Source of the DNA: Dactylorhiza incarnata
Taxonomy: Eukaryota > Streptophyta > Magnoliopsida > Asparagales > Orchidaceae
Direction: 5' to 3'
Length of the DNA: 64,000 nt
Assembly: GCA_033032865.1 (NCBI GenBank)
Contig: JAWHQI010000049.1
Coordinates: forward strand, 4,588,001-4,652,000
Position numbers and translations under genes: made by a program. Below the pieces are notes generated by a model, which was not told the DNA's origin, ran no database searches, and worked only from the letters and a program-made list of their open reading frames with translations. Below, in pieces: positions 1-64,000 of this stretch; the stretch's first letter is position 1; each line of letters begins with the position of its first letter.

Positions 1-904
1 AGAATCTAGGAATTTTCAAATTACCAAGGTTGCTCTCAAATTTTTTTTATTATTTCTAAGAATTTTTTCTCGCAAACCCCTTTGTATGCATGACAAGAAA
101 AATAAAAGAAGAAAAAGATCCTATGTCAATGGGAATAAGACTTCGTTTCGTAAACATAGGCACCCGATAAAAATTTTAAATGATCTTATGTCAATGAGAA
201 TAAAATTTCGTTCCATAAACATAAGTATTGGGTTAATTAAGCAAAAAAAAAATAGTTTTCCCCCGTATATCAGGGTGAGCACCAAAGAAAACTAAAAAGG
301 AAAGGTGGAAAGTTACAAACCACCACTCCAAATTTAAGTACTCTTCTCTTTGCCATAGCTTTTTACCCCCTTTCCCTTAGCTGATTTATTGTTTCTAGAC
401 TTAATTCAAAAAATCATTTGAGAGCATAATTAGTAAATTGCGTATTTCCTTCACATTTCTTTAAACAAAAGTTATTATAATTTCGATCTAATCTCGTTTT
501 CTAATGATTGCAATTTTGTTTGCTATTTGGTTAATTAAGAAGTCTTTTGGCTAAGACATTTCTTTCTACTTAAATCATTTGCATAATTTAGGACTTAACT
601 CTTATTAGTCCGAATTTTTTTTTAGTCTCTTATGATTAAAATAAAACGATAGCTAAAAATTAGAACTTATGTTAATCTCGTATAGATCTCTCTTACTTTT
701 GCTCTGGAATAACAAAAGCTTAAGTACGGGTGTATTTGATAAGTAATAAAATATATGTATTTTTAGTATAATTATTAGTATAGTTTTAATTAATATTGTA
801 AATTTTCTAGGTAAATTAATGAACAAATTGCTTGTTTTATTATTTTCCTTACTAACTTTGTTTTATTTTTGTTTTTGCAAATTTTGGCAATTTTTGTCAA
901 TTCA
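1..904. other. AT-rich non-coding stretch with a short direct duplication
   Basis: No coding region can be supported. The only structure seen is an imperfect direct duplication: about 44 bp at 117-160 recurs at 182-225 with a period of about 65 bp (both begin GATC.TATGTCAATG.GAATA and end CATA.G). The rest is AT-rich with short homopolymer runs. It is probably the upstream LTR or flank of the element whose promoter starts at 905, but no LTR end was identified. Confidence 0.5.
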
Positions 905-1403
905 CACCCTGAGTCACGCCCGTGACTACAAGTCACGCCCGTGACCTAGGGCATGTAATCTGCGTTCGACGAATGGCAAGCTCCGTTCAACGAAAGTCGA
1001 ACTGCGTTCGACGAACGCCCTCTACCCCTGCGTTCGACGAACGATCTCTGCCCTGCGTTCGACGAACGTTGAGCTGCGTTCGACGAAAGCTCTGCCCTGC
1101 GTTCGACGAAAGCTCTCTGCCCTGCGATCGACGAAACCTGAGCTGCGTTCGACGAACTCTCAATCCAAGCGTCCGACGAATCCACCACCAGCGCCAAAGT
1201 CACGCCCATGCTACCGCCCACTGTCACGTCCATGACACTGCAGGTCACGCCCATGAGAAGCCAAGTTTGACCGCAGACCTTCCAGAAGACGGCGGATGCG
1301 ACCCCTAAAGCACGCGCAAATGTCACGCCCTAAGTCACGGCCGTGACATCCAAATCACGCCCGTGACCTAGGGCGTGTAAAACTGAAATTTTTCCTATAA
1401 ATA
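905..1403 (+). promoter_or_regulatory. Two-motif palindrome array followed by a TATA box
   Basis: Two motif families are packed into about 480 bp. The first is GTCACGCCCGTGAC, inverted arms around CC, intact or nearly so near 913, 931, 1333 and 1361, with degenerate copies around 1197-1255. The second is CTGCGTTCGACGAACG and variants, repeated about ten times between 959 and 1185. A good TATA box (TATAAATA, 1396-1403) follows directly. The layout is that of an LTR U3 promoter of a plant retrotransposon. The open reading frames on both strands here are by-products of the repeat and are not called as genes. Confidence 0.7.
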
Positions 1404-3095
1404 GAGGGGCTCGGCTGAAGCATTTCCCATCCAAATTCTGAGTGATTGTTAGTGTTTTTGAGTTCTTTTGAGTGGATGTGAGTTTTCTTTATGCAATTAA
1501 GTTTATGTTCGTTTGTAATTTTCGACTTTTAGAAATAAAATGTCATTTTCTCATTTGGATCATCTTCTTTTTATTTATGTTTGTGTGTGTGTGTGTATGA
1601 GAATAGTTGTATTGCTTTCATAATTAGTTTATTGCTTTCATAAAAATAGTTTATCGCTTTATTTATTTATTTATCGCTTTCGTTTAAATGCTTTCTTTCG
1701 ATTTAGTCATTTTATTACAAGTAGAGTGTATGCGTATATGAGATAATGTTTTTCTTTTTTGTAACTTAGTTGTATTTCAGTCTTTATATAACTGCTATAT
1801 ATCACCCCCATCTTAAATAAGAGGCTAATTTACTTTAGCACTTGTTTAAGTCGGTTGGGACGGATATTATTTCTGCACCTTTATAAGTCTTTTCATTTCT
1901 ATACCACCCTCATCTTGAATAAGAGGCTAATTTCCTTTAGCGCTTGTTTAAGACGGTTGGGACGGATACTATTACTGCTTTTATATAAGTCTTTTTATTT
2001 TTTTTATCCGCTTATATCCGCTTAAATAATTAAACATGTATTTTCTTAATTATGCCTTCTCCATTCCGATGAGTGGCTAATTTCCTTAAGCGCTCGATGT
2101 CGAAGAGCATTGGGACACAAAAACAACTTTTCTAAAAATAAAACATCTCTTTCTAAAAATGCTTAAGGTTTACCCGAGAATAACGTTGAGTGGAGCCACA
2201 TAATCGATGTGTGGTTTTCATTTCCGTCTCCGTACACTAGTTAGCCGAGAGGCTCGTGCGTACAGACTGATCGCTCACGGGTAAAGAGAAGTGCGCTCTA
2301 CCCTCGAGAGAGGATGAGGTAAGTTTCCCGAATTGGAAGTAAAAACCCAATAGCGGGGTTCACAACATAAGGCGAGTATTAAGGAGATTCGATGGTCGAA
2401 ATTCCATAATCTCAGGTGGGCGTACCCTCGAGAGAGGAGCGTTCATAATTATGGAACCTCCACGGCCAAGCCGTTTTAATGTTTTAAAAAGTCATCTCTT
2501 TTACTTCTAAAAAAGACTATTTTCGTCTCAAGGTAATTCGACATCGGGCGCTATTATTATCATTATTTAGAACTCTAGTTATACGCTTATTATCATTCGT
2601 TTTAAAAACCCACATTAAAAACTTATTCCGATAAAATAATAGTTCGTTCCTCAAAGTAGCTTAATCAACACGATCCGCGGAAATATACGACCTCGATATT
2701 TTCTAAAACAAAATATCCTGTATTACTCACAATAAGGTATACTTGCCTTTATTATATGATTAGTTCGGATTAAAATTTAAACAAAAACTGTTCAAACCAA
2801 ATTAGTGCAAAACTCTCCTTTGCTATTTTAAAAATCAATAGAATTCGGCGTTGTAGCCGAGGCGTAATCGTCAATATTTCGAAAGCAGAAAAAGACCGTT
2901 ACTTCTATCTTCTGATAGGATAACGGTTAATTTCTCAAAGTAGGAGTACTTGCGAGACTCTTCGAAAACACCCGTCGAAATCTAATCTCATCAAATAAAG
3001 GTTAACCAAAACAAAGAAAAAGAAGCAATCCAAACGTTAATCATTAGTTGCGGAGTATACTCGGGCTAGTTTCCACTTCCCACTTCAAGGGGGAG
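1404..3095 (+). mobile_element. Non-coding LTR-retrotransposon-like segment, unclassified
   Basis: About 1.7 kb downstream of the TATA box contains no supported ORF. It holds a (GT)n tract near 1584, a three-copy degenerate tandem repeat (separate entry), and two copies of TACCCTCGAGAGAGGA near 2299 and 2419. It ends in a purine-rich AAGGGGGAG (about 3087-3095), which looks like a copia polypurine tract abutting the TGTTG start of the next LTR. It may be R-U5 and leader of an unknown or non-autonomous element. The superfamily cannot be assigned. Confidence 0.4.
1802..2120 (+). repeat. Degenerate tandem repeat, about three copies
   Basis: The block with AAGAGGCTAATTT, then TTTAGC.CTTGTTTAAG and CGGTTGGGACGGAT, occurs near 1817 and again near 1919 (period about 102 bp). 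A more diverged copy with GTGGCTAATTTCCTTAAGCG and TTGGGAC lies near 2070. The tandem block is downstream of the TATA box, so it would be transcribed. Function is unknown. Confidence 0.7.
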
Positions 3096-4278
3096 TGTTG
3101 AAATTATTGAAGTGAAGTGGAAGGTGGCCGACGGTCAGAATTTTGGTGACCGCAGTGACCGCACGGTCTCTATTCTGGTGCTCTGCCGATCTAGCTCTGT
3201 CGGTCTATCTTTGGCGGTCTGGTGTGACCGGACAGTTTGTTCTTGTATGTTCTGGTCTCTTCCTGAGTTGTTCTACTTGGTTGGTCTGCCTTCTTCGTAG
3301 AAGACCGGGCGGCCTTTGCTGGGCTATCTGACGAATTATCTGAAGTCGGTCAGATGTTCTTGATTTGCTCCTAGTGATCTAAGGAAGGAGTGTTCTTGTG
3401 TCCGCTCGGCTTGTGTGCGGTCTTGTGTTCGCGCGGCTTGTGCGTGATTTGCAACTGATCTGCGGTCTTGCACGGAAGGTTGTCCCAGTGGTGTGATCGC
3501 GCGGTCTGCTCTTTGAGACCGCTGGCGATCTGGCGGGTGGTGACTGTATCTCTTTTATGGCGGTGATGACATCCATCTTGTCGCTTATAAATAGGGGTGC
3601 ATGGCCCATCATTCATAACGAGAACTGTAAGAACTAGAGCCTCGGTTGTTTCGTGCGGTGTCAACTTTGAGGTCGGGCGGTCTCGGAAGTGAGTTGATTG
3701 TTTGTTGTGTTCGCAGGTTTGCGGTCAGCAGGTTGCAGTCTCCTTCCTTGGTGATTTCCCAGCGGCTTAAATAAACAGTTCGGCAGCGGCTTGTCTGCGA
3801 ACTGGTTTATGTTGTTCTTATGCTGTTCGCAGCGAGCTCAGCGATCAGGCGACCTTCAGCGGTTAGGCGATCTGAGTTGCGGTCTGGTGACAGCATCAGT
3901 TCTTTGTTCAGTTCAATAAGCTACAGTTCGTGCGGTCTGAGGTGGCGGTCTGGCAGTTCAGGTCAAGCTGGGTGTGAGCTGCGGTCTTGCCTGTTTTCTG
4001 TTCGAGCGGTCTCAGGTCAAGCCGGGCGGTTTCTGGAATCGAGCGGTCTGTGCGATCTCTGCTTGCCAAGCCGCCAGTTTTGTTTTAGTGTGTTTTGTTT
4101 CTCTCTCCATCGTGATTCTTATGAATCATGTCTCGCCATGTATGCCTCGCACTGTAATCAGGTATTGTGATTCAGTAAAGCTTTGTGTTGCTGTGTGGCA
4201 TATTGTGGTTGTTTGGCTATAACTCAATTGATGTAACTCCTGCTTACTCCTAAACAATTCAAATCAAAAATTTTAACA
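3096..4278 (+). mobile_element. Ty1/copia LTR (LTR-A)
   Basis: It starts TGTTGAAATT right after the purine tract AAGGGGGAG and ends AATTTTAACA, so the termini are inverted repeats with the canonical TG..CA. A TATA box (TATAAATA, 3586-3593) divides it. Upstream is a U3 full of GACCGC/GCGGTC motifs (3140-3560). Unusually, the GCGGTCT motif continues downstream of the TATA box (3660-4080). It could be the 3' LTR of an element lying mostly to the left of the window. No matching 5' LTR is visible. Confidence 0.65.
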
Positions 4279-4858
4279 GTGGTGACTGGATTAGGTCTCA
4301 CACCTATAAATAGGAGCCACTGTAGAAGCAAACATATAGCACCAAGTGTAAGCTGAGCTCGCGTCCTATTCTTGCGGTCTCATTTTCTTGTGACCGGGCA
4401 GTTTGCTGATTGATCTTATTTTGTGTAGCTTCTGCGGATTGTGCGGGCAGCAGCGGTCGCCTCTTCTTCTAGGGTGTTCGGGCGGTCTCGCGGCTTGCAG
4501 TGCGGGTTGCTGGAGTTCGGGAGAATCAGTGGAGGTCGTGGAGTTCTCGGTTGGTGTTGTTCTCTCGGGCAGACAGTTCGGGCGGTCTCGTGTTCTAGTC
4601 GCGCGAACTCGCAGGTCGGGCAGTCAGGCGGTCTCAGTGGGCAGACCGCTGGTTATCTTTTTCAACTTGTATTTTCTCCTATTTTTGTGTACTGGCGAAA
4701 TCATGTCTCTCCATGTATACCTCGCCCTGTAATGAAGGTTTCTGCAAATATCAATAAAGATTGAAGTTTTTCATGTGCTTCTGGTTGTTGGCTTGAACTT
4801 TGAGTTATATTATTCCTGCTCACTCCTAGATCTACGGAAAATTTCACAAAGTCTAACA
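4279..4858 (+). mobile_element. Second, 5'-truncated copia LTR (LTR-B) fused to LTR-A
   Basis: Its first bases (GTGGTGACTG) match LTR-A at about 3536, shortly upstream of that LTR's TATA box. It has its own TATA box (4305-4313), downstream GCGGTCT copies (4373-4650), a shared ATCATGTCTC.CCATGTAT block (4115 in A, 4702 in B) and an end TCTAACA at 4858. It is therefore the same family lacking most of U3. Host SIRE-P gag sequence resumes immediately at 4859. Unequal recombination or nested insertion could give this tandem. Confidence 0.6.
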
Positions 4859-5247
4859 GCTTAGTATCTAAGGCCATAAAGTCTTGCTTTGCTGCCAAGC
4901 CAAGGCAAGCTGATGACATTCAGATTATGCCTGCTAAGACTGACTAGAGACAGTCATTCAGCGAAATTATTGCTAACATGAATAGGAAGAATGCTGATGT
5001 CTTCTCTCCTGAACATAGTCATAATGCTTCTTTCACCTCCCAGAATGTTTAGAAGAGAAGGTATAACATTCAAGAATGTTGGTGCTGTGGTATAGTGGGA
5101 CACTTTGTCATAGATTGTTGGCACAATCCCAATGTGCGTAAGGCAAAGAAGAGCTTTCCTGCAAAGGCTGCAGCAGGTGTGAAGATGTCTGGTTATATTA
5201 ACAAAGGCCTAGGACCCAAAATCAATTGGGCTCCTAAGGGAAATTAA
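4859..5247 (+). pseudogene. SIRE-P gag, C-terminal remnant with zinc knuckle
   Basis: The reading frame downstream of LTR-B gives a gag-like stretch (..SLVSKAIKSCFAAKP..) and a CCHC zinc knuckle CWCCGIVGHFVIDC encoded at about 5083-5124 (C-x2-C-x4-H-x4-C, all ligands present). A basic linker rich in Lys and Gly follows and ends at a stop near 5247. Two in-frame stops precede the knuckle (about 4944 and 5050). The N-terminal gag is absent because LTR-A/B interrupts it. Gag packages element RNA in the virus-like particle, and the knuckle binds nucleic acid. Confidence 0.7.
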
Positions 5248-5257
5248 ATTGCTACTT

Positions 5258-6540
5258 GCAGGATAGTTCAAGTACCAGCCTACGACAGATGTGGTACTTG
5301 GATAATGGGTGCTCAAGGCACATGACAGGTACCAAAAGTCCTCTATAGGAATACATAGTTGTGAATAATGGACCTAAAGTCATCTTTGGAGGATCAGAAA
5401 AAGGCATCACTAGATGTTATGGTATGATCTCCAATGGCATAGTCGCAATCACAAGGGTGGATAATGTTGAAGGGTTTCAACACAACCTTGTAAGCATAAG
5501 TCAACTGTGTGACTTGGGCTATGTTATTGAATTCCACAATGACAAGTGCTTGATCAAAAAGTCAAATGACTTAGAGATCATTCTCTCAGGCACTAGGAGT
5601 GGGAATGATTATTGTTTAGATTTTATATGTAATACTTCTTTATCTCCTGTGTGTCTTATAACTAATGAAAGTGAGTCTATTTGTGTTCAATGGCACAAGA
5701 GACTTGCCCACATTAACTACCAGGTAATGTATAAACTATTTTCTAAAAACCTTGTTAGAAATAGACCTAGTTTGAAATGTTTTAAAAGTGGTCCCTGTCA
5801 TGGATACCAAATGGGCAAGAAAACTAGGGCCACCTTTAAAAGCATTGGCTCCAAAGACACTAAAAGATGTCTTTATCTATTGCACATGGACTTGTTTAGT
5901 CCTTTGCCAATTTAGATCCTAGGTGGGAAGTTGTATACTTTGGTGATTGTTGATGATCACTCAAAATAAACATGGGTATTCTTTCTTAAGAAGAAATATG
6001 ATACTTTAGATATATTCATAAACCATGTTAAAGCAATCTAGAATGAATTACAATGTATTGTGGTCAAGACAAGAACTGACCATTGTAAAGAATTTCAATC
6101 TGGGGCAATGACAAGGTTTTGTCAAGAACTTGGTATCACCCAAGAATTCTCGTCCCCAAGGACTCCACAACAAAATGGTGTGGCTGAGAGGAAGAATAGG
6201 ACCTTGATAGAAGCTGGTAGAACATTGCTTAGTGACTCCTCACTCCCAGAATATTTCTAGGCTGAGGCAATCAATACTGCTTGTTATGTTCTCAATTGGG
6301 CATCCATCAATAAGGACCTTGGAATAACCCCCTATGAAATTCTGAACGTCAAACAACCAACCATTTCATACTTTAGAATCTTTGGTTGCAAATGCTACAT
6401 TTTAATTAATGGAAAAACTCAATTAATAAAGTTTGCTGAAAAATGCAATGTAGGGGTTCTTGTTGGATACAACTCACATAGCAGAACCTGTAGAGTATTC
6501 AACAAGATGACTCATGTTATAGAAGAGTCTATGCATGTTG
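5258..6540 (+). pseudogene. SIRE-P protease and integrase, degraded
   Basis: The protease motif near 5290-5330 reads LDNGCSRHMTG where the family has D-S-G, so the active site is altered. The GAG-pre-integrase and HHCC region lies at 5361-5915. It has WHKRLAHIN, but the second Cys of the CxxC pair reads Tyr (GPCHGYQMGK). The integrase core keeps the first Asp (LHMDLF), the second Asp (RTDHCKEF, about 6070) and the Glu (QQNGVAERKNRTL, about 6180). Stops interrupt at about 5913 and in the 5966-6045 stretch and at 6258. A copia-type integrase C-terminal part follows to about 6540. Confidence 0.75.
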
Positions 6541-7443
6541 TCTTTGATGAGACCAGCCTACTATATATGGGCTGGTCCAATTCTTCTGTTATGACCGGTG
6601 ATGAACATAAAATGCAAGATATGTCTATCCAAGACATACCCAACACAAGCAAGATCTATTCAGATGCTTCTATTCCTGAAGATGAAGATCAGCAAGCTGC
6701 TAAAGAGCCTGTTACTCCAAAAGATGAACTGCAGATTGTGGACAGATTGCTTGCAGCAAACAGACATCTAAGGGATCTTCTAAGGAACCAGATTATTGGA
6801 GATGAAATCCAAGGAGTGATCACCATAAGTAGGGATCACAATGAAGCTCTATTCTTGAGCTTCTATCACGGATGGAGCCCAAGAAATTTGAGGAAGCAAA
6901 TGAAGACACCTTCTGGATTCAATCAATGCAAGAAGAGCTGCTACAATTCAAGAGGTGCAAGGTATGGAAGTTGGTGACAAAGCCTCAAGGACAAAATATC
7001 ATTGGCACCAAATGGATCTGCAGAAATAAGCTTGATGAGAATGACATCATCATCAAGCACAAGGCTATACTGGGGCCAAGGGATACATGCAAGAAGAATG
7101 TATTGACTTTGATCAAACTTTTGCCTAGTTGCAAGTTTAGAAGCAATAAGGCCATTCCTTGCCAATGCTGCCCACAAGGGGTTCAAAGTCTACTAGATGG
7201 ATGTCAAGTCAGCTTTTCTAAATGGCAATCTAAAGGAAGAAGTATATGTGGAGCAGCCCTCAGGTTTTGTTCATCCAACCCTTTCCTCTCATGTCTATTT
7301 ACTTAGGAAAGCATTATATGGTCTAAAGCAAGCCCCTAGGGCTTGGTATGAGACCTTGTCTAGCTTTCTCATCAAGAAAAAATTCTTGAGGGGAAAGATA
7401 GATAGTACATTGTTTCTTAGGGAAACAAAGGGCAAATGTCTCC
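6541..7443 (+). pseudogene. SIRE-P reverse transcriptase, first half
   Basis: After an acidic linker (6541-6860) come typical copia RT blocks: IIGTKWICRNKLDEND near 7000, a frameshift near 7075-7195, then [20 protein letters not shown] from 7197 and [17 protein letters not shown] near 7310. The sequence stops dead at 7443, where a solo LTR begins, and resumes at 9022. The catalytic YVDD lies beyond the insertion. Confidence 0.8.
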
Positions 7444-9016
7444 TGATGAGTCCCAATTATATACACATATATGGACTCATCTAGGCCGTGTTTCTAGTCT
7501 TTCCGCTGCACTTTAGCCTTGTTTTAGCTCATAATTATCATTCCATGCTAGGTGCACTTCTTGGCCTATTTTGGTGTATTTTTATGTTTATTCTCCTATG
7601 TTAGCCTTATCGTACTGTTGAGTGCCACTTTCAGTGGCCTGATTAGCATTTCTGTAGGAACAGGAGTCGTGCAGGTATTCCCGGTACAATTCTATACAGG
7701 AACACTGTGCACGATCACTGGTTCTATTGCGCACGACCACTGGTCGTGCGCCGCTGATCGTGCGCACTCAACCCCAAAAATCTGAGTTCTGTCTTCCTTA
7801 TCGCATGACCACTTACGATAGCGCGCACGACCACTGGTCGTGCGCCACTAATCGTGCGAACATTGTATTTTATAATTTTCTTACCTTGCAGGCTCCGTCC
7901 AGGCAGGCGCACGATCACAGGATGCCAGCGCGCACGACCACTGGTCGTGCGCCAATGATCGTGCGCACTGTTTATTCCAGCGCCTATAAATTGTCCTGCT
8001 CGCGATTTAGGTCGGGATCGATGATTCCAGTCCACCCCGCTCCGCCGTTTTCGCCCCTTCCACAGGTTTTTCGCCCCTCCATCGCCGCCCACCATATGGA
8101 GGTGCTCCGGGCTTGTTCTTCACGCCAATCTTGAGCCGGAGCTTCCTCTCGGCCTCCTCCTTCATCCTAGCGCTCCAAAGGAAGATCTAGCCGCCATCTC
8201 CATCAAGCAAGGGGAAGTTTGCAACCTCTACCAGATCGTGACACGAAGAAGACGGGCTCATTGGAGAGTAGTGACAGCTCTCTCTACCCCGGACGTAGTT
8301 GCGGACCGAGCTTGGACGCGGATTGACAACCCGGCGATTCCAACCATGAATCTACAACGAGCCTTCGGATTCGGTCGATTTCTTGCCTTGTTCTTCTCTT
8401 ATTGATGTGTATATGTTTTAGATCTCCTTATTATGATGAAGTTGCACTTAAACTAGTTTGTATTTCTATATATTTCATGTCTATGTGAAATGTTTGTTGT
8501 TTGAGTTGTTTGAGGTGCGCCCCATTCCATCCTCCATCCCGCCGTCACGTTCGTCGCCGCACTAGCAATTGCTAGTGGCGTGCTTGTCGAAGAGGTGCTT
8601 ACGACCCTCATTCCCTTAGCCTACTCATCCATCCGCCTACCGAAGCGTGGCATCGCGGCCCGTATTCCATTCGCCTAACGAAGCAGCGCGCTCAAGGCCT
8701 GCATAGTTCGATTCCATTTGCCTACTCGTCCATCCGCCCTTGCGAAGCAGCGCGCTCAAGGCCTGCCTAGTCTCCATCCCGCCAAGCGAAGCACTGCATA
8801 GCGGCATTGCATAGGAGTAGTTGTAGTTGTTTTCTTTTATTTTCCAAAAGCCAAATCACCCCGTTTCCGCACTCCACCTATCACTGGACTTCGATCTCAA
8901 GTCCTTCCTCGAAACCTAACTCCACCTTACTGTGTTCCTCAAGAGACCGACACTCGGGGATTTTCCCCATTATTATTACTTGCGCGACCGGTGCACTTGC
9001 CAAAAATATCGCATCA
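7444..9016 (+). mobile_element. Solo LTR of an Athila-2-like family
   Basis: It runs from TGATGAGTCCCAATT to ATCGCATCA. The termini TGATG/CATCA are inverted, and the flanks TCTCC (7439-7443) and ACTCC (9017-9021) fit a 5-bp target duplication with one change. The first 60 bp are nearly identical to the complement of the Athila-2 LTRs (ends at 38032 and 45479). It carries the GCGCACGACCA palindrome array and a TATA box (7985). No internal sequence, primer-binding site or purine tract is attached, so it is a solo LTR left by LTR-LTR recombination. It interrupts the SIRE-P reverse transcriptase. Confidence 0.88.
7705..7992 (+). promoter_or_regulatory. Palindrome array and TATA box of the solo LTR
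   Basis: Three copies of a 23-bp near-perfect palindrome occur at 7729-7751, 7823-7845 and 7930-7952. Each is the half-site GCGCACGACCA and its inverted copy around one central base. Half-sites of type GATCGTGCGCAC lie between them. Spacing is 94-107 bp. The TATA box TATAAATT (7985-7992) follows about 33 bp after the last copy. The same motif fills the U3 of both Athila elements in this window. Confidence 0.8.
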
Positions 9017-9021
9017 ACTCC

Positions 9022-9966
9022 TACTCTAAATTTATGTTGATGACATAATCCTTTGGTGTACCGATGACAACCTTTGTAAAAGGTTTGCCAACCTTATGCA
9101 TGGGGAGTTTGAGATGAGCAATATGGGAGAACTCAAGTACTTCTTAGGCCTCCATGTGAAATAGTCTGATGAGGGGATATTCATCTCTCAGACCAAGTAC
9201 AGTAGGGAGCTTATCAAGAAGTTTGGGATGGAATCTGCTTCCACCAAGAAAACTCCCATGGGGTCCAACATTTCCTTGGACAAGGATGAGAAGGGCAAGC
9301 CCTTTGTTGAATCCATGTACAGGTGCATGATTGGATCCCTATTGTATCTGACTACTAGTAGACCAGATATTATGTTGCTACATGTGTTTATGTTAGGTAC
9401 CAAGCATGCCCTAGGAATATCACTACTCATCTGCAAAGAGGATTTTGAGATACATTAAAGGCAACCAACATCTTTGCCTTTGGTACCCTAAGAACAATGA
9501 TTTTAAACTAACTGACTTTTCAGATATGCAAATTTTGCAGGATGCAAAGAAGATATGAAAAGCACAAGTGGTACTTATCAATTCCTAGGAAGGAGGTTGA
9601 TCTCATGGAGCAGCAAGAAGCAGACCAGTGTGGCTATATCCACTGCTGAGTCTTAATATGAAGCTGTTGTGCACAACTATTGTGGATACAACATCAGCTA
9701 GAGGATTACAACCTCAAGGTATGTAATTCTCCTTTGTATTGTGACTCATCTAGAGCTATCTTCATTGCTAAGAATCCGGTCTCACATAACAATACTAAGC
9801 ATATAGAGATAAGGTATTATTTCATTAGAGAGCATGTATAAAGTAAGGATATTAGCCTTGAATTTGTCCCCACTGACAATCAAGTAGTTGATATCTTTGC
9901 AAAGCCATTGGATGAGGATAAATTTAATTCTTTCAAAATTGTGCTTGGTATGTTGAATCTAGAATA
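9022..9966 (+). pseudogene. SIRE-P reverse transcriptase end and RNase H
   Basis: It resumes the RT interrupted at 7443. YVDDI is encoded near 9035, then MGELKYFLGLHVK near 9127, SQTKYSRELIKKFGM near 9190-9230 and a copia RNase H region to about 9966. A stop occurs in the first codons after the junction, with others at about 9162 and in RNase H (for example in the AES*YEA block near 9650). The protein ends just before the non-coding stretch that leads to the internal promoter. The sequence clearly belongs to the same protein as 6541-7443. Confidence 0.8.
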
Positions 9967-10138
9967 GATTTCTTCAGGTCATATTATCCATCTTGCCTAT
10001 TACTTTATTCCTTAGCTTTGATAAAACATGTAAACATGTATCACAAGCCCTGCCAAGATAGATTGCTATCTAAAATACTTGGTAGCATGATTAAGACTAG
10101 AAGTAATCCCACTTATATGGTTCACTGACAAACAGTTA

Positions 10139-10382
10139 GGTCAGCTGAGTCAGCTGAGAAAGTCTCAGCTGATCCACTGAGATGGATAAAACTTTCTCAT
10201 CAGTTGACAATACCTTGTCCCAGCGGGTTGTCACCCCGTCTCAGCAGTTCCTTTGAGACGGGCTAATAAAATTAAATATTGCCTTAACTGAATATTCTGT
10301 AATATAAAATCAAGAAAGTAGATAAGTCAAATCAACATATGTCATTTGGGCAAACCTAATCCTAAATTAAATCTATATAAAC
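10139..10382 (+). promoter_or_regulatory. Putative internal promoter of the SIRE-P third ORF
   Basis: An array of GCTGAG/CTCAGC motifs occupies 10139-10263. The best unit (10162-10183) begins GTCTCAGC and ends CTGAGAT. It differs at only two positions from a 22-bp palindromic unit in this element's own 3' LTR (49394-49415). A TATA box (TATATAAAC, 10374-10382) lies 111 bp downstream of the array and about 100 bp before the ATG of the third ORF (10481). The region is not a colinear copy of the LTR; only the motif is shared. Promoter activity is inferred. Confidence 0.55.
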
Positions 10383-10480
10383 AGAGTCAAGTTGATTAAT
10401 TAAATTACAAACTCTTTCAACCTAGCCGATGAGACAAACCCTCTTCCCTCCCGTATCAGCGACTTATTCCTTCTGAAGAA

Positions 10481-12069
10481 ATGGTGCCAAAGATGGCAAA
10501 GGATCTCCATGAAGGATATGAGATCATTAGGAATGGATTCCAGCATGCCCATGTTGAGATTCAATAAGTGATTGAAATTCTAATTGATCAAGGTTTAGAA
10601 TATCTTCTAGCAGAGCCGACTGTAATTCTCAAAACTGAAGTCCTGGAATTATTCAACAATGCCAAATTGTCATCCTCCAATTCTTCAGTTAAGTCTAAGA
10701 TAGGAAGGATAAAGATATAGATTTCTCCAAGAAAGATGGAGAAGGCCCTTCAACTGTCATCTTGCAATCAAGATGAGGAAGAAGAAGTATCTGAGAAAGT
10801 AAAGGACAAGGCCCTAAAGTGGTGTGAATATGGTGATGCCAGGACTGGCTCACTAAAGAGGAAATTCATCAATCAGAGAGGCAAGCTTCTGTCTGATATA
10901 GTTGGGAAGGTACTGCTGTGCAAGCCTAGATCTCATGAATCAATCTCCAAGCATATTTTTGATCTGATGTCAAGAGTGATCTTGAAGTATAATACATCCT
11001 GGGCTATTGTCATATTCCAGAGAATTAAAGAATGTCTGCAGGCCCACAACCTTGGTAGAATTCTTTCCTTATACCTTCTGAACACATACCCAAAAGAGCT
11101 TGATAAGTCTAAAGGTTCCAACCTCCATTACTTGAAAAGAATGGACATTAAAACTTTGGACAGGTTCTCAAGGGTGCTCCCAATAAGCCAGCCCTCTGAG
11201 TTGAAGGAAAAGAAGAAGACAGTAACAAAGGGGCTGAGGAAAGCCAGAATGATCTGCTCTGATTCTGGGTCAGAGACAGAAGAAAATGCCCCAACTGAGG
11301 AAAATCACATTCCTGCCAGCAGTCCACCCAAGGCTGATCAAGGAGGAGACAATGACACAGAAGGTCATGAAGGTCATGCTGCTACTAAAGAGCATGAGAA
11401 GGATAAAGCTGATACTGGTGATAAAGATCATGAGAAAAGTGAGGAGACTGCTCATAATGTAGCAAAGACAGATGAACAAGGAGGAGATTAGACTGTAAGT
11501 GATGTTCCCAAGTCTCTTACTGCTGATGAAACTGTGCTAAAAGTGCCCTCAGATTTAGAAGATCAAGAAGAGGGATGTATATACACTACTACTGAATACA
11601 AGGTAAGATTGATCTAATTATATCAAATCTAGAGACAAGATTTAATCTAATCCCTCATGAAGTACCAGATTACTCGAGAGATGATCTTGAGGATCATGAT
11701 GCCCCATATGAGGGGGAGCAGTAGAAGAAATGCTCTGATAAGGAAGATAAGGGTGCTCCTAATGATGGGGAGCAAGTTGTCTCAACTGACAAAGGAAGTA
11801 AGGAGGTTGTAGAAGATGATGCTGACAAGAAGGATGATGCAGCCGAGGGGGAGCATGACAAGCATGAAATGGATACATTGAGAGGGGTGCCTGAAGTCCA
11901 TCCCTCCACATCAGTTGTATCACATGAACAACTCCTGAGTTCAATCATTGAATGTCATATGACTTTAATTAAGGATTATATTGATAGATCTGTCTTGACA
12001 ATGAAGAAAGATGTCATGACTGAGATTCAAGAAATTATGGAAGAAATTTCCTTCCTTAATAAGCAGATG
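10481..12069 (+). pseudogene. SIRE-P third ORF, first part (former env-like ORF)
   Basis: It starts at an ATG about 100 bp after the TATA box. Stops interrupt at about 10564 and 10719, and the longest open part is 10736-11491 (251 codons). The block GKLLSDIVGKVL..KPRSHESISKH, with a downstream LGRIL, aligns with the third ORF of SIRE-M (LFDIIGKVL..GHDYINRH, then FGRII), so the two are homologous. Downstream come a basic stretch (KEKKKTVTKGLRKAR), a Ser/Glu-rich acidic region and His/Asp/Lys-rich low complexity, then more coding in other frames to 12069. SIRE-M interrupts it there, and the frame continues at 47795. Function unknown; no transmembrane segment was noticed. Confidence 0.6.
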
Positions 12070-12337
12070 TGAAAGTGGAGGTTAGATCTTAAGTTACTCT
12101 AGAGGGGGGTGAATAGAGTATTAAAACTTTTTATTAGTTTTTAAAGCAGAATTAAAATACTGATGTATATATATGTGTAATGCAGAGTGTGTTATATAAT
12201 GAATAAAGAAAATAGCACACAACACAGAAACAATACAGAAAATCACAAGCACAGGGGAAACAATAAAAATATAGTAGTTCCCCAATAAATCTGGTTACGT
12301 CTACTCTTCTACCACAGCTGGTAGGAATCCACTAGGA

Positions 12338-12475
12338 GTTTTTGATAAGGTGTCCACACACCACAGAGCTTTTGATAAGGTGCTCAAGGCCAGGGGTTTT
12401 TTGATAAGGTGTCCACACACCAATAAGCTTTTGATAAAGTGCTTAAAAACCACACAAGGATTTTTTGATAAGGTG
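12338..12475 (-). repeat. Tandem CACCTTATCAAAA motif in SIRE-M LTR
   Basis: On the plus strand TTTTGATAAGGTG or a one-base variant recurs five times at roughly 30-bp spacing. The spacers alternate between CCACACACC-type and CTCAAGGCC-type sequence. The block lies between the TATA-like box and the 3' end of the LTR, so it would be transcribed at both RNA ends. The 5' LTR carries the same block (about 46500-46635). Confidence 0.8.
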
Positions 12476-13231
12476 TCTTGCCACCACTGTGTAAACTTTT
12501 GAAGGGAGAATTAACCCTGTACAAGATAAGGTAAAGAGGTTTAGAGTGTTCTTCTCTGTCAATATTTCTGAGAGAAGACAAAAGGTGTTGAGGATGAAAG
12601 CTCCCCCTATCTGTTTGAAGTTGTTGACAACTTGAGGTTGAAGCTTTCTCTAAAACAGAAATCTTTTGTAGCAGAATAATCTGGAAGAAGTAAATCTTCA
12701 GATTGTTGTTGCTCTTTGGAAGATTTGAACTTGCAGCAGATCTGAGAGAATGAATGTTGTTCTCAGAGAGATGAAGATGCTGCCTTTAGAAAGAAGAAGA
12801 CTGAAGGTATATGTTCTCTGTATGTGTTTTCTTCTTCTTCTCCTTTTTCTAAATCCTTCTGTATACTTGTTGTTCTAAAGAACTATATTTCTTAGAGATA
12901 AAAAAAATGATTGTGAAAGATCTGTCTCTATAAAGGAGTACGACTATTTTTTTATATACTTCCTTCTTTGATAGCTTTTATTATTTGAAATTCAAATCAT
13001 CTGTCTTTAAGGAATATATTATTCTGGCTTAAATCCTTCTTTGAACTATAACAGCTACCAAAACGATTTTGGCAGGTCCTTTTTGATTCCTTTGACGTGA
13101 AAAATGTCGTAGCATTAAATGTCAACGACTATTTTTGTCTTGGAATAGAAGGAATAAAAGAATATAATAAATGAATAAGATATCCTTACTAAACTGACTG
13201 AATACGTCCAAAAATACTTGAATAGATCCGT

Positions 13232-13490
13232 TAAGGTCGTCGATCTGCATTCAGAGTGTTGACAAAATAACTGATATAAATAATCTGGACTTGTATTTGT
13301 CGAACTGAGCTTTAATATAGAATTTGTCGAGCTCTGGCTGGAATTCGTCGAACGCTGCTTGTCATTTGTCGAACGCTGCTCAGATAATGTCGAGCGCTGG
13401 AACTGGCTATAATTCTTCAGTCTGCTGAGAAGAATTCGTCGAACGAAGCTAGACATTCGTCGAACACCACTTGCCATTTGTCGAATGATG
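13232..13490 (-). promoter_or_regulatory. TCGTCGAACG motif array in SIRE-M 3' LTR U3
   Basis: About eight to nine copies with consensus ATTYGTCGAACGCTG are seen on the plus strand, for example near 13296, 13324, 13344, 13365, 13434, 13455 and 13475. They fall within about 250 bp at the U3 end of the LTR. The copy at 13365 (ATTTGTCGAACGCTG) also occurs exactly, on the other strand, in the internal array at about 16791. The 5' LTR carries the matching array at 47455-47650. Confidence 0.8.
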
Positions 13491-13628
13491 GGAACTTAAA
13501 TATTCCTTAAGTTCTAGCTAATCAATCATCCTAAAGAGTTGACCCTTAGGCTATACAATGGGGTCAACTTGATCCTTAGTTAAAACATAGTGATCCTAGC
13601 CCAAAACAGTAATAGGGTTGTTCCAACA

Positions 13629-13643
13629 ATCTCCCCCTATTTG
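13629..13643 (-). other. SIRE-M polypurine tract
   Basis: On the minus strand the sequence reads AAATAGGGGGAGAT directly before the TGTTGG start of the 3' LTR. This is the usual place and composition for the plus-strand primer in reverse transcription. SIRE-P has the nearly identical AAATAGGGGGAGAT before its own 3' LTR (49108-49121), which supports a shared lineage. Confidence 0.85.
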
Positions 13644-13826
13644 GGTTAGGATACTATTTGACAATTAATCAAATAAATACAATAGAAAACATAAACAATA
13701 GAGCATAAAAGATATATATCTGACAGAATGAAAATTCATTTCAGCAGATTGAATAAAGATAGTGCTCTGACTTCATTATAATCAAAATGTTTAACAATAA
13801 CAAAAATAAATAAGTCTGAACCTCTT

Positions 13827-15686
13827 TTACTTCTTTGCTGATGGAGGTTTGAAGATGATTATCCTGTTTGGATCTTCAGACTTCTTCTTGCTTATGTAGA
13901 GATCTTGAGCACCAATAACAGTTTGAGATTTGACATGAGGGACAAAAGCTCCTGGGTGCTTTTCAAGATATTCTTCAGCATTGAATAACTCTTTGGAATT
14001 GTACTTGTCAAGCTCTTTCCTTCTGTATTCAGACATGGTAGAAATGTTTGTGAAATCTTTACCTTCTGATTTTGCTTTGTTAATTTGGGCATAAGCAATT
14101 GTTTCTTTGAGTCTTGCCATTTGAGATAATCTTTCCTCTTCAGGATCTGGAAGATAGGAAACACATTCTGAAATATCAACTTGATCTTGAAGATCACTTT
14201 GAGAATTTTTGATCTTGTGAAAAGATCCATCAGAAATATGAAGCATGTATTCTGAAGATATTTGAGGTGAAATAATGACTGGACTTTCTTGTGAAGCAAC
14301 TACTGATTTCTTAGAAGGAGGATTACTGGCTGATCCTGATACTTGAGATCCACTGGAACTGCCAGATTTCCTTGAATGCTGAGAGCTGGGCTTCTGGGAG
14401 AAGGATGATGGTGCTGCTGAGCCTGCTGATGGAGGAGGAGGAGGAGGAGGAAGATGGTTATATTTGACAGGTTTGTCAGAATAATAACCAGTTTTCTTGA
14501 ATTTCTTTCTCCTCTTCATTTCATTTCTGGAGAACTTCATCCAGTGAGGGGTATCCTTGTCAAGAGTGATATTATGAAGGATGTAGTAGAGAATATTACT
14601 ATCTGGGTTAGGAGGCTTGGGGACAGCCTTTGACTTTGCTTTTCTTTTCTTTCTTTTCCTTGATAATGTGTCATCAGAATCACTATCATTGTCTTCTTCA
14701 TTAGAATCAGAAGAGGGAATTGGATTATCATATAAGTTATTAACCAATTTAAGAGCTTTGATTCTTTGCTCTTCAGCTTCATAAGCTTCATCCTCTGCTT
14801 TCCAGATTTCATCAAAGTCTGGAATTGGTGATTCATCAAAGACAAAAGTTGGGAATTCAAAATTATTAATAATTTCTTCTGAAATTTTAACTGATTCATC
14901 TGCAAGACTTTGAACTGGAACTGGAACAAGAGCTGGAACTGCTCTTTGAACTGCAAAACTACTAATGATCTTTTTCAACAAAACTTTGTCAATTGGAGTA
15001 GTATAAGGAACAATTGCTCTAGAATAATTATGATATTTTGGCAGATTAGAGTAAATAGGACTGAACTTAGATAGCAAAGAGATAATATCTAGGGAGGGAT
15101 GTATATAGATATTATTAATTTCTTCTATAGCTAGTATTCCAGATGCTTCAACCAAATCAAACATTTCTAAATCAGAAATTTTAACTGATTCTTCAACTAA
15201 AATTGTATCCTCTGAAGCTGGAATAAAAATTGTATCGGTATCAAAAATTGTAGCTATATGAGAAACTATATCCTCTGAAATTTGAGCTTCTGGAACTTCT
15301 TCATGAGGCATCTCCCCCTGCCTAGCTTCAGGGAGACCTAAATCTAGGCCCCTAGAAGAAGGGACAGAGATAGAGGAAGGAATTGAAGATATAGTAGAAG
15401 ATAGTTTAAAAATTCCTTGAAGAATTGGAGCAATTTTTGCATCCAATGTGGAGTCAAGAGTAGAAAGAATGTTATAGACTGGAGCAAGTTTTGCATCCAG
15501 GATTTGATCAATCTTGGGAAGAATATAGTCAAGAATTTGACCTGCAACAGTGTGGAAATGTAGAAATAGCATTAGAAGTGGATGGAATGGAAGTTGGTAC
15601 AAAAATGTTTGCAACATTTGCATGTTGTTGAGGGATGTCAGAATGAATAGGGCAAGAGTGATGGATGGGTGAATGATGGTCATCAT
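13827..15686 (-). pseudogene. SIRE-M third ORF, C-terminal 619-codon part
   Basis: This is an open frame of 619 codons after pol. Visible features are heptad-like repeats (ILDAKLAP.., LDAKIAP.., residues about 60-90), an acidic Ser/Asp run (about 328-339) followed directly by a basic cluster SRKRKKRKAKSK (about 342-353) that looks like a nuclear localisation signal, and a Pro run encoded by (GGA)n near 14430. A Ser/Gly-rich segment and a charged C-terminus follow. The hydrophobic first 45 residues look like a wrong-frame reading: another frame over 15540-15700 continues the preceding ORF piece. No convincing signal peptide or membrane anchor supports the old name envelope-like. Function unknown. 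Confidence 0.6.
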
Positions 15687-15719
15687 GCATGGGAGATGGA
15701 GGTGGAGAAGTGTGAGGAG

Positions 15720-16610
15720 TTAGAATGGTTGATGAGGATGGAATGTCATCATTGCTGGGGAAATATTTTGAGGTGGAGATGGGAGAGGAGGAGAAGAAAC
15801 AATAGGAGGAGGAGAAGAAGCTTCTAGAAGGGGTGAGGGAATGACTGAATCAGTCCTTGTGCCTTCAGAAGTTTTCTTCTTTGTAATTGCTCCCCTGTTC
15901 TTCTTGGTAAACACCCTATCCCATTTAGCAAAGAGAGCTGAAGTCAGCTTCTTGCTGGCATTAATGGTCACCTTGGGAGAGACCATATGGTCTTGGTGTC
16001 TTTCCTGCAAAACAATTCCTATAATCCTTCCAAAACAAACATTTTCCTTTGAAATCTTCTTCTTAATCAATCCAAACAAGATTGATCCCCAGTTCATTTT
16101 CTTCTTTTCCATTATGGCCACCATCAACATAAATTTGTGCCTATTAATATAATCATGTCCTGTTGTTTTCCCTTACAACACTTTGCCAATTATATCAAAA
16201 AGAAACTTATATTCCACAGATAAGTTCTTCTTAAGTAGGTGATTAGGGTTTCCAGTGGAATGACCCATTTTAATCAGTGCTTCATTAGTTTCAACAGAGC
16301 TGAGCTCTATTTCATCATCACCATTAACAAAACCAAAAACCTCAGTTAAAATGGTAGGGGTAAGAGAGACCTGATGTCCTGAGATGTTTCCTGTCAGACG
16401 TTCATCTTCCTGCTTAGCCGTAAAACACCATTACTTGATTTCTGCTGTGTGCAGCTTTATTCTCATCCTCATTAACTTCTTTAACTGCTGCTCTTCAAAC
16501 AGTTGAAGAATATCCTTGAAGATTTGGTCAGATTGAGTGAATGATTCCAGGTCAATGTCAAACCCAGCATCGAACTTCATTGAGTAGAGCACGGCTTGAG
16601 AAATCGCCAT
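15720..16610 (-). pseudogene. SIRE-M third ORF, N-terminal part
   Basis: It begins at the ATG at 16610 (ATGGCGATTTCTCAAGCC), about 100 bp after a TATA box and right after a possible splice acceptor TTTCTTGCAG. Open pieces are 16431-16610 and 15720-16130, broken by stops and frameshifts. The middle (LFDIIGKVL..GHDYINRH, then FGRIIGIVL) aligns with the third ORF of SIRE-P. This resembles the conserved core of a group of proteins often annotated as putative plant transposon protein; that assignment is from memory and uncertain. Confidence 0.6.
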
Positions 16611-16697
16611 GTGTACCTGCAAGAAAGAAAGATCAAGTGCAGAGGGGAACTAGAGGGAAACGATTTCTGTAGGCGCAATCTATTATGTATAGAAAAA

Positions 16698-16935
16698 AGA
16701 TATTATATAGATCGGAGAAAGGGGTGCATTTGAGGAGCGGGGTTTGGCAAAAAAAAAGAAGTCAAAAAGACTTTAGGTCTCCGTCAGACAGCGTTCGACA
16801 AATAAAAATATCCTTTTCGTCGACCACCGTTCGACAAATGAAATTTTCTTTATCGATTCTGAAGTTAACAGGTTTTGTCGACCGCCGTTCGACAAATGAT
16901 TAGATTCGTCGTCCTCCGTTCGATGAATTGAGGGG
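16698..16935 (-). promoter_or_regulatory. Putative internal promoter of the SIRE-M third ORF
   Basis: On the minus strand four sites of type ATTTGTCGAACG or ATTCATCGAACG, several paired with an inverted GTCGAC half, lie between 16935 and 16791. The last is an exact 15-bp match (ATTTGTCGAACGCTG) to this element's LTR array. A TATA box (TATATAAT on the minus strand, 16702-16709) follows about 82 bp downstream, and the third-ORF ATG (16610) about 100 bp further. The layout matches SIRE-P 10139-10481 although the motif is different. Promoter function is inferred. Confidence 0.6.
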
Positions 16936-17048
16936 ATAAATAGAAATTTTAAGTTTTAACAAATTGAATCTCCATCTATCATTCCTAGTCGATTTATAAA
17001 GAAGATGTGCTTCTTTTCATCCAAGAGCTTGGTGAAAATGTCAGCTCT

Positions 17049-18751
17049 TTATAAATCAGTAGAAATGAACTGTAGGTAAATTTTATTTTTATCCACATTA
17101 TCCCTAAGGAAGTGGTGCCTAATCTCTATGTGTTTAGTCCTACTATGGAGAACTGGATTTTGTGCTATAGATATTGCACTTGTATTGTCACAAAATATAG
17201 TTGATTTATTTAAGTTGATACCATAGTCTAGAAGTTGATTTTGTATCCACAACATCTGTGAGCAGCAACTGCCAACATCCATATATTCAGCTTCAGTTGT
17301 TAATGTAGACACAAATGTCTGCTTTTTACAAAACAAGACACAAGCATGTCACCAAGAAAATGACAAGTTCCTGATGTGCTTTTCCTGTCTACTCTGCATC
17401 CAGCATAATCTGAATATGAGAATCCAGTTAATTCAAATTTAGATGCTGTTGGATACCAAAGTCCTAGATTAGGGCAACCCTTTATATATCTCAAAATCCT
17501 TTTTAATAAAATTAAGTGAGATTCTTTGGGGTTAAATTGAAATCTAGCACAAATACAGGTAGCAAACATTATGTCAAGTCTACTAGCTGTTAAATAAAGT
17601 AGTGAACCAACAATTGCTCTGTATACTTTTGAATCAACAGGTTTCCCTGATTCATTATTAACAACAACAGCATTTGAGGGCATGGGTGTTTTCATGGTGG
17701 AAGAATCAGACATACCAAATCTTCTCACTAATTCTTTAGCATACTTAGATTGGGATATGAAGATTCCATTTTGAGTTTGCTTTACTTGAAGACCAAGGAA
17801 GTATGATAGCTCACCCATACTACTCATTTCAAATCTTGATTGCATTAGATTGGAAAATCTTTTGCACAAATTTGAATAAGTAGAGCCAAAGATAATGTCA
17901 TCTACATATATTTGAACTAGTAGAGTTTGATTTTTATGTATTTTGAAAAATAAGGTTTTATCTACTATGCCTCTACATAAATTATTTTCCAGAAGAAAAC
18001 TAGCTAAAGTTTCATACCATGCTCTAGGAGCTTGTTTGAGACCATAGAGAGCTTTCTTAAGCTTAAATACAAAAGAGGGTTTAGTTGGAGAGATGAAACC
18101 TGGTGGTTGTTCCACATAAACTTCTTCTTTGATTTCTCCATTTAGCAATGCACTCTTCACATCCATTTGATAAACTTTGAATCTTTTGTATGCAGCAAAT
18201 GCAAGGAAGATCCTGATTGCCTCTAACCTTGCAACTGGTGCAAATGTCTGATCATAGTCTATCCCTTCTTCCTGTGAGTATCCTTGAGCTACTAGCCTAG
18301 CTTTGTTTCTCACAATATTTTCCTCTGCATCAAGCTTGTTCTTGTAGACCCATTTGGTTCCAATCACTGGATAATTCTTTGGTCTTGGAACCAAATCCCA
18401 AACTTTGTTCCTTTCAAATTGGTTGAGCTCCTCCTGCATTGCAAGAATCCACTTTGGATCTTGTTCTGCATCTTTTATGGTTTGAGGTTCAACTTGTGAT
18501 AGGAAACAAGTATGCATCTGATTTTGGTGTAGTTGATGCCTTGTTTGAACACCTACTAAAATATCTCCAATCACTTGTGAAATTGGATGATCTCTAACTG
18601 TGATGGGGTCAACAGTTAGAGTTGGTTCAGCAATTGTATCCACTTGGGGAATTTGTTCAGCTGCTATATCTTGTGAAGAATGATCTGTTGTTGTCTGTTC
18701 TGAACTTTCAGCAAAAGATGGAAGATTTTCTTCTTCACTCTCTTCATCATT
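17049..18751 (-). pseudogene. SIRE-M reverse transcriptase and RNase H
   Basis: The main frame 17300-18643 (447 codons) contains a full copia [58 protein letters not shown] and the catalytic YVDD in [12 protein letters not shown] frameshift near 17330 moves the RNase H end into 17049-17336 ([34 protein letters not shown]). The frame upstream of 18643 is continuous with the integrase ORF except for one UAG at 18752-18754, a likely C-to-T change. RT copies the element RNA inside the particle. Confidence 0.85.
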
Positions 18752-20051
18752 CTACTTTTCAAGATTTAGAATTCCTTCTTTATGTAGAGCTAATTGATCT
18801 AGCTGCTCACATAATATAGGTACCTGCAGATTTTCTATGGTAGAAGGAATCTTCTCCTTATAAAACATGTTAGTTTCATCAAAAGAGGCATGCATAGATT
18901 CTTCTATTTTAAGAGTGGATTTATTATAAATCCTATATGCTTTACTGATTTGAGAATAACCTAAGAAAATTCCTTCATCTGATTTTGGTTCAAATTTCCT
19001 AAGGTATTTCTTATCATTATTGTGAATATAACATCTACAGCCAAATGTTCTAAAATAGTTAACTTTAGGTTTCTTCCCTTTAAGTAATTCATAAGGAGTC
19101 TTTCCATTAAGTTTGTGTATCAAACTTCTATTCAGAACATAATTTGATGTACTAACAGCCTCTGCCCTAAAGGATATGGACAAATTAGCATCTGCAAGCA
19201 ATGCTCTTGCTGATTCAATTAGAGTTCTATTTTTCCTTTCAACTACCCCATATTGTTGAGGAGTTCTAGGAGCTAAGAAACAATGCCTGATACCTTCCAT
19301 CTCACAGAATTCTTGCATAAGAAGAGACTCAAACTCAGTACCATGATCACTTCTGATCAATGCAACTACAATAGAGTACTCAATCTGTATGCTCTTAAGA
19401 AAGTCTGTAAGACCTTTAAAGTTATCTGACTTTTCTCTCAAAAAGAACACCCAAGTGAATCTAGAGAAGTCATCTACAATATCTAGAGCGTAAGACTTCC
19501 CCCCTAAACTCTTTGTTGTTATAGGTCCAAAAAGTTCCATATGTAGCAAATATAAGATTCTAGGTGAATCACTTTTAGATAATGATTTAAAACTATTTTT
19601 AGTTTGCTTACCTAGTTGACATGCCAAACATAGACCTTCTTTCTTGTATGAACCTGAGGGTAATCCTCTAACAATATTGTCCTTAGATAGTTTAGCAATG
19701 GTCCTAAGGTTTACTTGTCCTAATCTTTTGTGCCAAAGCTCACTAGATTTGCTTCCATCACTAAATAAACAAACTTCTGAAGTAGATGAATTGAAATTCA
19801 CTAAATATATATTACCTTGCCTAATACCTGATAAAACAGTAATATTATCAGTAGATTTAATAAGGCAATTCAATTTATTAAAAGTTACCTGATACCCTTC
19901 ATCACATAATTGACTTATGCTGATGAGGTTGTGCTTTAGTCCTTTGACATAAGCTACCTCTTTGAAGGTGACTTCTCCAACCTTGACTTTTCCATAGCCT
20001 TTGGTCTGTCCACAGTTGGAGTCTCCAAATACAACCTTTGGTCTAAGCTTT
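18752..20051 (-). pseudogene. SIRE-M integrase, main part
   Basis: It covers the GAG-pre-integrase, HHCC and core regions. Two key positions are altered. The second His of the zinc site reads Gln (WHKRLGQVNLRT), and the first catalytic acidic residue reads Glu (LHMELFGP where relatives have LHMDLFGP). The second Asp (RSDHGTEF) and the Glu (VERKNRTL) are present. Athila-1 interrupts at 20052 with the duplication GCTTT, and the protein continues upstream at 35578. An integrase with this core is unlikely to act. Confidence 0.8.
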
Positions 20052-21543
20052 TGACGCGCTATTTCCACACCGCTAATTAGCGGGCACGAAATGCGGTACG
20101 ACGGCAGTGCACCGGTCATTATCAAGTAATAAAAGTAGGGAGTAGCTCCCCGAATATCGTTTTCAAAGGACCGCAAGTTGGGTAGTACGATTTGCTTGTT
20201 AGGAGATTAATTATGAGGGTTTCTAAGTTTAACAAAAACAGGGGAGTTTTGATTGGTTTTATAGAACGGGAATGAGAAAACTAAACAAACTATGCGGGTC
20301 GCAATCACCACGTCGCTAGGTGGATGGATTTAGTGCAGGTCGCGATGCCGTAGCTTCGCTTAGCGGATGGCCGGTGAGCAAATGGATGAGGTGAGTGTAA
20401 ATGCGAGAGTTGAGGGTCGAAGGCACCTCTTCGCTATCGCTTCCAGCTTTTGCTAGAGCGAGTGCTAGAACATGTGGGTGTAAGTGGAGCGGGGGAGGAG
20501 CGCATCACAACACAGCATCAAGTAAGGAACAAGATCATAAACAAACTCCCATTCATAGACAAATAGAGGTTCACTTAGTTCATTACAACAATGAAGAGTA
20601 CATATCACAAAAAAGGAGAAGGGGTAGAAGGAACCACGAGATGAGAAGCCTCGCCGTGGATCTTGGACGGAATGGGTGGTCTTCACGCCTCCTCCGAGCT
20701 CAGTCCTTGGTTGCTTCCGGGGTTTAGAGGCCGTCACTGCCTCCAACCGTTGCCCGTCTTCTTCTCAGAGCTGGGTCACTTCTGCTTCGCCCAATGGAGA
20801 TGTCCTCCTCATGGAATGCTGGCCGTAGATGCGGAGAATGCTTCCGGGATCCTAGATGGACCTTAGGATCAATGGATGAAGCCTTCCCAAAGGGAGGAAT
20901 GGAAGGGAGAACCTTAGAGAGGTGAAACGGCGGACTGGCGCGCAGAAATCGCGCCCACAAACAGTGCGGAATCCCTAATTTCACGGAGCAGCGGTTTAAA
21001 TAAGGAGCAGAATAAATACTGTGCACGGTCAGTGGCGCACGACCAATGGTCGTGCGCGAAGGAATGCCTGTGATCGTGCGCAGTCAACCTGTAGCAAAGA
21101 AAAAGATGGAAAACAACGCACGGTCAGGGGCGCACGACCAGTGATCGTGCGCGAAGAAATGGCTGTGATCGTGCGGCAATGCTCTGTCTGGGACGGGAAT
21201 TAACGCACGACCAATGGTCGTGCGCCTGATCGTGCGCGAAGGAATGCGCACGATCAGAGGCTTTTTAGGCCAAAAATTGCCCCGCACCATCCCGAACGTG
21301 CACGCGATCCCAGGACCTGCAGGAAAAATACATATGACCCCGATCCGTGCACACCACCAGATCCATAACACAGGTATACAGTAATATATCAGAAAAACAT
21401 GCCACAAAAGGGGGAAGGATTGCACAAAAGGCGCATATACGCCATGCTATCAATATAAGCATATATGAACAGCAATTGAAGTGCAATGATACTAAAACAA
21501 ACCCAAATGAGGCTGAAAATCACTGTATAAACCAGACTCATCA
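20052..21543 (-). mobile_element. Athila-1 3' LTR
   Basis: 1492 bp, closely similar to the 5' LTR at 34102-35572. U3 on the minus strand holds the GCGCACGACCA palindrome array (about 21015-21265). A TATTTAAA box (minus, about 20996-21003) follows at the expected side. The purine tract lies directly to the right (21544). A few small indels separate the two LTRs, for example about 15 bp around 21313 that are missing near 35350. Confidence 0.88.
21015..21265 (-). promoter_or_regulatory. GCGCACGACCA palindrome array, Athila-1 3' LTR
   Basis: GCGCACGACCA joined to its inverted copy around one base occurs near 21037, and degenerate versions near 21130 and 21203. Half-sites such as GTGATCGTGCGC lie between them. 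A TATA-like TATTTAAA on the minus strand lies just beyond (about 21000). The 5' LTR copy is at about 35070-35305. The motif equals that of Athila-2 and of the solo LTR, although LTR sequence outside it differs a good deal. Confidence 0.75.
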
Positions 21544-23370
21544 CACCCCCAGACTTACCTATTTGCGCGTCCCGAGCAAACAAATCCGGCGGAGCGAGAA
21601 AAGACATAGCTGGGTTAGAAATTGCAAGGACGGAGTAATATGCGAAGTCTCCTACACATGTGCATAGAAATCTAGTAAAAAGAATTTTTAGTTATGCAAA
21701 ATAGTTTACATAATTCTATCAACGTAACTATATATTATTTCTACTCAAAAGTTGAATCATAGGGAATCACTCGGTCATGCGTAGGAAGAAAGTAGAAAGG
21801 CTGCTGAGGCGAACATTACTCAACACCGGAGTTCGGAACAACCTCCACTGAAATCCATCAGTGTCGATGACCATACGCTCACCCGTTCGAACTCTCTCCA
21901 TGACATTCGTACGATTCGATGTGCAAATCAGTAGGACTTTAGGTTATGATTTAGCCTTAGGCTACGGTGCGGTAAACAATGGTAAATGCGGGGGCTTAGC
22001 ACACATAAACCAAATGAGCTTGCAAAAGAAACACTATCCCAGCAATAATAAAAATGTGTACACCACGTATTCCCAAATGTATCTCTTTATACATTTTTTT
22101 CTTCCTCTTTTTCATTTCATTTCATTTTGTTTACTTTCTTTTCTTTTCTCATTTTTTAAATTTCATAACTTTGCACAAGTAGATACAAAACAGCTATATC
22201 TTCAATAACGCATTTCCACCACAATCATAAATATACACCGCATCAACACCCAATTTTTTTATGCACAAATTGCTAGAGCTCAGAATTTGATGTGCGATTA
22301 GGATAGTCATGTTGGCTTTGGTGAATTGAAGGTGGAGCTGAATCAATGAGATCGGGTAGGCACAAGGGGCTAGCAAGGATAAGATGTTAGGACCGGAATA
22401 CAAAGCTCAAACTGGCCAACATGATGGCCTACGTCACGCTCACGCACTGAATTAACTCATACCCATGCTTCGAGAGTCACTTGGGGCAAGTTCTTAGCCA
22501 CCGAGAAAGATGATTCTTCCTCCCGACTCGAGCAATACGAGCCTAGCACCCCTCTACACACATCCCTACACTACCGAATGATTCGCACCGAATTCACTGC
22601 TTTTGAGTAGAATAAACTATAATTACGCTGACAGAATAAAATGTAAAACTAAAAGCATAAAGAAAAGTTTAATCTACACCAATTTCTATGCGAGACATGT
22701 ATAAATGACTAGAGCACTACACGAGTCAACAAAGTACTTCGTCTCGCAATCCTAAACCAGCACCGTGATTTCCCATTCACACAGCCGAGACGAGTTAGAC
22801 TCGTCGCGCACCTACAGTTAAGTGCGCTCACGTGGGTGTCGTGGTGTGCCATGAGATGAACAATGCCACAATATAACACAGATTGTAAATCCTAGTATGC
22901 TGTGCACTGTGCATGTGCACGAGGTAACGATAACTCTCACTCCCCCAGACTTCCAATAAGCAAAAAGCATGTTTGATAGCGGCATAAGCTTAAGAAGGCT
23001 AGGATGAGAGATTACCCCATGCTCAGAGATGAGCATACCAGAAGATATGACGTTTTGTTCAGAATGCGGTGATCCCGCCGTGCTCCAAAAAATGCGGACC
23101 TGCGATTAAAGAGATCCCAAGCACAACAAAAATATAGCAAAGAAGATAACAAGAAAGAACGGAACCAAATGGTCCCAAATGGGTTGTCTCCCAAGAGCCC
23201 TTTTGTTTAACGTCCTTGAAGGTGGACCAAATACATGTATTAGAGTTTGATAGCAATAGTCTTATATAACAAAAACTAAAGAGACAATACGATGCATCAA
23301 ATAACTTGACACAAAGAAGCACAGAAACATAACAGATGGCACACAGCACAGCCGGAGATCCCGGCACGCA
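21544..23370 (-). other. Athila-1 3' non-coding region with two purine-tract copies
   Basis: No ORF is supported in 1.8 kb. The polypurine tract abuts the LTR (21544-21556, AAGTCTGGGGGTG on the minus strand). A second copy, AAGTCTGGGGGAG, lies at 22940-22952. The flanks of both copies resemble the matching regions of Athila-2 (38033 and 39445), so this non-coding part is conserved between the two elements. A T-rich tract (plus strand, about 22085-22160) separates them. Confidence 0.65.
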
Positions 23371-25617
23371 TCAGCTATATGCTGATTTGTGGTGGTTCTC
23401 CCCAGTCACGCGTGATGGGCAGGAGGTGAAAGCTTTAGGGCCCAAGGAAGATGTCTCTCCCTTGCCCCTAACCTCCTCCTTCTCGCGCTGGAGGGCTGCA
23501 AAGCGCGCTGCATGCAGGATTCTTTCCCGCTTCAGTTTTTCCACTGAAGGAGAGCGCCACAGAGCACCATGTGTGGGAGGGGTGATAGTATTTGTCGGAT
23601 TGGGATCAGCCGGGGGCTTCATTTCTGCACCCTCCAAAGGGGGTAGATCGGCCCAATGAACCTGTTTAGATTGTTTACATTTCTTGTTTTGAATAAAAAC
23701 ATTGTTTGTAAGGCTCATCACTCCGCCTTCTCCCATGTCTTCCCACTCCTTGGTCTCACTGCTTTTCCTCTCTATCTCCAACTCTTTATTTGTGAGCTGC
23801 TTTGCTTTTTCTTCCATAAGAGTGATACTTTCCCCCTCTCTAGGATTCTTCACGTCAAAGTCTGATTTTTCTTCATTGGACCTGCACTTACTTTTACTCA
23901 CAGAGAGGTTACGAAGATAAGATGATCCTGAAAGGTTTGTTGCATTGGAAGGTAGGGTGACACAACCCGTGGCGATGTGGAGGGTTGCGCCACTCTCCTT
24001 TAGAAAAGGAACCCCTAGGATTGGCATGGAATCATTTTCCATGGCGCCGAGAATCTGAAAGTCGGTGACTACAGCCGTCCCATTAAGGTTTACTACAACC
24101 TCACGAATCTCGCCCTCAGTTTCGACAGTCACTCCATTAGCCAACACCAGCGACTTCCGGTCCTCAGAGTTCATTGTTAGGTGCATTCTCTCAACATCTT
24201 GCAGAGCAAGAATGTTGCGAGATGCCCCAGAGTCGCATAGCGCGGAAACCTCAATATTATTGATAGTACATTCAACAATGCATGGGCTCACTTGACCACC
24301 ATCCGCGTCAGCAATGCTTTTACCTTGCTCCCGCGGGTTCTTTTCAGTATTGCTTGGAAGAGCACCTTGCATATGCTCGGAGAGCACCTGGGCCAATTGG
24401 CCTAGCTGTGTCTCCAAGTTTCGCATTGAAGCAGTTTGATTGGCCATATTTGTTTGAGCCAGATCAACAAACTTTTCCATCATTTCTTCCAATGCGCTCT
24501 TCCTCTGCGGTGGTGCATTTTGAGCAAACCCCGGTTGTGGTGGCCTCGGTTGGCTACCGGAGGCTTGCGCATCAAATTGATGTGAGCCTCCTTGCCATCG
24601 TTGGCTAGGAATGTTTTGTTTCCATGAGAAGTTCGGGTGACTTCTCACGGCCGGGTTATAAGCGTTGTTAAATGGTACTCCCCGATTTTGATCATTCATA
24701 TAATTCACACTTTCATCAAAAGTTAATTCAGCAGGTTGCTCACCTGAGGGGTACTCATATGCATGATGCCCTAGGTTTCCACATCCCTGACACGAAATGG
24801 CCATTACTGGGGCAGGAGGGATGGCAGGCCTCTTAAGTAGCACGACGTTGTCATAAGGTGCCGATGCCACCTCGGCAGATGCGCCCGATGTGCTCAGCTC
24901 AAAGAGTCCATGAGCATTCCTTGGGGCGTTTCTTCCAGCAATCCAGAACGAACTATGAGTGGCAGTGTCCTGGAGAATCCTCAGTGCGTCCTCGGGAGTA
25001 TGGTTCATCAGGGTGCCTCCTGCAGCAGCATCAATCATGGCCCTATAATTGGGCTCGATTGCAAAATAGAAATTTTCTGCTAAGCTCCAAGGTTGTAGCT
25101 CATGCTGAGGGCACTTCCGGAGGAGGTCCGTGAACATATCCCATGCTTCCGCAAGGGTCTCTTGATCGTGTTGCCGGAAGGTTGCGATTTCTCTCCGCAA
25201 GTTTACAACCTTATCCACCAGGTGGAATTTTGCCAAAAACTTCGTCTGCAGAGCGTCCCAAGTGGTAGCTGCGCCGGGTGGTATTGTGTGGAGCCAAGCC
25301 TTCGCCTTGTCGCGGAGGGAGAATGGAAACAACCTGAGTTTCACCGTCTCATCAGCAATTCCTGCGTACCGAAATGTACCGCAAATCTCTGCAAATTCAG
25401 CTAGGTGAAGATGGGGGCCTTCACTGGTTAACCCGGAGAATTGGGCATTATTGCGGATCATATTCATAATGGCTGGCTTTATCTCAAAATTGTTGTTAGT
25501 AATAGCCGGGCCAAATCCGGGGTACACACTCCCCACTGTAGGAGTTGTGTAATCCCTCATGGTCCTAGGTCGTGGCCTAGCCCCTTCATTCTCGTCAGCC
25601 GCTTGAGCCACAACCGG
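23371..25617 (-). pseudogene. Athila-1 gag with retropepsin-like domain, split by copia insertion
   Basis: The frame is open for about 749 codons in this part. It contains a retrotransposon gag core (..FRYAGIADETVKLRLFPF.., AKAWLHTIP, TKFLAKFH), then a knuckle-like CQGCGNLGHHAYEY whose last Cys is Tyr. A coiled-coil-like segment follows (ALEEMMEKFVDLAQTNM..LETQLGQLAQVL). Next is a retropepsin-like domain with ALCDSGASRNIL and LGVPFL, and a charged C-terminus. The real start lies beyond the insertion: an ATG at 33989 gives about 44 more codons, in frame across the ACCGG duplication. Apart from the insertion the frame is open, so Athila-1 was probably coding-competent for gag when the copia element arrived. 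Confidence 0.8.
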
Positions 25618-26744
25618 TGTTGGAGTTGCCATTGTGATCTAGAAGTGGTCAAACATGTAATCTCACTGCCAACGCGATATGAGCCTGCAGGGTCGCACAT
25701 AAGAGCATGTGGAGAAGTTGGAAGATTGACTGTGTTGGTAAAGGTTACCAATCACCATATAGAATGGGGAAGTCCAGCAAATGTTGCTGTCTGAATTCGT
25801 CGGATATGATTCGTCGGAATTCGTCGGGTTTACACGGATTGGATTCGTCGGATTCGTCGGGATTCGTCGGGTCATTCCGTGGAAACTCGACGAACTGTGA
25901 CAGAGATCCTTCACTCGACAAAGTGTTGTCGTCTGTCTGGATTCGTCGGATTCGTCGGGTCATTCCGTGGAAACTCGACGAACTGTGACAGAGATCCTTC
26001 ACTCGACAAAGTGTTGTCGTCTGTCTGGATTCGTCGGATTCGTCGGGTCATTCCGTGGAAACTCGACGAACTGTGACAGAGATCCTTCACTCGACAAAGT
26101 GTTGTCGTCTGTCTGGATTCGTCGGATTCGTCGGGTCATTCCGTGGAAACTCGACGAATGATCTTCCGTGAAATTCCGACGAATTGTAACAGAAGCCCTT
26201 ATTCTGATGTGTGGTCTGCGGATAGCGATTCTTCTAGAAGCTGTTTATCCTTTGGGTATAAATAGGACTTCGCTTTAGGGTTCATGAGAACTTACAAAAG
26301 AGAAAGGCCGACGGAAGTGTTCCGCTCTCGCCCGAACCCTAGACGGAAGGAGTTCCGTCGCTCGTTCGCCTCCGCCGACCTCCTCTCCGTCGATTGTCGT
26401 CGGCATTGTTCTTCCTGAAGCGGATCTAGCAATTCGTGGAAGTGCAAGGTGCAGCCTTTCTTCCTTCCGAGTTGCGTGCGACGTGACTTGGCGTTCTCCC
26501 GGCTCGTGTGGACTTCTGTAGAGACGTAGACATAATTCTACGTGAGAACTCTTCTTGCCACCGACAGGAATCAACTCTTGGAGCATCTTGGTTGGATTTG
26601 ATCCAACTCCATTGAGGTAATTTTTACCTAGTATTTTATTAACTTCTTGATACAACATTCATGGCCGATCCAAGCACTTTTGGGTTGTTTCTGTTTATTT
26701 CCGCTGCGCCTACATCTGATGTATGGTTCTAGAAAAACCCAACA
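25618..26744 (+). mobile_element. 5' LTR of the young copia element
   Basis: U3 includes an 88-bp tandem repeat (separate entry), then TATAAATA (26254-26261) in GGGTATAAATAGGAC. R-U5 runs to CCCAACA at 26744, followed by the primer-binding site. It appears identical to the 3' LTR apart from single changes near 25683, 26399 and 26606. The minus-strand ORF of 127 codons inside it is present in both LTRs and is not regarded as a gene. Confidence 0.95.
25786..26180 (+). repeat. 88-bp tandem repeat with TTCGTCGG and CTCGACGAA sites in LTR U3
   Basis: GGGTCATTCCGTGG recurs at about 25870, 25958, 26046 and 26134, a period of 88 bp. Each unit holds GATTCGTCGGATTCGTCGG, ACTCGACGAACTG and CACTCGACAAAGTG. 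The array ends about 75 bp before the TATA box. The 3' LTR has the same four copies (about 32978, 33066, 33154, 33242). It is the only array here that is a true exact tandem repeat. Confidence 0.92.
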
Positions 26745-27791
26745 GTGGTATCAGAGCTAGGTTGTGGTCATGAATTTTGTTTCAGAAGTTTGGTTATTTC
26801 AGTACGTGCAAATCTAGGTATTTAGAAGTGTTCTAAATGTCAAGATTTCTTCCTGGAACATCAAATGTTGATGATTTCAAAAAGGGGGTCTTGGAACCCC
26901 GCCAGGAACGTTTGGGATTTCGTGGTTATTTCTAATTGTTAGAAATAGTTGTCTTCTTAGCAGTAACCGTCCCTCAAGTGGTTAATGAACCCTTGTATTG
27001 TTTTGGATTTTGAATCCAACAATGAGAGACGAGCTTGTCTACTGCTTTAAGTCGAGTTGTCTTTGCCTTTGTCCAATGCATGTAAATCTGAAGATTTGGA
27101 AGAGTTCTAAATGTCCAGATTTAGCCTTTTCGTCTATCAAAGGTTGATAGTCTTATGTTGTGCACATAAGGGATGCATGTGGATTTAAGAAAGCTTGTTT
27201 TTCTGTGGATGTGCACTTTGATCAAATGTTGATCATGGTTAAGTGTTAACCTATTATTAAAATTAAAATCCCTTCATCAAATATTAAGTGTTCGGATGCC
27301 TTCCGATGGATGACACTCTTCCTGCCTCGATCGATGAAGTGTGGGCTTGCCAAAGCAAGGTGCATTAATCTATCTTGGTAAGGGTGCGAGCGGATAATTG
27401 TGATATCCCACTGTCGACATCGGGTCTAACTTAACTAGGTGACCTCAAAGGTTGAGTGCCTAGAGGCATAGGGTTGGCATGCTCCATATGATGGATGCGA
27501 ATAAGGAGTTATTCACCAGCCATACAAGAATTGCATGAGGATGCAATTGGCAAGCGTTGCCTACCTAAATAACCGCATTATGAGAGGAACGCCAAAGCGG
27601 ACTCGTGGTGTTGGTGAAATACGGATCTTGTCCACTAAGAGAGTAGCTCGCATGGACTCTCCGAATTGATAGTGAGGGCTATCATTTTGAATAAAATAGT
27701 GGGAGTATTTAATTGAAGTCCAAATTAAAAATAAATTGTATTTTGAAATTAAGGTACTAATTAGATTCTGCATGAATTCTTGTAGAATTCC
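26745..27791 (+). other. Primer-binding site and leader of the young copia element
   Basis: The primer-binding site TGGTATCAGAGC lies at 26746-26757, one base after the LTR. About 1 kb of untranslated leader follows, with no long ORF. The upstream AAATGTC..GATT block recurs twice (near 26835 and 27107), a weak internal duplication. The gag-pol ATG is at 27792. Confidence 0.8.
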
Positions 27792-30700
27792 ATGGCAAGT
27801 GGTTCACACTCCACCTTGTCCCTAAGAGCTATCCTTGAGAAGGACAAGCTTAGTGGGACGAATTACATGGACTGGTATAGGAACCTGAGAATTGTTCTCA
27901 GGCAAGAGCGAAAGCTCTACGTCTTGGAAGAAGAAGCCCCCGAGGTGCCGACCGGGAACTCGTCCCGTGTTGATAAGGATGCTTATAAGAAGTATACCGA
28001 TGACGCCTTAGACGTCGAGTGCCTTATGCTTGCCACCATGAACTCTGAGCTTCAGAAGCAACATGAGAACATGGGGTGCAAGGAGATTGACGAGCACCTA
28101 AAGAAAATGTTTCAAGGGCAAGCTCGTCAAGAGAGGTTCGATGTCACAAAGGCATTATTTCAGTGCAAAATGGGAGCTCGAGACTCAGTTGGTACTCACG
28201 TACTCAAGATGATTGGGTATATAGAGAACCTGGAGAGACTGGGTTTTCCTCGGGGTCAAGAGTTGGCCACAGATCTTATCCTGCAATCGTTGTCGGATAG
28301 TTATGAGCAGTTTGTCTTGAACTACAACATGAATGAAATAGACAAGACACTGCCCGAGCTCCTAGGCATGTTGCGAACTGCCGAAATAAACATGAAGAAG
28401 GCCAAGCCTGCTAGTCCCATATTGATGGTACATAAAGGCAAGGGTAAGGCCAAGGGCTTCAAGAAGACGAAGGTTGGACCTAAGTCACATCTTGAGCCCA
28501 AATCTTCTGCGCTGAAAAGGAAGAGCACCGTGAAGGAAGGGAAATGCCACCACTGTGGCAAGGCTGGTCATTGGAGGAGGAATTGTCCTTCGTACATTGA
28601 GGGTCTGCAGAAAATGAAGGGAGGTATGACTTCCGCTTCGGATATTTATGTTATAGAGATAAACCTTTCTGCTCCTTCATCTTGGGTATTGGATACCGGA
28701 TGTGGTTCTCACATTTGTACAAATGTGCAGGAACTAGGAAGGAGGAGATTGCTGAGTAAAGGAGAGGTGGACCTACGTGTCGGCAATGGAGCAAGAGTTG
28801 CTGCTGTAGCCGTAGGGGTTTACCGTCTTTCTTTGCCCAGTGGGCTTGTAATAGAACTTAATAATTGTTATTTTGTTCCGGCCATAACTAGAAACATAAT
28901 ATCCATTTCATGTTTGGACATGATTGGATTTTCTTTTATAATTAAGAACAATTGTTGTTCTATATTTAAGAATGATGTTTGTTATGCTGTAGCTCAATTG
29001 TTTAATGGTCTTTATGTTTTGAACCTGGACCATCCGATCTATAATGTAGATAATAATAAAAGACTAAGAACAAATGACTCAAATCCTACATATCTCTGGC
29101 ATTGTCGTTTGGGCCATATAAACGAGAAGCGCATATCCAAGCTCCATAGAGATGGACCATTGGACTCATTTGATTATGAATCATTTGAGCGATGCGAGTC
29201 TTGTTTATTAGGCAAGATGACTAAAGCCCCTTTCACTGGTTATACTGAGAGGGCTGAGGATCTCTTGGGTGTTGTACATAGTGATGTATGCGGACCCATG
29301 AGTTCTATGGCTAGAGGTGGGTATTTCTACTTCGTTACATTTACTGATGATTTCAGTAGATACGGATACGTGTATCTTATGAAGTGCAAATCCGAAACCT
29401 TTGAAAAGTTCAAAGAGTTTAAGAATGAAGTGGAGAACCAATTGGGTAAAAGGGTTAAAGCACTCCGATCTGATCGAGGTGGCGAATACCTGAGTCATGA
29501 GTTCCGTGATCATCTGAAAGAGTGTGGTATTGTATCACAGCTCACTCCACCTAGGACACCGCAGCATAATGGTGTGTCTGAGAGGAGAAATCGTACTCTG
29601 TTAGACATGGTACGGTCGATGATGAGTCATGCAGACTTGCCTGTTTCCTTTTGGGGTTTTGCTTTAGAGACTGCAGCTTTGACACTGAATCGCGCTCCGA
29701 CGAAAACGGTTCTAAAGACACCATATGAGATATGGACTGGGAAGCGTCCTAGTATGTCGTTCATTAAAATTTGGGGCTGTGAGGCATACGTACGACGTCA
29801 AATGCCTGACAAGCTGGAACCCAAATCAGATAAGTGTTATCTGGTGGGATATCCTAAGGAAACGAAGGGATATTACTTTTACCTACCGTCTGAGGGCAAA
29901 GTGTTTGTCGCAAGGACGGGTGTCTTCTTGGAGAAAGAGTTCTTATCAAGAAAGACGCAAAAGGTAGAACTTGAAGAAGTTCAAGAACCACAAATAGTGA
30001 ATGAACCAGAGTTGGATTCTGAGCCAGGACTACAAGATGTTGTAGCTAGAGAACCTGCTCACGAAACACAAGTCCTACGTAGATCTGGTAGACCAAGATT
30101 TGAGCCTGAGAGATATGGATTTCTCATGTCTCAAATAGGTAATGTGTTGCTTATGGATCATGATGATGAACCAGCGACCTACCAAGAGGCTATGAATGGA
30201 CCGGACTCCGACAAATGGCTTGAGGCTATGAAATCCGAAATGGACTCCATGTATACAAACCAAGTTTGGAACTTGGTGGAACCACCTGAAGGGGTACGAC
30301 CCATAGGGTGCAAGTGGGTCTTCAAGAAGAAGACCGACATGGATGGGAATGTACAGACATTCAAAGGGCGACTGGTGGCTAAGGGTTTCAAGCAAATTCA
30401 TGGTATTGACTATGATGAGACCTTTTCCCCTGTTGCCATGGTAAAGTCCATTAGGATATTGCTTGCTATTGCTGCGTATTATGACTACGAGATCTGGCAG
30501 ATGGATGTCAAAACGGCTTTCCTAAATGGAAACCTCCTTGAGGAAGTGTACATGACACAACCCGAGGGTTTTGTATCCCCAAATGAAGCCACTAAAATAT
30601 GCAAGCTGAATAAGTCCATCTATGGATTGAAACAAGCCTCTAGAAGTTGGAATCTTCGTTTTGATGAGAAGATCAAAGAGTTTGGTTTTGTCAAGAACGA

Positions 30701-31748
30701 GGATGAACCGTGTGTTTACAAGCGAATCAGTGGGAGCATTGTTGTCTTCCTGATATTGTATGTAGATGACATACTGCTGATCGGGAATGACATACCTACC
30801 CTGAAAGTTGTTAAGAACAACCTAGGGAACTGCTTTTCTATGAAGGACTTGGGTGAAGCGACTTACATACTCGGTATTAAGATCTATAGAGATAGATCGA
30901 AGAAGTTGCTGGGTTTGACCCAGAGTACGTACATTGACAAGGTGTTGAAGCGGTTCAACATGCTTGAGTCCAAGAAAGGATTTTTGCCCATGTCTCATGG
31001 TGTGAATCTCTCTAAGGACCAGTGTCCAAAATCTTGCGAAGATAAGGACCGCATGAAGTTGATTCCATATGCTTCGGCAATTGGGTCAATCATGTATGCA
31101 ATGTTATGTACTCGACCCGATGTCTCTTTTGCTTTGAGCATGACTAGCAGGTATCAGTCTGATCCCGGTGAATGTCACTGGATAGCCGTAAAGAATATCC
31201 TGAAGTACTTGAGAAGGACTAAGGATGTATTCTTGGTGTATGGTGGAAAGGAAGAGCTCGTTGTAAGTGGTTACACGGATGCTAGCTTCCAAACTGATAG
31301 GGATGATTCAAAGTCTCAGTCAGGGTTTGTGTTTTGCCTGAATGGACGAGCTGTGAGCTGGAAGAGTTCCAAGCAAGAGACAGTTGCTGATTCTACAACT
31401 GAGGCCGAGTATATCGCTGCAGCTAATGCAGCGAAGGAGGCTGTATGGATTAGGAAATTCATCGGCGAGCTAGATGTAGTTCCTAGCATTGTTGGTCCCG
31501 TAGTTCTCTACTGTGATAACAATGGTGCAATTGCACAATCTAAGGAACCTAGATCCCATCAGCGCTCCAAGCACATACTTCGGCGGTTCCATCTTATTCG
31601 TGAGATTGTCGAACGAGGAGATGTGAGCATTTGCAGAGTGCCGACTGAGGAGAATATTGCGGATCCACTGACAAAGCCTCTCGCGCAGAGAAAGCATGAT
31701 GGTCATACTAGATCAATGGGTATACGATACCTGAATGATCAACTCTAG
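27792..31748 (+). CDS. Gag-pol polyprotein of the young copia element
   Basis: 1318 codons with no break. The order is gag (about 1-230), zinc knuckle CHHCGKAGHWRRNC (252-265), protease with LDTG (D301), integrase with WHCRLGHIN and the acidic triad D498, D561, E597 (the last two 35 apart), RT with YVDD at about 990-993, then RNase H with YTDAS (D1163), TTEAEY and YCDNNG. The protease-integrase-RT-RNase H order defines Ty1/copia. All catalytic residues I checked are present. The start is the first ATG after the leader, at the beginning of the gag homology. It should make particle, protease and replication enzymes from one transcript and may still be active. Confidence 0.93.
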   Translation: MASGSHSTLSLRAILEKDKLSGTNYMDWYRNLRIVLRQERKLYVLEEEAPEVPTGNSSRVDKDAYKKYTDDALDVECLMLATMNSELQKQHENMGCKEIDEHLKKMFQGQARQERFDVTKALFQCKMGARDSVGTHVLKMIGYIENLERLGFPRGQELATDLILQSLSDSYEQFVLNYNMNEIDKTLPELLGMLRTAEINMKKAKPASPILMVHKGKGKAKGFKKTKVGPKSHLEPKSSALKRKSTVKEGKCHHCGKAGHWRRNCPSYIEGLQKMKGGMTSASDIYVIEINLSAPSSWVLDTGCGSHICTNVQELGRRRLLSKGEVDLRVGNGARVAAVAVGVYRLSLPSGLVIELNNCYFVPAITRNIISISCLDMIGFSFIIKNNCCSIFKNDVCYAVAQLFNGLYVLNLDHPIYNVDNNKRLRTNDSNPTYLWHCRLGHINEKRISKLHRDGPLDSFDYESFERCESCLLGKMTKAPFTGYTERAEDLLGVVHSDVCGPMSSMARGGYFYFVTFTDDFSRYGYVYLMKCKSETFEKFKEFKNEVENQLGKRVKALRSDRGGEYLSHEFRDHLKECGIVSQLTPPRTPQHNGVSERRNRTLLDMVRSMMSHADLPVSFWGFALETAALTLNRAPTKTVLKTPYEIWTGKRPSMSFIKIWGCEAYVRRQMPDKLEPKSDKCYLVGYPKETKGYYFYLPSEGKVFVARTGVFLEKEFLSRKTQKVELEEVQEPQIVNEPELDSEPGLQDVVAREPAHETQVLRRSGRPRFEPERYGFLMSQIGNVLLMDHDDEPATYQEAMNGPDSDKWLEAMKSEMDSMYTNQVWNLVEPPEGVRPIGCKWVFKKKTDMDGNVQTFKGRLVAKGFKQIHGIDYDETFSPVAMVKSIRILLAIAAYYDYEIWQMDVKTAFLNGNLLEEVYMTQPEGFVSPNEATKICKLNKSIYGLKQASRSWNLRFDEKIKEFGFVKNEDEPCVYKRISGSIVVFLILYVDDILLIGNDIPTLKVVKNNLGNCFSMKDLGEATYILGIKIYRDRSKKLLGLTQSTYIDKVLKRFNMLESKKGFLPMSHGVNLSKDQCPKSCEDKDRMKLIPYASAIGSIMYAMLCTRPDVSFALSMTSRYQSDPGECHWIAVKNILKYLRRTKDVFLVYGGKEELVVSGYTDASFQTDRDDSKSQSGFVFCLNGRAVSWKSSKQETVADSTTEAEYIAAANAAKEAVWIRKFIGELDVVPSIVGPVVLYCDNNGAIAQSKEPRSHQRSKHILRRFHLIREIVERGDVSICRVPTEENIADPLTKPLAQRKHDGHTRSMGIRYLNDQL

Positions 31749-32725
31749 TGGGAGTCTTGTGGGTTGCATGTAAAATAAATATTCTGTTGGCTGTTTAAAA
31801 TTTATTCATATGATGAATTGTGTACCAATTATTTCTTTTTACGATTAATGGCAAGTTCTTTTATTACGATATACTGTTTCTATATGATAGAATAAAATTC
31901 GTGATAAATACCCTTAGAATGTTCGCTTCCATAGGACATCAAGTACGTGACTTGAATGTGAGAGCCTATGATTTCGAAGCTTCATTCTTAAAAGGTCCCT
32001 GGTCGAGGTATCATCGTAGAAGCTAAGGGTGATGATGATACATTAAGACTAGCATGTGTGTTGACTGATGACCGGTTCTCACAGGTCATGATATTGTGAT
32101 ATCAAGTCATCACGTGGGTACTTGTTAGTGAACAAGTTGTACTGGACAGACCCAACCTGAGACTACTTTGTGGATTGTTACTTAAAAGTGTCACAAGTAG
32201 GTCTCATTTGACAATGGTGTTGTGGTCCTTTGACCTGAAGTCACAGCATTCACCGAGTGAGGAAGAGCGTGCTTTGATGTCATCTAAAGTCTTCCTTGAA
32301 GAAGGTTGATGATAAGGGTGGTCGTTGGGTACGTTACGAATCATTTGAGTGTTTGGGTGTGAGCAGATATGGGATTTGTCCTCCTATATAACAGGAGTTG
32401 CATCCATGGGCCCCTTGATGGAATTGGACTGAGAAATGCATGGCCATGCTTGGTAGAGTCAATATGTGATATTGAGCTCACCATTCTCTGGAAGTCCGTT
32501 CTAGATCAAGAAACTTGGATTGAGCTATTATGAGGGTGACACGGTCCATACCTCTAGTTCTTTCCGGATGTAAGGGACAAAGGGACAAAGACAACGCTGG
32601 AACATTGGTCATAAAGGCTTATGAGTTATGAACTCTTATTGCTTGGGGAGCAATGATGCATTGCTAGATGCCGCTCATTGTTTGTGAGGTTTTTGGTTTG
32701 ATACTTTCAAGATCAAGTGGGAGAC
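31749..32725 (+). other. 3' non-coding region and polypurine tract of the young copia element
   Basis: About 960 bp follow the stop, with no supported ORF, and end in the purine-rich AAGTGGGAGAC (32714-32725) that directly precedes the TGTTGG of the 3' LTR. This is long for a copia 3' region. I recognise nothing else in it. Confidence 0.75.
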
Positions 32726-33852
32726 TGTTGGAGTTGCCATTGTGATCTAGAAGTGGTCAAACATGTAATCTCACTGCCAACGCGATATGAGTCTGCAGGG
32801 TCGCACATAAGAGCATGTGGAGAAGTTGGAAGATTGACTGTGTTGGTAAAGGTTACCAATCACCATATAGAATGGGGAAGTCCAGCAAATGTTGCTGTCT
32901 GAATTCGTCGGATATGATTCGTCGGAATTCGTCGGGTTTACACGGATTGGATTCGTCGGATTCGTCGGGATTCGTCGGGTCATTCCGTGGAAACTCGACG
33001 AACTGTGACAGAGATCCTTCACTCGACAAAGTGTTGTCGTCTGTCTGGATTCGTCGGATTCGTCGGGTCATTCCGTGGAAACTCGACGAACTGTGACAGA
33101 GATCCTTCACTCGACAAAGTGTTGTCGTCTGTCTGGATTCGTCGGATTCGTCGGGTCATTCCGTGGAAACTCGACGAACTGTGACAGAGATCCTTCACTC
33201 GACAAAGTGTTGTCGTCTGTCTGGATTCGTCGGATTCGTCGGGTCATTCCGTGGAAACTCGACGAATGATCTTCCGTGAAATTCCGACGAATTGTAACAG
33301 AAGCCCTTATTCTGATGTGTGGTCTGCGGATAGCGATTCTTCTAGAAGCTGTTTATCCTTTGGGTATAAATAGGACTTCGCTTTAGGGTTCATGAGAACT
33401 TACAAAAGAGAAAGGCCGACGGAAGTGTTCCGCTCTCGCCCGAACCCTAGACGGAAGGAGTTCCGTCGCTCGTTCGCCTCCGCCGACCTCCTCTCCGTCG
33501 ATTGTCGCCGGCATTGTTCTTCCTGAAGCGGATCTAGCAATTCGTGGAAGTGCAAGGTGCAGCCTTTCTTCCTTCCGAGTTGCGTGCGACGTGACTTGGC
33601 GTTCTCCCGGCTCGTGTGGACTTCTGTAGAGACGTAGACATAATTCTACGTGAGAACTCTTCTTGCCACCGACAGGAATCAACTCTTGGAGCATCTTGGT
33701 TGGATTTGATCCAACCCCATTGAGGTAATTTTTACCTAGTATTTTATTAACTTCTTGATACAACATTCATGGCCGATCCAAGCACTTTTGGGTTGTTTCT
33801 GTTTATTTCCGCTGCGCCTACATCTGATGTATGGTTCTAGAAAAACCCAACA
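32726..33852 (+). mobile_element. 3' LTR of the young copia element
   Basis: 1127 bp, the same length as the 5' LTR, with about three substitutions seen by eye. TATA is at about 33362-33369 and the 88-bp repeats are retained in equal number. It ends CCCAACA at 33852 and is followed by the duplication ACCGG. It could also drive transcription outward into the Athila-1 5' LTR. Confidence 0.95.
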
Positions 33853-33857
33853 ACCGG

Positions 33858-34101
33858 TGCATTTCCCACTCCTGGATTAGCCTGATTTTCATTAACATCC
33901 ATGGTGGCAGCAGCACGTAGACGCGCCCGCAGAGTATGCTCTATATCAGGATCAAATGCTGCAAATTCACCAAGATGTTGTCTATGCATGCGCACACAAC
34001 ACCAAAAAGAGAAATATCAAAAACAAAAATACCCTTAAACTAATTTCCCACGAAATACAAATTATACACGCTTGCAGTCCCCGACAACGGCGCCAAAAAC
34101 T
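33858..34101 (-). pseudogene. Athila-1 gag start, leader and tRNA-Asp primer-binding site
   Basis: On the minus strand the gag begins at the ATG at 33989 (a second, weaker candidate is at about 33901) and runs to the copia insertion at 33858. The leader is short. The primer-binding site at 34079-34095 (minus: TGGCGCCGTTGTCGGGG) matches the complement of a plant tRNA-Asp 3' end with one change. It lies six bases from the LTR end at 34102. Confidence 0.75.
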
Positions 34102-35572
34102 TGACGCGCTATTTCCACACCGATAATTAGCGGGCACGAAATGAGGTACGACGGCAGTGCACCGGTCGTTGTCAAGTAATAAAAGTAGGGAGTAGCTCCC
34201 CGAATATCATTCTCAAAGGACCGCAAGTTGGGTAGTACGATTTGCTTGTTAGGAGATTAATTATGAGGGTTTCTAAGTTTAACAAAAACAGGGGAGTTTT
34301 GATTGGTTTTATAGAACGAGAATGAGAAAACTAAACAAACTATGCGGGTCGCAATTACCGCGTCGCTAGGTGGATGGATTTAGTGCAGGCCGCGATGTCG
34401 TGCTTCGCTTAGCGGATGGACGGTGAGCAAATGGATGAGATGAGTCTAAATGCGAGAGCTGAGGGTCGAAGGCACTTCTTCGCTATCGCTTCCAACTTTT
34501 GCTAGAGCGAGTGCTAGAACATGTGGGTGTAAGTGGAGCGGGGGCGGAGCGCAATACAACACAGCATCAAGTAAAGAACAAGATCATAAACAAACTCCCA
34601 TTCATAGACAAACAGAGGTTCACTTAGTTCATTACAACAATGAAGAGTACATATCACAAAAAAGGAGAAGGGGTAGAAGGAACCACGAGATGAGAAGCCT
34701 CGCCGTGGATCTTGGTCGGAATGGGGGGTCGTCACGCCTCCTCCGAGCTCAGTCCTTGGTTGCTTCCGGGGTTTAGAGGTTGTCACTACCTCCAACCGTT
34801 GCCCGTCTTCTTCTCAGAGCTGGGTCACTTCTGCTTCGCCCAATGGAGATGTCCTCCTCATGGAATGCTGGTCGTAGATGGAGGAGAATGCTTTCGGGAT
34901 CCTAGATGTACCTTAGGATCAATGGATGAAGCCTTCCCAATGGGAGGAATGGAAGGGAGGACCTTGGAGAGGTGAAACGGCGGACTGGCGCGCAGAAATC
35001 GCGCCCACAAACAGTGCGGAATCCCTAATTTCGCGGAGCAGCGGTTTAAATAAGGAGCAGAATAAATACTGCGCATGGTCAGTGGCGCACGACCAATGGT
35101 CGTGCGCGAAGGAATCCCTATGATCGTGCGCAGTCAACCTGTAGCAAAGAAAAAGATGGAAAACAACGCACGGTCAGGGGCGCAGACCAGTGGTCGTACG
35201 CGAAGAAATGCCTGTGATCGTGCGCCGACGCTCTGTCTGGGACGGGAATTAATGCACGACCAATGGTCGTGCGCCTGATCGTGCGTGAAGGAATGCGCAC
35301 GATCAGAGGCTTTTTAGGCCAAAAATTGCCCCGCACTATCCCGAACGTGCACGAAAATACATATGACCCCGATCCGTGCACACCACCGGATCCATAACAC
35401 AGGTATACAGTAATATATAAGAAAAACATGCCACAAAAGGGGGAAGGATTGCACAAAAGGCGCAGATACGCCATGCTATCAACATAAGCATATATGAACA
35501 GCAATTGAAGTGCAATGATACTAAAACAAATCCAAATGAGGCCGGAAATCACTGTATAAACCAGACTCATCA
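34102..35572 (-). mobile_element. Athila-1 5' LTR
   Basis: 1471 bp, TGACGCGC to ACTCATCA on the plus strand. It contains the GCGCACGACCA array (about 35070-35305) and, just beyond, a TATTTAAA box on the minus strand. It lies next to the tRNA-Asp primer-binding site, which identifies it as the 5' LTR of the minus-strand element. It is similar to 20052-21543, with several substitutions and a few indels, so Athila-1 is clearly older than the copia element inside it. Confidence 0.88.
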
Positions 35573-35577
35573 GCTTT

Positions 35578-36339
35578 GCCTTGTAGTTGTTCAGGTTGGC
35601 CTTGTTTCCTGCATATGCTTTGAGTAGCCACTATCCAAATACCACTTTTCATTTATTTTTGGATAGCCGTGTACCTGCAATGGCAGAAAAATAAACTGAT
35701 CAGCATCATCTTCTGCTTCTGATTCTGATTTTTCTTCATCAGAATTGTTGGCTGAGGCATTGATTGCCATCATGCAGAAATTCTTCTCTTCTTCATCATC
35801 ATTGGAGCTGGATGAAGAAGCATATCCTGACTCATTGTCTGAGTCATAAATAGCCATTAAGCACTGGCCATTTTCTTTTGTTTCTTCTTCATCAGAAGAG
35901 CAGGATGAAGATTCTGATTCTGATTCTGTTTCACTCCAGGATTTTGCTACAAATCCTCTTCCCTTCTTTTTGTGATTGTGGGAGGAAGATTTCCTGGAGT
36001 TTCTCTTTTCTTCCTTTTCTTTTCTCTTTTCCTTTTTGTCCTTCTTGTTTTGATTTTCTGGACAATCAGGTGCAATGTGCCCTGGTTTCCTGCATCCAAA
36101 ACATATAATTTCATTTGCATGATTTTTGTCATACCTTGGCTTGTCATAGCTTCTGGATAACTTTTTCTTGATGTATTTCTTAGCCATCTTGTAAAATCTT
36201 TTGGCTATCAGACTCATGATCTCCTCATTATCTGGAGTTTTTCCATCTTCTTCTGCAGCCTTGAAGGCAATGTTCTTTTCCTTCTTTATTGCTGGAGATA
36301 AAGTAGACTGTTCTGCTTCTCTGGATTTGATGAGCTGCT
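35578..36339 (-). pseudogene. SIRE-M gag C-terminus and protease
   Basis: The frame contains an intact zinc knuckle CFGCRKPGHIAPDC, a Lys/Glu-rich basic linker, two Ser/Asp/Glu-rich acidic repeats (SSSCSSDEEET, SSSSNDDEEEK, each followed by a C.MAI block), and the protease motif WYLDSGYSKHM. A one-base deletion just after the DSG motif shifts the frame. The continuing protease-integrase sequence resumes beyond Athila-1 at 20051. On its other side Athila-2 (36340-45479) cuts the gag. Start codons within the LTR of Athila-2 are not real starts. Confidence 0.8.
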
Positions 36340-38032
36340 GATGGCGCAATTCTCGCACACCGCTATAGGAGGTAGCTCGACTCGGCACGAAACGGCAGTG
36401 TACCGATCGTTCAAGTAATATAAAACGAGGAGTAATCCCCGAGTATCGAATCTCGAAGGAACACAGAAAGGTGGAGTTAACTTTCAAGGAAGGACTTGAG
36501 ATCGAAGTCCTAAAGGTCGGATGGAATGTGGGAGAGTTGGTTTGGCTTTGGAAAATAAAAGAAAACAACTACAACTACTCCTATGCAATGTCACTATGCA
36601 ATGCTTCGCTTGGCGGGATGGAGACTAGGCAGGCCTTGAGTGCGCTGCGTCACAAGGGCGGATGGACGAGTAGGCAAGCGGAATCGAACTGTGCAGGCCT
36701 TGAGCGCACTGCTTCGTTAGTCGAATGGATTACATGGGCCGCTATGCCACGTTTCACTAGGCGGATGGACGAGAAGGCAAGCGGATGGAATGGTTCGCAC
36801 CGGCGGAGTCGAAATTGATTACACGGGCCGCTATGCCACGCTTCGCTAGGCGGATGGAAGAGTAGGCATACAGATGAGGGTCGCAAGCACCTCGTCGACA
36901 AGCACGCCACTAGCAATTGCTAGTGCGGCACACGAACGTGACGGCGGGATGGAGGATGGAATGGGGCGCACCTCAAGCAACTCAAACAGTAAAGTATTTC
37001 ACATAGACATGAAATGTATAGAAATGCAAATAAAGTTAAGTGCTACTTCATCATAATGTTAGCTCTAGCTACATATACATCAATAAGAGAAGAACAAGGC
37101 AAGAAATCGACCGAATCCGAAGGCTCGTTGTAGATTCACGGTTGGAATCGCCGGGTTGTCAATCCGCGTACAAGCTCGGTCCGCAACTACGTCCGGGGTA
37201 GAGAGAGCTGTCACTACTCTCCAATGAGCCCGTCTTCTTCGTCTCACGATCCGATAGAGGTTGCAAACTTCCCCTTGCTTGATGGTAATGGCGGCTAGGT
37301 CTTTCTTTGAAACTCTTGGATGAAGGAGGAGGCCGAGAGGAAGCTCCGGCTCAAGATTGGCGTAAAGAACAAGCCCGGAGCACCTCCAGATGGTGGGCGG
37401 CGATGGAGGGGCAAAATCGGGGCTCTGGAGCGAGAAAACGGCGGACTGGAATCCACTCCCGACCTAATTCGCGAGCAGGTCGATTTATAGGCGCTGGAAT
37501 AAACAGTGCGCACGATCGGTGGCGCACGACCAGTGTTCGTGCGCACTAGAATCCTGTGATCGTGCGCCTGCCTGGGCGGAGCCTGCAATGTAAGCAATTT
37601 ATAAAATATAATGTTCGCACGACCAGTGGCGCACGACCAGTGGTCGTGCGCATTATAGGAAGTGGTCGTGCGCACTGGTCGAAACAAAACTCATAAAATG
37701 GGGGTTGAGTGCGCACGATCAGCGGCGCACAACCAGTGGTCGTGCGCAATAGAACCAGTGATCGTGCGCAGTGTTCCTGCACAGAATTGTACCGGGAACT
37801 CCTGAACGACTCCTGTTCCTACAGAAATGCTAATCAGGCCACTGAAAGTGGCACTCAACAATACGATAAAGCTAACAAAAGAGAGTAAGCATAAAAACAC
37901 ATCAAATTAGGCCAAGAAGTGCACCTAGCATAGAGTGACAAATATGAGCTAAAACAAGGCTAAAGTGCAGTGGAATGACTAGATAAACGGCCCAGATGAG
38001 TCCATATATGTGTATATAATTGGGACTCATCA
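36340..38032 (-). mobile_element. Athila-2 3' LTR
   Basis: TGATGGCGCAA to GGACTCATCA on the plus strand. The palindrome array is at about 37500-37770, and the minus-strand TATA box (CCTATAAATCG) at about 37484-37494. Alternating blocks near 36600-36900 (GCTTCGCTAGGCGGATGGA, CTTGAGCGC.CTGC) repeat a short phrase at irregular spacing in the region between TATA and the LTR end. The same blocks occur in the solo LTR (8570-8800) and in the 5' LTR. Confidence 0.88.
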
Positions 38033-39758
38033 CACCCCCAGACTTAACTGTTTGCGCGTCCCGAGCAAACAAATTCTAAGCGAACGGGGAAAGAAAAGTA
38101 GATGGCTTACAATTACAATACAGAGTACCATGCGAAGTCGCATGCTCACGTGCATAAGAAAAATAGTAGAGAAGATTTCTGATTATAAAAACAGTTTATA
38201 TATTTCTAAAATAGTAAAAGCATATTACAACTACTCAAAATGGTGAACTACGGTGAATCATCCGGTCACGCATACTGAGAAAGTAAACCAAGCGCTGAGA
38301 TAAGCATTGCTCAAGATTGGGGTGCAGGACAAACTCCACCGAAATCCATCGGTGTCGGTGACCATAGGCTCGCCCGATCACATTCTCTCCACGACACTAG
38401 ATTGGTTCATAACGTGAGTCGGTAGGGCTTTAGGTTATAAATGAGGCTTGGGTTAAGGTAGGGTATACAAAGATAAACATGATGGCTTAAATCACCTAAA
38501 CCCAAATGAGCTAGCACAAAAAAAAACATCCACGCAGCAACAAAAAGTGCGGGCGCACCACACCCCCAGACTTGAACTTCAAAACATGGGTGTGTGCACC
38601 GCCTACTCCCAATACAAACTTACACAAAAAATATTTTCATTATAACTCTTTTTTTCACATTTTTTTTCTTTTCATTCATTTTTTTCAACTATTTTCAGCA
38701 CATTTACTCAATGTAGCACATCCACATTTCCCAAATCATCATCACCACATCAACGCCCCCAAAAGAAAACTATGAAAACAGCTAAAGCTCAACTTTGGGT
38801 ATGCGACTAGGATCGGCTTTTTGGCTTTGGTGAGAAAGGGGTGGAGCTGAATCAAGAGGAAGGGGTAGGCACAAAGGGCTAGCGAGGGAAGATATCAGGA
38901 ATGACACAAAAGCTCAACCGGGCCAAAATGATGGCCTACGTCATTCTCACGCACTAAAACTATCCTATGCCAATGCTCCAAGACTCGCTTGGGGCAAGTT
39001 CTAGCCACCGAGACAGATTCTCCTTTCTCCCGACTCAAGTAATACGAGTCTAGCAATCGTTTACACACATCCATATGCTACCGTTTGATTCCCACCGGAT
39101 TCACCATTTGAGTAGAGTAAACAACATTTACACTAATAGAAAAATATAAAACCATAAGTATAAAAAGAAGTCTAATCAACACAAACTTCTATGCAACCGA
39201 GCACTCGACTAGGAGCACTACTGGAGTCAACATTTTACCCGCTACATAGTCCTAAGCCAGCACCTAGACTTTCCCAAATATGCAGAAGAATTAAATTCAA
39301 CTCAGAACACGCATACAGATGAGTACACGCTCAAGTGGATGCTGCGGTTCGCAAAGAGAATGAACAACAATTTTCAATAAACTAAAATAAAAGTACTTCT
39401 AGCATGCTATGAAATAGTGCACGTGAGTGGGAACCCATAATTACTCTCCCCAGACTTAAACTAGACAATACACAAAATATATAGCTATGAAATTCAGAAA
39501 AGAGCTAGGGGAAGAGAGTACTCAATGCTCAGCAAGTGAGCATACCAGAAGACGCGTGTAAACCAAGACAAAGCTACAGCATCCCCATCAAAAAAAATAA
39601 ACCTGCAGGGGTGAGTTCCGCCAAACAAAAGAAAGTGGACAAACTAACAAGAAATGCAACTAACTAAACTGACAACATAAAAAAAAAGGCAAGAAAAGTT
39701 AAGATAACTACTGGGGTTAGTGTCCTCCCAACACGACTTATTCAGGTTTTGTACAGTT
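38033..39758 (-). other. Athila-2 3' non-coding region with three purine-tract copies
   Basis: No ORF is supported. AAGTCTGGGGGTG (minus strand) abuts the LTR at 38033-38045 and recurs at 38561-38573. AAGTCTGGGGAG occurs at 39445-39456. Surrounding sequence is shared with Athila-1 (21544-23370), including the spacing of about 1.4 kb between first and last copies. The conservation of non-coding sequence between elements with unlike coding content suggests cis-acting function. Confidence 0.65.
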
Positions 39759-41039
39759 CTAGCTTATAGGCCTATGGAAAAGAAAATACACAGGTAACTG
39801 TTCTAATATGCGCATCGGTAGCGGGTACCGATACGGAGACAGAGCAGTCACCCCTCTACCTAAATATAGATACCTGCTCCTCACAGGTAGAGGGTAGAGA
39901 ATGTAAGAAAAGGAGGAGGCCTGGTCCTCACTCATCTCACAAAAAAAATCCTTGCCGAGCAAGGTGTCATCTTCAGGGAGGCGGCAGGAGGAGAAGGCAA
40001 TGAATGAGGCTTCCTTTATGGAGGAGGGGTCAACCTCCTCACATATGAGGATACACTCATCATTGACTTGAGCATCATGCTCCAAGTCCTCCTGATGTAC
40101 CTGTGAAGACTCAACCTGCACAGGCTCAGATGAAGAAGGAGGGTCAGGAAATAAAAGAGAAGAATGACATAAATAATCAAAAATCGGGGGAGTGGTCCCG
40201 GTCTCACTCCCAGCAGGATCCAAGGGCAGATCACTGTCGGTATAATATGAGTCGTAACGAGGGGAACCTAGGAGCTCGGGGTCCTCGGTGGTGAGCTGGA
40301 TGTCCCCAGCCAAGAAGTAAGTAAATACCTCCTGCTCGGAAAGAGAATCCTCCTCATCCCACCACGGTGCGTCATCGTGTTCAAAGGTATCACACTCCCC
40401 ATCAGAGAGAATGAAATCCTCGTCCCACTTTGGCGCAACCTGAGGTGTCGAATAAACCACCCGCACGACATCATCAGCCGACTCACTAAAGATAGAAGTA
40501 GATGAATTCTGCAAGGAATGTGGAGGAACCAGACTGCTCTCATGATCAGAAAATAAATTAGCAGTCACCTCCGCGAAAATATCCACAGACGCATCCCCGC
40601 AGGAAGAACCAGAATCTGCACACCATACTGGTGCATCCATGAGTTCCCAATCCTGTCCCTGTTGACCATCGAATGAGTGCACATCGTCACTCAAGGGAAG
40701 CTCATAAAAGGGGATTGAGGGACCCATGAAAGAGCTGTACGCGGCGAGAGATTCCTCAGTAATCTCCAAGGGAAAAGATCGAGCATGATGTGCGATGTCA
40801 GTGTAGGGGCCAGGCAACACTCTGGTGGGCCTGTCCGCAGTAGTCTCCCGTAAACGGGGGGATGCTGCGTACACGTCCTCAGAGGGGGAAGTATCGCACA
40901 GACGAGGGCAATCCTTCACCATATGACCTAAACCTTGACATAGCAAGCACCTAATACGATGCTCATCGTTTAAAGCAGCACTGGCGTCGATGTATCGACG
41001 CAAAGTGTCATAGAGGCGACACTCGGCTTCAGAATACAT
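39759..41039 (-). CDS. Unknown acidic zinc-knuckle protein of Athila-2
   Basis: An open frame of 426 codons runs from the ATG at 41039. The open frame extends further upstream into hydrophobic sequence and the palindrome array, but residue 1 is best placed here because the polar protein starts with MYSEAECRLYDTLRRYIDAS. A CCHC knuckle CLLCQGLGHMVKDC lies at about residues 29-42. The remainder is strongly acidic and rich in Ser, Asp and Glu, with no recognised enzymatic motif. It takes the place of gag. It may be a gag derivative that binds RNA, or a captured sequence. I do not recognise the family. Confidence 0.5.
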   Translation of the reverse strand: MYSEAECRLYDTLRRYIDASAALNDEHRIRCLLCQGLGHMVKDCPRLCDTSPSEDVYAASPRLRETTADRPTRVLPGPYTDIAHHARSFPLEITEESLAAYSSFMGPSIPFYELPLSDDVHSFDGQQGQDWELMDAPVWCADSGSSCGDASVDIFAEVTANLFSDHESSLVPPHSLQNSSTSIFSESADDVVRVVYSTPQVAPKWDEDFILSDGECDTFEHDDAPWWDEEDSLSEQEVFTYFLAGDIQLTTEDPELLGSPRYDSYYTDSDLPLDPAGSETGTTPPIFDYLCHSSLLFPDPPSSSEPVQVESSQVHQEDLEHDAQVNDECILICEEVDPSSIKEASFIAFSSCRLPEDDTLLGKDFFCEMSEDQASSFSYILYPLPVRSRYLYLGRGVTALSPYRYPLPMRILEQLPVYFLFHRPIS

Positions 41040-41263
41040 CGTAGAAATATGTGGATAAAAAAAATAAACAATTCCTTGCAAAATAAAACTACACGCAACC
41101 AGAATTAAATGAACACCTACTATAGAAAAGCCAAAACTAGATAAAGGAGGTAATGAAATAGAAATATCAAATTTTAACACTAAAATAAACAAAAGAAATG
41201 GTATAACCAAAGGGAAAAGGGCTTCTATATTACAGCTCTCCCTCTCCAGAAAACTCACACGTC
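41040..41263 (-). other. Leader between the SINE-like array and the Athila-2 ORF
   Basis: About 220 bp, AT-rich compared with the GC-rich array to its right. Read on the minus strand it would be translated as a hydrophobic N-terminal extension if an upstream start in the array were used. Nothing else is seen. Confidence 0.4.
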
Positions 41264-43756
41264 TGTGTTGTAACAGTCCTGGCCCAAGCCTCACCGGGTC
41301 TTGCCGCCCCAGAAACTGCCGGCACCGACGGCCCAAGCCCATCTTGGGATCGGCCTGACCAAGCCCACACCGAGGTCACTGGCCCCGTCCTAGGACTTGG
41401 CACCATCGGTTCAGCCTGACCCACAGGTCAACAACAAGCCTGCAGGCCGTACACCCCAACGCATCTCTGGCCTGTTTCTCAGCACAGTGCGTTGTTGATG
41501 GCGGGATTCGAACCCACGCCACCCTTGATGAGAAACCTTCAACAGTTCTCATCACCAACTGAGCTGCAGCTCAATTGGTGATGAGAACTGTTGAAGGTTT
41601 CTCATCAAGGGTGGCGTGGGTTTGAATCCCGCCATCAACAACGCACCGTGCTGAGAAACAGGCCAGAGATGCGTTGGGGTGTACGGCCTGCAGGCTTGTT
41701 GTTGACCTGTGGGTCAGGCTGAACCGATGGTGCCAAGTCCTAGGACGGGGCCAGTGACCTCGGTGTGGGCTTGGTCAGGCCGCTCCCAGGATGGGCTTGG
41801 GCCGTCGGTGCCGGCAGTTTTTGGGGTGGCAAGACCCGGTGAGGCTTGGGCCAGGACTGCTATAAAAAGTGCACTTTTTATAACAGTCCTGGCCCAAGCC
41901 TCACCGGGTCTTGCCGCCCCAGAAACTGCCGGCACCGACGGCCCAAGCCCATCCTGGGAACGGCCTGACCAAGCCCACACCGAGGTCACTGGCCCCGTCC
42001 TAGGACTTGCCACCATCACTTTTTATAACAGTCCTGGCCCAAGCCTCAGCGGGTCTTGCCGCCCCAAAAACTGCCGGCACCGACGGCCCAAGCCCATCTT
42101 GGGAGCGGCCTGACCAAGCCCACACCGAGGTCACTGGCCCCGTCCTAGGACTTGGCACCATCGGTTCAGCCTGACCACAACTGGTCAACAACAAGCCTGC
42201 AGGCCGTACACCCCAACGCATCTCTGGCCTGTTTCTCAGCACAGTGCGTTGTTGATGGCGGGATTCGAACCCACGCCACCCTTGATGAGAAACCTTCAAT
42301 AGTTCTCATCACTAATTGAGCTGCAGCTCAGTTGGTGATGAGAACTGTTGAAGGTTTCTCATCAAGGGTGGCGTGGGTTCGAATCCCGCCATCAACAACG
42401 CACTGTGCTGAGAAACAGGCCAGAGATGCGTTGGGGTGTACGACCTGCAGGCTTGTTGTTGACCAGTTGTGGTCAGGCTGAACCGATGGTGCCAAGTCCT
42501 AGGACGGGGCCAGTGACCTCGGTGTGGGCTTGGTCAGGCCGTTCCCAGGATGGGCTTGGGCCGTCGGTGCCGGCAGTTTCTGGGGCGGCAAGACCCGGTG
42601 AGGCTTGGGCCAGGCTGTTATAAAAAGTGCACTTTTTTATAACAGTCCTGGCCCAAGCCTCACCGGGTCTTGCCGCCCCAGAAACTGCCGGCACCGACGG
42701 CCCAAGGCCATCCTGGGAACGGCCTGACCAAGCCCACACCGAGGTCACTGGCCCCGTCCTAGGACTTGGCACCATCGGTTCAGCCTGACCACAACTGGTC
42801 AACAACAAGCCTACAGGCCGTACACCCCAACGCATCTCTGGCCTGTTTCTCAGCACAGTGCGTTGTTGATGGCGGGATTTGAACCCACGCCACCCTTGAT
42901 GAGAAACCTTCAACAGTTCTCATCACTGTGCAGAGAAACAGGCCAGAGATGCGTTGGGGTGTACGACCTGCAGGCTTGTTGTTGACCAGTTGTGGTCAGG
43001 CTGAACCGATGGTGCCAAGTCCTAGGACGGGGCCAGTGACCTCGGTGTGGGCTTGGTCAGGCCGTTCCCAGGATGGGCTTGGGCCGTCGGTGCCGGCAGT
43101 TTCTGGGGCAGCAAGACCCGGTGAGGCTTGGGCCAGGACTGTTACAAAAAGTGCACTTTTTGTAACAGTCCTGGCCCAAGCCTCACCGGGTCTTGCCGCC
43201 CCAGAAACTGCCGGCACCGACGGCCCAAGCCCATCCTGGGATCGGCCTGACCAAGCCCACACCGAGGTCACTGGCCCCGTCCTAGGACTTGGCACCATCG
43301 GTTCAGCCTGACCCACAGGTCAACAACAAGCCTGCAGGTCGTACACCCCAACGCATCTCTGGCCTGTTTCTCAGCACAGTGCGTTGTTGATGGCGGGATT
43401 CGAACCCACGCCACCCTTGATGAGAAACCTTCAACAGTTCTCATCACCAACTGAGTTGCAGCTCAGTTGGTGATGAGAACTGTTGAAGGTTTCTCATCAA
43501 GGGTGGCGTGGGTTCGAATCCCGCCATCAACAACGCACTGTGCTGAGAAACAGGCCAGAGATGCGTTGGGGTGTACGGCCTGCAGGCTTGTTGTTGACCT
43601 GTTGGACAGGCTGAACCGATGGTGCCAAGTCCTAGGACGGGGCCAGTGACCTCGGTGTGGGCTTGGTCAGGCCGCTCCCAGGATGGGCTTGGGCCGTCGG
43701 TGTCGGCAGTTTCTGGGGCGGCAAGACCCGGTGAGGCTTGGGCCAGAACTGTTACA
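41264..43756. repeat. Nine alternating SINE-like units forming nested palindromes
   Basis: Units of about 305 bp alternate in orientation: minus 41264-41566, plus 41567-41871, minus 41872-42017 (truncated), minus 42018-42323, plus 42324-42629, minus 42630-42926 and plus 42927-43153 (both lacking the extreme head), minus 43154-43458, plus 43459-43756. Head-to-head joints centre on GAGCTGCAGCTC (41561-41572, 42318-42329, a variant near 43459). Tail-to-tail joints centre on AAAAAGTGCACTTTTT (near 41871, 42630, 43153), inside perfect palindromes of up to 26 bp. Each full unit starts with a tRNA-like head. The repeated ORFs in all units are by-products. Adjacent units are nearly identical, so the array is recent or kept homogeneous. 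Confidence 0.85.
42324..42395 (+). ncRNA. tRNA-like head of a SINE-like unit (representative)
   Basis: The head has an A-box-like CAGCTCAGTTGGTGATGAG and a consensus B box GGTTCGAATCC about 40 bp further. The B box lies in a good T-arm: GTGGG, loop TTCGAAT, CCCGC. Between them GATGAGAA pairs with TTCTCATC as an anticodon-like arm. No acceptor stem closes the structure, so it is tRNA-derived and not a tRNA gene. Equivalent heads occur at the left ends of the plus units at 41567 and 43459 and, inverted, at the right ends of the minus units ending 41566, 42323 and 43458. These are internal pol III promoter signals. Confidence 0.7.
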
Positions 43757-43785
43757 TGTGTTCCCCGGCAACGACGCCAAAAACT
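43757..43785 (-). other. Athila-2 tRNA-Asp-type primer-binding site
   Basis: On the minus strand, directly after the 5' LTR, AAGTTTT is followed by TGGCGTCGTTGCCGGGG (43763-43779). This matches the complement of the plant tRNA-Asp 3' end (TGGCGCCGTTGCCGGGG) with one mismatch. The SINE-like array begins within about ten bases of it, so it occupies the start of the genomic RNA leader. Confidence 0.85.
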
Positions 43786-45479
43786 TGATGGTGCAAATCT
43801 CGCACACCGCTATAGGCGGTAGCTCGACTACGGCACGAAACGGTAGTGTACCGATCGTTCAAGTAATATAAAACGAGGAGTAATCCCCGAGTATCGAATC
43901 TCGAAGGAACATAGTAAGGTGGAGTTAACTTTCAAGGAAGGACTTGAGATCGAAGTCCTAAAGGTCGGATGGAATGCGGGAGAGTTGGTTTGGCTTTTGG
44001 AAAATAAAAGAAAACAACTACACCTACTCCTATGCAATGCCTCTATGCAATGATTCGCTTGGCGGGATGGAGACAGGCAGGCCTTGAGCGCGCTGCGTCA
44101 CAAGGGCGGATGGACGAGTAGGCAAGCGGAATCGAACTGTGCAGGCCTTGAGCGCACTGCTTCGTTAGGCGAATGGATTACACGGGCCGCTATGCCACGC
44201 TTCACTAGGCGGATGGACGAGAAGGCTAGCGGATGGAATGGTTCGCACCAGCGGAGTCGGAATGGATTACACGGGCCGCTATGCCACGCTTCGCTAGGCA
44301 GATGGAAGAGTAGGCATACAGATGAGGGTCACAAGCACCTCGTCGACAAGCATGCCACTAGCAATTGCTAGTGCGGCACACGAACGTGACGGCGGGATGG
44401 AGGATGGAATGGGGCGCACCTCAAGCAACTCAAACAGTAAAGTATTTCACATAGACATGAAATGTATAGAAATGCAAATAAAGTTAAGTGCTACTTCATC
44501 ATAATGTTAGCTCTAGCTACATATACATCAATAAGAGAAGAACAAGGCAAGAAATCGACCGAATCTGAAGGCTCGTTGTAGATTCACGGTTGGAATCGCC
44601 GGGTTGTCAATCCGCGTCCAAGCTCGGTCCGCAACTACGCCCGGGGTAGAGAGAGCTGTCACTACTCTCCAATGAGCCCGTCTTTTTCGTCTCACGATCC
44701 ATAGAGGTTGCAAACTTCCCCTTGCTTGATGGTAATGGCGGATAGGTCTTTCTTTGAAACTCTTGGATGAAGGAGGAGGCCGAGAAGAAGCTTCGGCTCA
44801 AGATTGGCGTGAAGGACAAGCCCGGAGCACCTCCAGATGGTGGGAGGCGATGGAGGGGCGAAATCGGGGCTCTGGAGCGAGAAAACGGCGGACTGGAATC
44901 CACTCCCGACCTAATTCGCGAGCAGGTCGATTTATAGGCGCTGGAATAAACAGTGCGCACGATCGGTGGCGCACGACCAGTGGTCGTGCGCACTAGAATC
45001 CTGTGATCGTGCGCCTGCCTGGGCAGAGCCTGCAATGTAAGCGTTTTATAAAATATAATGTTCGCATGACCAGTGGCGCACGACCAGTGGTCATGCGCAT
45101 TATAGTAAGTGGTCGTGCGCACTGGTCGAAACAGAACTCATAAAATGGGGGTTGAGTGCGCACGATCAGCGGCGCACGACCAGTGGTCGTGCGCAATAGA
45201 ACCAGTGATCGTGCGCAGTGTTCCTGTACAGAATTGTACCGGGAACACCTGCACGACTCCTGTTCCTACAGAAATGCTAATCAGGCCACTGAAAGTGGCA
45301 CTCAACAATACGATAAAGCTAACAAAAGAGAGTAAGCATAAAAACACACCAAATTAGGCCAAGAAGTGCACCTAGCATAGAGTGACAAATATGAGCTAAA
45401 ACAAGGCTAAAGTGCAGTGGAATGACTAGATAAACATCCCAGATGAGTCCATATATGTGTATATAATTGGGACTCATCA
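43786..45479 (-). mobile_element. Athila-2 5' LTR
   Basis: 1694 bp, TGATGGTGCAAATC to GGACTCATCA on the plus strand. The GCGCACGACCA array lies at about 44950-45215, and a minus-strand TATA box (CCTATAAATCG) at about 44931-44941. It is nearly colinear with the 3' LTR at 36340-38032, with scattered substitutions. The ORFs on both strands in the array are by-products of the palindromes and recur in each LTR of the family. Confidence 0.9.
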
Positions 45480-45484
45480 GCTGC

Positions 45485-46119
45485 TCATAAGATTTGAGCT
45501 TGCTCAACAGTGCTTCTGTGGTAATCTCATTGAGACTACTGGCATCCTTGATTGGCCAGATTCTTGAGTCTCATGTGCTGAGGAAGCATATTAAGATCTT
45601 GTCATTGATCTCAGTGATAGTGATCACTTTATCCAAGGTCTTCAGCTCATTTATTATGAGACTGAGCCTATTGTACATATCAGCAACTGTCTCTGTGTCT
45701 CCTTTCTTGAAGTTTTCATACAGAGAGATCAAGTGTGTTCTTCTGTCGTTTCTCTCATCAGCAGAACCTGCAACCATGTTATTTAGTGAAGTCCAAATTT
45801 CTCTAGCTGAAGTACATTCAACCACTTTTTGAAATATGTCATCAGACATAGTTTGAGACAGTATGTTCATGGCTTTAACATCTGCACTCCTCTGCTTTTT
45901 CTGAGCTTCAGTCCACTCAGGAGGTGGAACAGCAGTGTTGTCTGCTGTGGTTCTAGTGCTTGCTGCTGCTGTAGGTGCTGGAGGCCCTGTCAGAATGACA
46001 TTGAAAATCTCCTCATCAATAGAATTCATGTATAATCTAATCCTTGCTTTCCATAGTGCAAACTTATTGAGATTGCACATAGGAGGTCTTGTGCTTGAAT
46101 ATTCCTTGTTTTGTGCCAT
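45485..46119 (-). pseudogene. SIRE-M gag, N-terminal part
   Basis: The ATG at 46119 begins MAQNKEYSSTRPPMCNLNKF. A copia gag (UBN2-type) follows with WKARIRLYMNSIDEEIF, ALKAM-like KAMNILSQTMSDDIFQKV, CTSAREIWTSLNNM and ETVADMYNRLSLIINELKTL. One UGA at 45571-45573 (probably from CGA) breaks the frame. It then continues to the Athila-2 insertion and resumes at 36339. The start lies about 100 bp downstream of the primer-binding site, as expected for gag. Confidence 0.85.
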
Positions 46120-46220
46120 GAGTTTTTAAGCAGAAATAAAATGAAATAAAAATTCTAAAGAAATTTAAGATCTAGTTGATCTTTGTGATTCAGGTGTTTG
46201 CCAATAATGAATCAACTACC

Positions 46221-46232
46221 CTCTGATACCAA
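46221..46232 (-). other. SIRE-M primer-binding site
   Basis: On the minus strand TTGGTATCAGAG starts two bases after the 5' LTR end at 46234. It matches the complement of the initiator tRNA-Met 3' end used by most plant copia elements. Confidence 0.9.
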
Positions 46233-46233
46233 T

Positions 46234-47789
46234 TGAAAGTGGAGGTAAAATCTTAAGTTACTCTAGAGGGGGTGAATAGAGTATTAAAACTTTTTATTAG
46301 TTTTTAAAGCGGATTTAAAATACTGATGTATATATATGTGTAATGTAGAGTGTGTTATATAATGAATAAAGAAAATAACACAACACAGAAACAATACAGA
46401 AAATCACAAGCACGGGGGACACAAGGAAATATAGTAGTTCCCCAATAAATCTGGGTACGTCTACTCTTCTACCACAGCTGGTAAGAATCCACTAGGAGTT
46501 TTTGATAAGGTGTCCACACACCACAGAGCTTTTGATAAGGTGCTCAAGGCCAGGGGTTTTTTGATAAGGTGTCCACACACCAATAAGCTTTTGATAAGGT
46601 GCTTAGAAACCACACAAGGATTTTTTGATAAGGTGTCTTGCCACCACTGTGTAAACTTTTGAAGGGAGAATTAACCCTGTACAAGATAAGGTAAAGAGGT
46701 TTAGAGTGTTCTTCTCTGTCAATATTTCTGAGAGAAGACAAAAGGTGTTGAGTTTGAAAGCTCCCCCTGTCTGTTTGAAGTTGTTGACATCTTGAGGATG
46801 AAGCTTTCTCTAAAACAGAAATCTTCTGTAGCAGATTAATCTAGAAGAAGTAAATCTTCAGATTGTTGTTGCTCTTTGGAAGATTTGAACTTGCAGCAGA
46901 TCTGAGAGAATGAATGTTGTTCTCAGAGAGATGAAGATGCTGCCTCTAGGAAGAAGAAGACTGAAGGTATATGTTCTCTGTATGTGTTTTCTTCTTCTTC
47001 TTCTCCTTTTTCTAAATCCTTCTGTATACTTGTTGTTCTAAAGAACTGTATTTCTGAGAGACCAAAAAAATGACTGTGAAAGATCTGTCTCTATAAAGGA
47101 GTACGACTGTTTTTTATGTACTTCCTTCTTTGATAGCTTTTATTATTTGAAATTCAAATCATCTGTCTTTAAGGAATATACTATTCTGGCTTAAATCCTT
47201 CTTGGAACTGTAACACGTACCGAAACGATTTTGGCAGGTCCTTTTTGATTCCTTTGACGTGAAAGATGTCGTAGCATTAAATGTCAACGGCTATTCTTGT
47301 ATTGGAATAGAAGGAATAAAAGAATATAATAAATGAATAAGATATCCTTATAAACTGACTGAATACGTCCAAAAATACTTGAATAGATCCGTTATGGTCG
47401 TCTATCTGCATTCAGAGTGTTGACAAAATAACTGATATAAATAATCTGGACTTGTATTTGTCGAACTGAGCTTTAATACAGAATTTGTCGAGCTCTTGCT
47501 GGAATTCGTCAAACGCTGCTTGCCATTTGTCTAACGCTGCTCAGAGAATGTCGAGCGCTGGAACTGGCTATAATTCTTCAGTCTGCTGAGAAGAATTAGT
47601 CGAACGAAGCTAGACATTCGTCGAACGCCACTCGCCATTTGTCGAATGCTGGGAACTTAAATATTCCTTAAGTTCGAGCTAATCAATCAGCCTAAAGACT
47701 TGACCCTTAAGCTATACAATGGGGTCAACTTGATCCTTAGTTAAAATATAGTGATCCTAGCCCAAAACAGTAATAGGGTTGTTCCAACA
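46234..47789 (-). mobile_element. SIRE-M 5' LTR
   Basis: 1556 bp and colinear with 12070-13628. It has the TCGTCGAAC array (47455-47650), the CACCTTATCAAAA tandem block (46500-46635) and a degraded TATA-like site near 47115 (the 3' LTR has TATATAAA there, this copy reads GTACATAAAAA). Scattered substitutions and indels show that SIRE-M is older than the copia element nested in it. Confidence 0.9.
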
Positions 47790-47794
47790 AGATG

Positions 47795-48709
47795 ACAAAG
47801 TGGTTTTACTTTGCAAAGAAATATGTAGTTGCTCAGAGGACTATTCTGAGATCAATGGACAAACAACTTCAATTATCTGAGCAAGACATATGATGTGTCA
47901 AGAATTTTGTTAGCAAGACTAATGATGTCATAAAGAAAGCCTCCAAGCACATTAAAGAATATGTATGGTTCACTACAACAACCATGATTTGTGAAGCAGA
48001 AAAGATGAAAGATGTGCTTAAGACAGACCTAGAAAATGCCTTCTAAACCCTCTCAGGATCTGTAGCAGCTGTTACACAAAGCTTACACCAAAAAATAAGA
48101 GAAGAGGCCTGAAAGGGGGAGGAGATAAATGTAGAGAACAATTCTCTAATGGCCCTCAAGGTTCGACAGGGAACAATAATAGTATTGAACCTTCCTCTGC
48201 TGGACAATATGAGAAAGGAAGACTTTGATTTTGAGACTCAAGCCAAGGTTGCTCAAAATCAACAACTTGCAGCAAGGAGGAAGAGGGAAGGTGTCTTGCT
48301 AGTAGAAGAGTTCATTTCTAAGCAAAGAATAGAGCAGGGCAATGACCCTGATTATAAGTATTGGAGTGAGGACTCCAAAAGCATTATTCTGAATACTTGG
48401 CTGTGTCATGGCCAAGTCTGCTAGGTCATTGACGGAATGTAACTTGCATAAGTGTGGATAAGGCACCTTGAGAGAAACACAAAAAGGGAAAGAATCTTCA
48501 AAGGTAATTTAGTGAGGAAGCATAACCCAAGGAGGATGCCTTCAAGATATATTCCAAAGCCCTATCTGTACTTCAAAAGGCAAGAAAACAAGAGGAAGCT
48601 AGATGAGATAAAAGCTTCTGTTGGAGAAAAGGAGGCTACTGCTAAAGGAAAGGAGGCTACTGCAGAAGATGCTGAATGCTCATTTTCATCAAAGAAAAGA
48701 AAAACTTAA
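47795..48709 (+). pseudogene. SIRE-P third ORF, C-terminal part
   Basis: It continues in frame from 12069 across the AGATG duplication. Stops at about 47891, 48043 and 48110 break the frame. Longer open pieces are 48149-48424 and 48452-48709. The end is strongly basic (HLERNTKRERIFKGNLVRKH, then PYLYFKRQENKRKLDE) with an EKEATAKGKEATAED repeat, and it terminates SSKKRKT. These basic clusters could act in nuclear import or nucleic-acid binding. No enzyme motif is seen. Confidence 0.55.
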
Positions 48710-49121
48710 ACTTATGTATTAATTTTGTTTTATTAAATATTATGAAGGAAATGTAAAATGAACAATGCATCAACATTTTATCCTTAATGAAATTGATAAC
48801 TCTGTTGAATTAATAGTTTATGTTATAGGGCAATTTTAGTGAAGTTGAATGTTATTCAATACTAATGCTTTAGATATTCTGTGGTACCTATACACATACA
48901 TAGTTAACAATGTTATTGTTTTATTAAAACAATGTTGTTGTTATGTTGTCATGAATTTTGGATAATCTATCATGACATTTTATGTAATGCCAAACTACTG
49001 TTAACATTTCTTTGTTATGATATCATGAATGTTATGCAACACATTGTCATGATAATTTCTTTTTGTGGTTATGTATCTTAGCATTGGTGTATGCTCTGCC
49101 TTCTTCAAATAGGGGGAGATT
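48710..49121 (+). other. SIRE-P 3' non-coding region and polypurine tract
   Basis: AT-rich, with no ORF. Short inverted words (ATCATGAC, GTCATGA, ATGTTGTT) recur between 48890 and 49060. AAATAGGGGGAGAT (49108-49121) is the polypurine tract and is nearly identical to that of SIRE-M. The 3' LTR starts at 49122. Confidence 0.75.
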
Positions 49122-49780
49122 GTTGGGAATATTGCCCTCAATGTTCCTTTGATTTGGAAAGGCATAACTCACAATGCTATGTACATACTGTATTTGATAA
49201 ACCCTATTTTGCATCATGACTATGCAGAGTTAAGTTATTCTAAGCATTGTGATAAAGTTAGTGGTTTACTGTCAAAACCGCAAAGACGAGCTCACTGTCT
49301 CAACTCAACCTCTGAGACGAGGCCAGGAGCCGCTGAGAAGGGGTCTGCCTCAGCTGATCTGCATTTAGACAGAATTCGCTGAAAAGACTGTCTGTCTCAG
49401 CGGATCCGCTGAGATTAAGACATCTCAACCGCTGAGACGAAGACAGCTCAACCGCTGAGCCTAAAAGCTGTCTCAGCCCAACCGCTGAGACAAATTCAAA
49501 TCTGAAGACAACATTGGCGGGATCTACTTTTGGCGCAAGTGGGCATAAAGCAAGATAAAGAATTCTATGCTCCTCCATACTTTGTCAGGGATGGTTAGTG
49601 TCAATAAGTGTAACATTAAGAGTGGTTTGGTCAAGGGTAGACACCAATAAGAATAAGTGCCTTGAAAAGGGAGCTTTGGGGTTCAGCCCATCAATGCTCC
49701 TAGTACCGTTGCGAGCTCCTCATAGGGTAGTCCTCGAGAAGTCCATGGATAACCAAAAACTGTGGGAATAAATTGTTATG
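49122..49780 (+). mobile_element. SIRE-P 3' LTR (right end uncertain)
   Basis: It starts TGTTGGGAATATTG after the purine tract. U3 contains the CTCAGC/GCTGAG array (about 49290-49500). No TATA box is obvious, and no terminal CA could be fixed because gypsy LTR sequence follows from about 49600-49780. LTR-A/B at 3096-4858 is not its partner, since it carries a different motif family. The 5' LTR must lie outside the window or be lost. Confidence 0.6.
49290..49500 (+). promoter_or_regulatory. CTCAGC/GCTGAG palindrome array in SIRE-P LTR
   Basis: At least eight sites occur in about 210 bp. The best is a perfect 20-bp palindrome at 49395-49414, TCTCAGCGGA followed by its inverted copy. Others read CTCAACCGCTGAGAC. 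The same words form the array upstream of this element's third ORF (10139-10263). Confidence 0.75.
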
Positions 49781-51169
49781 CAAGTTTAACTTAATAATAC
49801 ACTCACCTCCACCCCGTTGCTACGGATGGTTAGTTGGGTTGGTTTTATGAGCAGTAGGCTCGGTGGTTGTAGGCACGGACGGGTTAGTCTGGCGTGTCGG
49901 TTGCTCGGAAGGTTATTTTGATGGGCAGGTTAGCCCGGGGAGCCTATGACTTAGAGACATATAGTAATCATAAATGCATGTGAATAAGGTGGTGGGCGTT
50001 TAGTATTGGATGATCGTTTGCGCCGACGCTGATACTTTGACTCAGTAAATGTGATTATCACTTATCAAAGGAAAAGTCTGGTGGACTAGTCAGTAAGAGT
50101 ACGCAGGCGCTCCGTGGTTGTGTTCGTGTTGAGGCGTACAAACGGTCTAGGTTAGAAAGTGTGAATACCAACCTAGAGGTGGGCAAGGCCCAACCCACCC
50201 CCTCCATTTGCCACTACGAGAGGTACCTGAGAGTTTAGCTAACTCAAAAAGGAGGAACTAAAGGTCCGTGAGAATAGAGTCGGGTGTGTGTGTTGCACTT
50301 GTGTGGACATTACATTAATCAGCATAACACTGCATGTCATATCATAAGAATTGCATTTCAACCCCTACCCCTATCGTATTAATTAGAATGGGACATTTTA
50401 TACAGTAAGCCTTGCTAAACGACCCCTTGGTCTATAGGTCTGTATGGGCAATCATATAAATCAAGGTTACCTTTCTTTCTTACTTTACTTTACTTTATCT
50501 GTGGTAGTTAGCTGTAGATTGTACTTTACTCTGTTTTTATTCTTTACATGTTCTTCACCCTTCTTTACTTACTGTTCTATATATAAACACCCTTGTAGTG
50601 GTAGATACTCTTGTAGCTAGGTCATGTCATCTTCCATGTTTTGTACCCCATGCTGTCCTCTGCTTCATTCCTCCTGCATGGTGCCTAGGAGCCACTAGGG
50701 GAGGGGTGGGGGAATTGGCTTAGACTTTTGAGTAAGGGTCGGTGGACAATATCATTTTAGGGGATCGAGGAGCAGCACCCAGAGACACAACACCACCAGA
50801 GGCCGGTGCAGATGGAGGGAGGCCAGCCTAGCACAAGACTACCAGTATTAGGGTCCTTGAGTGTTTATTAGTAGATTATGCTTTCGCGAGTGATCTTGTA
50901 ATGAGGACATGATGTACTGGGCATGAGCCCTTTTTAGTGCTACCACTTTTATTCAGTTATTATCTATTGACATCTATCTGATGATCTTATTTATTATGTG
51001 ATGTGGACTTGAACTTATTTTTGTTCATTTGTACTTTTCTTCTTCTGTGATTGATATTGCCGGCAGGATCGACATTTTGTGGTGACGACCTTCCCGAGTG
51101 TTGGTGTCACCGCAAAGTGGCGATTCTGGGTATAAGACACAGTTTTGTAGCAAAAAAAGGGGTCTTGCA
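49780..51169 (+). mobile_element. Tekay-like 5' LTR, 5'-truncated
   Basis: It ends GGGGTCTTGCA at 51169, just before a PBS-like sequence. The block AAATCATAAATGCATGTG through CATTAATCAGCATAACACT.CATGTCAT (about 49969-50340) recurs in the 3' LTR. The upstream U3, which spans about 2.9 kb in the 3' LTR, is missing. The left boundary with the SIRE-P LTR is unclear and may be as early as about 49600. Confidence 0.7.
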
Positions 51170-51254
51170 AACTAGTATCAAAGTGAGGTTTCGATCCTCA
51201 GACATGTGGGTTATGGGCCCACCACGCTTCCGACTCTAGACTGGTATCAGAGCC
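51170..51254 (+). other. Two tandem primer-binding-site-like sequences
   Basis: CTAGTATCAAAG (51172-51183) follows the LTR end by two bases and is a degenerate form of the tRNA-iMet site. A cleaner copy, CTGGTATCAGAGCC, lies at 51241-51254. The 70 bp between them may be a second LTR-end-like duplication. Confidence 0.6.
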
Positions 51255-51443
51255 AAAACCTCGATCCGAAGAAAGAAAGTCCGCAAACCCTGGGTCACAC
51301 CGCGCGAGATTAGTTTGTGGATAATCTAGCACCGAAAGCAATGGTTTGCCCATATGGGGAATCACATGAAAAAGTCAACTATTAACTGCATCTGTTTAGC
51401 CAAATCTCCATACGAGAGTCAAAATTTTCTTTTGTAGCATGCG

Positions 51444-52580
51444 ATGAACCCTACCCCGCAGCATGGAGTGCCTCCAACTCCAAACGTCATCCCACCACCA
51501 CCGGCTCCTACTCCGTACAGCAGACGGAGATGGGGAAGACGTTGACTGCCTTTCTGGAGGCATTCAGGGCTCATCAGGCTCCAGCTCCTCAGCCAATTCC
51601 TAGGGCCAACTGGTTGAGCAACTTCCGTGGTATATCTCCCCCATCATACCTCTGGATGGGGTTAGCTGTTTGGACTGAGGAGTGGGCAGATATCATGTAT
51701 GAGATGTTGGCAGGGATTCAGTGCCCATTAGAGATGGTAGTACCATTAGTAGTTTCATGTTTGGAATCCCATGCAAAGAGGTGCTGGAAGTCATTACTCG
51801 ACACAACCTATGTTGGATTTGAGTCTGCAAAAATTTCATGGGATGTGCTCAAGAAAGCGCTTCTGGAGTATTTTATGCCGCAGTCTGTGAGAGACGAGTT
51901 GGAGGATAGATTCTTATAGTTGAGGCAGGGTAGCAGGACGGTTCTAGAGTACCACTGGGAGTTTACCCACTTGACCCAGTTTGCGGACTCTTATCAACTG
52001 GAAGACATGGGATATGCAAAGAGGTTCTATAAGGGCCTCCGTGATGAACTGAGGTAGGCCCTCCTCTTTGTTTCTAATGGCAGTCAATCCAGGATCTTGT
52101 TGATGGCCAAGAAGCTGGAGGCAGACTAGCACACAAGTCAAGGAAGGAAGAGACCGATAGAGGACCAAGGTAGGGGTGGCATGAGAGAACAACAGAGGGG
52201 TCGATACAATGAGGAAAGAAGGACGGAGGACCGACCCCACCAGGCAGAGAGGTAGGAGTAGAGGGAGCCGGTAGTGTTGGCTCCTCAGCCTCTATAAATG
52301 CGGGAGGTGCCGAGGCTAGGAGATGGGCCACCTCCCTTACAGTAGTGCTACCGGTGCCACCAGCCGGGACACATTCGGAGGAACTGCCCTATGAGGAATG
52401 TACCACAAGCACTATAGGTTGCCCCACAAGACCATCATTTCGGGGACCGAGGACGTGGACGAGGTCGTGGATTCCAGGTTAGAGATTATATGCAGGACAG
52501 AGACCAGATGTATGTCTTAGACCTGGCTCAGCCACGAAACTCGGCGAGGGTCATAACAGGTAATTTAGTGTTCCCCTTAT
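51444..52580 (+). pseudogene. Tekay-like gag with zinc knuckle
   Basis: After a Pro-rich start (from about 51444, then frameshifted) the longest frame is 51530-51919. It shows a retrotransposon gag core: HAKRCWKSLLDTTYVGF, SWDVLKKALLEYFMPQSVRDELEDRFL. Stops follow at 51917 and later, with further gag sequence (LTQFADSYQLEDMGYAKRFYKGL) to about 52060. An Arg/Gln-rich linker leads to the knuckle CYRCHQPGHIRRNC (about 52348-52389), in which all four ligands are present. Confidence 0.75.
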
Positions 52581-53052
52581 AATTACTTAGTACCCTGCAA
52601 ATCCTAATTTTTCTTTAACATACAAACCAAACAACAACAAAAACACCTAGGTATAGTACTTTTCTGCGACAAGCCCGCATATACTGTTCGTCTCAGAGGA
52701 ATTTGTAGATGATCTGGATCAAGTGTAGAACTTTGAAGGCATCCATAGGAAGGTGCAACTTCCGGACGCGATGGAGATATTATTGTCCGCCAAGAGCATC
52801 ATGAATGTAGAGATTGGAGGAAAACTTTTGGAAGCACCGGCGACACTCTTCAAGATAAAAGATTTTGATCTGATCTTAGGCATGTACTGGCTGCATTGGA
52901 ACCTTATTAAGATTGACTGCTCGGCAAGGAAGAATTTACTAAGGCATGTAGGCTCTGATGTAGTGATAGAAGGTATTAGACCCACCTCCCATCTCTAATT
53001 ATCATCTATTCAGGACGTTAAGGCCCATCTGCAGGGAGACGAAGTATATCAG
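52581..53052 (+). pseudogene. Tekay-like protease remnant
   Basis: Only the C-terminal side of the protease and linker is recognisable, at 52753-52998 (SAKSIMNVEIGGKLLEAPATLFKIKDFDLILGM). The D-S/T-G active-site segment was not found, and the ILGMDWL-type motif reads ILGMYWL. The preceding 150 bp are frameshifted. Confidence 0.55.
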
Positions 53053-54020
53053 GTGATGTTCGAGATAATCGAAGCCAAAGATTTTGCTTCAAACATCCCT
53101 GTAGTGCGGTATTATGCCGACGTATTCCCAGAAAAGCTACTTAGGTTGCCACCGCACCGTGAGAAGGATTTTCAGATCCAGTTGGTGCCGAGGGCTAAGC
53201 CGGTATCTAGAGCTCCTTATTTGATGGCCCCGAAGGAGTTAGTGGAGTTTCAGAGCCAGTTACAGGAGCTGGTGGAAGCTGAGTTTGTTAGACCGAGTTC
53301 CTCACCTTGGGGAGCTCCGGTGCTATTTATGAAGAAGAATGATGGGACGCTTAGACTGTGCATCAGTTATAGAGCACTGAACCGGCTGACGGTCCAAAAT
53401 ACGTATCCGTTGCCAATGATCGATGATCTGTTTGACAACCTAGAGGGAGCCCACTAGTTCTCAAAGCTAGATCAGCTGCAGATTTAGTAGGAGGACATCC
53501 CGAAGACAGCTTTCAGCATCTGATATGGACTTTATGAGTTCACCGTGATGCCCTTCAGGCTCACGAATGCACCGTCGGCATTTATGAGTTTGATGAACTG
53601 GGTGTTTAAGCCTTATCTCGATGTCTTAGTCATCGCGTTCATCGACAATATCCTCATCTACTCGAGGACGGAAGAGGAGCATACACGACATCTGGCATTG
53701 ACATTGGAGAAACTTTGGGAGCATAGCCTCTATGTAAAGTTCAGTAAATGTCAGTTTTAGCTGAATGAGGTGGCACTCCTGGGTCACATTATCAGTGGAG
53801 CTGGACTGGTAGTAGTCCTGGCAAAGATCCAGGCAGTATGGGATTGGCAACCATTGAAGACGACCACTGACGTGTGGAGTTTCTTGAGACTTGCCGGTTA
53901 TTACTGGAAGTTCGTTTATGGATTTTTCCCATATATCCCTCCCGCTCACATCCTTGACGAAGAAGGATATCGCTTTCATTTGGACGTCGCAGTGCGAGGT
54001 GGACTTCTAGGAGCTGAAGG
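53053..54020 (+). pseudogene. Tekay-like reverse transcriptase, catalytic motif altered
   Basis: Clear gypsy RT blocks are seen: [59 protein letters not shown], then after several stops (about 53455, 53488, 53521) [20 protein letters not shown]. The catalytic F-x-D-D motif reads FIDN ([11 protein letters not shown], near 53640), so the second Asp is Asn. It continues to about 54020 through frameshifts. Confidence 0.85.
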
Positions 54021-54430
54021 GTCGGCTTACGTTGACCCCCATCCTTAACCTTCCATATGGAAAGGAAGGATTTCATGTGTATACAAATGTGTCGTATCAG
54101 GGGATGGGTGTCGTTATGATGCAGAACGGGCATGTGATAGCGTACGTTTCCCGTCAGTTAAAGAATCATGAGCGGAACTACCCGGTGCACAATTTGGAGA
54201 TGGGACCAGTAATATTCGCTCTGAAGATCGGGTGGCACGACCTCTACGGTTTCCATTGCGATATGTTCTCAGATCATAAGAACCTGAAGTACGTGGATGT
54301 GTAGAAGGAGCTTAACATCTGACAAAGACGATGGTGGAGTTTTTATCAGATTGTCAGTATACGATGCAGTACTACCCAGGGAAGGTGAATGTGGTGTCAG
54401 ACGCGCTGAGCCGGAGAGCTACCGCATCTA
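54021..54430 (+). pseudogene. Tekay-like RNase H
   Basis: The frame 54032-54304 contains [18 protein letters not shown], where the family's catalytic YTDAS reads YTNVS. It is followed by [20 protein letters not shown] (the Glu is present), [11 protein letters not shown] and [10 protein letters not shown] (Asp present). A stop at 54302 precedes MVEFLSDCQYTMQYYPGKVN and DALSRR. Loss of the first Asp should abolish activity. Confidence 0.8.
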
Positions 54431-55990
54431 GAGCAGAGCCCTAGCTTATGGCTTTGGAGCTAGTGAGGATTCTAGAGGACATGCATATCACCTTGGTATC
54501 CTCAGATGACCCTGAGATCTACGAGGAATACATGGCGGCGATGAGTACCATGGATGATATTCAAGACCGCATTAGGGATAGGCAGATGCGGGATGCCAAG
54601 ATGGAACCGATATCCAGGGCCTTAGAAGCAGGAACAGATGGGGACTATTTGTTGAAGGACAGTCTGCTGTGTTTTAGAGGCTGAGTTTATATACTAGCAG
54701 AAGGAAGGATTTGGGACGACAATATGACTGAGGCTCACTGCAGCAGGTATTCAGTGTACTTGGGTATCACCAAGATGATGCCGGGCTTGAAGAGGACCAC
54801 GTACAGGCCGGGCATGAAGAGGTACATCACTTACTTTGTGACCCAGTGCGAGTCTCATCAACTCGTAAAGGCCGAATGCAAGAGCCCGGTTGGATTGTTG
54901 CTGCCACTCCCGGTGCCAGAGTGGAGATTTGATGATACAGCGATGGGCTTTATACATGGACTTCCCCGATCACATGCGGGGAATGATTCGATATAGGTGA
55001 TCATTGACAGGTTGACAAAGGTGGGAAGATTCATTCCGGTCAGGAAGGATACTCCGCTCGGTGAGTTGGTACGAAGATTAGATGAGCAGTTTGTCAGATA
55101 TCATGGCGTTCCTAGGATGATCGTATCGGATCGGGATGGATAGTTTACGTCCAGAGAGTGGAGATCGGTCCAAGCCAATTTGGGTACTCGGTTGACCTTC
55201 AACACAACGTTCCACCTACAGACAGATGGGCAGACATAACGTACAAATAGGACGCTGGAGGACTTATTACGCCTATGTATTCTGGACCGCGGAGAGGCTT
55301 GGGAGAGACTGTTGTCGATGCTAGATTTTTCGTACAACAACAGTCATCAGTCCAGTATAGGCATGACCCCTTACGAGGCATTATGTGGACAGAGGTATCA
55401 GACTCCACTGTCTTGGATCCTGGATATGGATCCCATGACACTCTGCTCAGTGTTAGTGGAAGATACAGATGCCCAGGTGAGACTGATCCGAGAAAGGATG
55501 TTGGAGGCCCAGAGTAGGCAGGCCAAGTATTACGACATGCGACATCATCCAATGGAGTTCCAAGTTGGAGAATGGGTGTTTTGAAGATACATCCGATGTA
55601 CGGAGTCTCGCGGGCATGCGGGCGGAGGTAGCTCAATCCTAGGTATATGGGGCCTTACAAGATCCTGGTGCGGATCGACCCACTGGCTTACAGACTGGAG
55701 CTGCCGCCAGAGTTAGGGGTGTTGCACGACATCTTCCATATCTCCTCCTTAGGAGAGCTCTACTACGACTGGAGTAGTAGATATCTTTTACAGATGGACT
55801 AGTATCTACTGATCGATCGGTTCACCTGGAGACGGTCAAGAGAGACGACACCGAGATGCGAGTCTTACGACGCAAGAAGGTCCAGCTGGTCAATCTCCTG
55901 TGGAGGAATTTGTACAGGAGGAGCACGCCTGGGAGCCACTGTACCTAATGCAGTAGAAGTATCTAGAACTCTTCACATCAGGTATAATTA
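54431..55990 (+). pseudogene. Tekay-like integrase with chromodomain-like end
   Basis: The HHCC region is damaged (VYLG where relatives have VHPG; CESH where they have CxxC). The core has WRFDDTAMGF, VIIDRLTK, VSDRDG followed by a stop, and LQTDGQT with a further stop near the Glu block. Integrase C-terminal sequence continues (MLDFSYNNSHQSSIGMTPYE, RQAKYYDMRHHPMEFQVGEWV). Around 55860-55980 the frame resembles a chromodomain tail (RKKVQLVNLLWRN, then EEHAWEPLYLM and ..YLELF). Multiple stops and frameshifts are present. Confidence 0.75.
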
Positions 55991-56039
55991 ATTTCTTAAG
56001 GGATTTTACATACAATCACTTGCGGTAGAAACACCGGAG

Positions 56040-56089
56040 GCCTAACCTGAATTTCGGGGATGAAATTTTTATTTTTATGTAATGAGATT
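56040..56089 (+). other. Polypurine-type segment before the Tekay-like 3' LTR
   Basis: GAATTTCGGGGATGAAATTT occurs at about 56050-56069, the characteristic motif just upstream of Tekay/Del-type 3' LTRs. The LTR begins TGTAACATCCC at 56090. No clean purine tract adjoins the LTR, so it is degraded. Confidence 0.65.
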
Positions 56090-59000
56090 TGTAACATCCC
56101 TCAAACAACTAGACCCATAGGATGGTTTTGTCATGACTAGGTCATGACAAAACCCTAGGAAGCACAAGGAGATCATTAGAGCTTGGGCTTGAAGGTGAAG
56201 ACCACCATGGTCTGTAGATAGCAATTTCTAGTTACCAATCCTAGGGTTGGATTTTAGGGCCTCACCTTGACCTCTTGATCCCACCATAGTATACCAAACC
56301 CTTTAGGGGGTCCCTTAGAGCACTAAGGACACATTGGGACCAACCAAAGTGGTCAAGTTGACCAAAGTCAACCCTACCACAAAAAGGGTCAAAGTAGCCT
56401 AATTAGGGTCAATTGGCCTCCACCTTGCCAAATTGACCTTTCCCCTAACCTCATAATAATATTTGGGACCCAATGGACCTAAAAGCCTTATCATGGGGCC
56501 ACCAATTTGGCCAATCTGACCCAAGTCAACTTTAGCCCTAATTTGGTCAAGTTGACTAGGAGAGAGAAAACCCCAAATTGATAAAGAGAGAAAGGGGGAA
56601 ATCAATGGGGAGGAAGAAGGAACATTCAATCTCCGCCATTAATGGCTCCATTCATCTTCTCACAGGGAGAGGCAAAGTTTCCATCCCTCCCCTGGCCAGA
56701 TTAAGGCCCTATTCATCTCCCACAAACCAAAACCGATATCCCCCTTAATGTCCACTAAATGCTTTCGGGAATAAATCCCCCCCCCCCCCCCCCCCCCCAC
56801 TTCAAATTGAAACTCCTACCACCCTCAGTGATTAGAAGGGAGAAAAACAGCCAATTTTGCTGGAGGAATCGGGCACTGGAAACCAGGGAAGGCATGGCAC
56901 AAAAATCTTTGAATCCAGCCATGGCGACTCGCCGGAATTCCTTGGTAGTAGCCACCACTAAGGTTCAACCCCCTCCTCCTCCCCCAGTTCATAGATCCTA
57001 ATCTAAGTAGGTATTGATTCGAGCCTAATCAAGCTCGAATCAAGTTCCCGAAAGGCTCATTTTCGATCACTTTTCCCCCCACTTTAAATCCCTATTCCGG
57101 CCACCGCCGACTGGCAATCCACCGCCAATCGCCGGCACCACCTCGACAAAGGTGGTGGTGGAAATAACTATACGGGAGGATGCGTGGTTGGCCGGAAAAT
57201 CATGCGTAAAGGAGTCCCAGGATGGGTTGTTCTCAGCCGTTGGATGGAGGAAGAAGAAAGCCAGGAACCCTCAGATCTGCTTCCAGATGTGTGCTGGCTC
57301 TTTTTATATTCTTTATTAAATATGTATTATGTGATTTATTATACAGCTGTTAGAAATAAATATAGAAAATACTTAGAGCCCTCTAATGGAAAAGTGGTAT
57401 ATACAAAACTTGTAGCCCTTGCAGTCTATTTTATTTTAAAATTAATTTCACAACAATTGGGTAAGTGGTCTGTCCACATCACTCAAAATGGTGCAGCCTA
57501 TACATAGGCTTGACCTGAGATTGCTTTGAGTGCCCCCATCAATCTACACCCTCAACATAGCCTACTTATATCTACACCCTCAACATATCCAAAAATCAGA
57601 ATTTTGGAGGACCATTTTCTAAAGTGTTTGTAAACATTTAATAAATCATGTATGAATTAATTTTAGGGTCTAGAGACCTCCAAACCCTTCCAAATTTTGG
57701 TGGATGGTGTTTAGGGTCATGTCATGACTCTGGTAAAAATATCATCCTATTTGGGATTCATTTGGTTGGGTAATTAAGTAACATAATTTGGTCAAACAAG
57801 GGGAATATTAGGTCAATGTGCATTTGATGGGTTTGAGTGATCAATCCTCATCCAAAAGTGAAGAAACCTTGGTCACTGATTTATTATCACATAAAACACC
57901 TTCACAAGTGGGTTGGGGTGATTTGGGGTGGAATTGCCCTAGAACCCTAGTTCAAACCTTAGGGTTGTATGCTGAACCTATTGAAGGACATAGGGTCATA
58001 TTTCATTGGATTGAAACGGAACTTGGTAGAGAGGTTCATAGGGTGGCATTTTGCCCTAGATAATTTACCTGGAATTTTTAGGAACATTTATCCCCTCTGA
58101 ATTTATTAAGAACGAATTAGGGCTCTTTATTATAAGATGAATTTTGCATGATCAAGTTACCTTGGATGTTCATGAAATTTTGGCAGTAAGCTTGTATAAG
58201 TGATATTGTTCTTCGATAATTTTATTGTGAGTTTTAGATTGATCTATATAGTACTTCATTCACAAGCCCATTGTTTGACCTATTTATAAGGTGAACTAAT
58301 TAAGGGTTAAATATACACTGTAAAATCATGAAAATTGGTCAGAGGACTTTTTAGGGCAAGAATATGATCTATTAATTTTAGTTAAAATTTTGGAGGAGTT
58401 TACATTTGGTTCTCTTCACAAAGTGCCCTAGGATTTGTTTATTTTAATAAACAATTTATATGGTCAAATGAATTTGGAAAATTATGGAACTCAAGAAGTG
58501 AACTTTTCTTATCACCATAGACACCTGCTAATTTTCTTGTAATTTTGGAATGAGTATTTTTGGTACTTTCTTTGTTAGTCCTTGATTTTGATAAATCAAT
58601 CAATATTTTAATTGGAGGTTAAAACCTTTCTGGAAATTTATGAATTTCATATATGGCTGTTATTGTGATGATATATAGTTGTACAAATTTTATTATGGCC
58701 ATAGCTTATCAGAAAATCATACTTGGTGTTCAAAGTCGTAGTTTTCCAGATTTTGAAGAAAATAAAATAAATGTCAATTAAATTAGGAAAATTATGAATT
58801 TCTGGTGATTGTCTTAAAATGTTATAAACCCACTCCCAATAATATCCTTGGGTGATTTGGATGAGCATTTGGAGTCTTTCTCTTTTTATCTATCATGTAG
58901 TTCAAGTGGTCTGTGTATAGTGAAAATGATGAATTAAGATAAACATGTAAATCATAAATGCATGTGCACAAGGTGGTGTGTCTTTAGTATTGGACGGTCA

Positions 59001-59335
59001 TTCGCACCAATGCCAATACTTTGACTCGACAAGTGTGATTATCACTTAGCCAAGGAAAAGTCTGGTGGACCAGCCAGTAAGAGTACGCAGGCGCCCCGCG
59101 GTTGTGTTCTTCACGTTGAGGCGTACGAAAGGTCTAGGTTAGGTAGTGCAAATACCAATCTAGAGGAGGGTGAGGCCCAACCCACCGCATCTGTTTGCCA
59201 CTACGAGAGGTACCTAAGAGTTTAGCTAACTCTAAAAGGGGGAACTAAGGGTCTGTGTGCAGAGAGTCGGGTGCGTGTGTTGCTTTTGTGTGGACATAAC
59301 ATTAATCAGCATAACACTACATGTCATAACATTAA
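56090..59335 (+). mobile_element. Tekay-like 3' LTR, 3'-truncated
   Basis: It starts TGTAACATCCCTC and runs about 3.2 kb, until the match with the 5' LTR ends near 59335. The last 800 bp or so that the 5' LTR has (50340-51169) are absent. A 22-base C run lies at 56777-56798, and an almost terminal inverted repeat at 56124-56154. The small ORFs inside are not supported as genes. Confidence 0.75.
56124..56154 (+). repeat. Perfect 14-bp inverted repeat near the LTR start
   Basis: GGTTTTGTCATGAC, then TAG, then GTCATGACAAAACC. The arms are perfect. It sits 34 bp inside the 3' LTR start. The 5' LTR has lost this region, so conservation cannot be tested here. Confidence 0.85.
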
Positions 59336-60129
59336 ATTAGTCTATTAATCTTGCTAGAAATATCACACCAACCTAACATCAGTTTTTAGTAATCTATCAC
59401 AACCAATCCATTTTTAAAAGGAAACATTTATATTCAATCAAAGCAAGTCGATTAACTTGACAATATGTCATGGCTATTAATTACGATCATCACACAGTAA
59501 TAGATTGGGATACTAATACACATCTGTGAATAATTCTAGTGAGATGTGGTCTTAGTGGTTTTTACGGCCCAAAAAATAATCAGAGGTGGTAAATCAACCC
59601 TTCACATCAAACATAATATGTTGTATTTCCACCCTTCACATCAATGCATTTTGAAGAATTAATGTTACAAAGCAAAAAGTAAAGTAATGAAAAAAGCTTA
59701 AGACATAATTGGATAAATTTCTGCAGTGGAGGATATGACAATGTATAAGGATATGAAGATTTATATATCTGACTGCGCAGAAGGTCTTCGCGATGATTGT
59801 TGTTGTTAGAACCTGGGTTATTGATATACCTGTTGCAAGTAAAGACAGAAATGAAGAGATGCAAAAACTCCAAGAAAATGGGAGTTATACAAAACAAAAA
59901 TAAAGTGACATTCTACTTCATCTCCACTCCATGCACTTCTTTTACTGAGTTAGAAATTCTTTGCCTGTAACATTATCTCTACTGGAGGAAACATCATCAT
60001 CAAATTATCAAGCAAGGTAGTCCTATAATTTTCCAGCTTTCCATAGCTCATATACCAGCTTCCGAAGAGCGCGACATTATTCTGTATCATGACCAATGTC
60101 TAAGTGATATTTAAAGAAAAGTTCATCAT
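59336..60129. other. AT-rich spacer, no gene seen
   Basis: No homology or ORF is supported. ACCCTTCACATCAA occurs twice, near 59597 and 59631. It may be 3' non-coding sequence of the minus-strand gypsy element to its right. Confidence 0.4.
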
Positions 60130-61060
60130 GGTGATTCTTAGCCTTTGATCTCATAGGGCAAGGAATTCTAAGCTTTGGCATATCTTGAATAATAAGAAGA
60201 ACTTTTACATGGGAATATTAAGCTGAGTATACTTTTCTAGATAATTTTCGAATTTAATTGTTCTTGGATTGTAAGACTGAATAACACAAGCATCCAGAAA
60301 TTCAGGTGATGCATCTTGCTGCAGAAGTTGAGTAGATATATTATGAGGAAAGGAGTAAGATCTGCAATCTTTATCCTGCGGAATATGTTGTGACGAAGAC
60401 GGATGCTGGTAATAAAAATTCCTTTGCCATTGTTGGGTCATTTGACTTAGAGAAGAAACAAAGTTACGATATACTGCCTCTGCTTCAATAAATTGATTTA
60501 CTATGCTGACAAGATGTCCATAAGACTTTGGCTCATTTCGGTTGACTTCAAATTTGAGAAGACATTATAGTCCCTCTATTAAGGCGATTTGATACAAGAC
60601 CTGATCAACATCAACAATTTAATAAATTTCCTTTTAGAATTTGTCTATGAAGTGAGCAAGAGTCTCATTATCCCCTTTCTTGATCTGAAAAAGAGCTGTA
60701 GAGCCTCTATTCCACATCCTTAGGTAGCGAGTCTCAAGAAAAGTTCTCTTCGAAGATCAGCGAAGCAAGTAACTGATTGAGGTGGCAGCTTGTAAAACCA
60801 TTCTCTAGCTGGACTGCTGAAGGATGTAGATAATAATTTGCACTTTATTTCATCTGAGATAATCGTCAAAGAGATAGCAGATTCAAAAGCTTGAAGATGG
60901 CTGACGGGGTGTTCTCCTACAGAGAAGACTGGCAAATGGGGTTCACTAAAGTCATTGGAAATTGGCTCCCAACAAATTCTATCAGTGAAGGGAGATGACT
61001 CTTCCTCCTCAACTGGAATGGGAGGACTTGAGAGATAAGTAGCAGAAAGACTAACTATGG
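60130..61060 (-). pseudogene. Gypsy gag remnant, probably Tat lineage
   Basis: On the minus strand the clearest block is 60720-60935: GEHPVSHLQAFESAISL, ISDEIKCKLLSTSFSSPARE, WFYKLPPQSVTCFADLRREL. This is the core of a retrotransposon gag domain as in Tat/Retand elements. Further degraded gag follows on the minus strand, with the weak frame 60205-60441 (MTQQWQRNFYYQHPS). Frameshifts and stops occur throughout, and no protease or pol is seen. Confidence 0.6.
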
Positions 61061-61179
61061 CAATGCAGCTTGAGGAGATAGCTACTGAGTGATGGAGATT
61101 AGAGCTTGGTTAATCACATTCAACTTCTGATCGATTTGTTGACAAAACGACTACAGTTGCTGAGCGGTCTCTCGACAAA

Positions 61180-62535
61180 ATTGCTCTAGACGAAGCTCTA
61201 TGCAGAGCTCAAGTGTTCGAACCAAAAATGTAGAAGGTCCAAACTTGCTCAAGCTGGAGAATGAAGGGGTGATTGTTGAGTGGTCGGTTACTTTGAGCCA
61301 CGAGTGAAGGAGAAATGAGATGGCTGCGAGCAGGAAAGAGGTTGTATGGGTCAATGGGAGCTAATGGAGTCATTGAGGTCACCGAGGGAGGTCGCCGAGT
61401 AGGTGGGAGATCGCCCAGGAAAGGAGGAAGAGGCTACTGTGAAGAGGTCTCCGCGGTCTCACAAACTGGAGAACTCTCTGGTCCCTAGATGAGGGCTGGA
61501 AACTCTCCGAAGTCCTTTTTCTAGTACCCTGCCCCTATATTTATAGGCGCGGGACCTGCCCGAACAAACAACAAGAAAAATGGGCTGCCTAACTCACAAG
61601 TGATCGACAGAGGGGAGATCTCCCGGGCGGTGGGAGACTACCCAGGCTTGGCGAGTGCGAGACCGACCGTGCACTAGGAGACTACCCGGAGCTGGAAAAC
61701 TGGAAGAGATCGCCAGAAAGGGTAAGCTCGCCCGACATAGGCAAGACCGCCTTGAGGGGTAGCTCGCCCTATAGGGGCGAAACAGCTAGGAGGGGGAGCT
61801 CGCCAAGAAGGGGAGCACACCCATCAGAGGGAGCTCGTTCGGCAGGGGCGAGACCGCCCGGAGGGGAAGCTCACGAGGAAGGGGGAGCTCGCTCGGCAGG
61901 GGCGAGATCGCTCGGAGGGGGAGATCGTCGGGAAGGGGGAGATCGCCCGGTAGAGGTGAGGTCGCCCGGAGGGGGAGCTGGCCAGGATGGGGGACCTCTC
62001 CTGGCAGGGGCGAGACCTCCCGGCGGGGGAGCAAGCCAGGAAGAAGGAGATCGCCCAGCATGGGCATGATCGCCCGTAGGGGGAGCTCGCCAGGAAGGGG
62101 GAGCTCTCACTGGAGGGGTGAGACCGCCCAGAGGGGGAGCTCACTAGGAAGGGGGAGCTCATCCGGCAAGGGAGAGACTGCCCAAAGGGCGAGCTCTCTA
62201 GGAAGGGGAGCTCGCCAGGAAGGGGGAGCTCGCCCGGTAGGGGTGAGACCACCCGGATGGGAGCTCGCCAGGAAGGAGGAGCTCACCCAGCAGGGGCGAG
62301 ACCGCCATGAGGGGGTCTCTAGGAATGGGGAGACCACCCGGGATCTCCGAAACCACCTGGTACATGAAAAAGGCCAGCTTGAAAAGGGGGATCGTCGATT
62401 TCTGTGTAAACACAATCCCCACATTTTTTCATGTTTTGAAAAACTTGAAAAAATTGAACTTATCCACGAGAATCGAGATCCACCTTTTCTGTCAGGACAA
62501 AAAACAAGTGTATATAAAAGAAGGTGAACACCTAT
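61180..62535 (-). mobile_element. Probable 5' LTR of the minus-strand gypsy element
   Basis: A minus-strand TATA box (CCTATAAATATAGGGG, about 61533-61548) lies upstream of the gag remnant. A motif array (61580-62330) lies upstream of that. On the minus strand a possible LTR end is CTTCTACA near 61229, followed by TTTTTGGTTCGAACA. The right LTR end was not identified. The ORFs with Arg/Gly/Pro/Ser-rich repeats on both strands are products of the array and are not genes. Confidence 0.5.
61580..62330. repeat. GGCGAGCTC / GGCGAGACCGCCC motif array
   Basis: More than twenty copies of GGGGGAGCTCGCC and GGGGCGAGACCGCCCGGAGG and variants are linked by AGGAAGGGGGAGCTC. Spacing is 20-50 bp and imperfect. 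GAGCTC and GGCGAGCTCGCC are self-complementary. TATA-like boxes flank the array on both sides: on the minus strand at about 61541, and on the plus strand at about 62511 (GTATATAAAAG). Confidence 0.75.
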
Positions 62536-62960
62536 CGAAACTTACCAGTGCCTGAAGTGTTGAAACCAATAAATGGTCTCTATCGAGCTCGGGGCCCCCA
62601 ACGAGTTGGGGGCAGCTGGAGCTTACTAATACCTTGAAGGGACAGACTGAAGCCTCGGAACTGGACACGGACCCTTAAGTTCAGCAAGGAGGACCCACCG
62701 CACACCCGGAAGATCTTTAGAGCGCTTCCCCTCCCAAGCCAATGCTGAAGCCCGGGCACCTTGGAGAGCTCTGAAAATGCCAACCAAGAAAAGCCTGAGG
62801 AGAGAGAAGCTCTAAAAGAGAAGACCTCTCCAAAGGTATCCTTTGGGTCTTATTTATAGATTTTCTGAACTGGCATGCGAATAGCAGGATTCTGCCTTTT
62901 GATTTTACTATCCGCACCCCAAAATCGGTCTGCTAACAGCCAAACTCCACTGTTTGGAGA
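62536..62960 (-). promoter_or_regulatory. Possible minus-strand TATA promoter and leader with a hairpin
   Basis: TCTATAAATAAGACC on the minus strand (about 62850-62864) is a good TATA box. Downstream, the minus strand is rich in CTTCTCT and contains a hairpin at 62593-62612 (GCCCCCAAC, two bases, GTTGGGGGC). Then come a splice-donor-like CACTGGTAAGTTT near 62550 and an acceptor-like TTTTTGTCCTGACAG near 62495. This could be a leader with a short intron. It is only a pattern reading. Confidence 0.3.
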
Positions 62961-62999
62961 GGCTAATGATAGACCACTGGGGGAAAGAAGGTAATACCT

Positions 63000-63662
63000 C
63001 CCTCTTAATCTACGGGCAAGGGGTTTGTGAGATCATTGCTCGCGAGAGCTCTCGCTGCCTTCTCGAGGTTCTCTTCCGTGACATCCCTCTTGGCGAGCAC
63101 ATCATTAAGACCTCGCCTGGGACCCTTCTGGTGTCAGCCACTGAGATCCGGTCTCGCACACCTTCCTGCGAGCTCGCCCTGGTCCCCTCGAGATGACTGC
63201 CTTTCTCAGCGAGTTCGTTGAGCTGAGAAGGGAGCTCATCGAACATAGAGCCGATTTCGTCGAGCGCAGAAATGAACATCTTCGTTGAACGCAGAGCGCC
63301 ATTCGTCGGACGCAGAGAACTGTTTTAAGCGACTCGCGAGCGTTAGTCTCGCTAGACCTTCTTGCGTAGGCATGGCGAGTACCGATCTCGCCAGACTACC
63401 AGCTAACAGTCGGCGAGGGCTTGCCTCGCTCACCCGACTCTTGCAAGGACTTCTCTGTCTCGTCCCCCTTACTACTTTCTTCACGATGACCTCTCGAAAT
63501 GCCCCCTCCCCCTTGTCTTGTGAATATCGGGGTTGTACACAATCCCCTCTCTTCGCGAGGCTATCTAGGCTCGCGAAGAAACGTCCAACCCCTGGTATTC
63601 ACCAGCTTCCTGATGATATGTCAGGAATCTTTGGTAGGGCCCACTTGCGGGCTATAAATATC
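63000..63662 (+). promoter_or_regulatory. LTR-like promoter with motif array and TATA box
   Basis: CTCGCGAG, GCGAGCTCGC and similar sites are spread over 63030-63450. Around 63230-63310 TTCGTCGAGCGCAG, TTCGTTGAACGCAG and ATTCGTCGGACGCAG form a short array like those of SIRE-M. An inverted repeat TCTTCGCGAG/CTCGCGAAGA with a 10-bp spacer lies near 63550-63579. A TATA box (CTATAAATAT) is at about 63652-63661. The structure matches the other retrotransposon promoters of the window. Confidence 0.55.
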
Positions 63663-63775
63663 GCCTTGAACCACCGTGACACGCAACATTATTTCCCTCT
63701 TCTCCCTTTTTTTCATACTGTAGTTACTGAAAAGTGCCGATCTCCAAGGAGCATTAGGCTCATCTGAGGGCCTCC

Positions 63776-63934
63776 ATGGCTGGCGAGCAGTCTTCCATGG
63801 TCAAAATCCCTGCCTGGGCGAATCGTCCACCTCCCGCTACGGTGCCGACAACCAAAGAAGCGAAAATGTATCATCGAACCGGGGATGAGTCAGCGCCACC
63901 CAGATCTCCCCCAGACAACCGCTCTCCCGAGAAG
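63776..63934 (+). CDS. Possible first exon of an unrecognised gene (runs off the window)
   Basis: An ATG lies about 115 bp after the TATA box. 53 codons follow, beginning MAGEQSSMVKIPAWANRPPP and ending RSPPDNRSPEK. The frame then meets AAG/GTATGAGT, a good splice donor, and a candidate acceptor TTAATCGCAG ends at 63991. That gives an intron of 57 bases and keeps the phase. The polypeptide is Pro/Ser-rich and I recognise no domain. Because the promoter looks like an LTR, this may be the first ORF of another retroelement and not a host gene. If unspliced, it ends at the TGA within GTATGAG. Confidence 0.35.
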
Positions 63935-64000
63935 GTATGAGTAACTAGCCAAGCTCATAAATTAACCTCTCTGAATATCGCTTAATCGCAGGATCACGCC

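What the first reader, a model, noticed from the sequence alone, without database searches (positions are those of the whole stretch)
10139..16935. Two SIRE-type elements each place their own LTR motif a second time upstream of the third ORF
In SIRE-P the internal array (10139-10263) and LTR array (49290-49500) share the CTCAGC/GCTGAG motif, including a 22-bp unit with only two differences. In SIRE-M the internal array (16791-16935) and LTR arrays (13232-13490, 47455-47650) share TCGTCGAAC, including an exact 15-bp match. The motifs are unrelated between elements, but the layout is the same: array, 82-111 bp, TATA box, about 100 bp, ATG of a homologous third ORF. Motif turnover has therefore happened in step at two distant sites of each element. 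That is expected if one protein must recognise both sites. A self-encoded factor from the third ORF is a simple candidate, comparable with VANC proteins of VANDAL transposons, which bind short motif arrays of their own element and oppose silencing.
Basis: partly seen in the sequence, partly recalled or inferred. Interest (0 to 1): 0.88.

Follow-up and report, generated by a model that had tools for sequence, protein, structure and literature searches.

The report
Sirevirus repeat motif at two promoters
Two plant retrotransposons each carry the same short repeated DNA motif in front of their main promoter and again in front of a probable second promoter for their third gene; this layout was described for this transposon group in 2010, and the idea that the third gene's own protein reads the motif is possible but not supported here.

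Summary
Both elements are Sireviruses. In each, the pol-ORF3 spacer array shares words with that element's own LTR array beyond shuffles and not with the other element's (in a stricter test P falls short). TATA box and ATG follow at similar distances; parts of the two ORF3s are homologous; both ORF3 copies are broken. The layout is not new: Bousios et al. 2010 (PMC2829016) found "RM boxes" in 13 of 21 Sireviruses, in the LTR and, in 9 of 9 RM-bearing elements with an envelope-like gene, also upstream of it (0 of 4 without), with CpG islands and a suggested internal promoter. The M motif is not private: an array outside SIRE-M (960-1160, unclassified) scores higher in a scan with M LTR words than the M spacer does. 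Families X, Y and Z, with no third ORF recognised, carry arrays in their LTRs too. One factor at two promoters is likely; a host factor fits better than an ORF3-encoded one, which is not excluded. A possibly newer by-product: both Sireviruses are almost CpG-free in coding sequence (o/e 0.01-0.08, four neighbours 0.62-0.63), and in SIRE-M most remaining CpGs sit in the two array-to-promoter stretches.

The parts
10139..10263 (+). SIRE-P internal array (GCTGAG/CTCAGC units) between pol and ORF3; 22-bp unit 10162-10183
   Evidence: top 150-bp bin outside the P LTR for 7- and 8-mers taken from the P LTR array (0 of 2512 other bins reach it)
10373..10384 (+). TATA-box-like CTATATAAACAG of the presumed internal promoter of SIRE-P
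10481..12069 (+). SIRE-P third ORF (env-like), first part; broken by stop codons and by the SIRE-M insertion
47795..48710 (+). SIRE-P third ORF, remainder after the SIRE-M insertion; broken
49111..49120 (+). SIRE-P terminal polypurine tract AGGGGGAG and AT of the attachment site
49121..49745 (+). SIRE-P 3' LTR, apparently truncated at its right end (scripts used 49116 as start)
   Evidence: right end judged by eye
49290..49500 (+). SIRE-P LTR array; 20-bp perfect palindrome TCTCAGCGGATCCGCTGAGA at 49395-49414
16780..16935 (-). SIRE-M internal array: TTTGTCGAAC units with inverted partners; CpG o/e 2.23
16699..16710 (-). TATA-box-like CTATATAATATC of the presumed internal promoter of SIRE-M
13827..16610 (-). 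SIRE-M third ORF (env-like), broken by internal stops and frame changes
13232..13490 (-). SIRE-M 3' LTR array (TTYGTCGAAC and variants, often 21 bp apart)
47391..47650 (-). SIRE-M 5' LTR array
12070..13628 (-). SIRE-M 3' LTR
46234..47789 (-). SIRE-M 5' LTR; ATTGG and primer binding site TATCAGAGG follow at 46233-46220
16399..16990 (-). CpG-retaining stretch of SIRE-M: array, TATA box, leader and ORF3 start; 26 of 30 CpGs of 7941 bp internal sequence (limits drawn after seeing the data)
960..1160 (+). E1: array with TTCGTCGAAC units in an unclassified LTR-like sequence outside SIRE-M; TATA at about 1396
25790..26180 (+). Array in the LTR of element Z (copia, gag-pol in one ORF, no third ORF seen), TTCGTCG / CTCGACGAA units, TATA at about 26257; its likeness to M is within shuffles

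Best explanation
Both elements are Sireviruses, and the arrays are the Sirevirus 'repeated motif' boxes: clustered, partly palindromic binding sites upstream of two promoters. One is the LTR promoter, which makes the genomic RNA. The other is an internal promoter (array, TATA box, leader, ATG), which makes a separate mRNA for the env-like third ORF. One sequence-specific factor per motif is assumed to bind both and switch the two transcripts on together, which is why the motif agrees within an element. The factor is most likely a host transcription factor; elements change factor by changing their arrays. Shown: motif agreement within an element, position, TATA boxes, CpG retention at these places, an M-like array outside SIRE-M, and arrays in elements without a recognised ORF3. 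Inferred: promoter activity, binding, and host origin of the factor.
For: Word sharing within each element beyond 300 shuffles and not across elements. With words from the P LTR array, 0 of 2512 other bins reach the P spacer. Array, TATA and ATG have similar spacing in both. In SIRE-M 26 of 30 internal CpGs lie in 7.5% of the length and 24 of 25 and 24 of 28 LTR CpGs in 35% of the LTR, limits chosen after seeing the data. With M LTR words, 5 of 2405 other bins (8-mers) and 6 of 2405 (7-mers) reach the M spacer; the bins listed with such counts all lie in E1, 926-1200. M_LTR-E1 shares 13 distinct 8-mers, above the maximum (11) of 200 shuffles. The single top word of the Z, X and Y LTRs was not found in their own internal parts. 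Published (PMC2829016): of 13 RM-bearing Sireviruses all 9 with ENV have linker copies and all 4 without have none; RM lie before a TATA box; four distant elements have nearly the same motif; PLACE comparison gave mainly stress-related factor sites.
Against: No transcription start, binding or expression data. Two Sireviruses only; no relatives could be fetched. The P pair is not above its null in the stricter test (7, null maximum 8) nor at 10-mers (2, maximum 3). The M spacer itself is not above shuffles against E1 (8-mers 8, maximum 8; 6, maximum 10); it is the M LTR array that is. Z-M (9, maximum 16) and M_LTR-E2 (7, maximum 11) are within shuffles. E1 is unclassified, so that it belongs to an unrelated element is inferred. 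The SIRE-M 5' LTR has TACATAAA where the 3' LTR has TATATAAA, and no TATA box was found in the P LTR part present. Bousios et al. could not name a common factor for the RM, and 8 of their 21 Sireviruses had no RM.
Confidence: 0.68

Rival explanations
1. Self-encoded factor: the ORF3 protein binds its own element's arrays in the LTR and before its own gene, activating or de-silencing both, as VANC proteins do for VANDAL transposons.
For: Family-specific motif at two sites, one right before ORF3. [quoted passage not shown] ORF3 pieces show basic clusters (RKRKK, KRRKK in M; RRKR in P) and, apart from one hydrophobic stretch at the start of the M piece that may be out of frame (KD19 1.87), no strong membrane segment (highest 1.45). 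The MASiVEdb authors write that the gene may not be a true envelope (PMC3414828 passage).
Against: M LTR motif shared with the E1 array; arrays in LTRs of X, Y, Z without a recognised ORF3; ENV-less Sireviruses retain LTR motifs; no domain found in the four ORF3 pieces scanned; model of mean pLDDT 43. The same MASiVEdb passage names transmembrane and coiled-coil domains as the shared traits of ENV-like proteins.
Confidence: 0.12
2. The spacer array is a copy of LTR sequence moved in by recombination or template switching, without any shared factor.
For: Would give the same motif in both places within an element.
Against: Similarity stops at the unit: longest exact match 15 bp (M, opposite orientation) and 11 bp (P; 22 bp with two differences). 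Self-BLAST listed no block of 100 bp or more between spacer and LTR. Spacing and orientation differ. CpGs are kept in the M spacer array while lost in the body. An old copy followed by turnover is not excluded.
Confidence: 0.08
3. The arrays act at RNA level as hairpins, feeding or resisting small-RNA silencing, as discussed for maize Sirevirus palindromes (Bousios 2016, seen only as cited in PMC10760457).
For: The P array stretches folded far better than shuffles (z -5.1 and -6.8, 0 of 200 as good). In maize an excess of small RNAs mapped to palindrome clusters (PMC10760457 passage).
Against: The SIRE-M LTR stretch tested shows no excess folding (z -0.16, 78 of 200 as good) and its spacer array a modest one (z -2.5, 3 of 200), so hairpins are not the common property.
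Confidence: 0.08

Closest known systems
[quoted passage not shown]
   Same: Same genus, same two places, motif agrees within an element and mostly differs between elements, palindromic units, LTR cluster in the upper LTR, TATA box downstream, CpG islands at both places, internal-promoter proposal. One P LTR unit contains CGG-AT-CCG.
   Different: The M motif (TTYGTCGAAC) lacks the CGG-CCG core. An internal TATA box is seen here in both elements. The authors found the RM in no classic (non-Sirevirus) copia element they examined, whereas here an array with the M motif stands outside the two Sireviruses, in an unclassified sequence.
VANC/VANDAL anti-silencing system of Arabidopsis (Hosaka 2017 PMC5735166, passages; Sasaki 2023 PMC10398659, abstract)
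   Same: Short motif arrays in non-coding parts of the element, element-specific motif, rapid change.
   Different: VANDALs are DNA transposons (recalled) and binding was shown by ChIP-seq and gel shift. Here no binding protein is known, ORF3 has no recognised domain, and the M motif is also found outside SIRE-M.
Maize Sirevirus LTR palindromes CACCGGAC..GTCCGGTG as small-RNA hot spots (Bousios 2016 as cited in PMC10760457)
   Same: Palindrome clusters in the Sirevirus LTR regulatory region; the motif is also found in another transposon class (Helitron).
   Different: The M LTR array stretch tested does not fold better than shuffles.

Membership tests
Sirevirus genus (features of PMC2829016) | Copia-type pol with integrase before reverse transcriptase (order recalled) | tested here: met
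   SIRE-M: rve and SH3_retrovirus in 18755-20206, RVT_2 in 17303-18751; five P pieces 47-64% identical to M in their best match
Sirevirus genus (features of PMC2829016) | Terminal PPT AGGGGGAG followed by AT/TG at the 3' LTR | tested here: met
   AGGGGGAG-AT-TGTTGG in both P and M
Sirevirus genus (features of PMC2829016) | Several PPT octamers in the linker (3-5 in the published table) | tested here: inconclusive
   P: 11711, 11846, 48114 plus terminal 49111 (4). M: 15312 plus terminal 13631 (2, fewer than published)
Sirevirus genus (features of PMC2829016) | 5' LTR/PBS junction CA-ATTGG-TATCAGAGC | tested here: met
   M: CA-ATTGG-TATCAGAGG, 15 of 16. The P 5' end is not in the window
Sirevirus genus (features of PMC2829016) | Inverted repeat around the PPT and polyC-rich integrase signal | not tested
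   not examined for P or M
Sirevirus RM boxes | Motif clustered in the upper half of the LTR and, with an ENV-like ORF present, upstream of it | tested here: met
   position in the LTR by coordinates (P LTR incomplete)
Sirevirus RM boxes | Palindromic unit with CGG-CCG core (12 of 13 published) | tested here: inconclusive
   P: perfect 20-bp palindrome with CGG-AT-CCG at 49395-49414, other units incomplete. M: dyad TTCG-T-CGAA without that core
Sirevirus RM boxes | CpG island at both clusters | tested here: inconclusive
   M arrays o/e 1.3-2.2; P LTR array 0.63 and P spacer array 0.37; coding sequence 0.01-0.08. CpG-island criteria themselves were not applied
VANC-type self-encoded anti-silencer | Element protein binds the array motif in a sequence-specific way | not testable with these tools
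   no binding data; ORF3 pieces without Pfam match, model unusable
VANC-type self-encoded anti-silencer | Motif highly enriched in its own family and rare in other elements | tested here: inconclusive
   M: not met in this window, the E1 array carries the motif. P: no other bin reaches the spacer count, though P_LTR-E2 equals its null maximum (7). No genome-wide count was possible

The most novel reading that the evidence does not exclude
The Sirevirus third ORF is not an envelope but a nuclear, sequence-specific activator or anti-silencer that reads its own element's array at the LTR and at its own internal promoter. Together they keep two CpG-bearing promoters open in an element that has otherwise purged CpG, making Sireviruses a retrotransposon counterpart of VANDAL/VANC; an element sharing the motif (E1) would be a free rider.
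Probability: 0.1. Interest if true: 0.85.

Novelty: new member of a known kind. Interest (0 to 1): 0.36.

Why it matters
It ties an unexplained feature of an abundant plant retrotransposon group (matched motif boxes at LTR and env-like gene) to an internal TATA box and to CpG retention in an otherwise almost CpG-free element. That makes the question of what the 'envelope' gene does testable: find what binds the boxes. The CpG pattern may also bear on the reported drop of CG but not CHG methylation over the middle of sunflower SIRE elements (PMC12844716 passages). If the factor were self-encoded, it would be a retrotransposon counterpart of VANC; two paper searches (listings, with passages of some papers) showed me no such case.

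Tried and rejected
Relatives: viral-contig scans with M reverse transcriptase, an M ORF3 piece and the Z polyprotein matched 2, 14 and 6 stretches, none confirmed as a relative. The junction pattern AGGGGGAGATTGTTGG hit 14 stretches, none matching M pol by tblastn at E 1; I take them as chance. Protein searches: 0 of 372 candidates for the P ORF3 piece and 0 of the 7994 scored candidates for the M ORF3 piece passed E 0.001. The genome search did not complete in any of five tries, so the source genome was not searched. Structure of the P ORF3 piece with the M piece aligned: mean pLDDT 43, not used for a fold search. Paper search for TTCGACGAA with retrotransposon: two papers, by title and abstract on other matters (listing only).

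Considered and dropped: an RNA hairpin as the common principle; recent copying from LTR to spacer; Z and E2 as cases of motif sharing with M (both within shuffles); CpG loss as decay after insertion: the M LTRs differ at 57 of 1554 sites, 6 of them CpG transitions, too little to empty the body, so the loss is older than the insertion (inference).
Full report

Both P and M are Sireviruses by features published in PMC2829016 (abstract, outline, passages and sections 6-9, 12 and 13 read). The terminal PPT and attachment site AGGGGGAG-AT-TG is present in both. M has the primer-binding junction at 15 of 16 bases, and extra PPT octamers lie in the linker (three in P, one in M).

The observation. Shared 9-mers between spacer and own LTR array exceed all 300 shuffles for both elements (M 20, maximum 9; P 8, maximum 6), while neither spacer resembles the other element's array beyond shuffles. 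A scan with words taken only from the LTR array puts the P spacer above all 2512 other bins; for M, 5 of 2405 bins (8-mers) or 6 of 2405 (7-mers) reach the spacer's count, and those shown in the top-ten list all lie in E1 at 926-1200. A harsher test with trimmed arrays keeps M (13, null maximum 12) but not P (7, null maximum 8). TATA boxes and ATGs stand at comparable distances, and internal ORF3 parts are homologous. Both ORF3s are broken.

Prior art. Bousios et al. 2010 report this arrangement: repeated motif boxes in the Sirevirus LTR and, in ENV-containing elements, additional boxes upstream of ENV. Table 3 lists 13 elements (of 21 studied) with their motifs; the 9 with ENV all have linker copies, the 4 without have none but keep 8-9 LTR copies; Osr10, Osr8, Vitis and Inga have nearly the same motif. 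The authors also describe CpG islands at both places, a TATA box after the LTR island, and support for an internal ENV promoter that they could not conclusively identify; they could not name a common binding factor. One P LTR unit is a perfect palindrome with their CGG-CCG core; the M motif lacks it. The finding is therefore a new pair of examples, with a clearer internal TATA box.

Who binds? The M LTR motif occurs in an array at 960-1160 (E1) followed by a TATA box at about 1396; M_LTR-E1 shares 13 8-mers (maximum of 200 shuffles 11). The M spacer against E1 (6, maximum 10), Z against M (9, maximum 16) and E2 near 63.2 kb against M (7, maximum 11) stay within shuffles, while E1-E2 (15, maximum 10) and X-Y (28, maximum 9) do not. 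The top words of the Z, X and Y LTR arrays were not found in their own internal parts (one word each). E1 is unclassified, so its independence from Sireviruses is inferred, for instance from its CpG content (0.79-1.35 in its flanks). These facts, and the ENV-less Sireviruses of the literature, speak against an ORF3-encoded factor being required, and for a host factor. They do not exclude ORF3. VANC proteins set the precedent for self-encoded binding with array evolution (PMC5735166 passages; PMC10398659 abstract). ORF3 pieces have basic clusters and little sign of membrane segments, no recognised domain and no usable model.

A by-product. Coding parts of P and M are nearly free of CpG (o/e 0.01-0.08; the M pol stretch of 3002 bp has one CpG), against 0.62-0.63 in Z, Y, X and G in the same window. 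CAG and CTG are not lost in the same way (71 CAG+CTG against 1 CG in M pol), although they are lowish in P pol (0.53 and 0.59 of a Markov expectation, against 0.56 and 0.92 in Z), so general loss of methylated cytosine is not a full explanation. In M, 26 of 30 internal CpGs lie in 16399-16990, from array through TATA to the ORF3 start, and 24 of 25 and 24 of 28 LTR CpGs in the matching LTR stretch (limits drawn after seeing the data, so the p-values there are indicative only). P shows the same tendency more weakly (7 of 19 in 6% of length). CpG retention reaches beyond the motif units into the presumed promoter, as expected of promoters kept unmethylated in active copies (inference). A sunflower study reports a strong CG-methylation drop over the middle of SIRE elements with CHG kept (PMC12844716 passages); missing CG sites could contribute. 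Two searches of open-licence papers (listings of 12 of 822 and 12 of 629 papers) showed no paper on CpG emptiness of Sirevirus bodies; this is no proof that none exists.

Verdict. Real and non-random, already described as a kind, with an interpretation that is half right: one factor at two sites is likely, self-encoding is not supported.

Noticed in passing
17049-20050, 13827-16398, 5300-7442, 10618-12069: Coding parts of both Sireviruses are almost CpG-free (o/e 0.01-0.08) while four other elements in the window have about 0.62; CAG/CTG is not depleted alike.
   Followed up: partly
960-1160 and 63200-63330: Two arrays of CTGCGTTCGACGAA-like units outside the Sireviruses share words with each other beyond shuffles (15, null maximum 10); E1 is followed by a TATA box at about 1396.
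   Followed up: partly
37500-37770, 44955-45220, 21030-21250, 35085-35300, 7729-7966: LTRs of X (two LTRs and a solo copy) and Y carry the same GCGCACGA array; self-BLAST lists only about 110 bp of similarity between X and Y LTRs.
   Followed up: partly
3097-4650: LTR-like sequence W, preceded by AAGGGGGAG, with 17 copies of AGACCGC.
   Followed up: no
25850-26158 and 32958-33266: Z LTRs hold 3.5 copies of an 88-bp unit at 99% matches.
   Followed up: no
41268-43756: Inside element X a dense block of direct and inverted copies, 137 to 836 bp, at 95-98% identity.
   Followed up: no
61829-62287: 18/54-bp tandem repeat GGGGAGCTCGCC... open in several frames.
   Followed up: no
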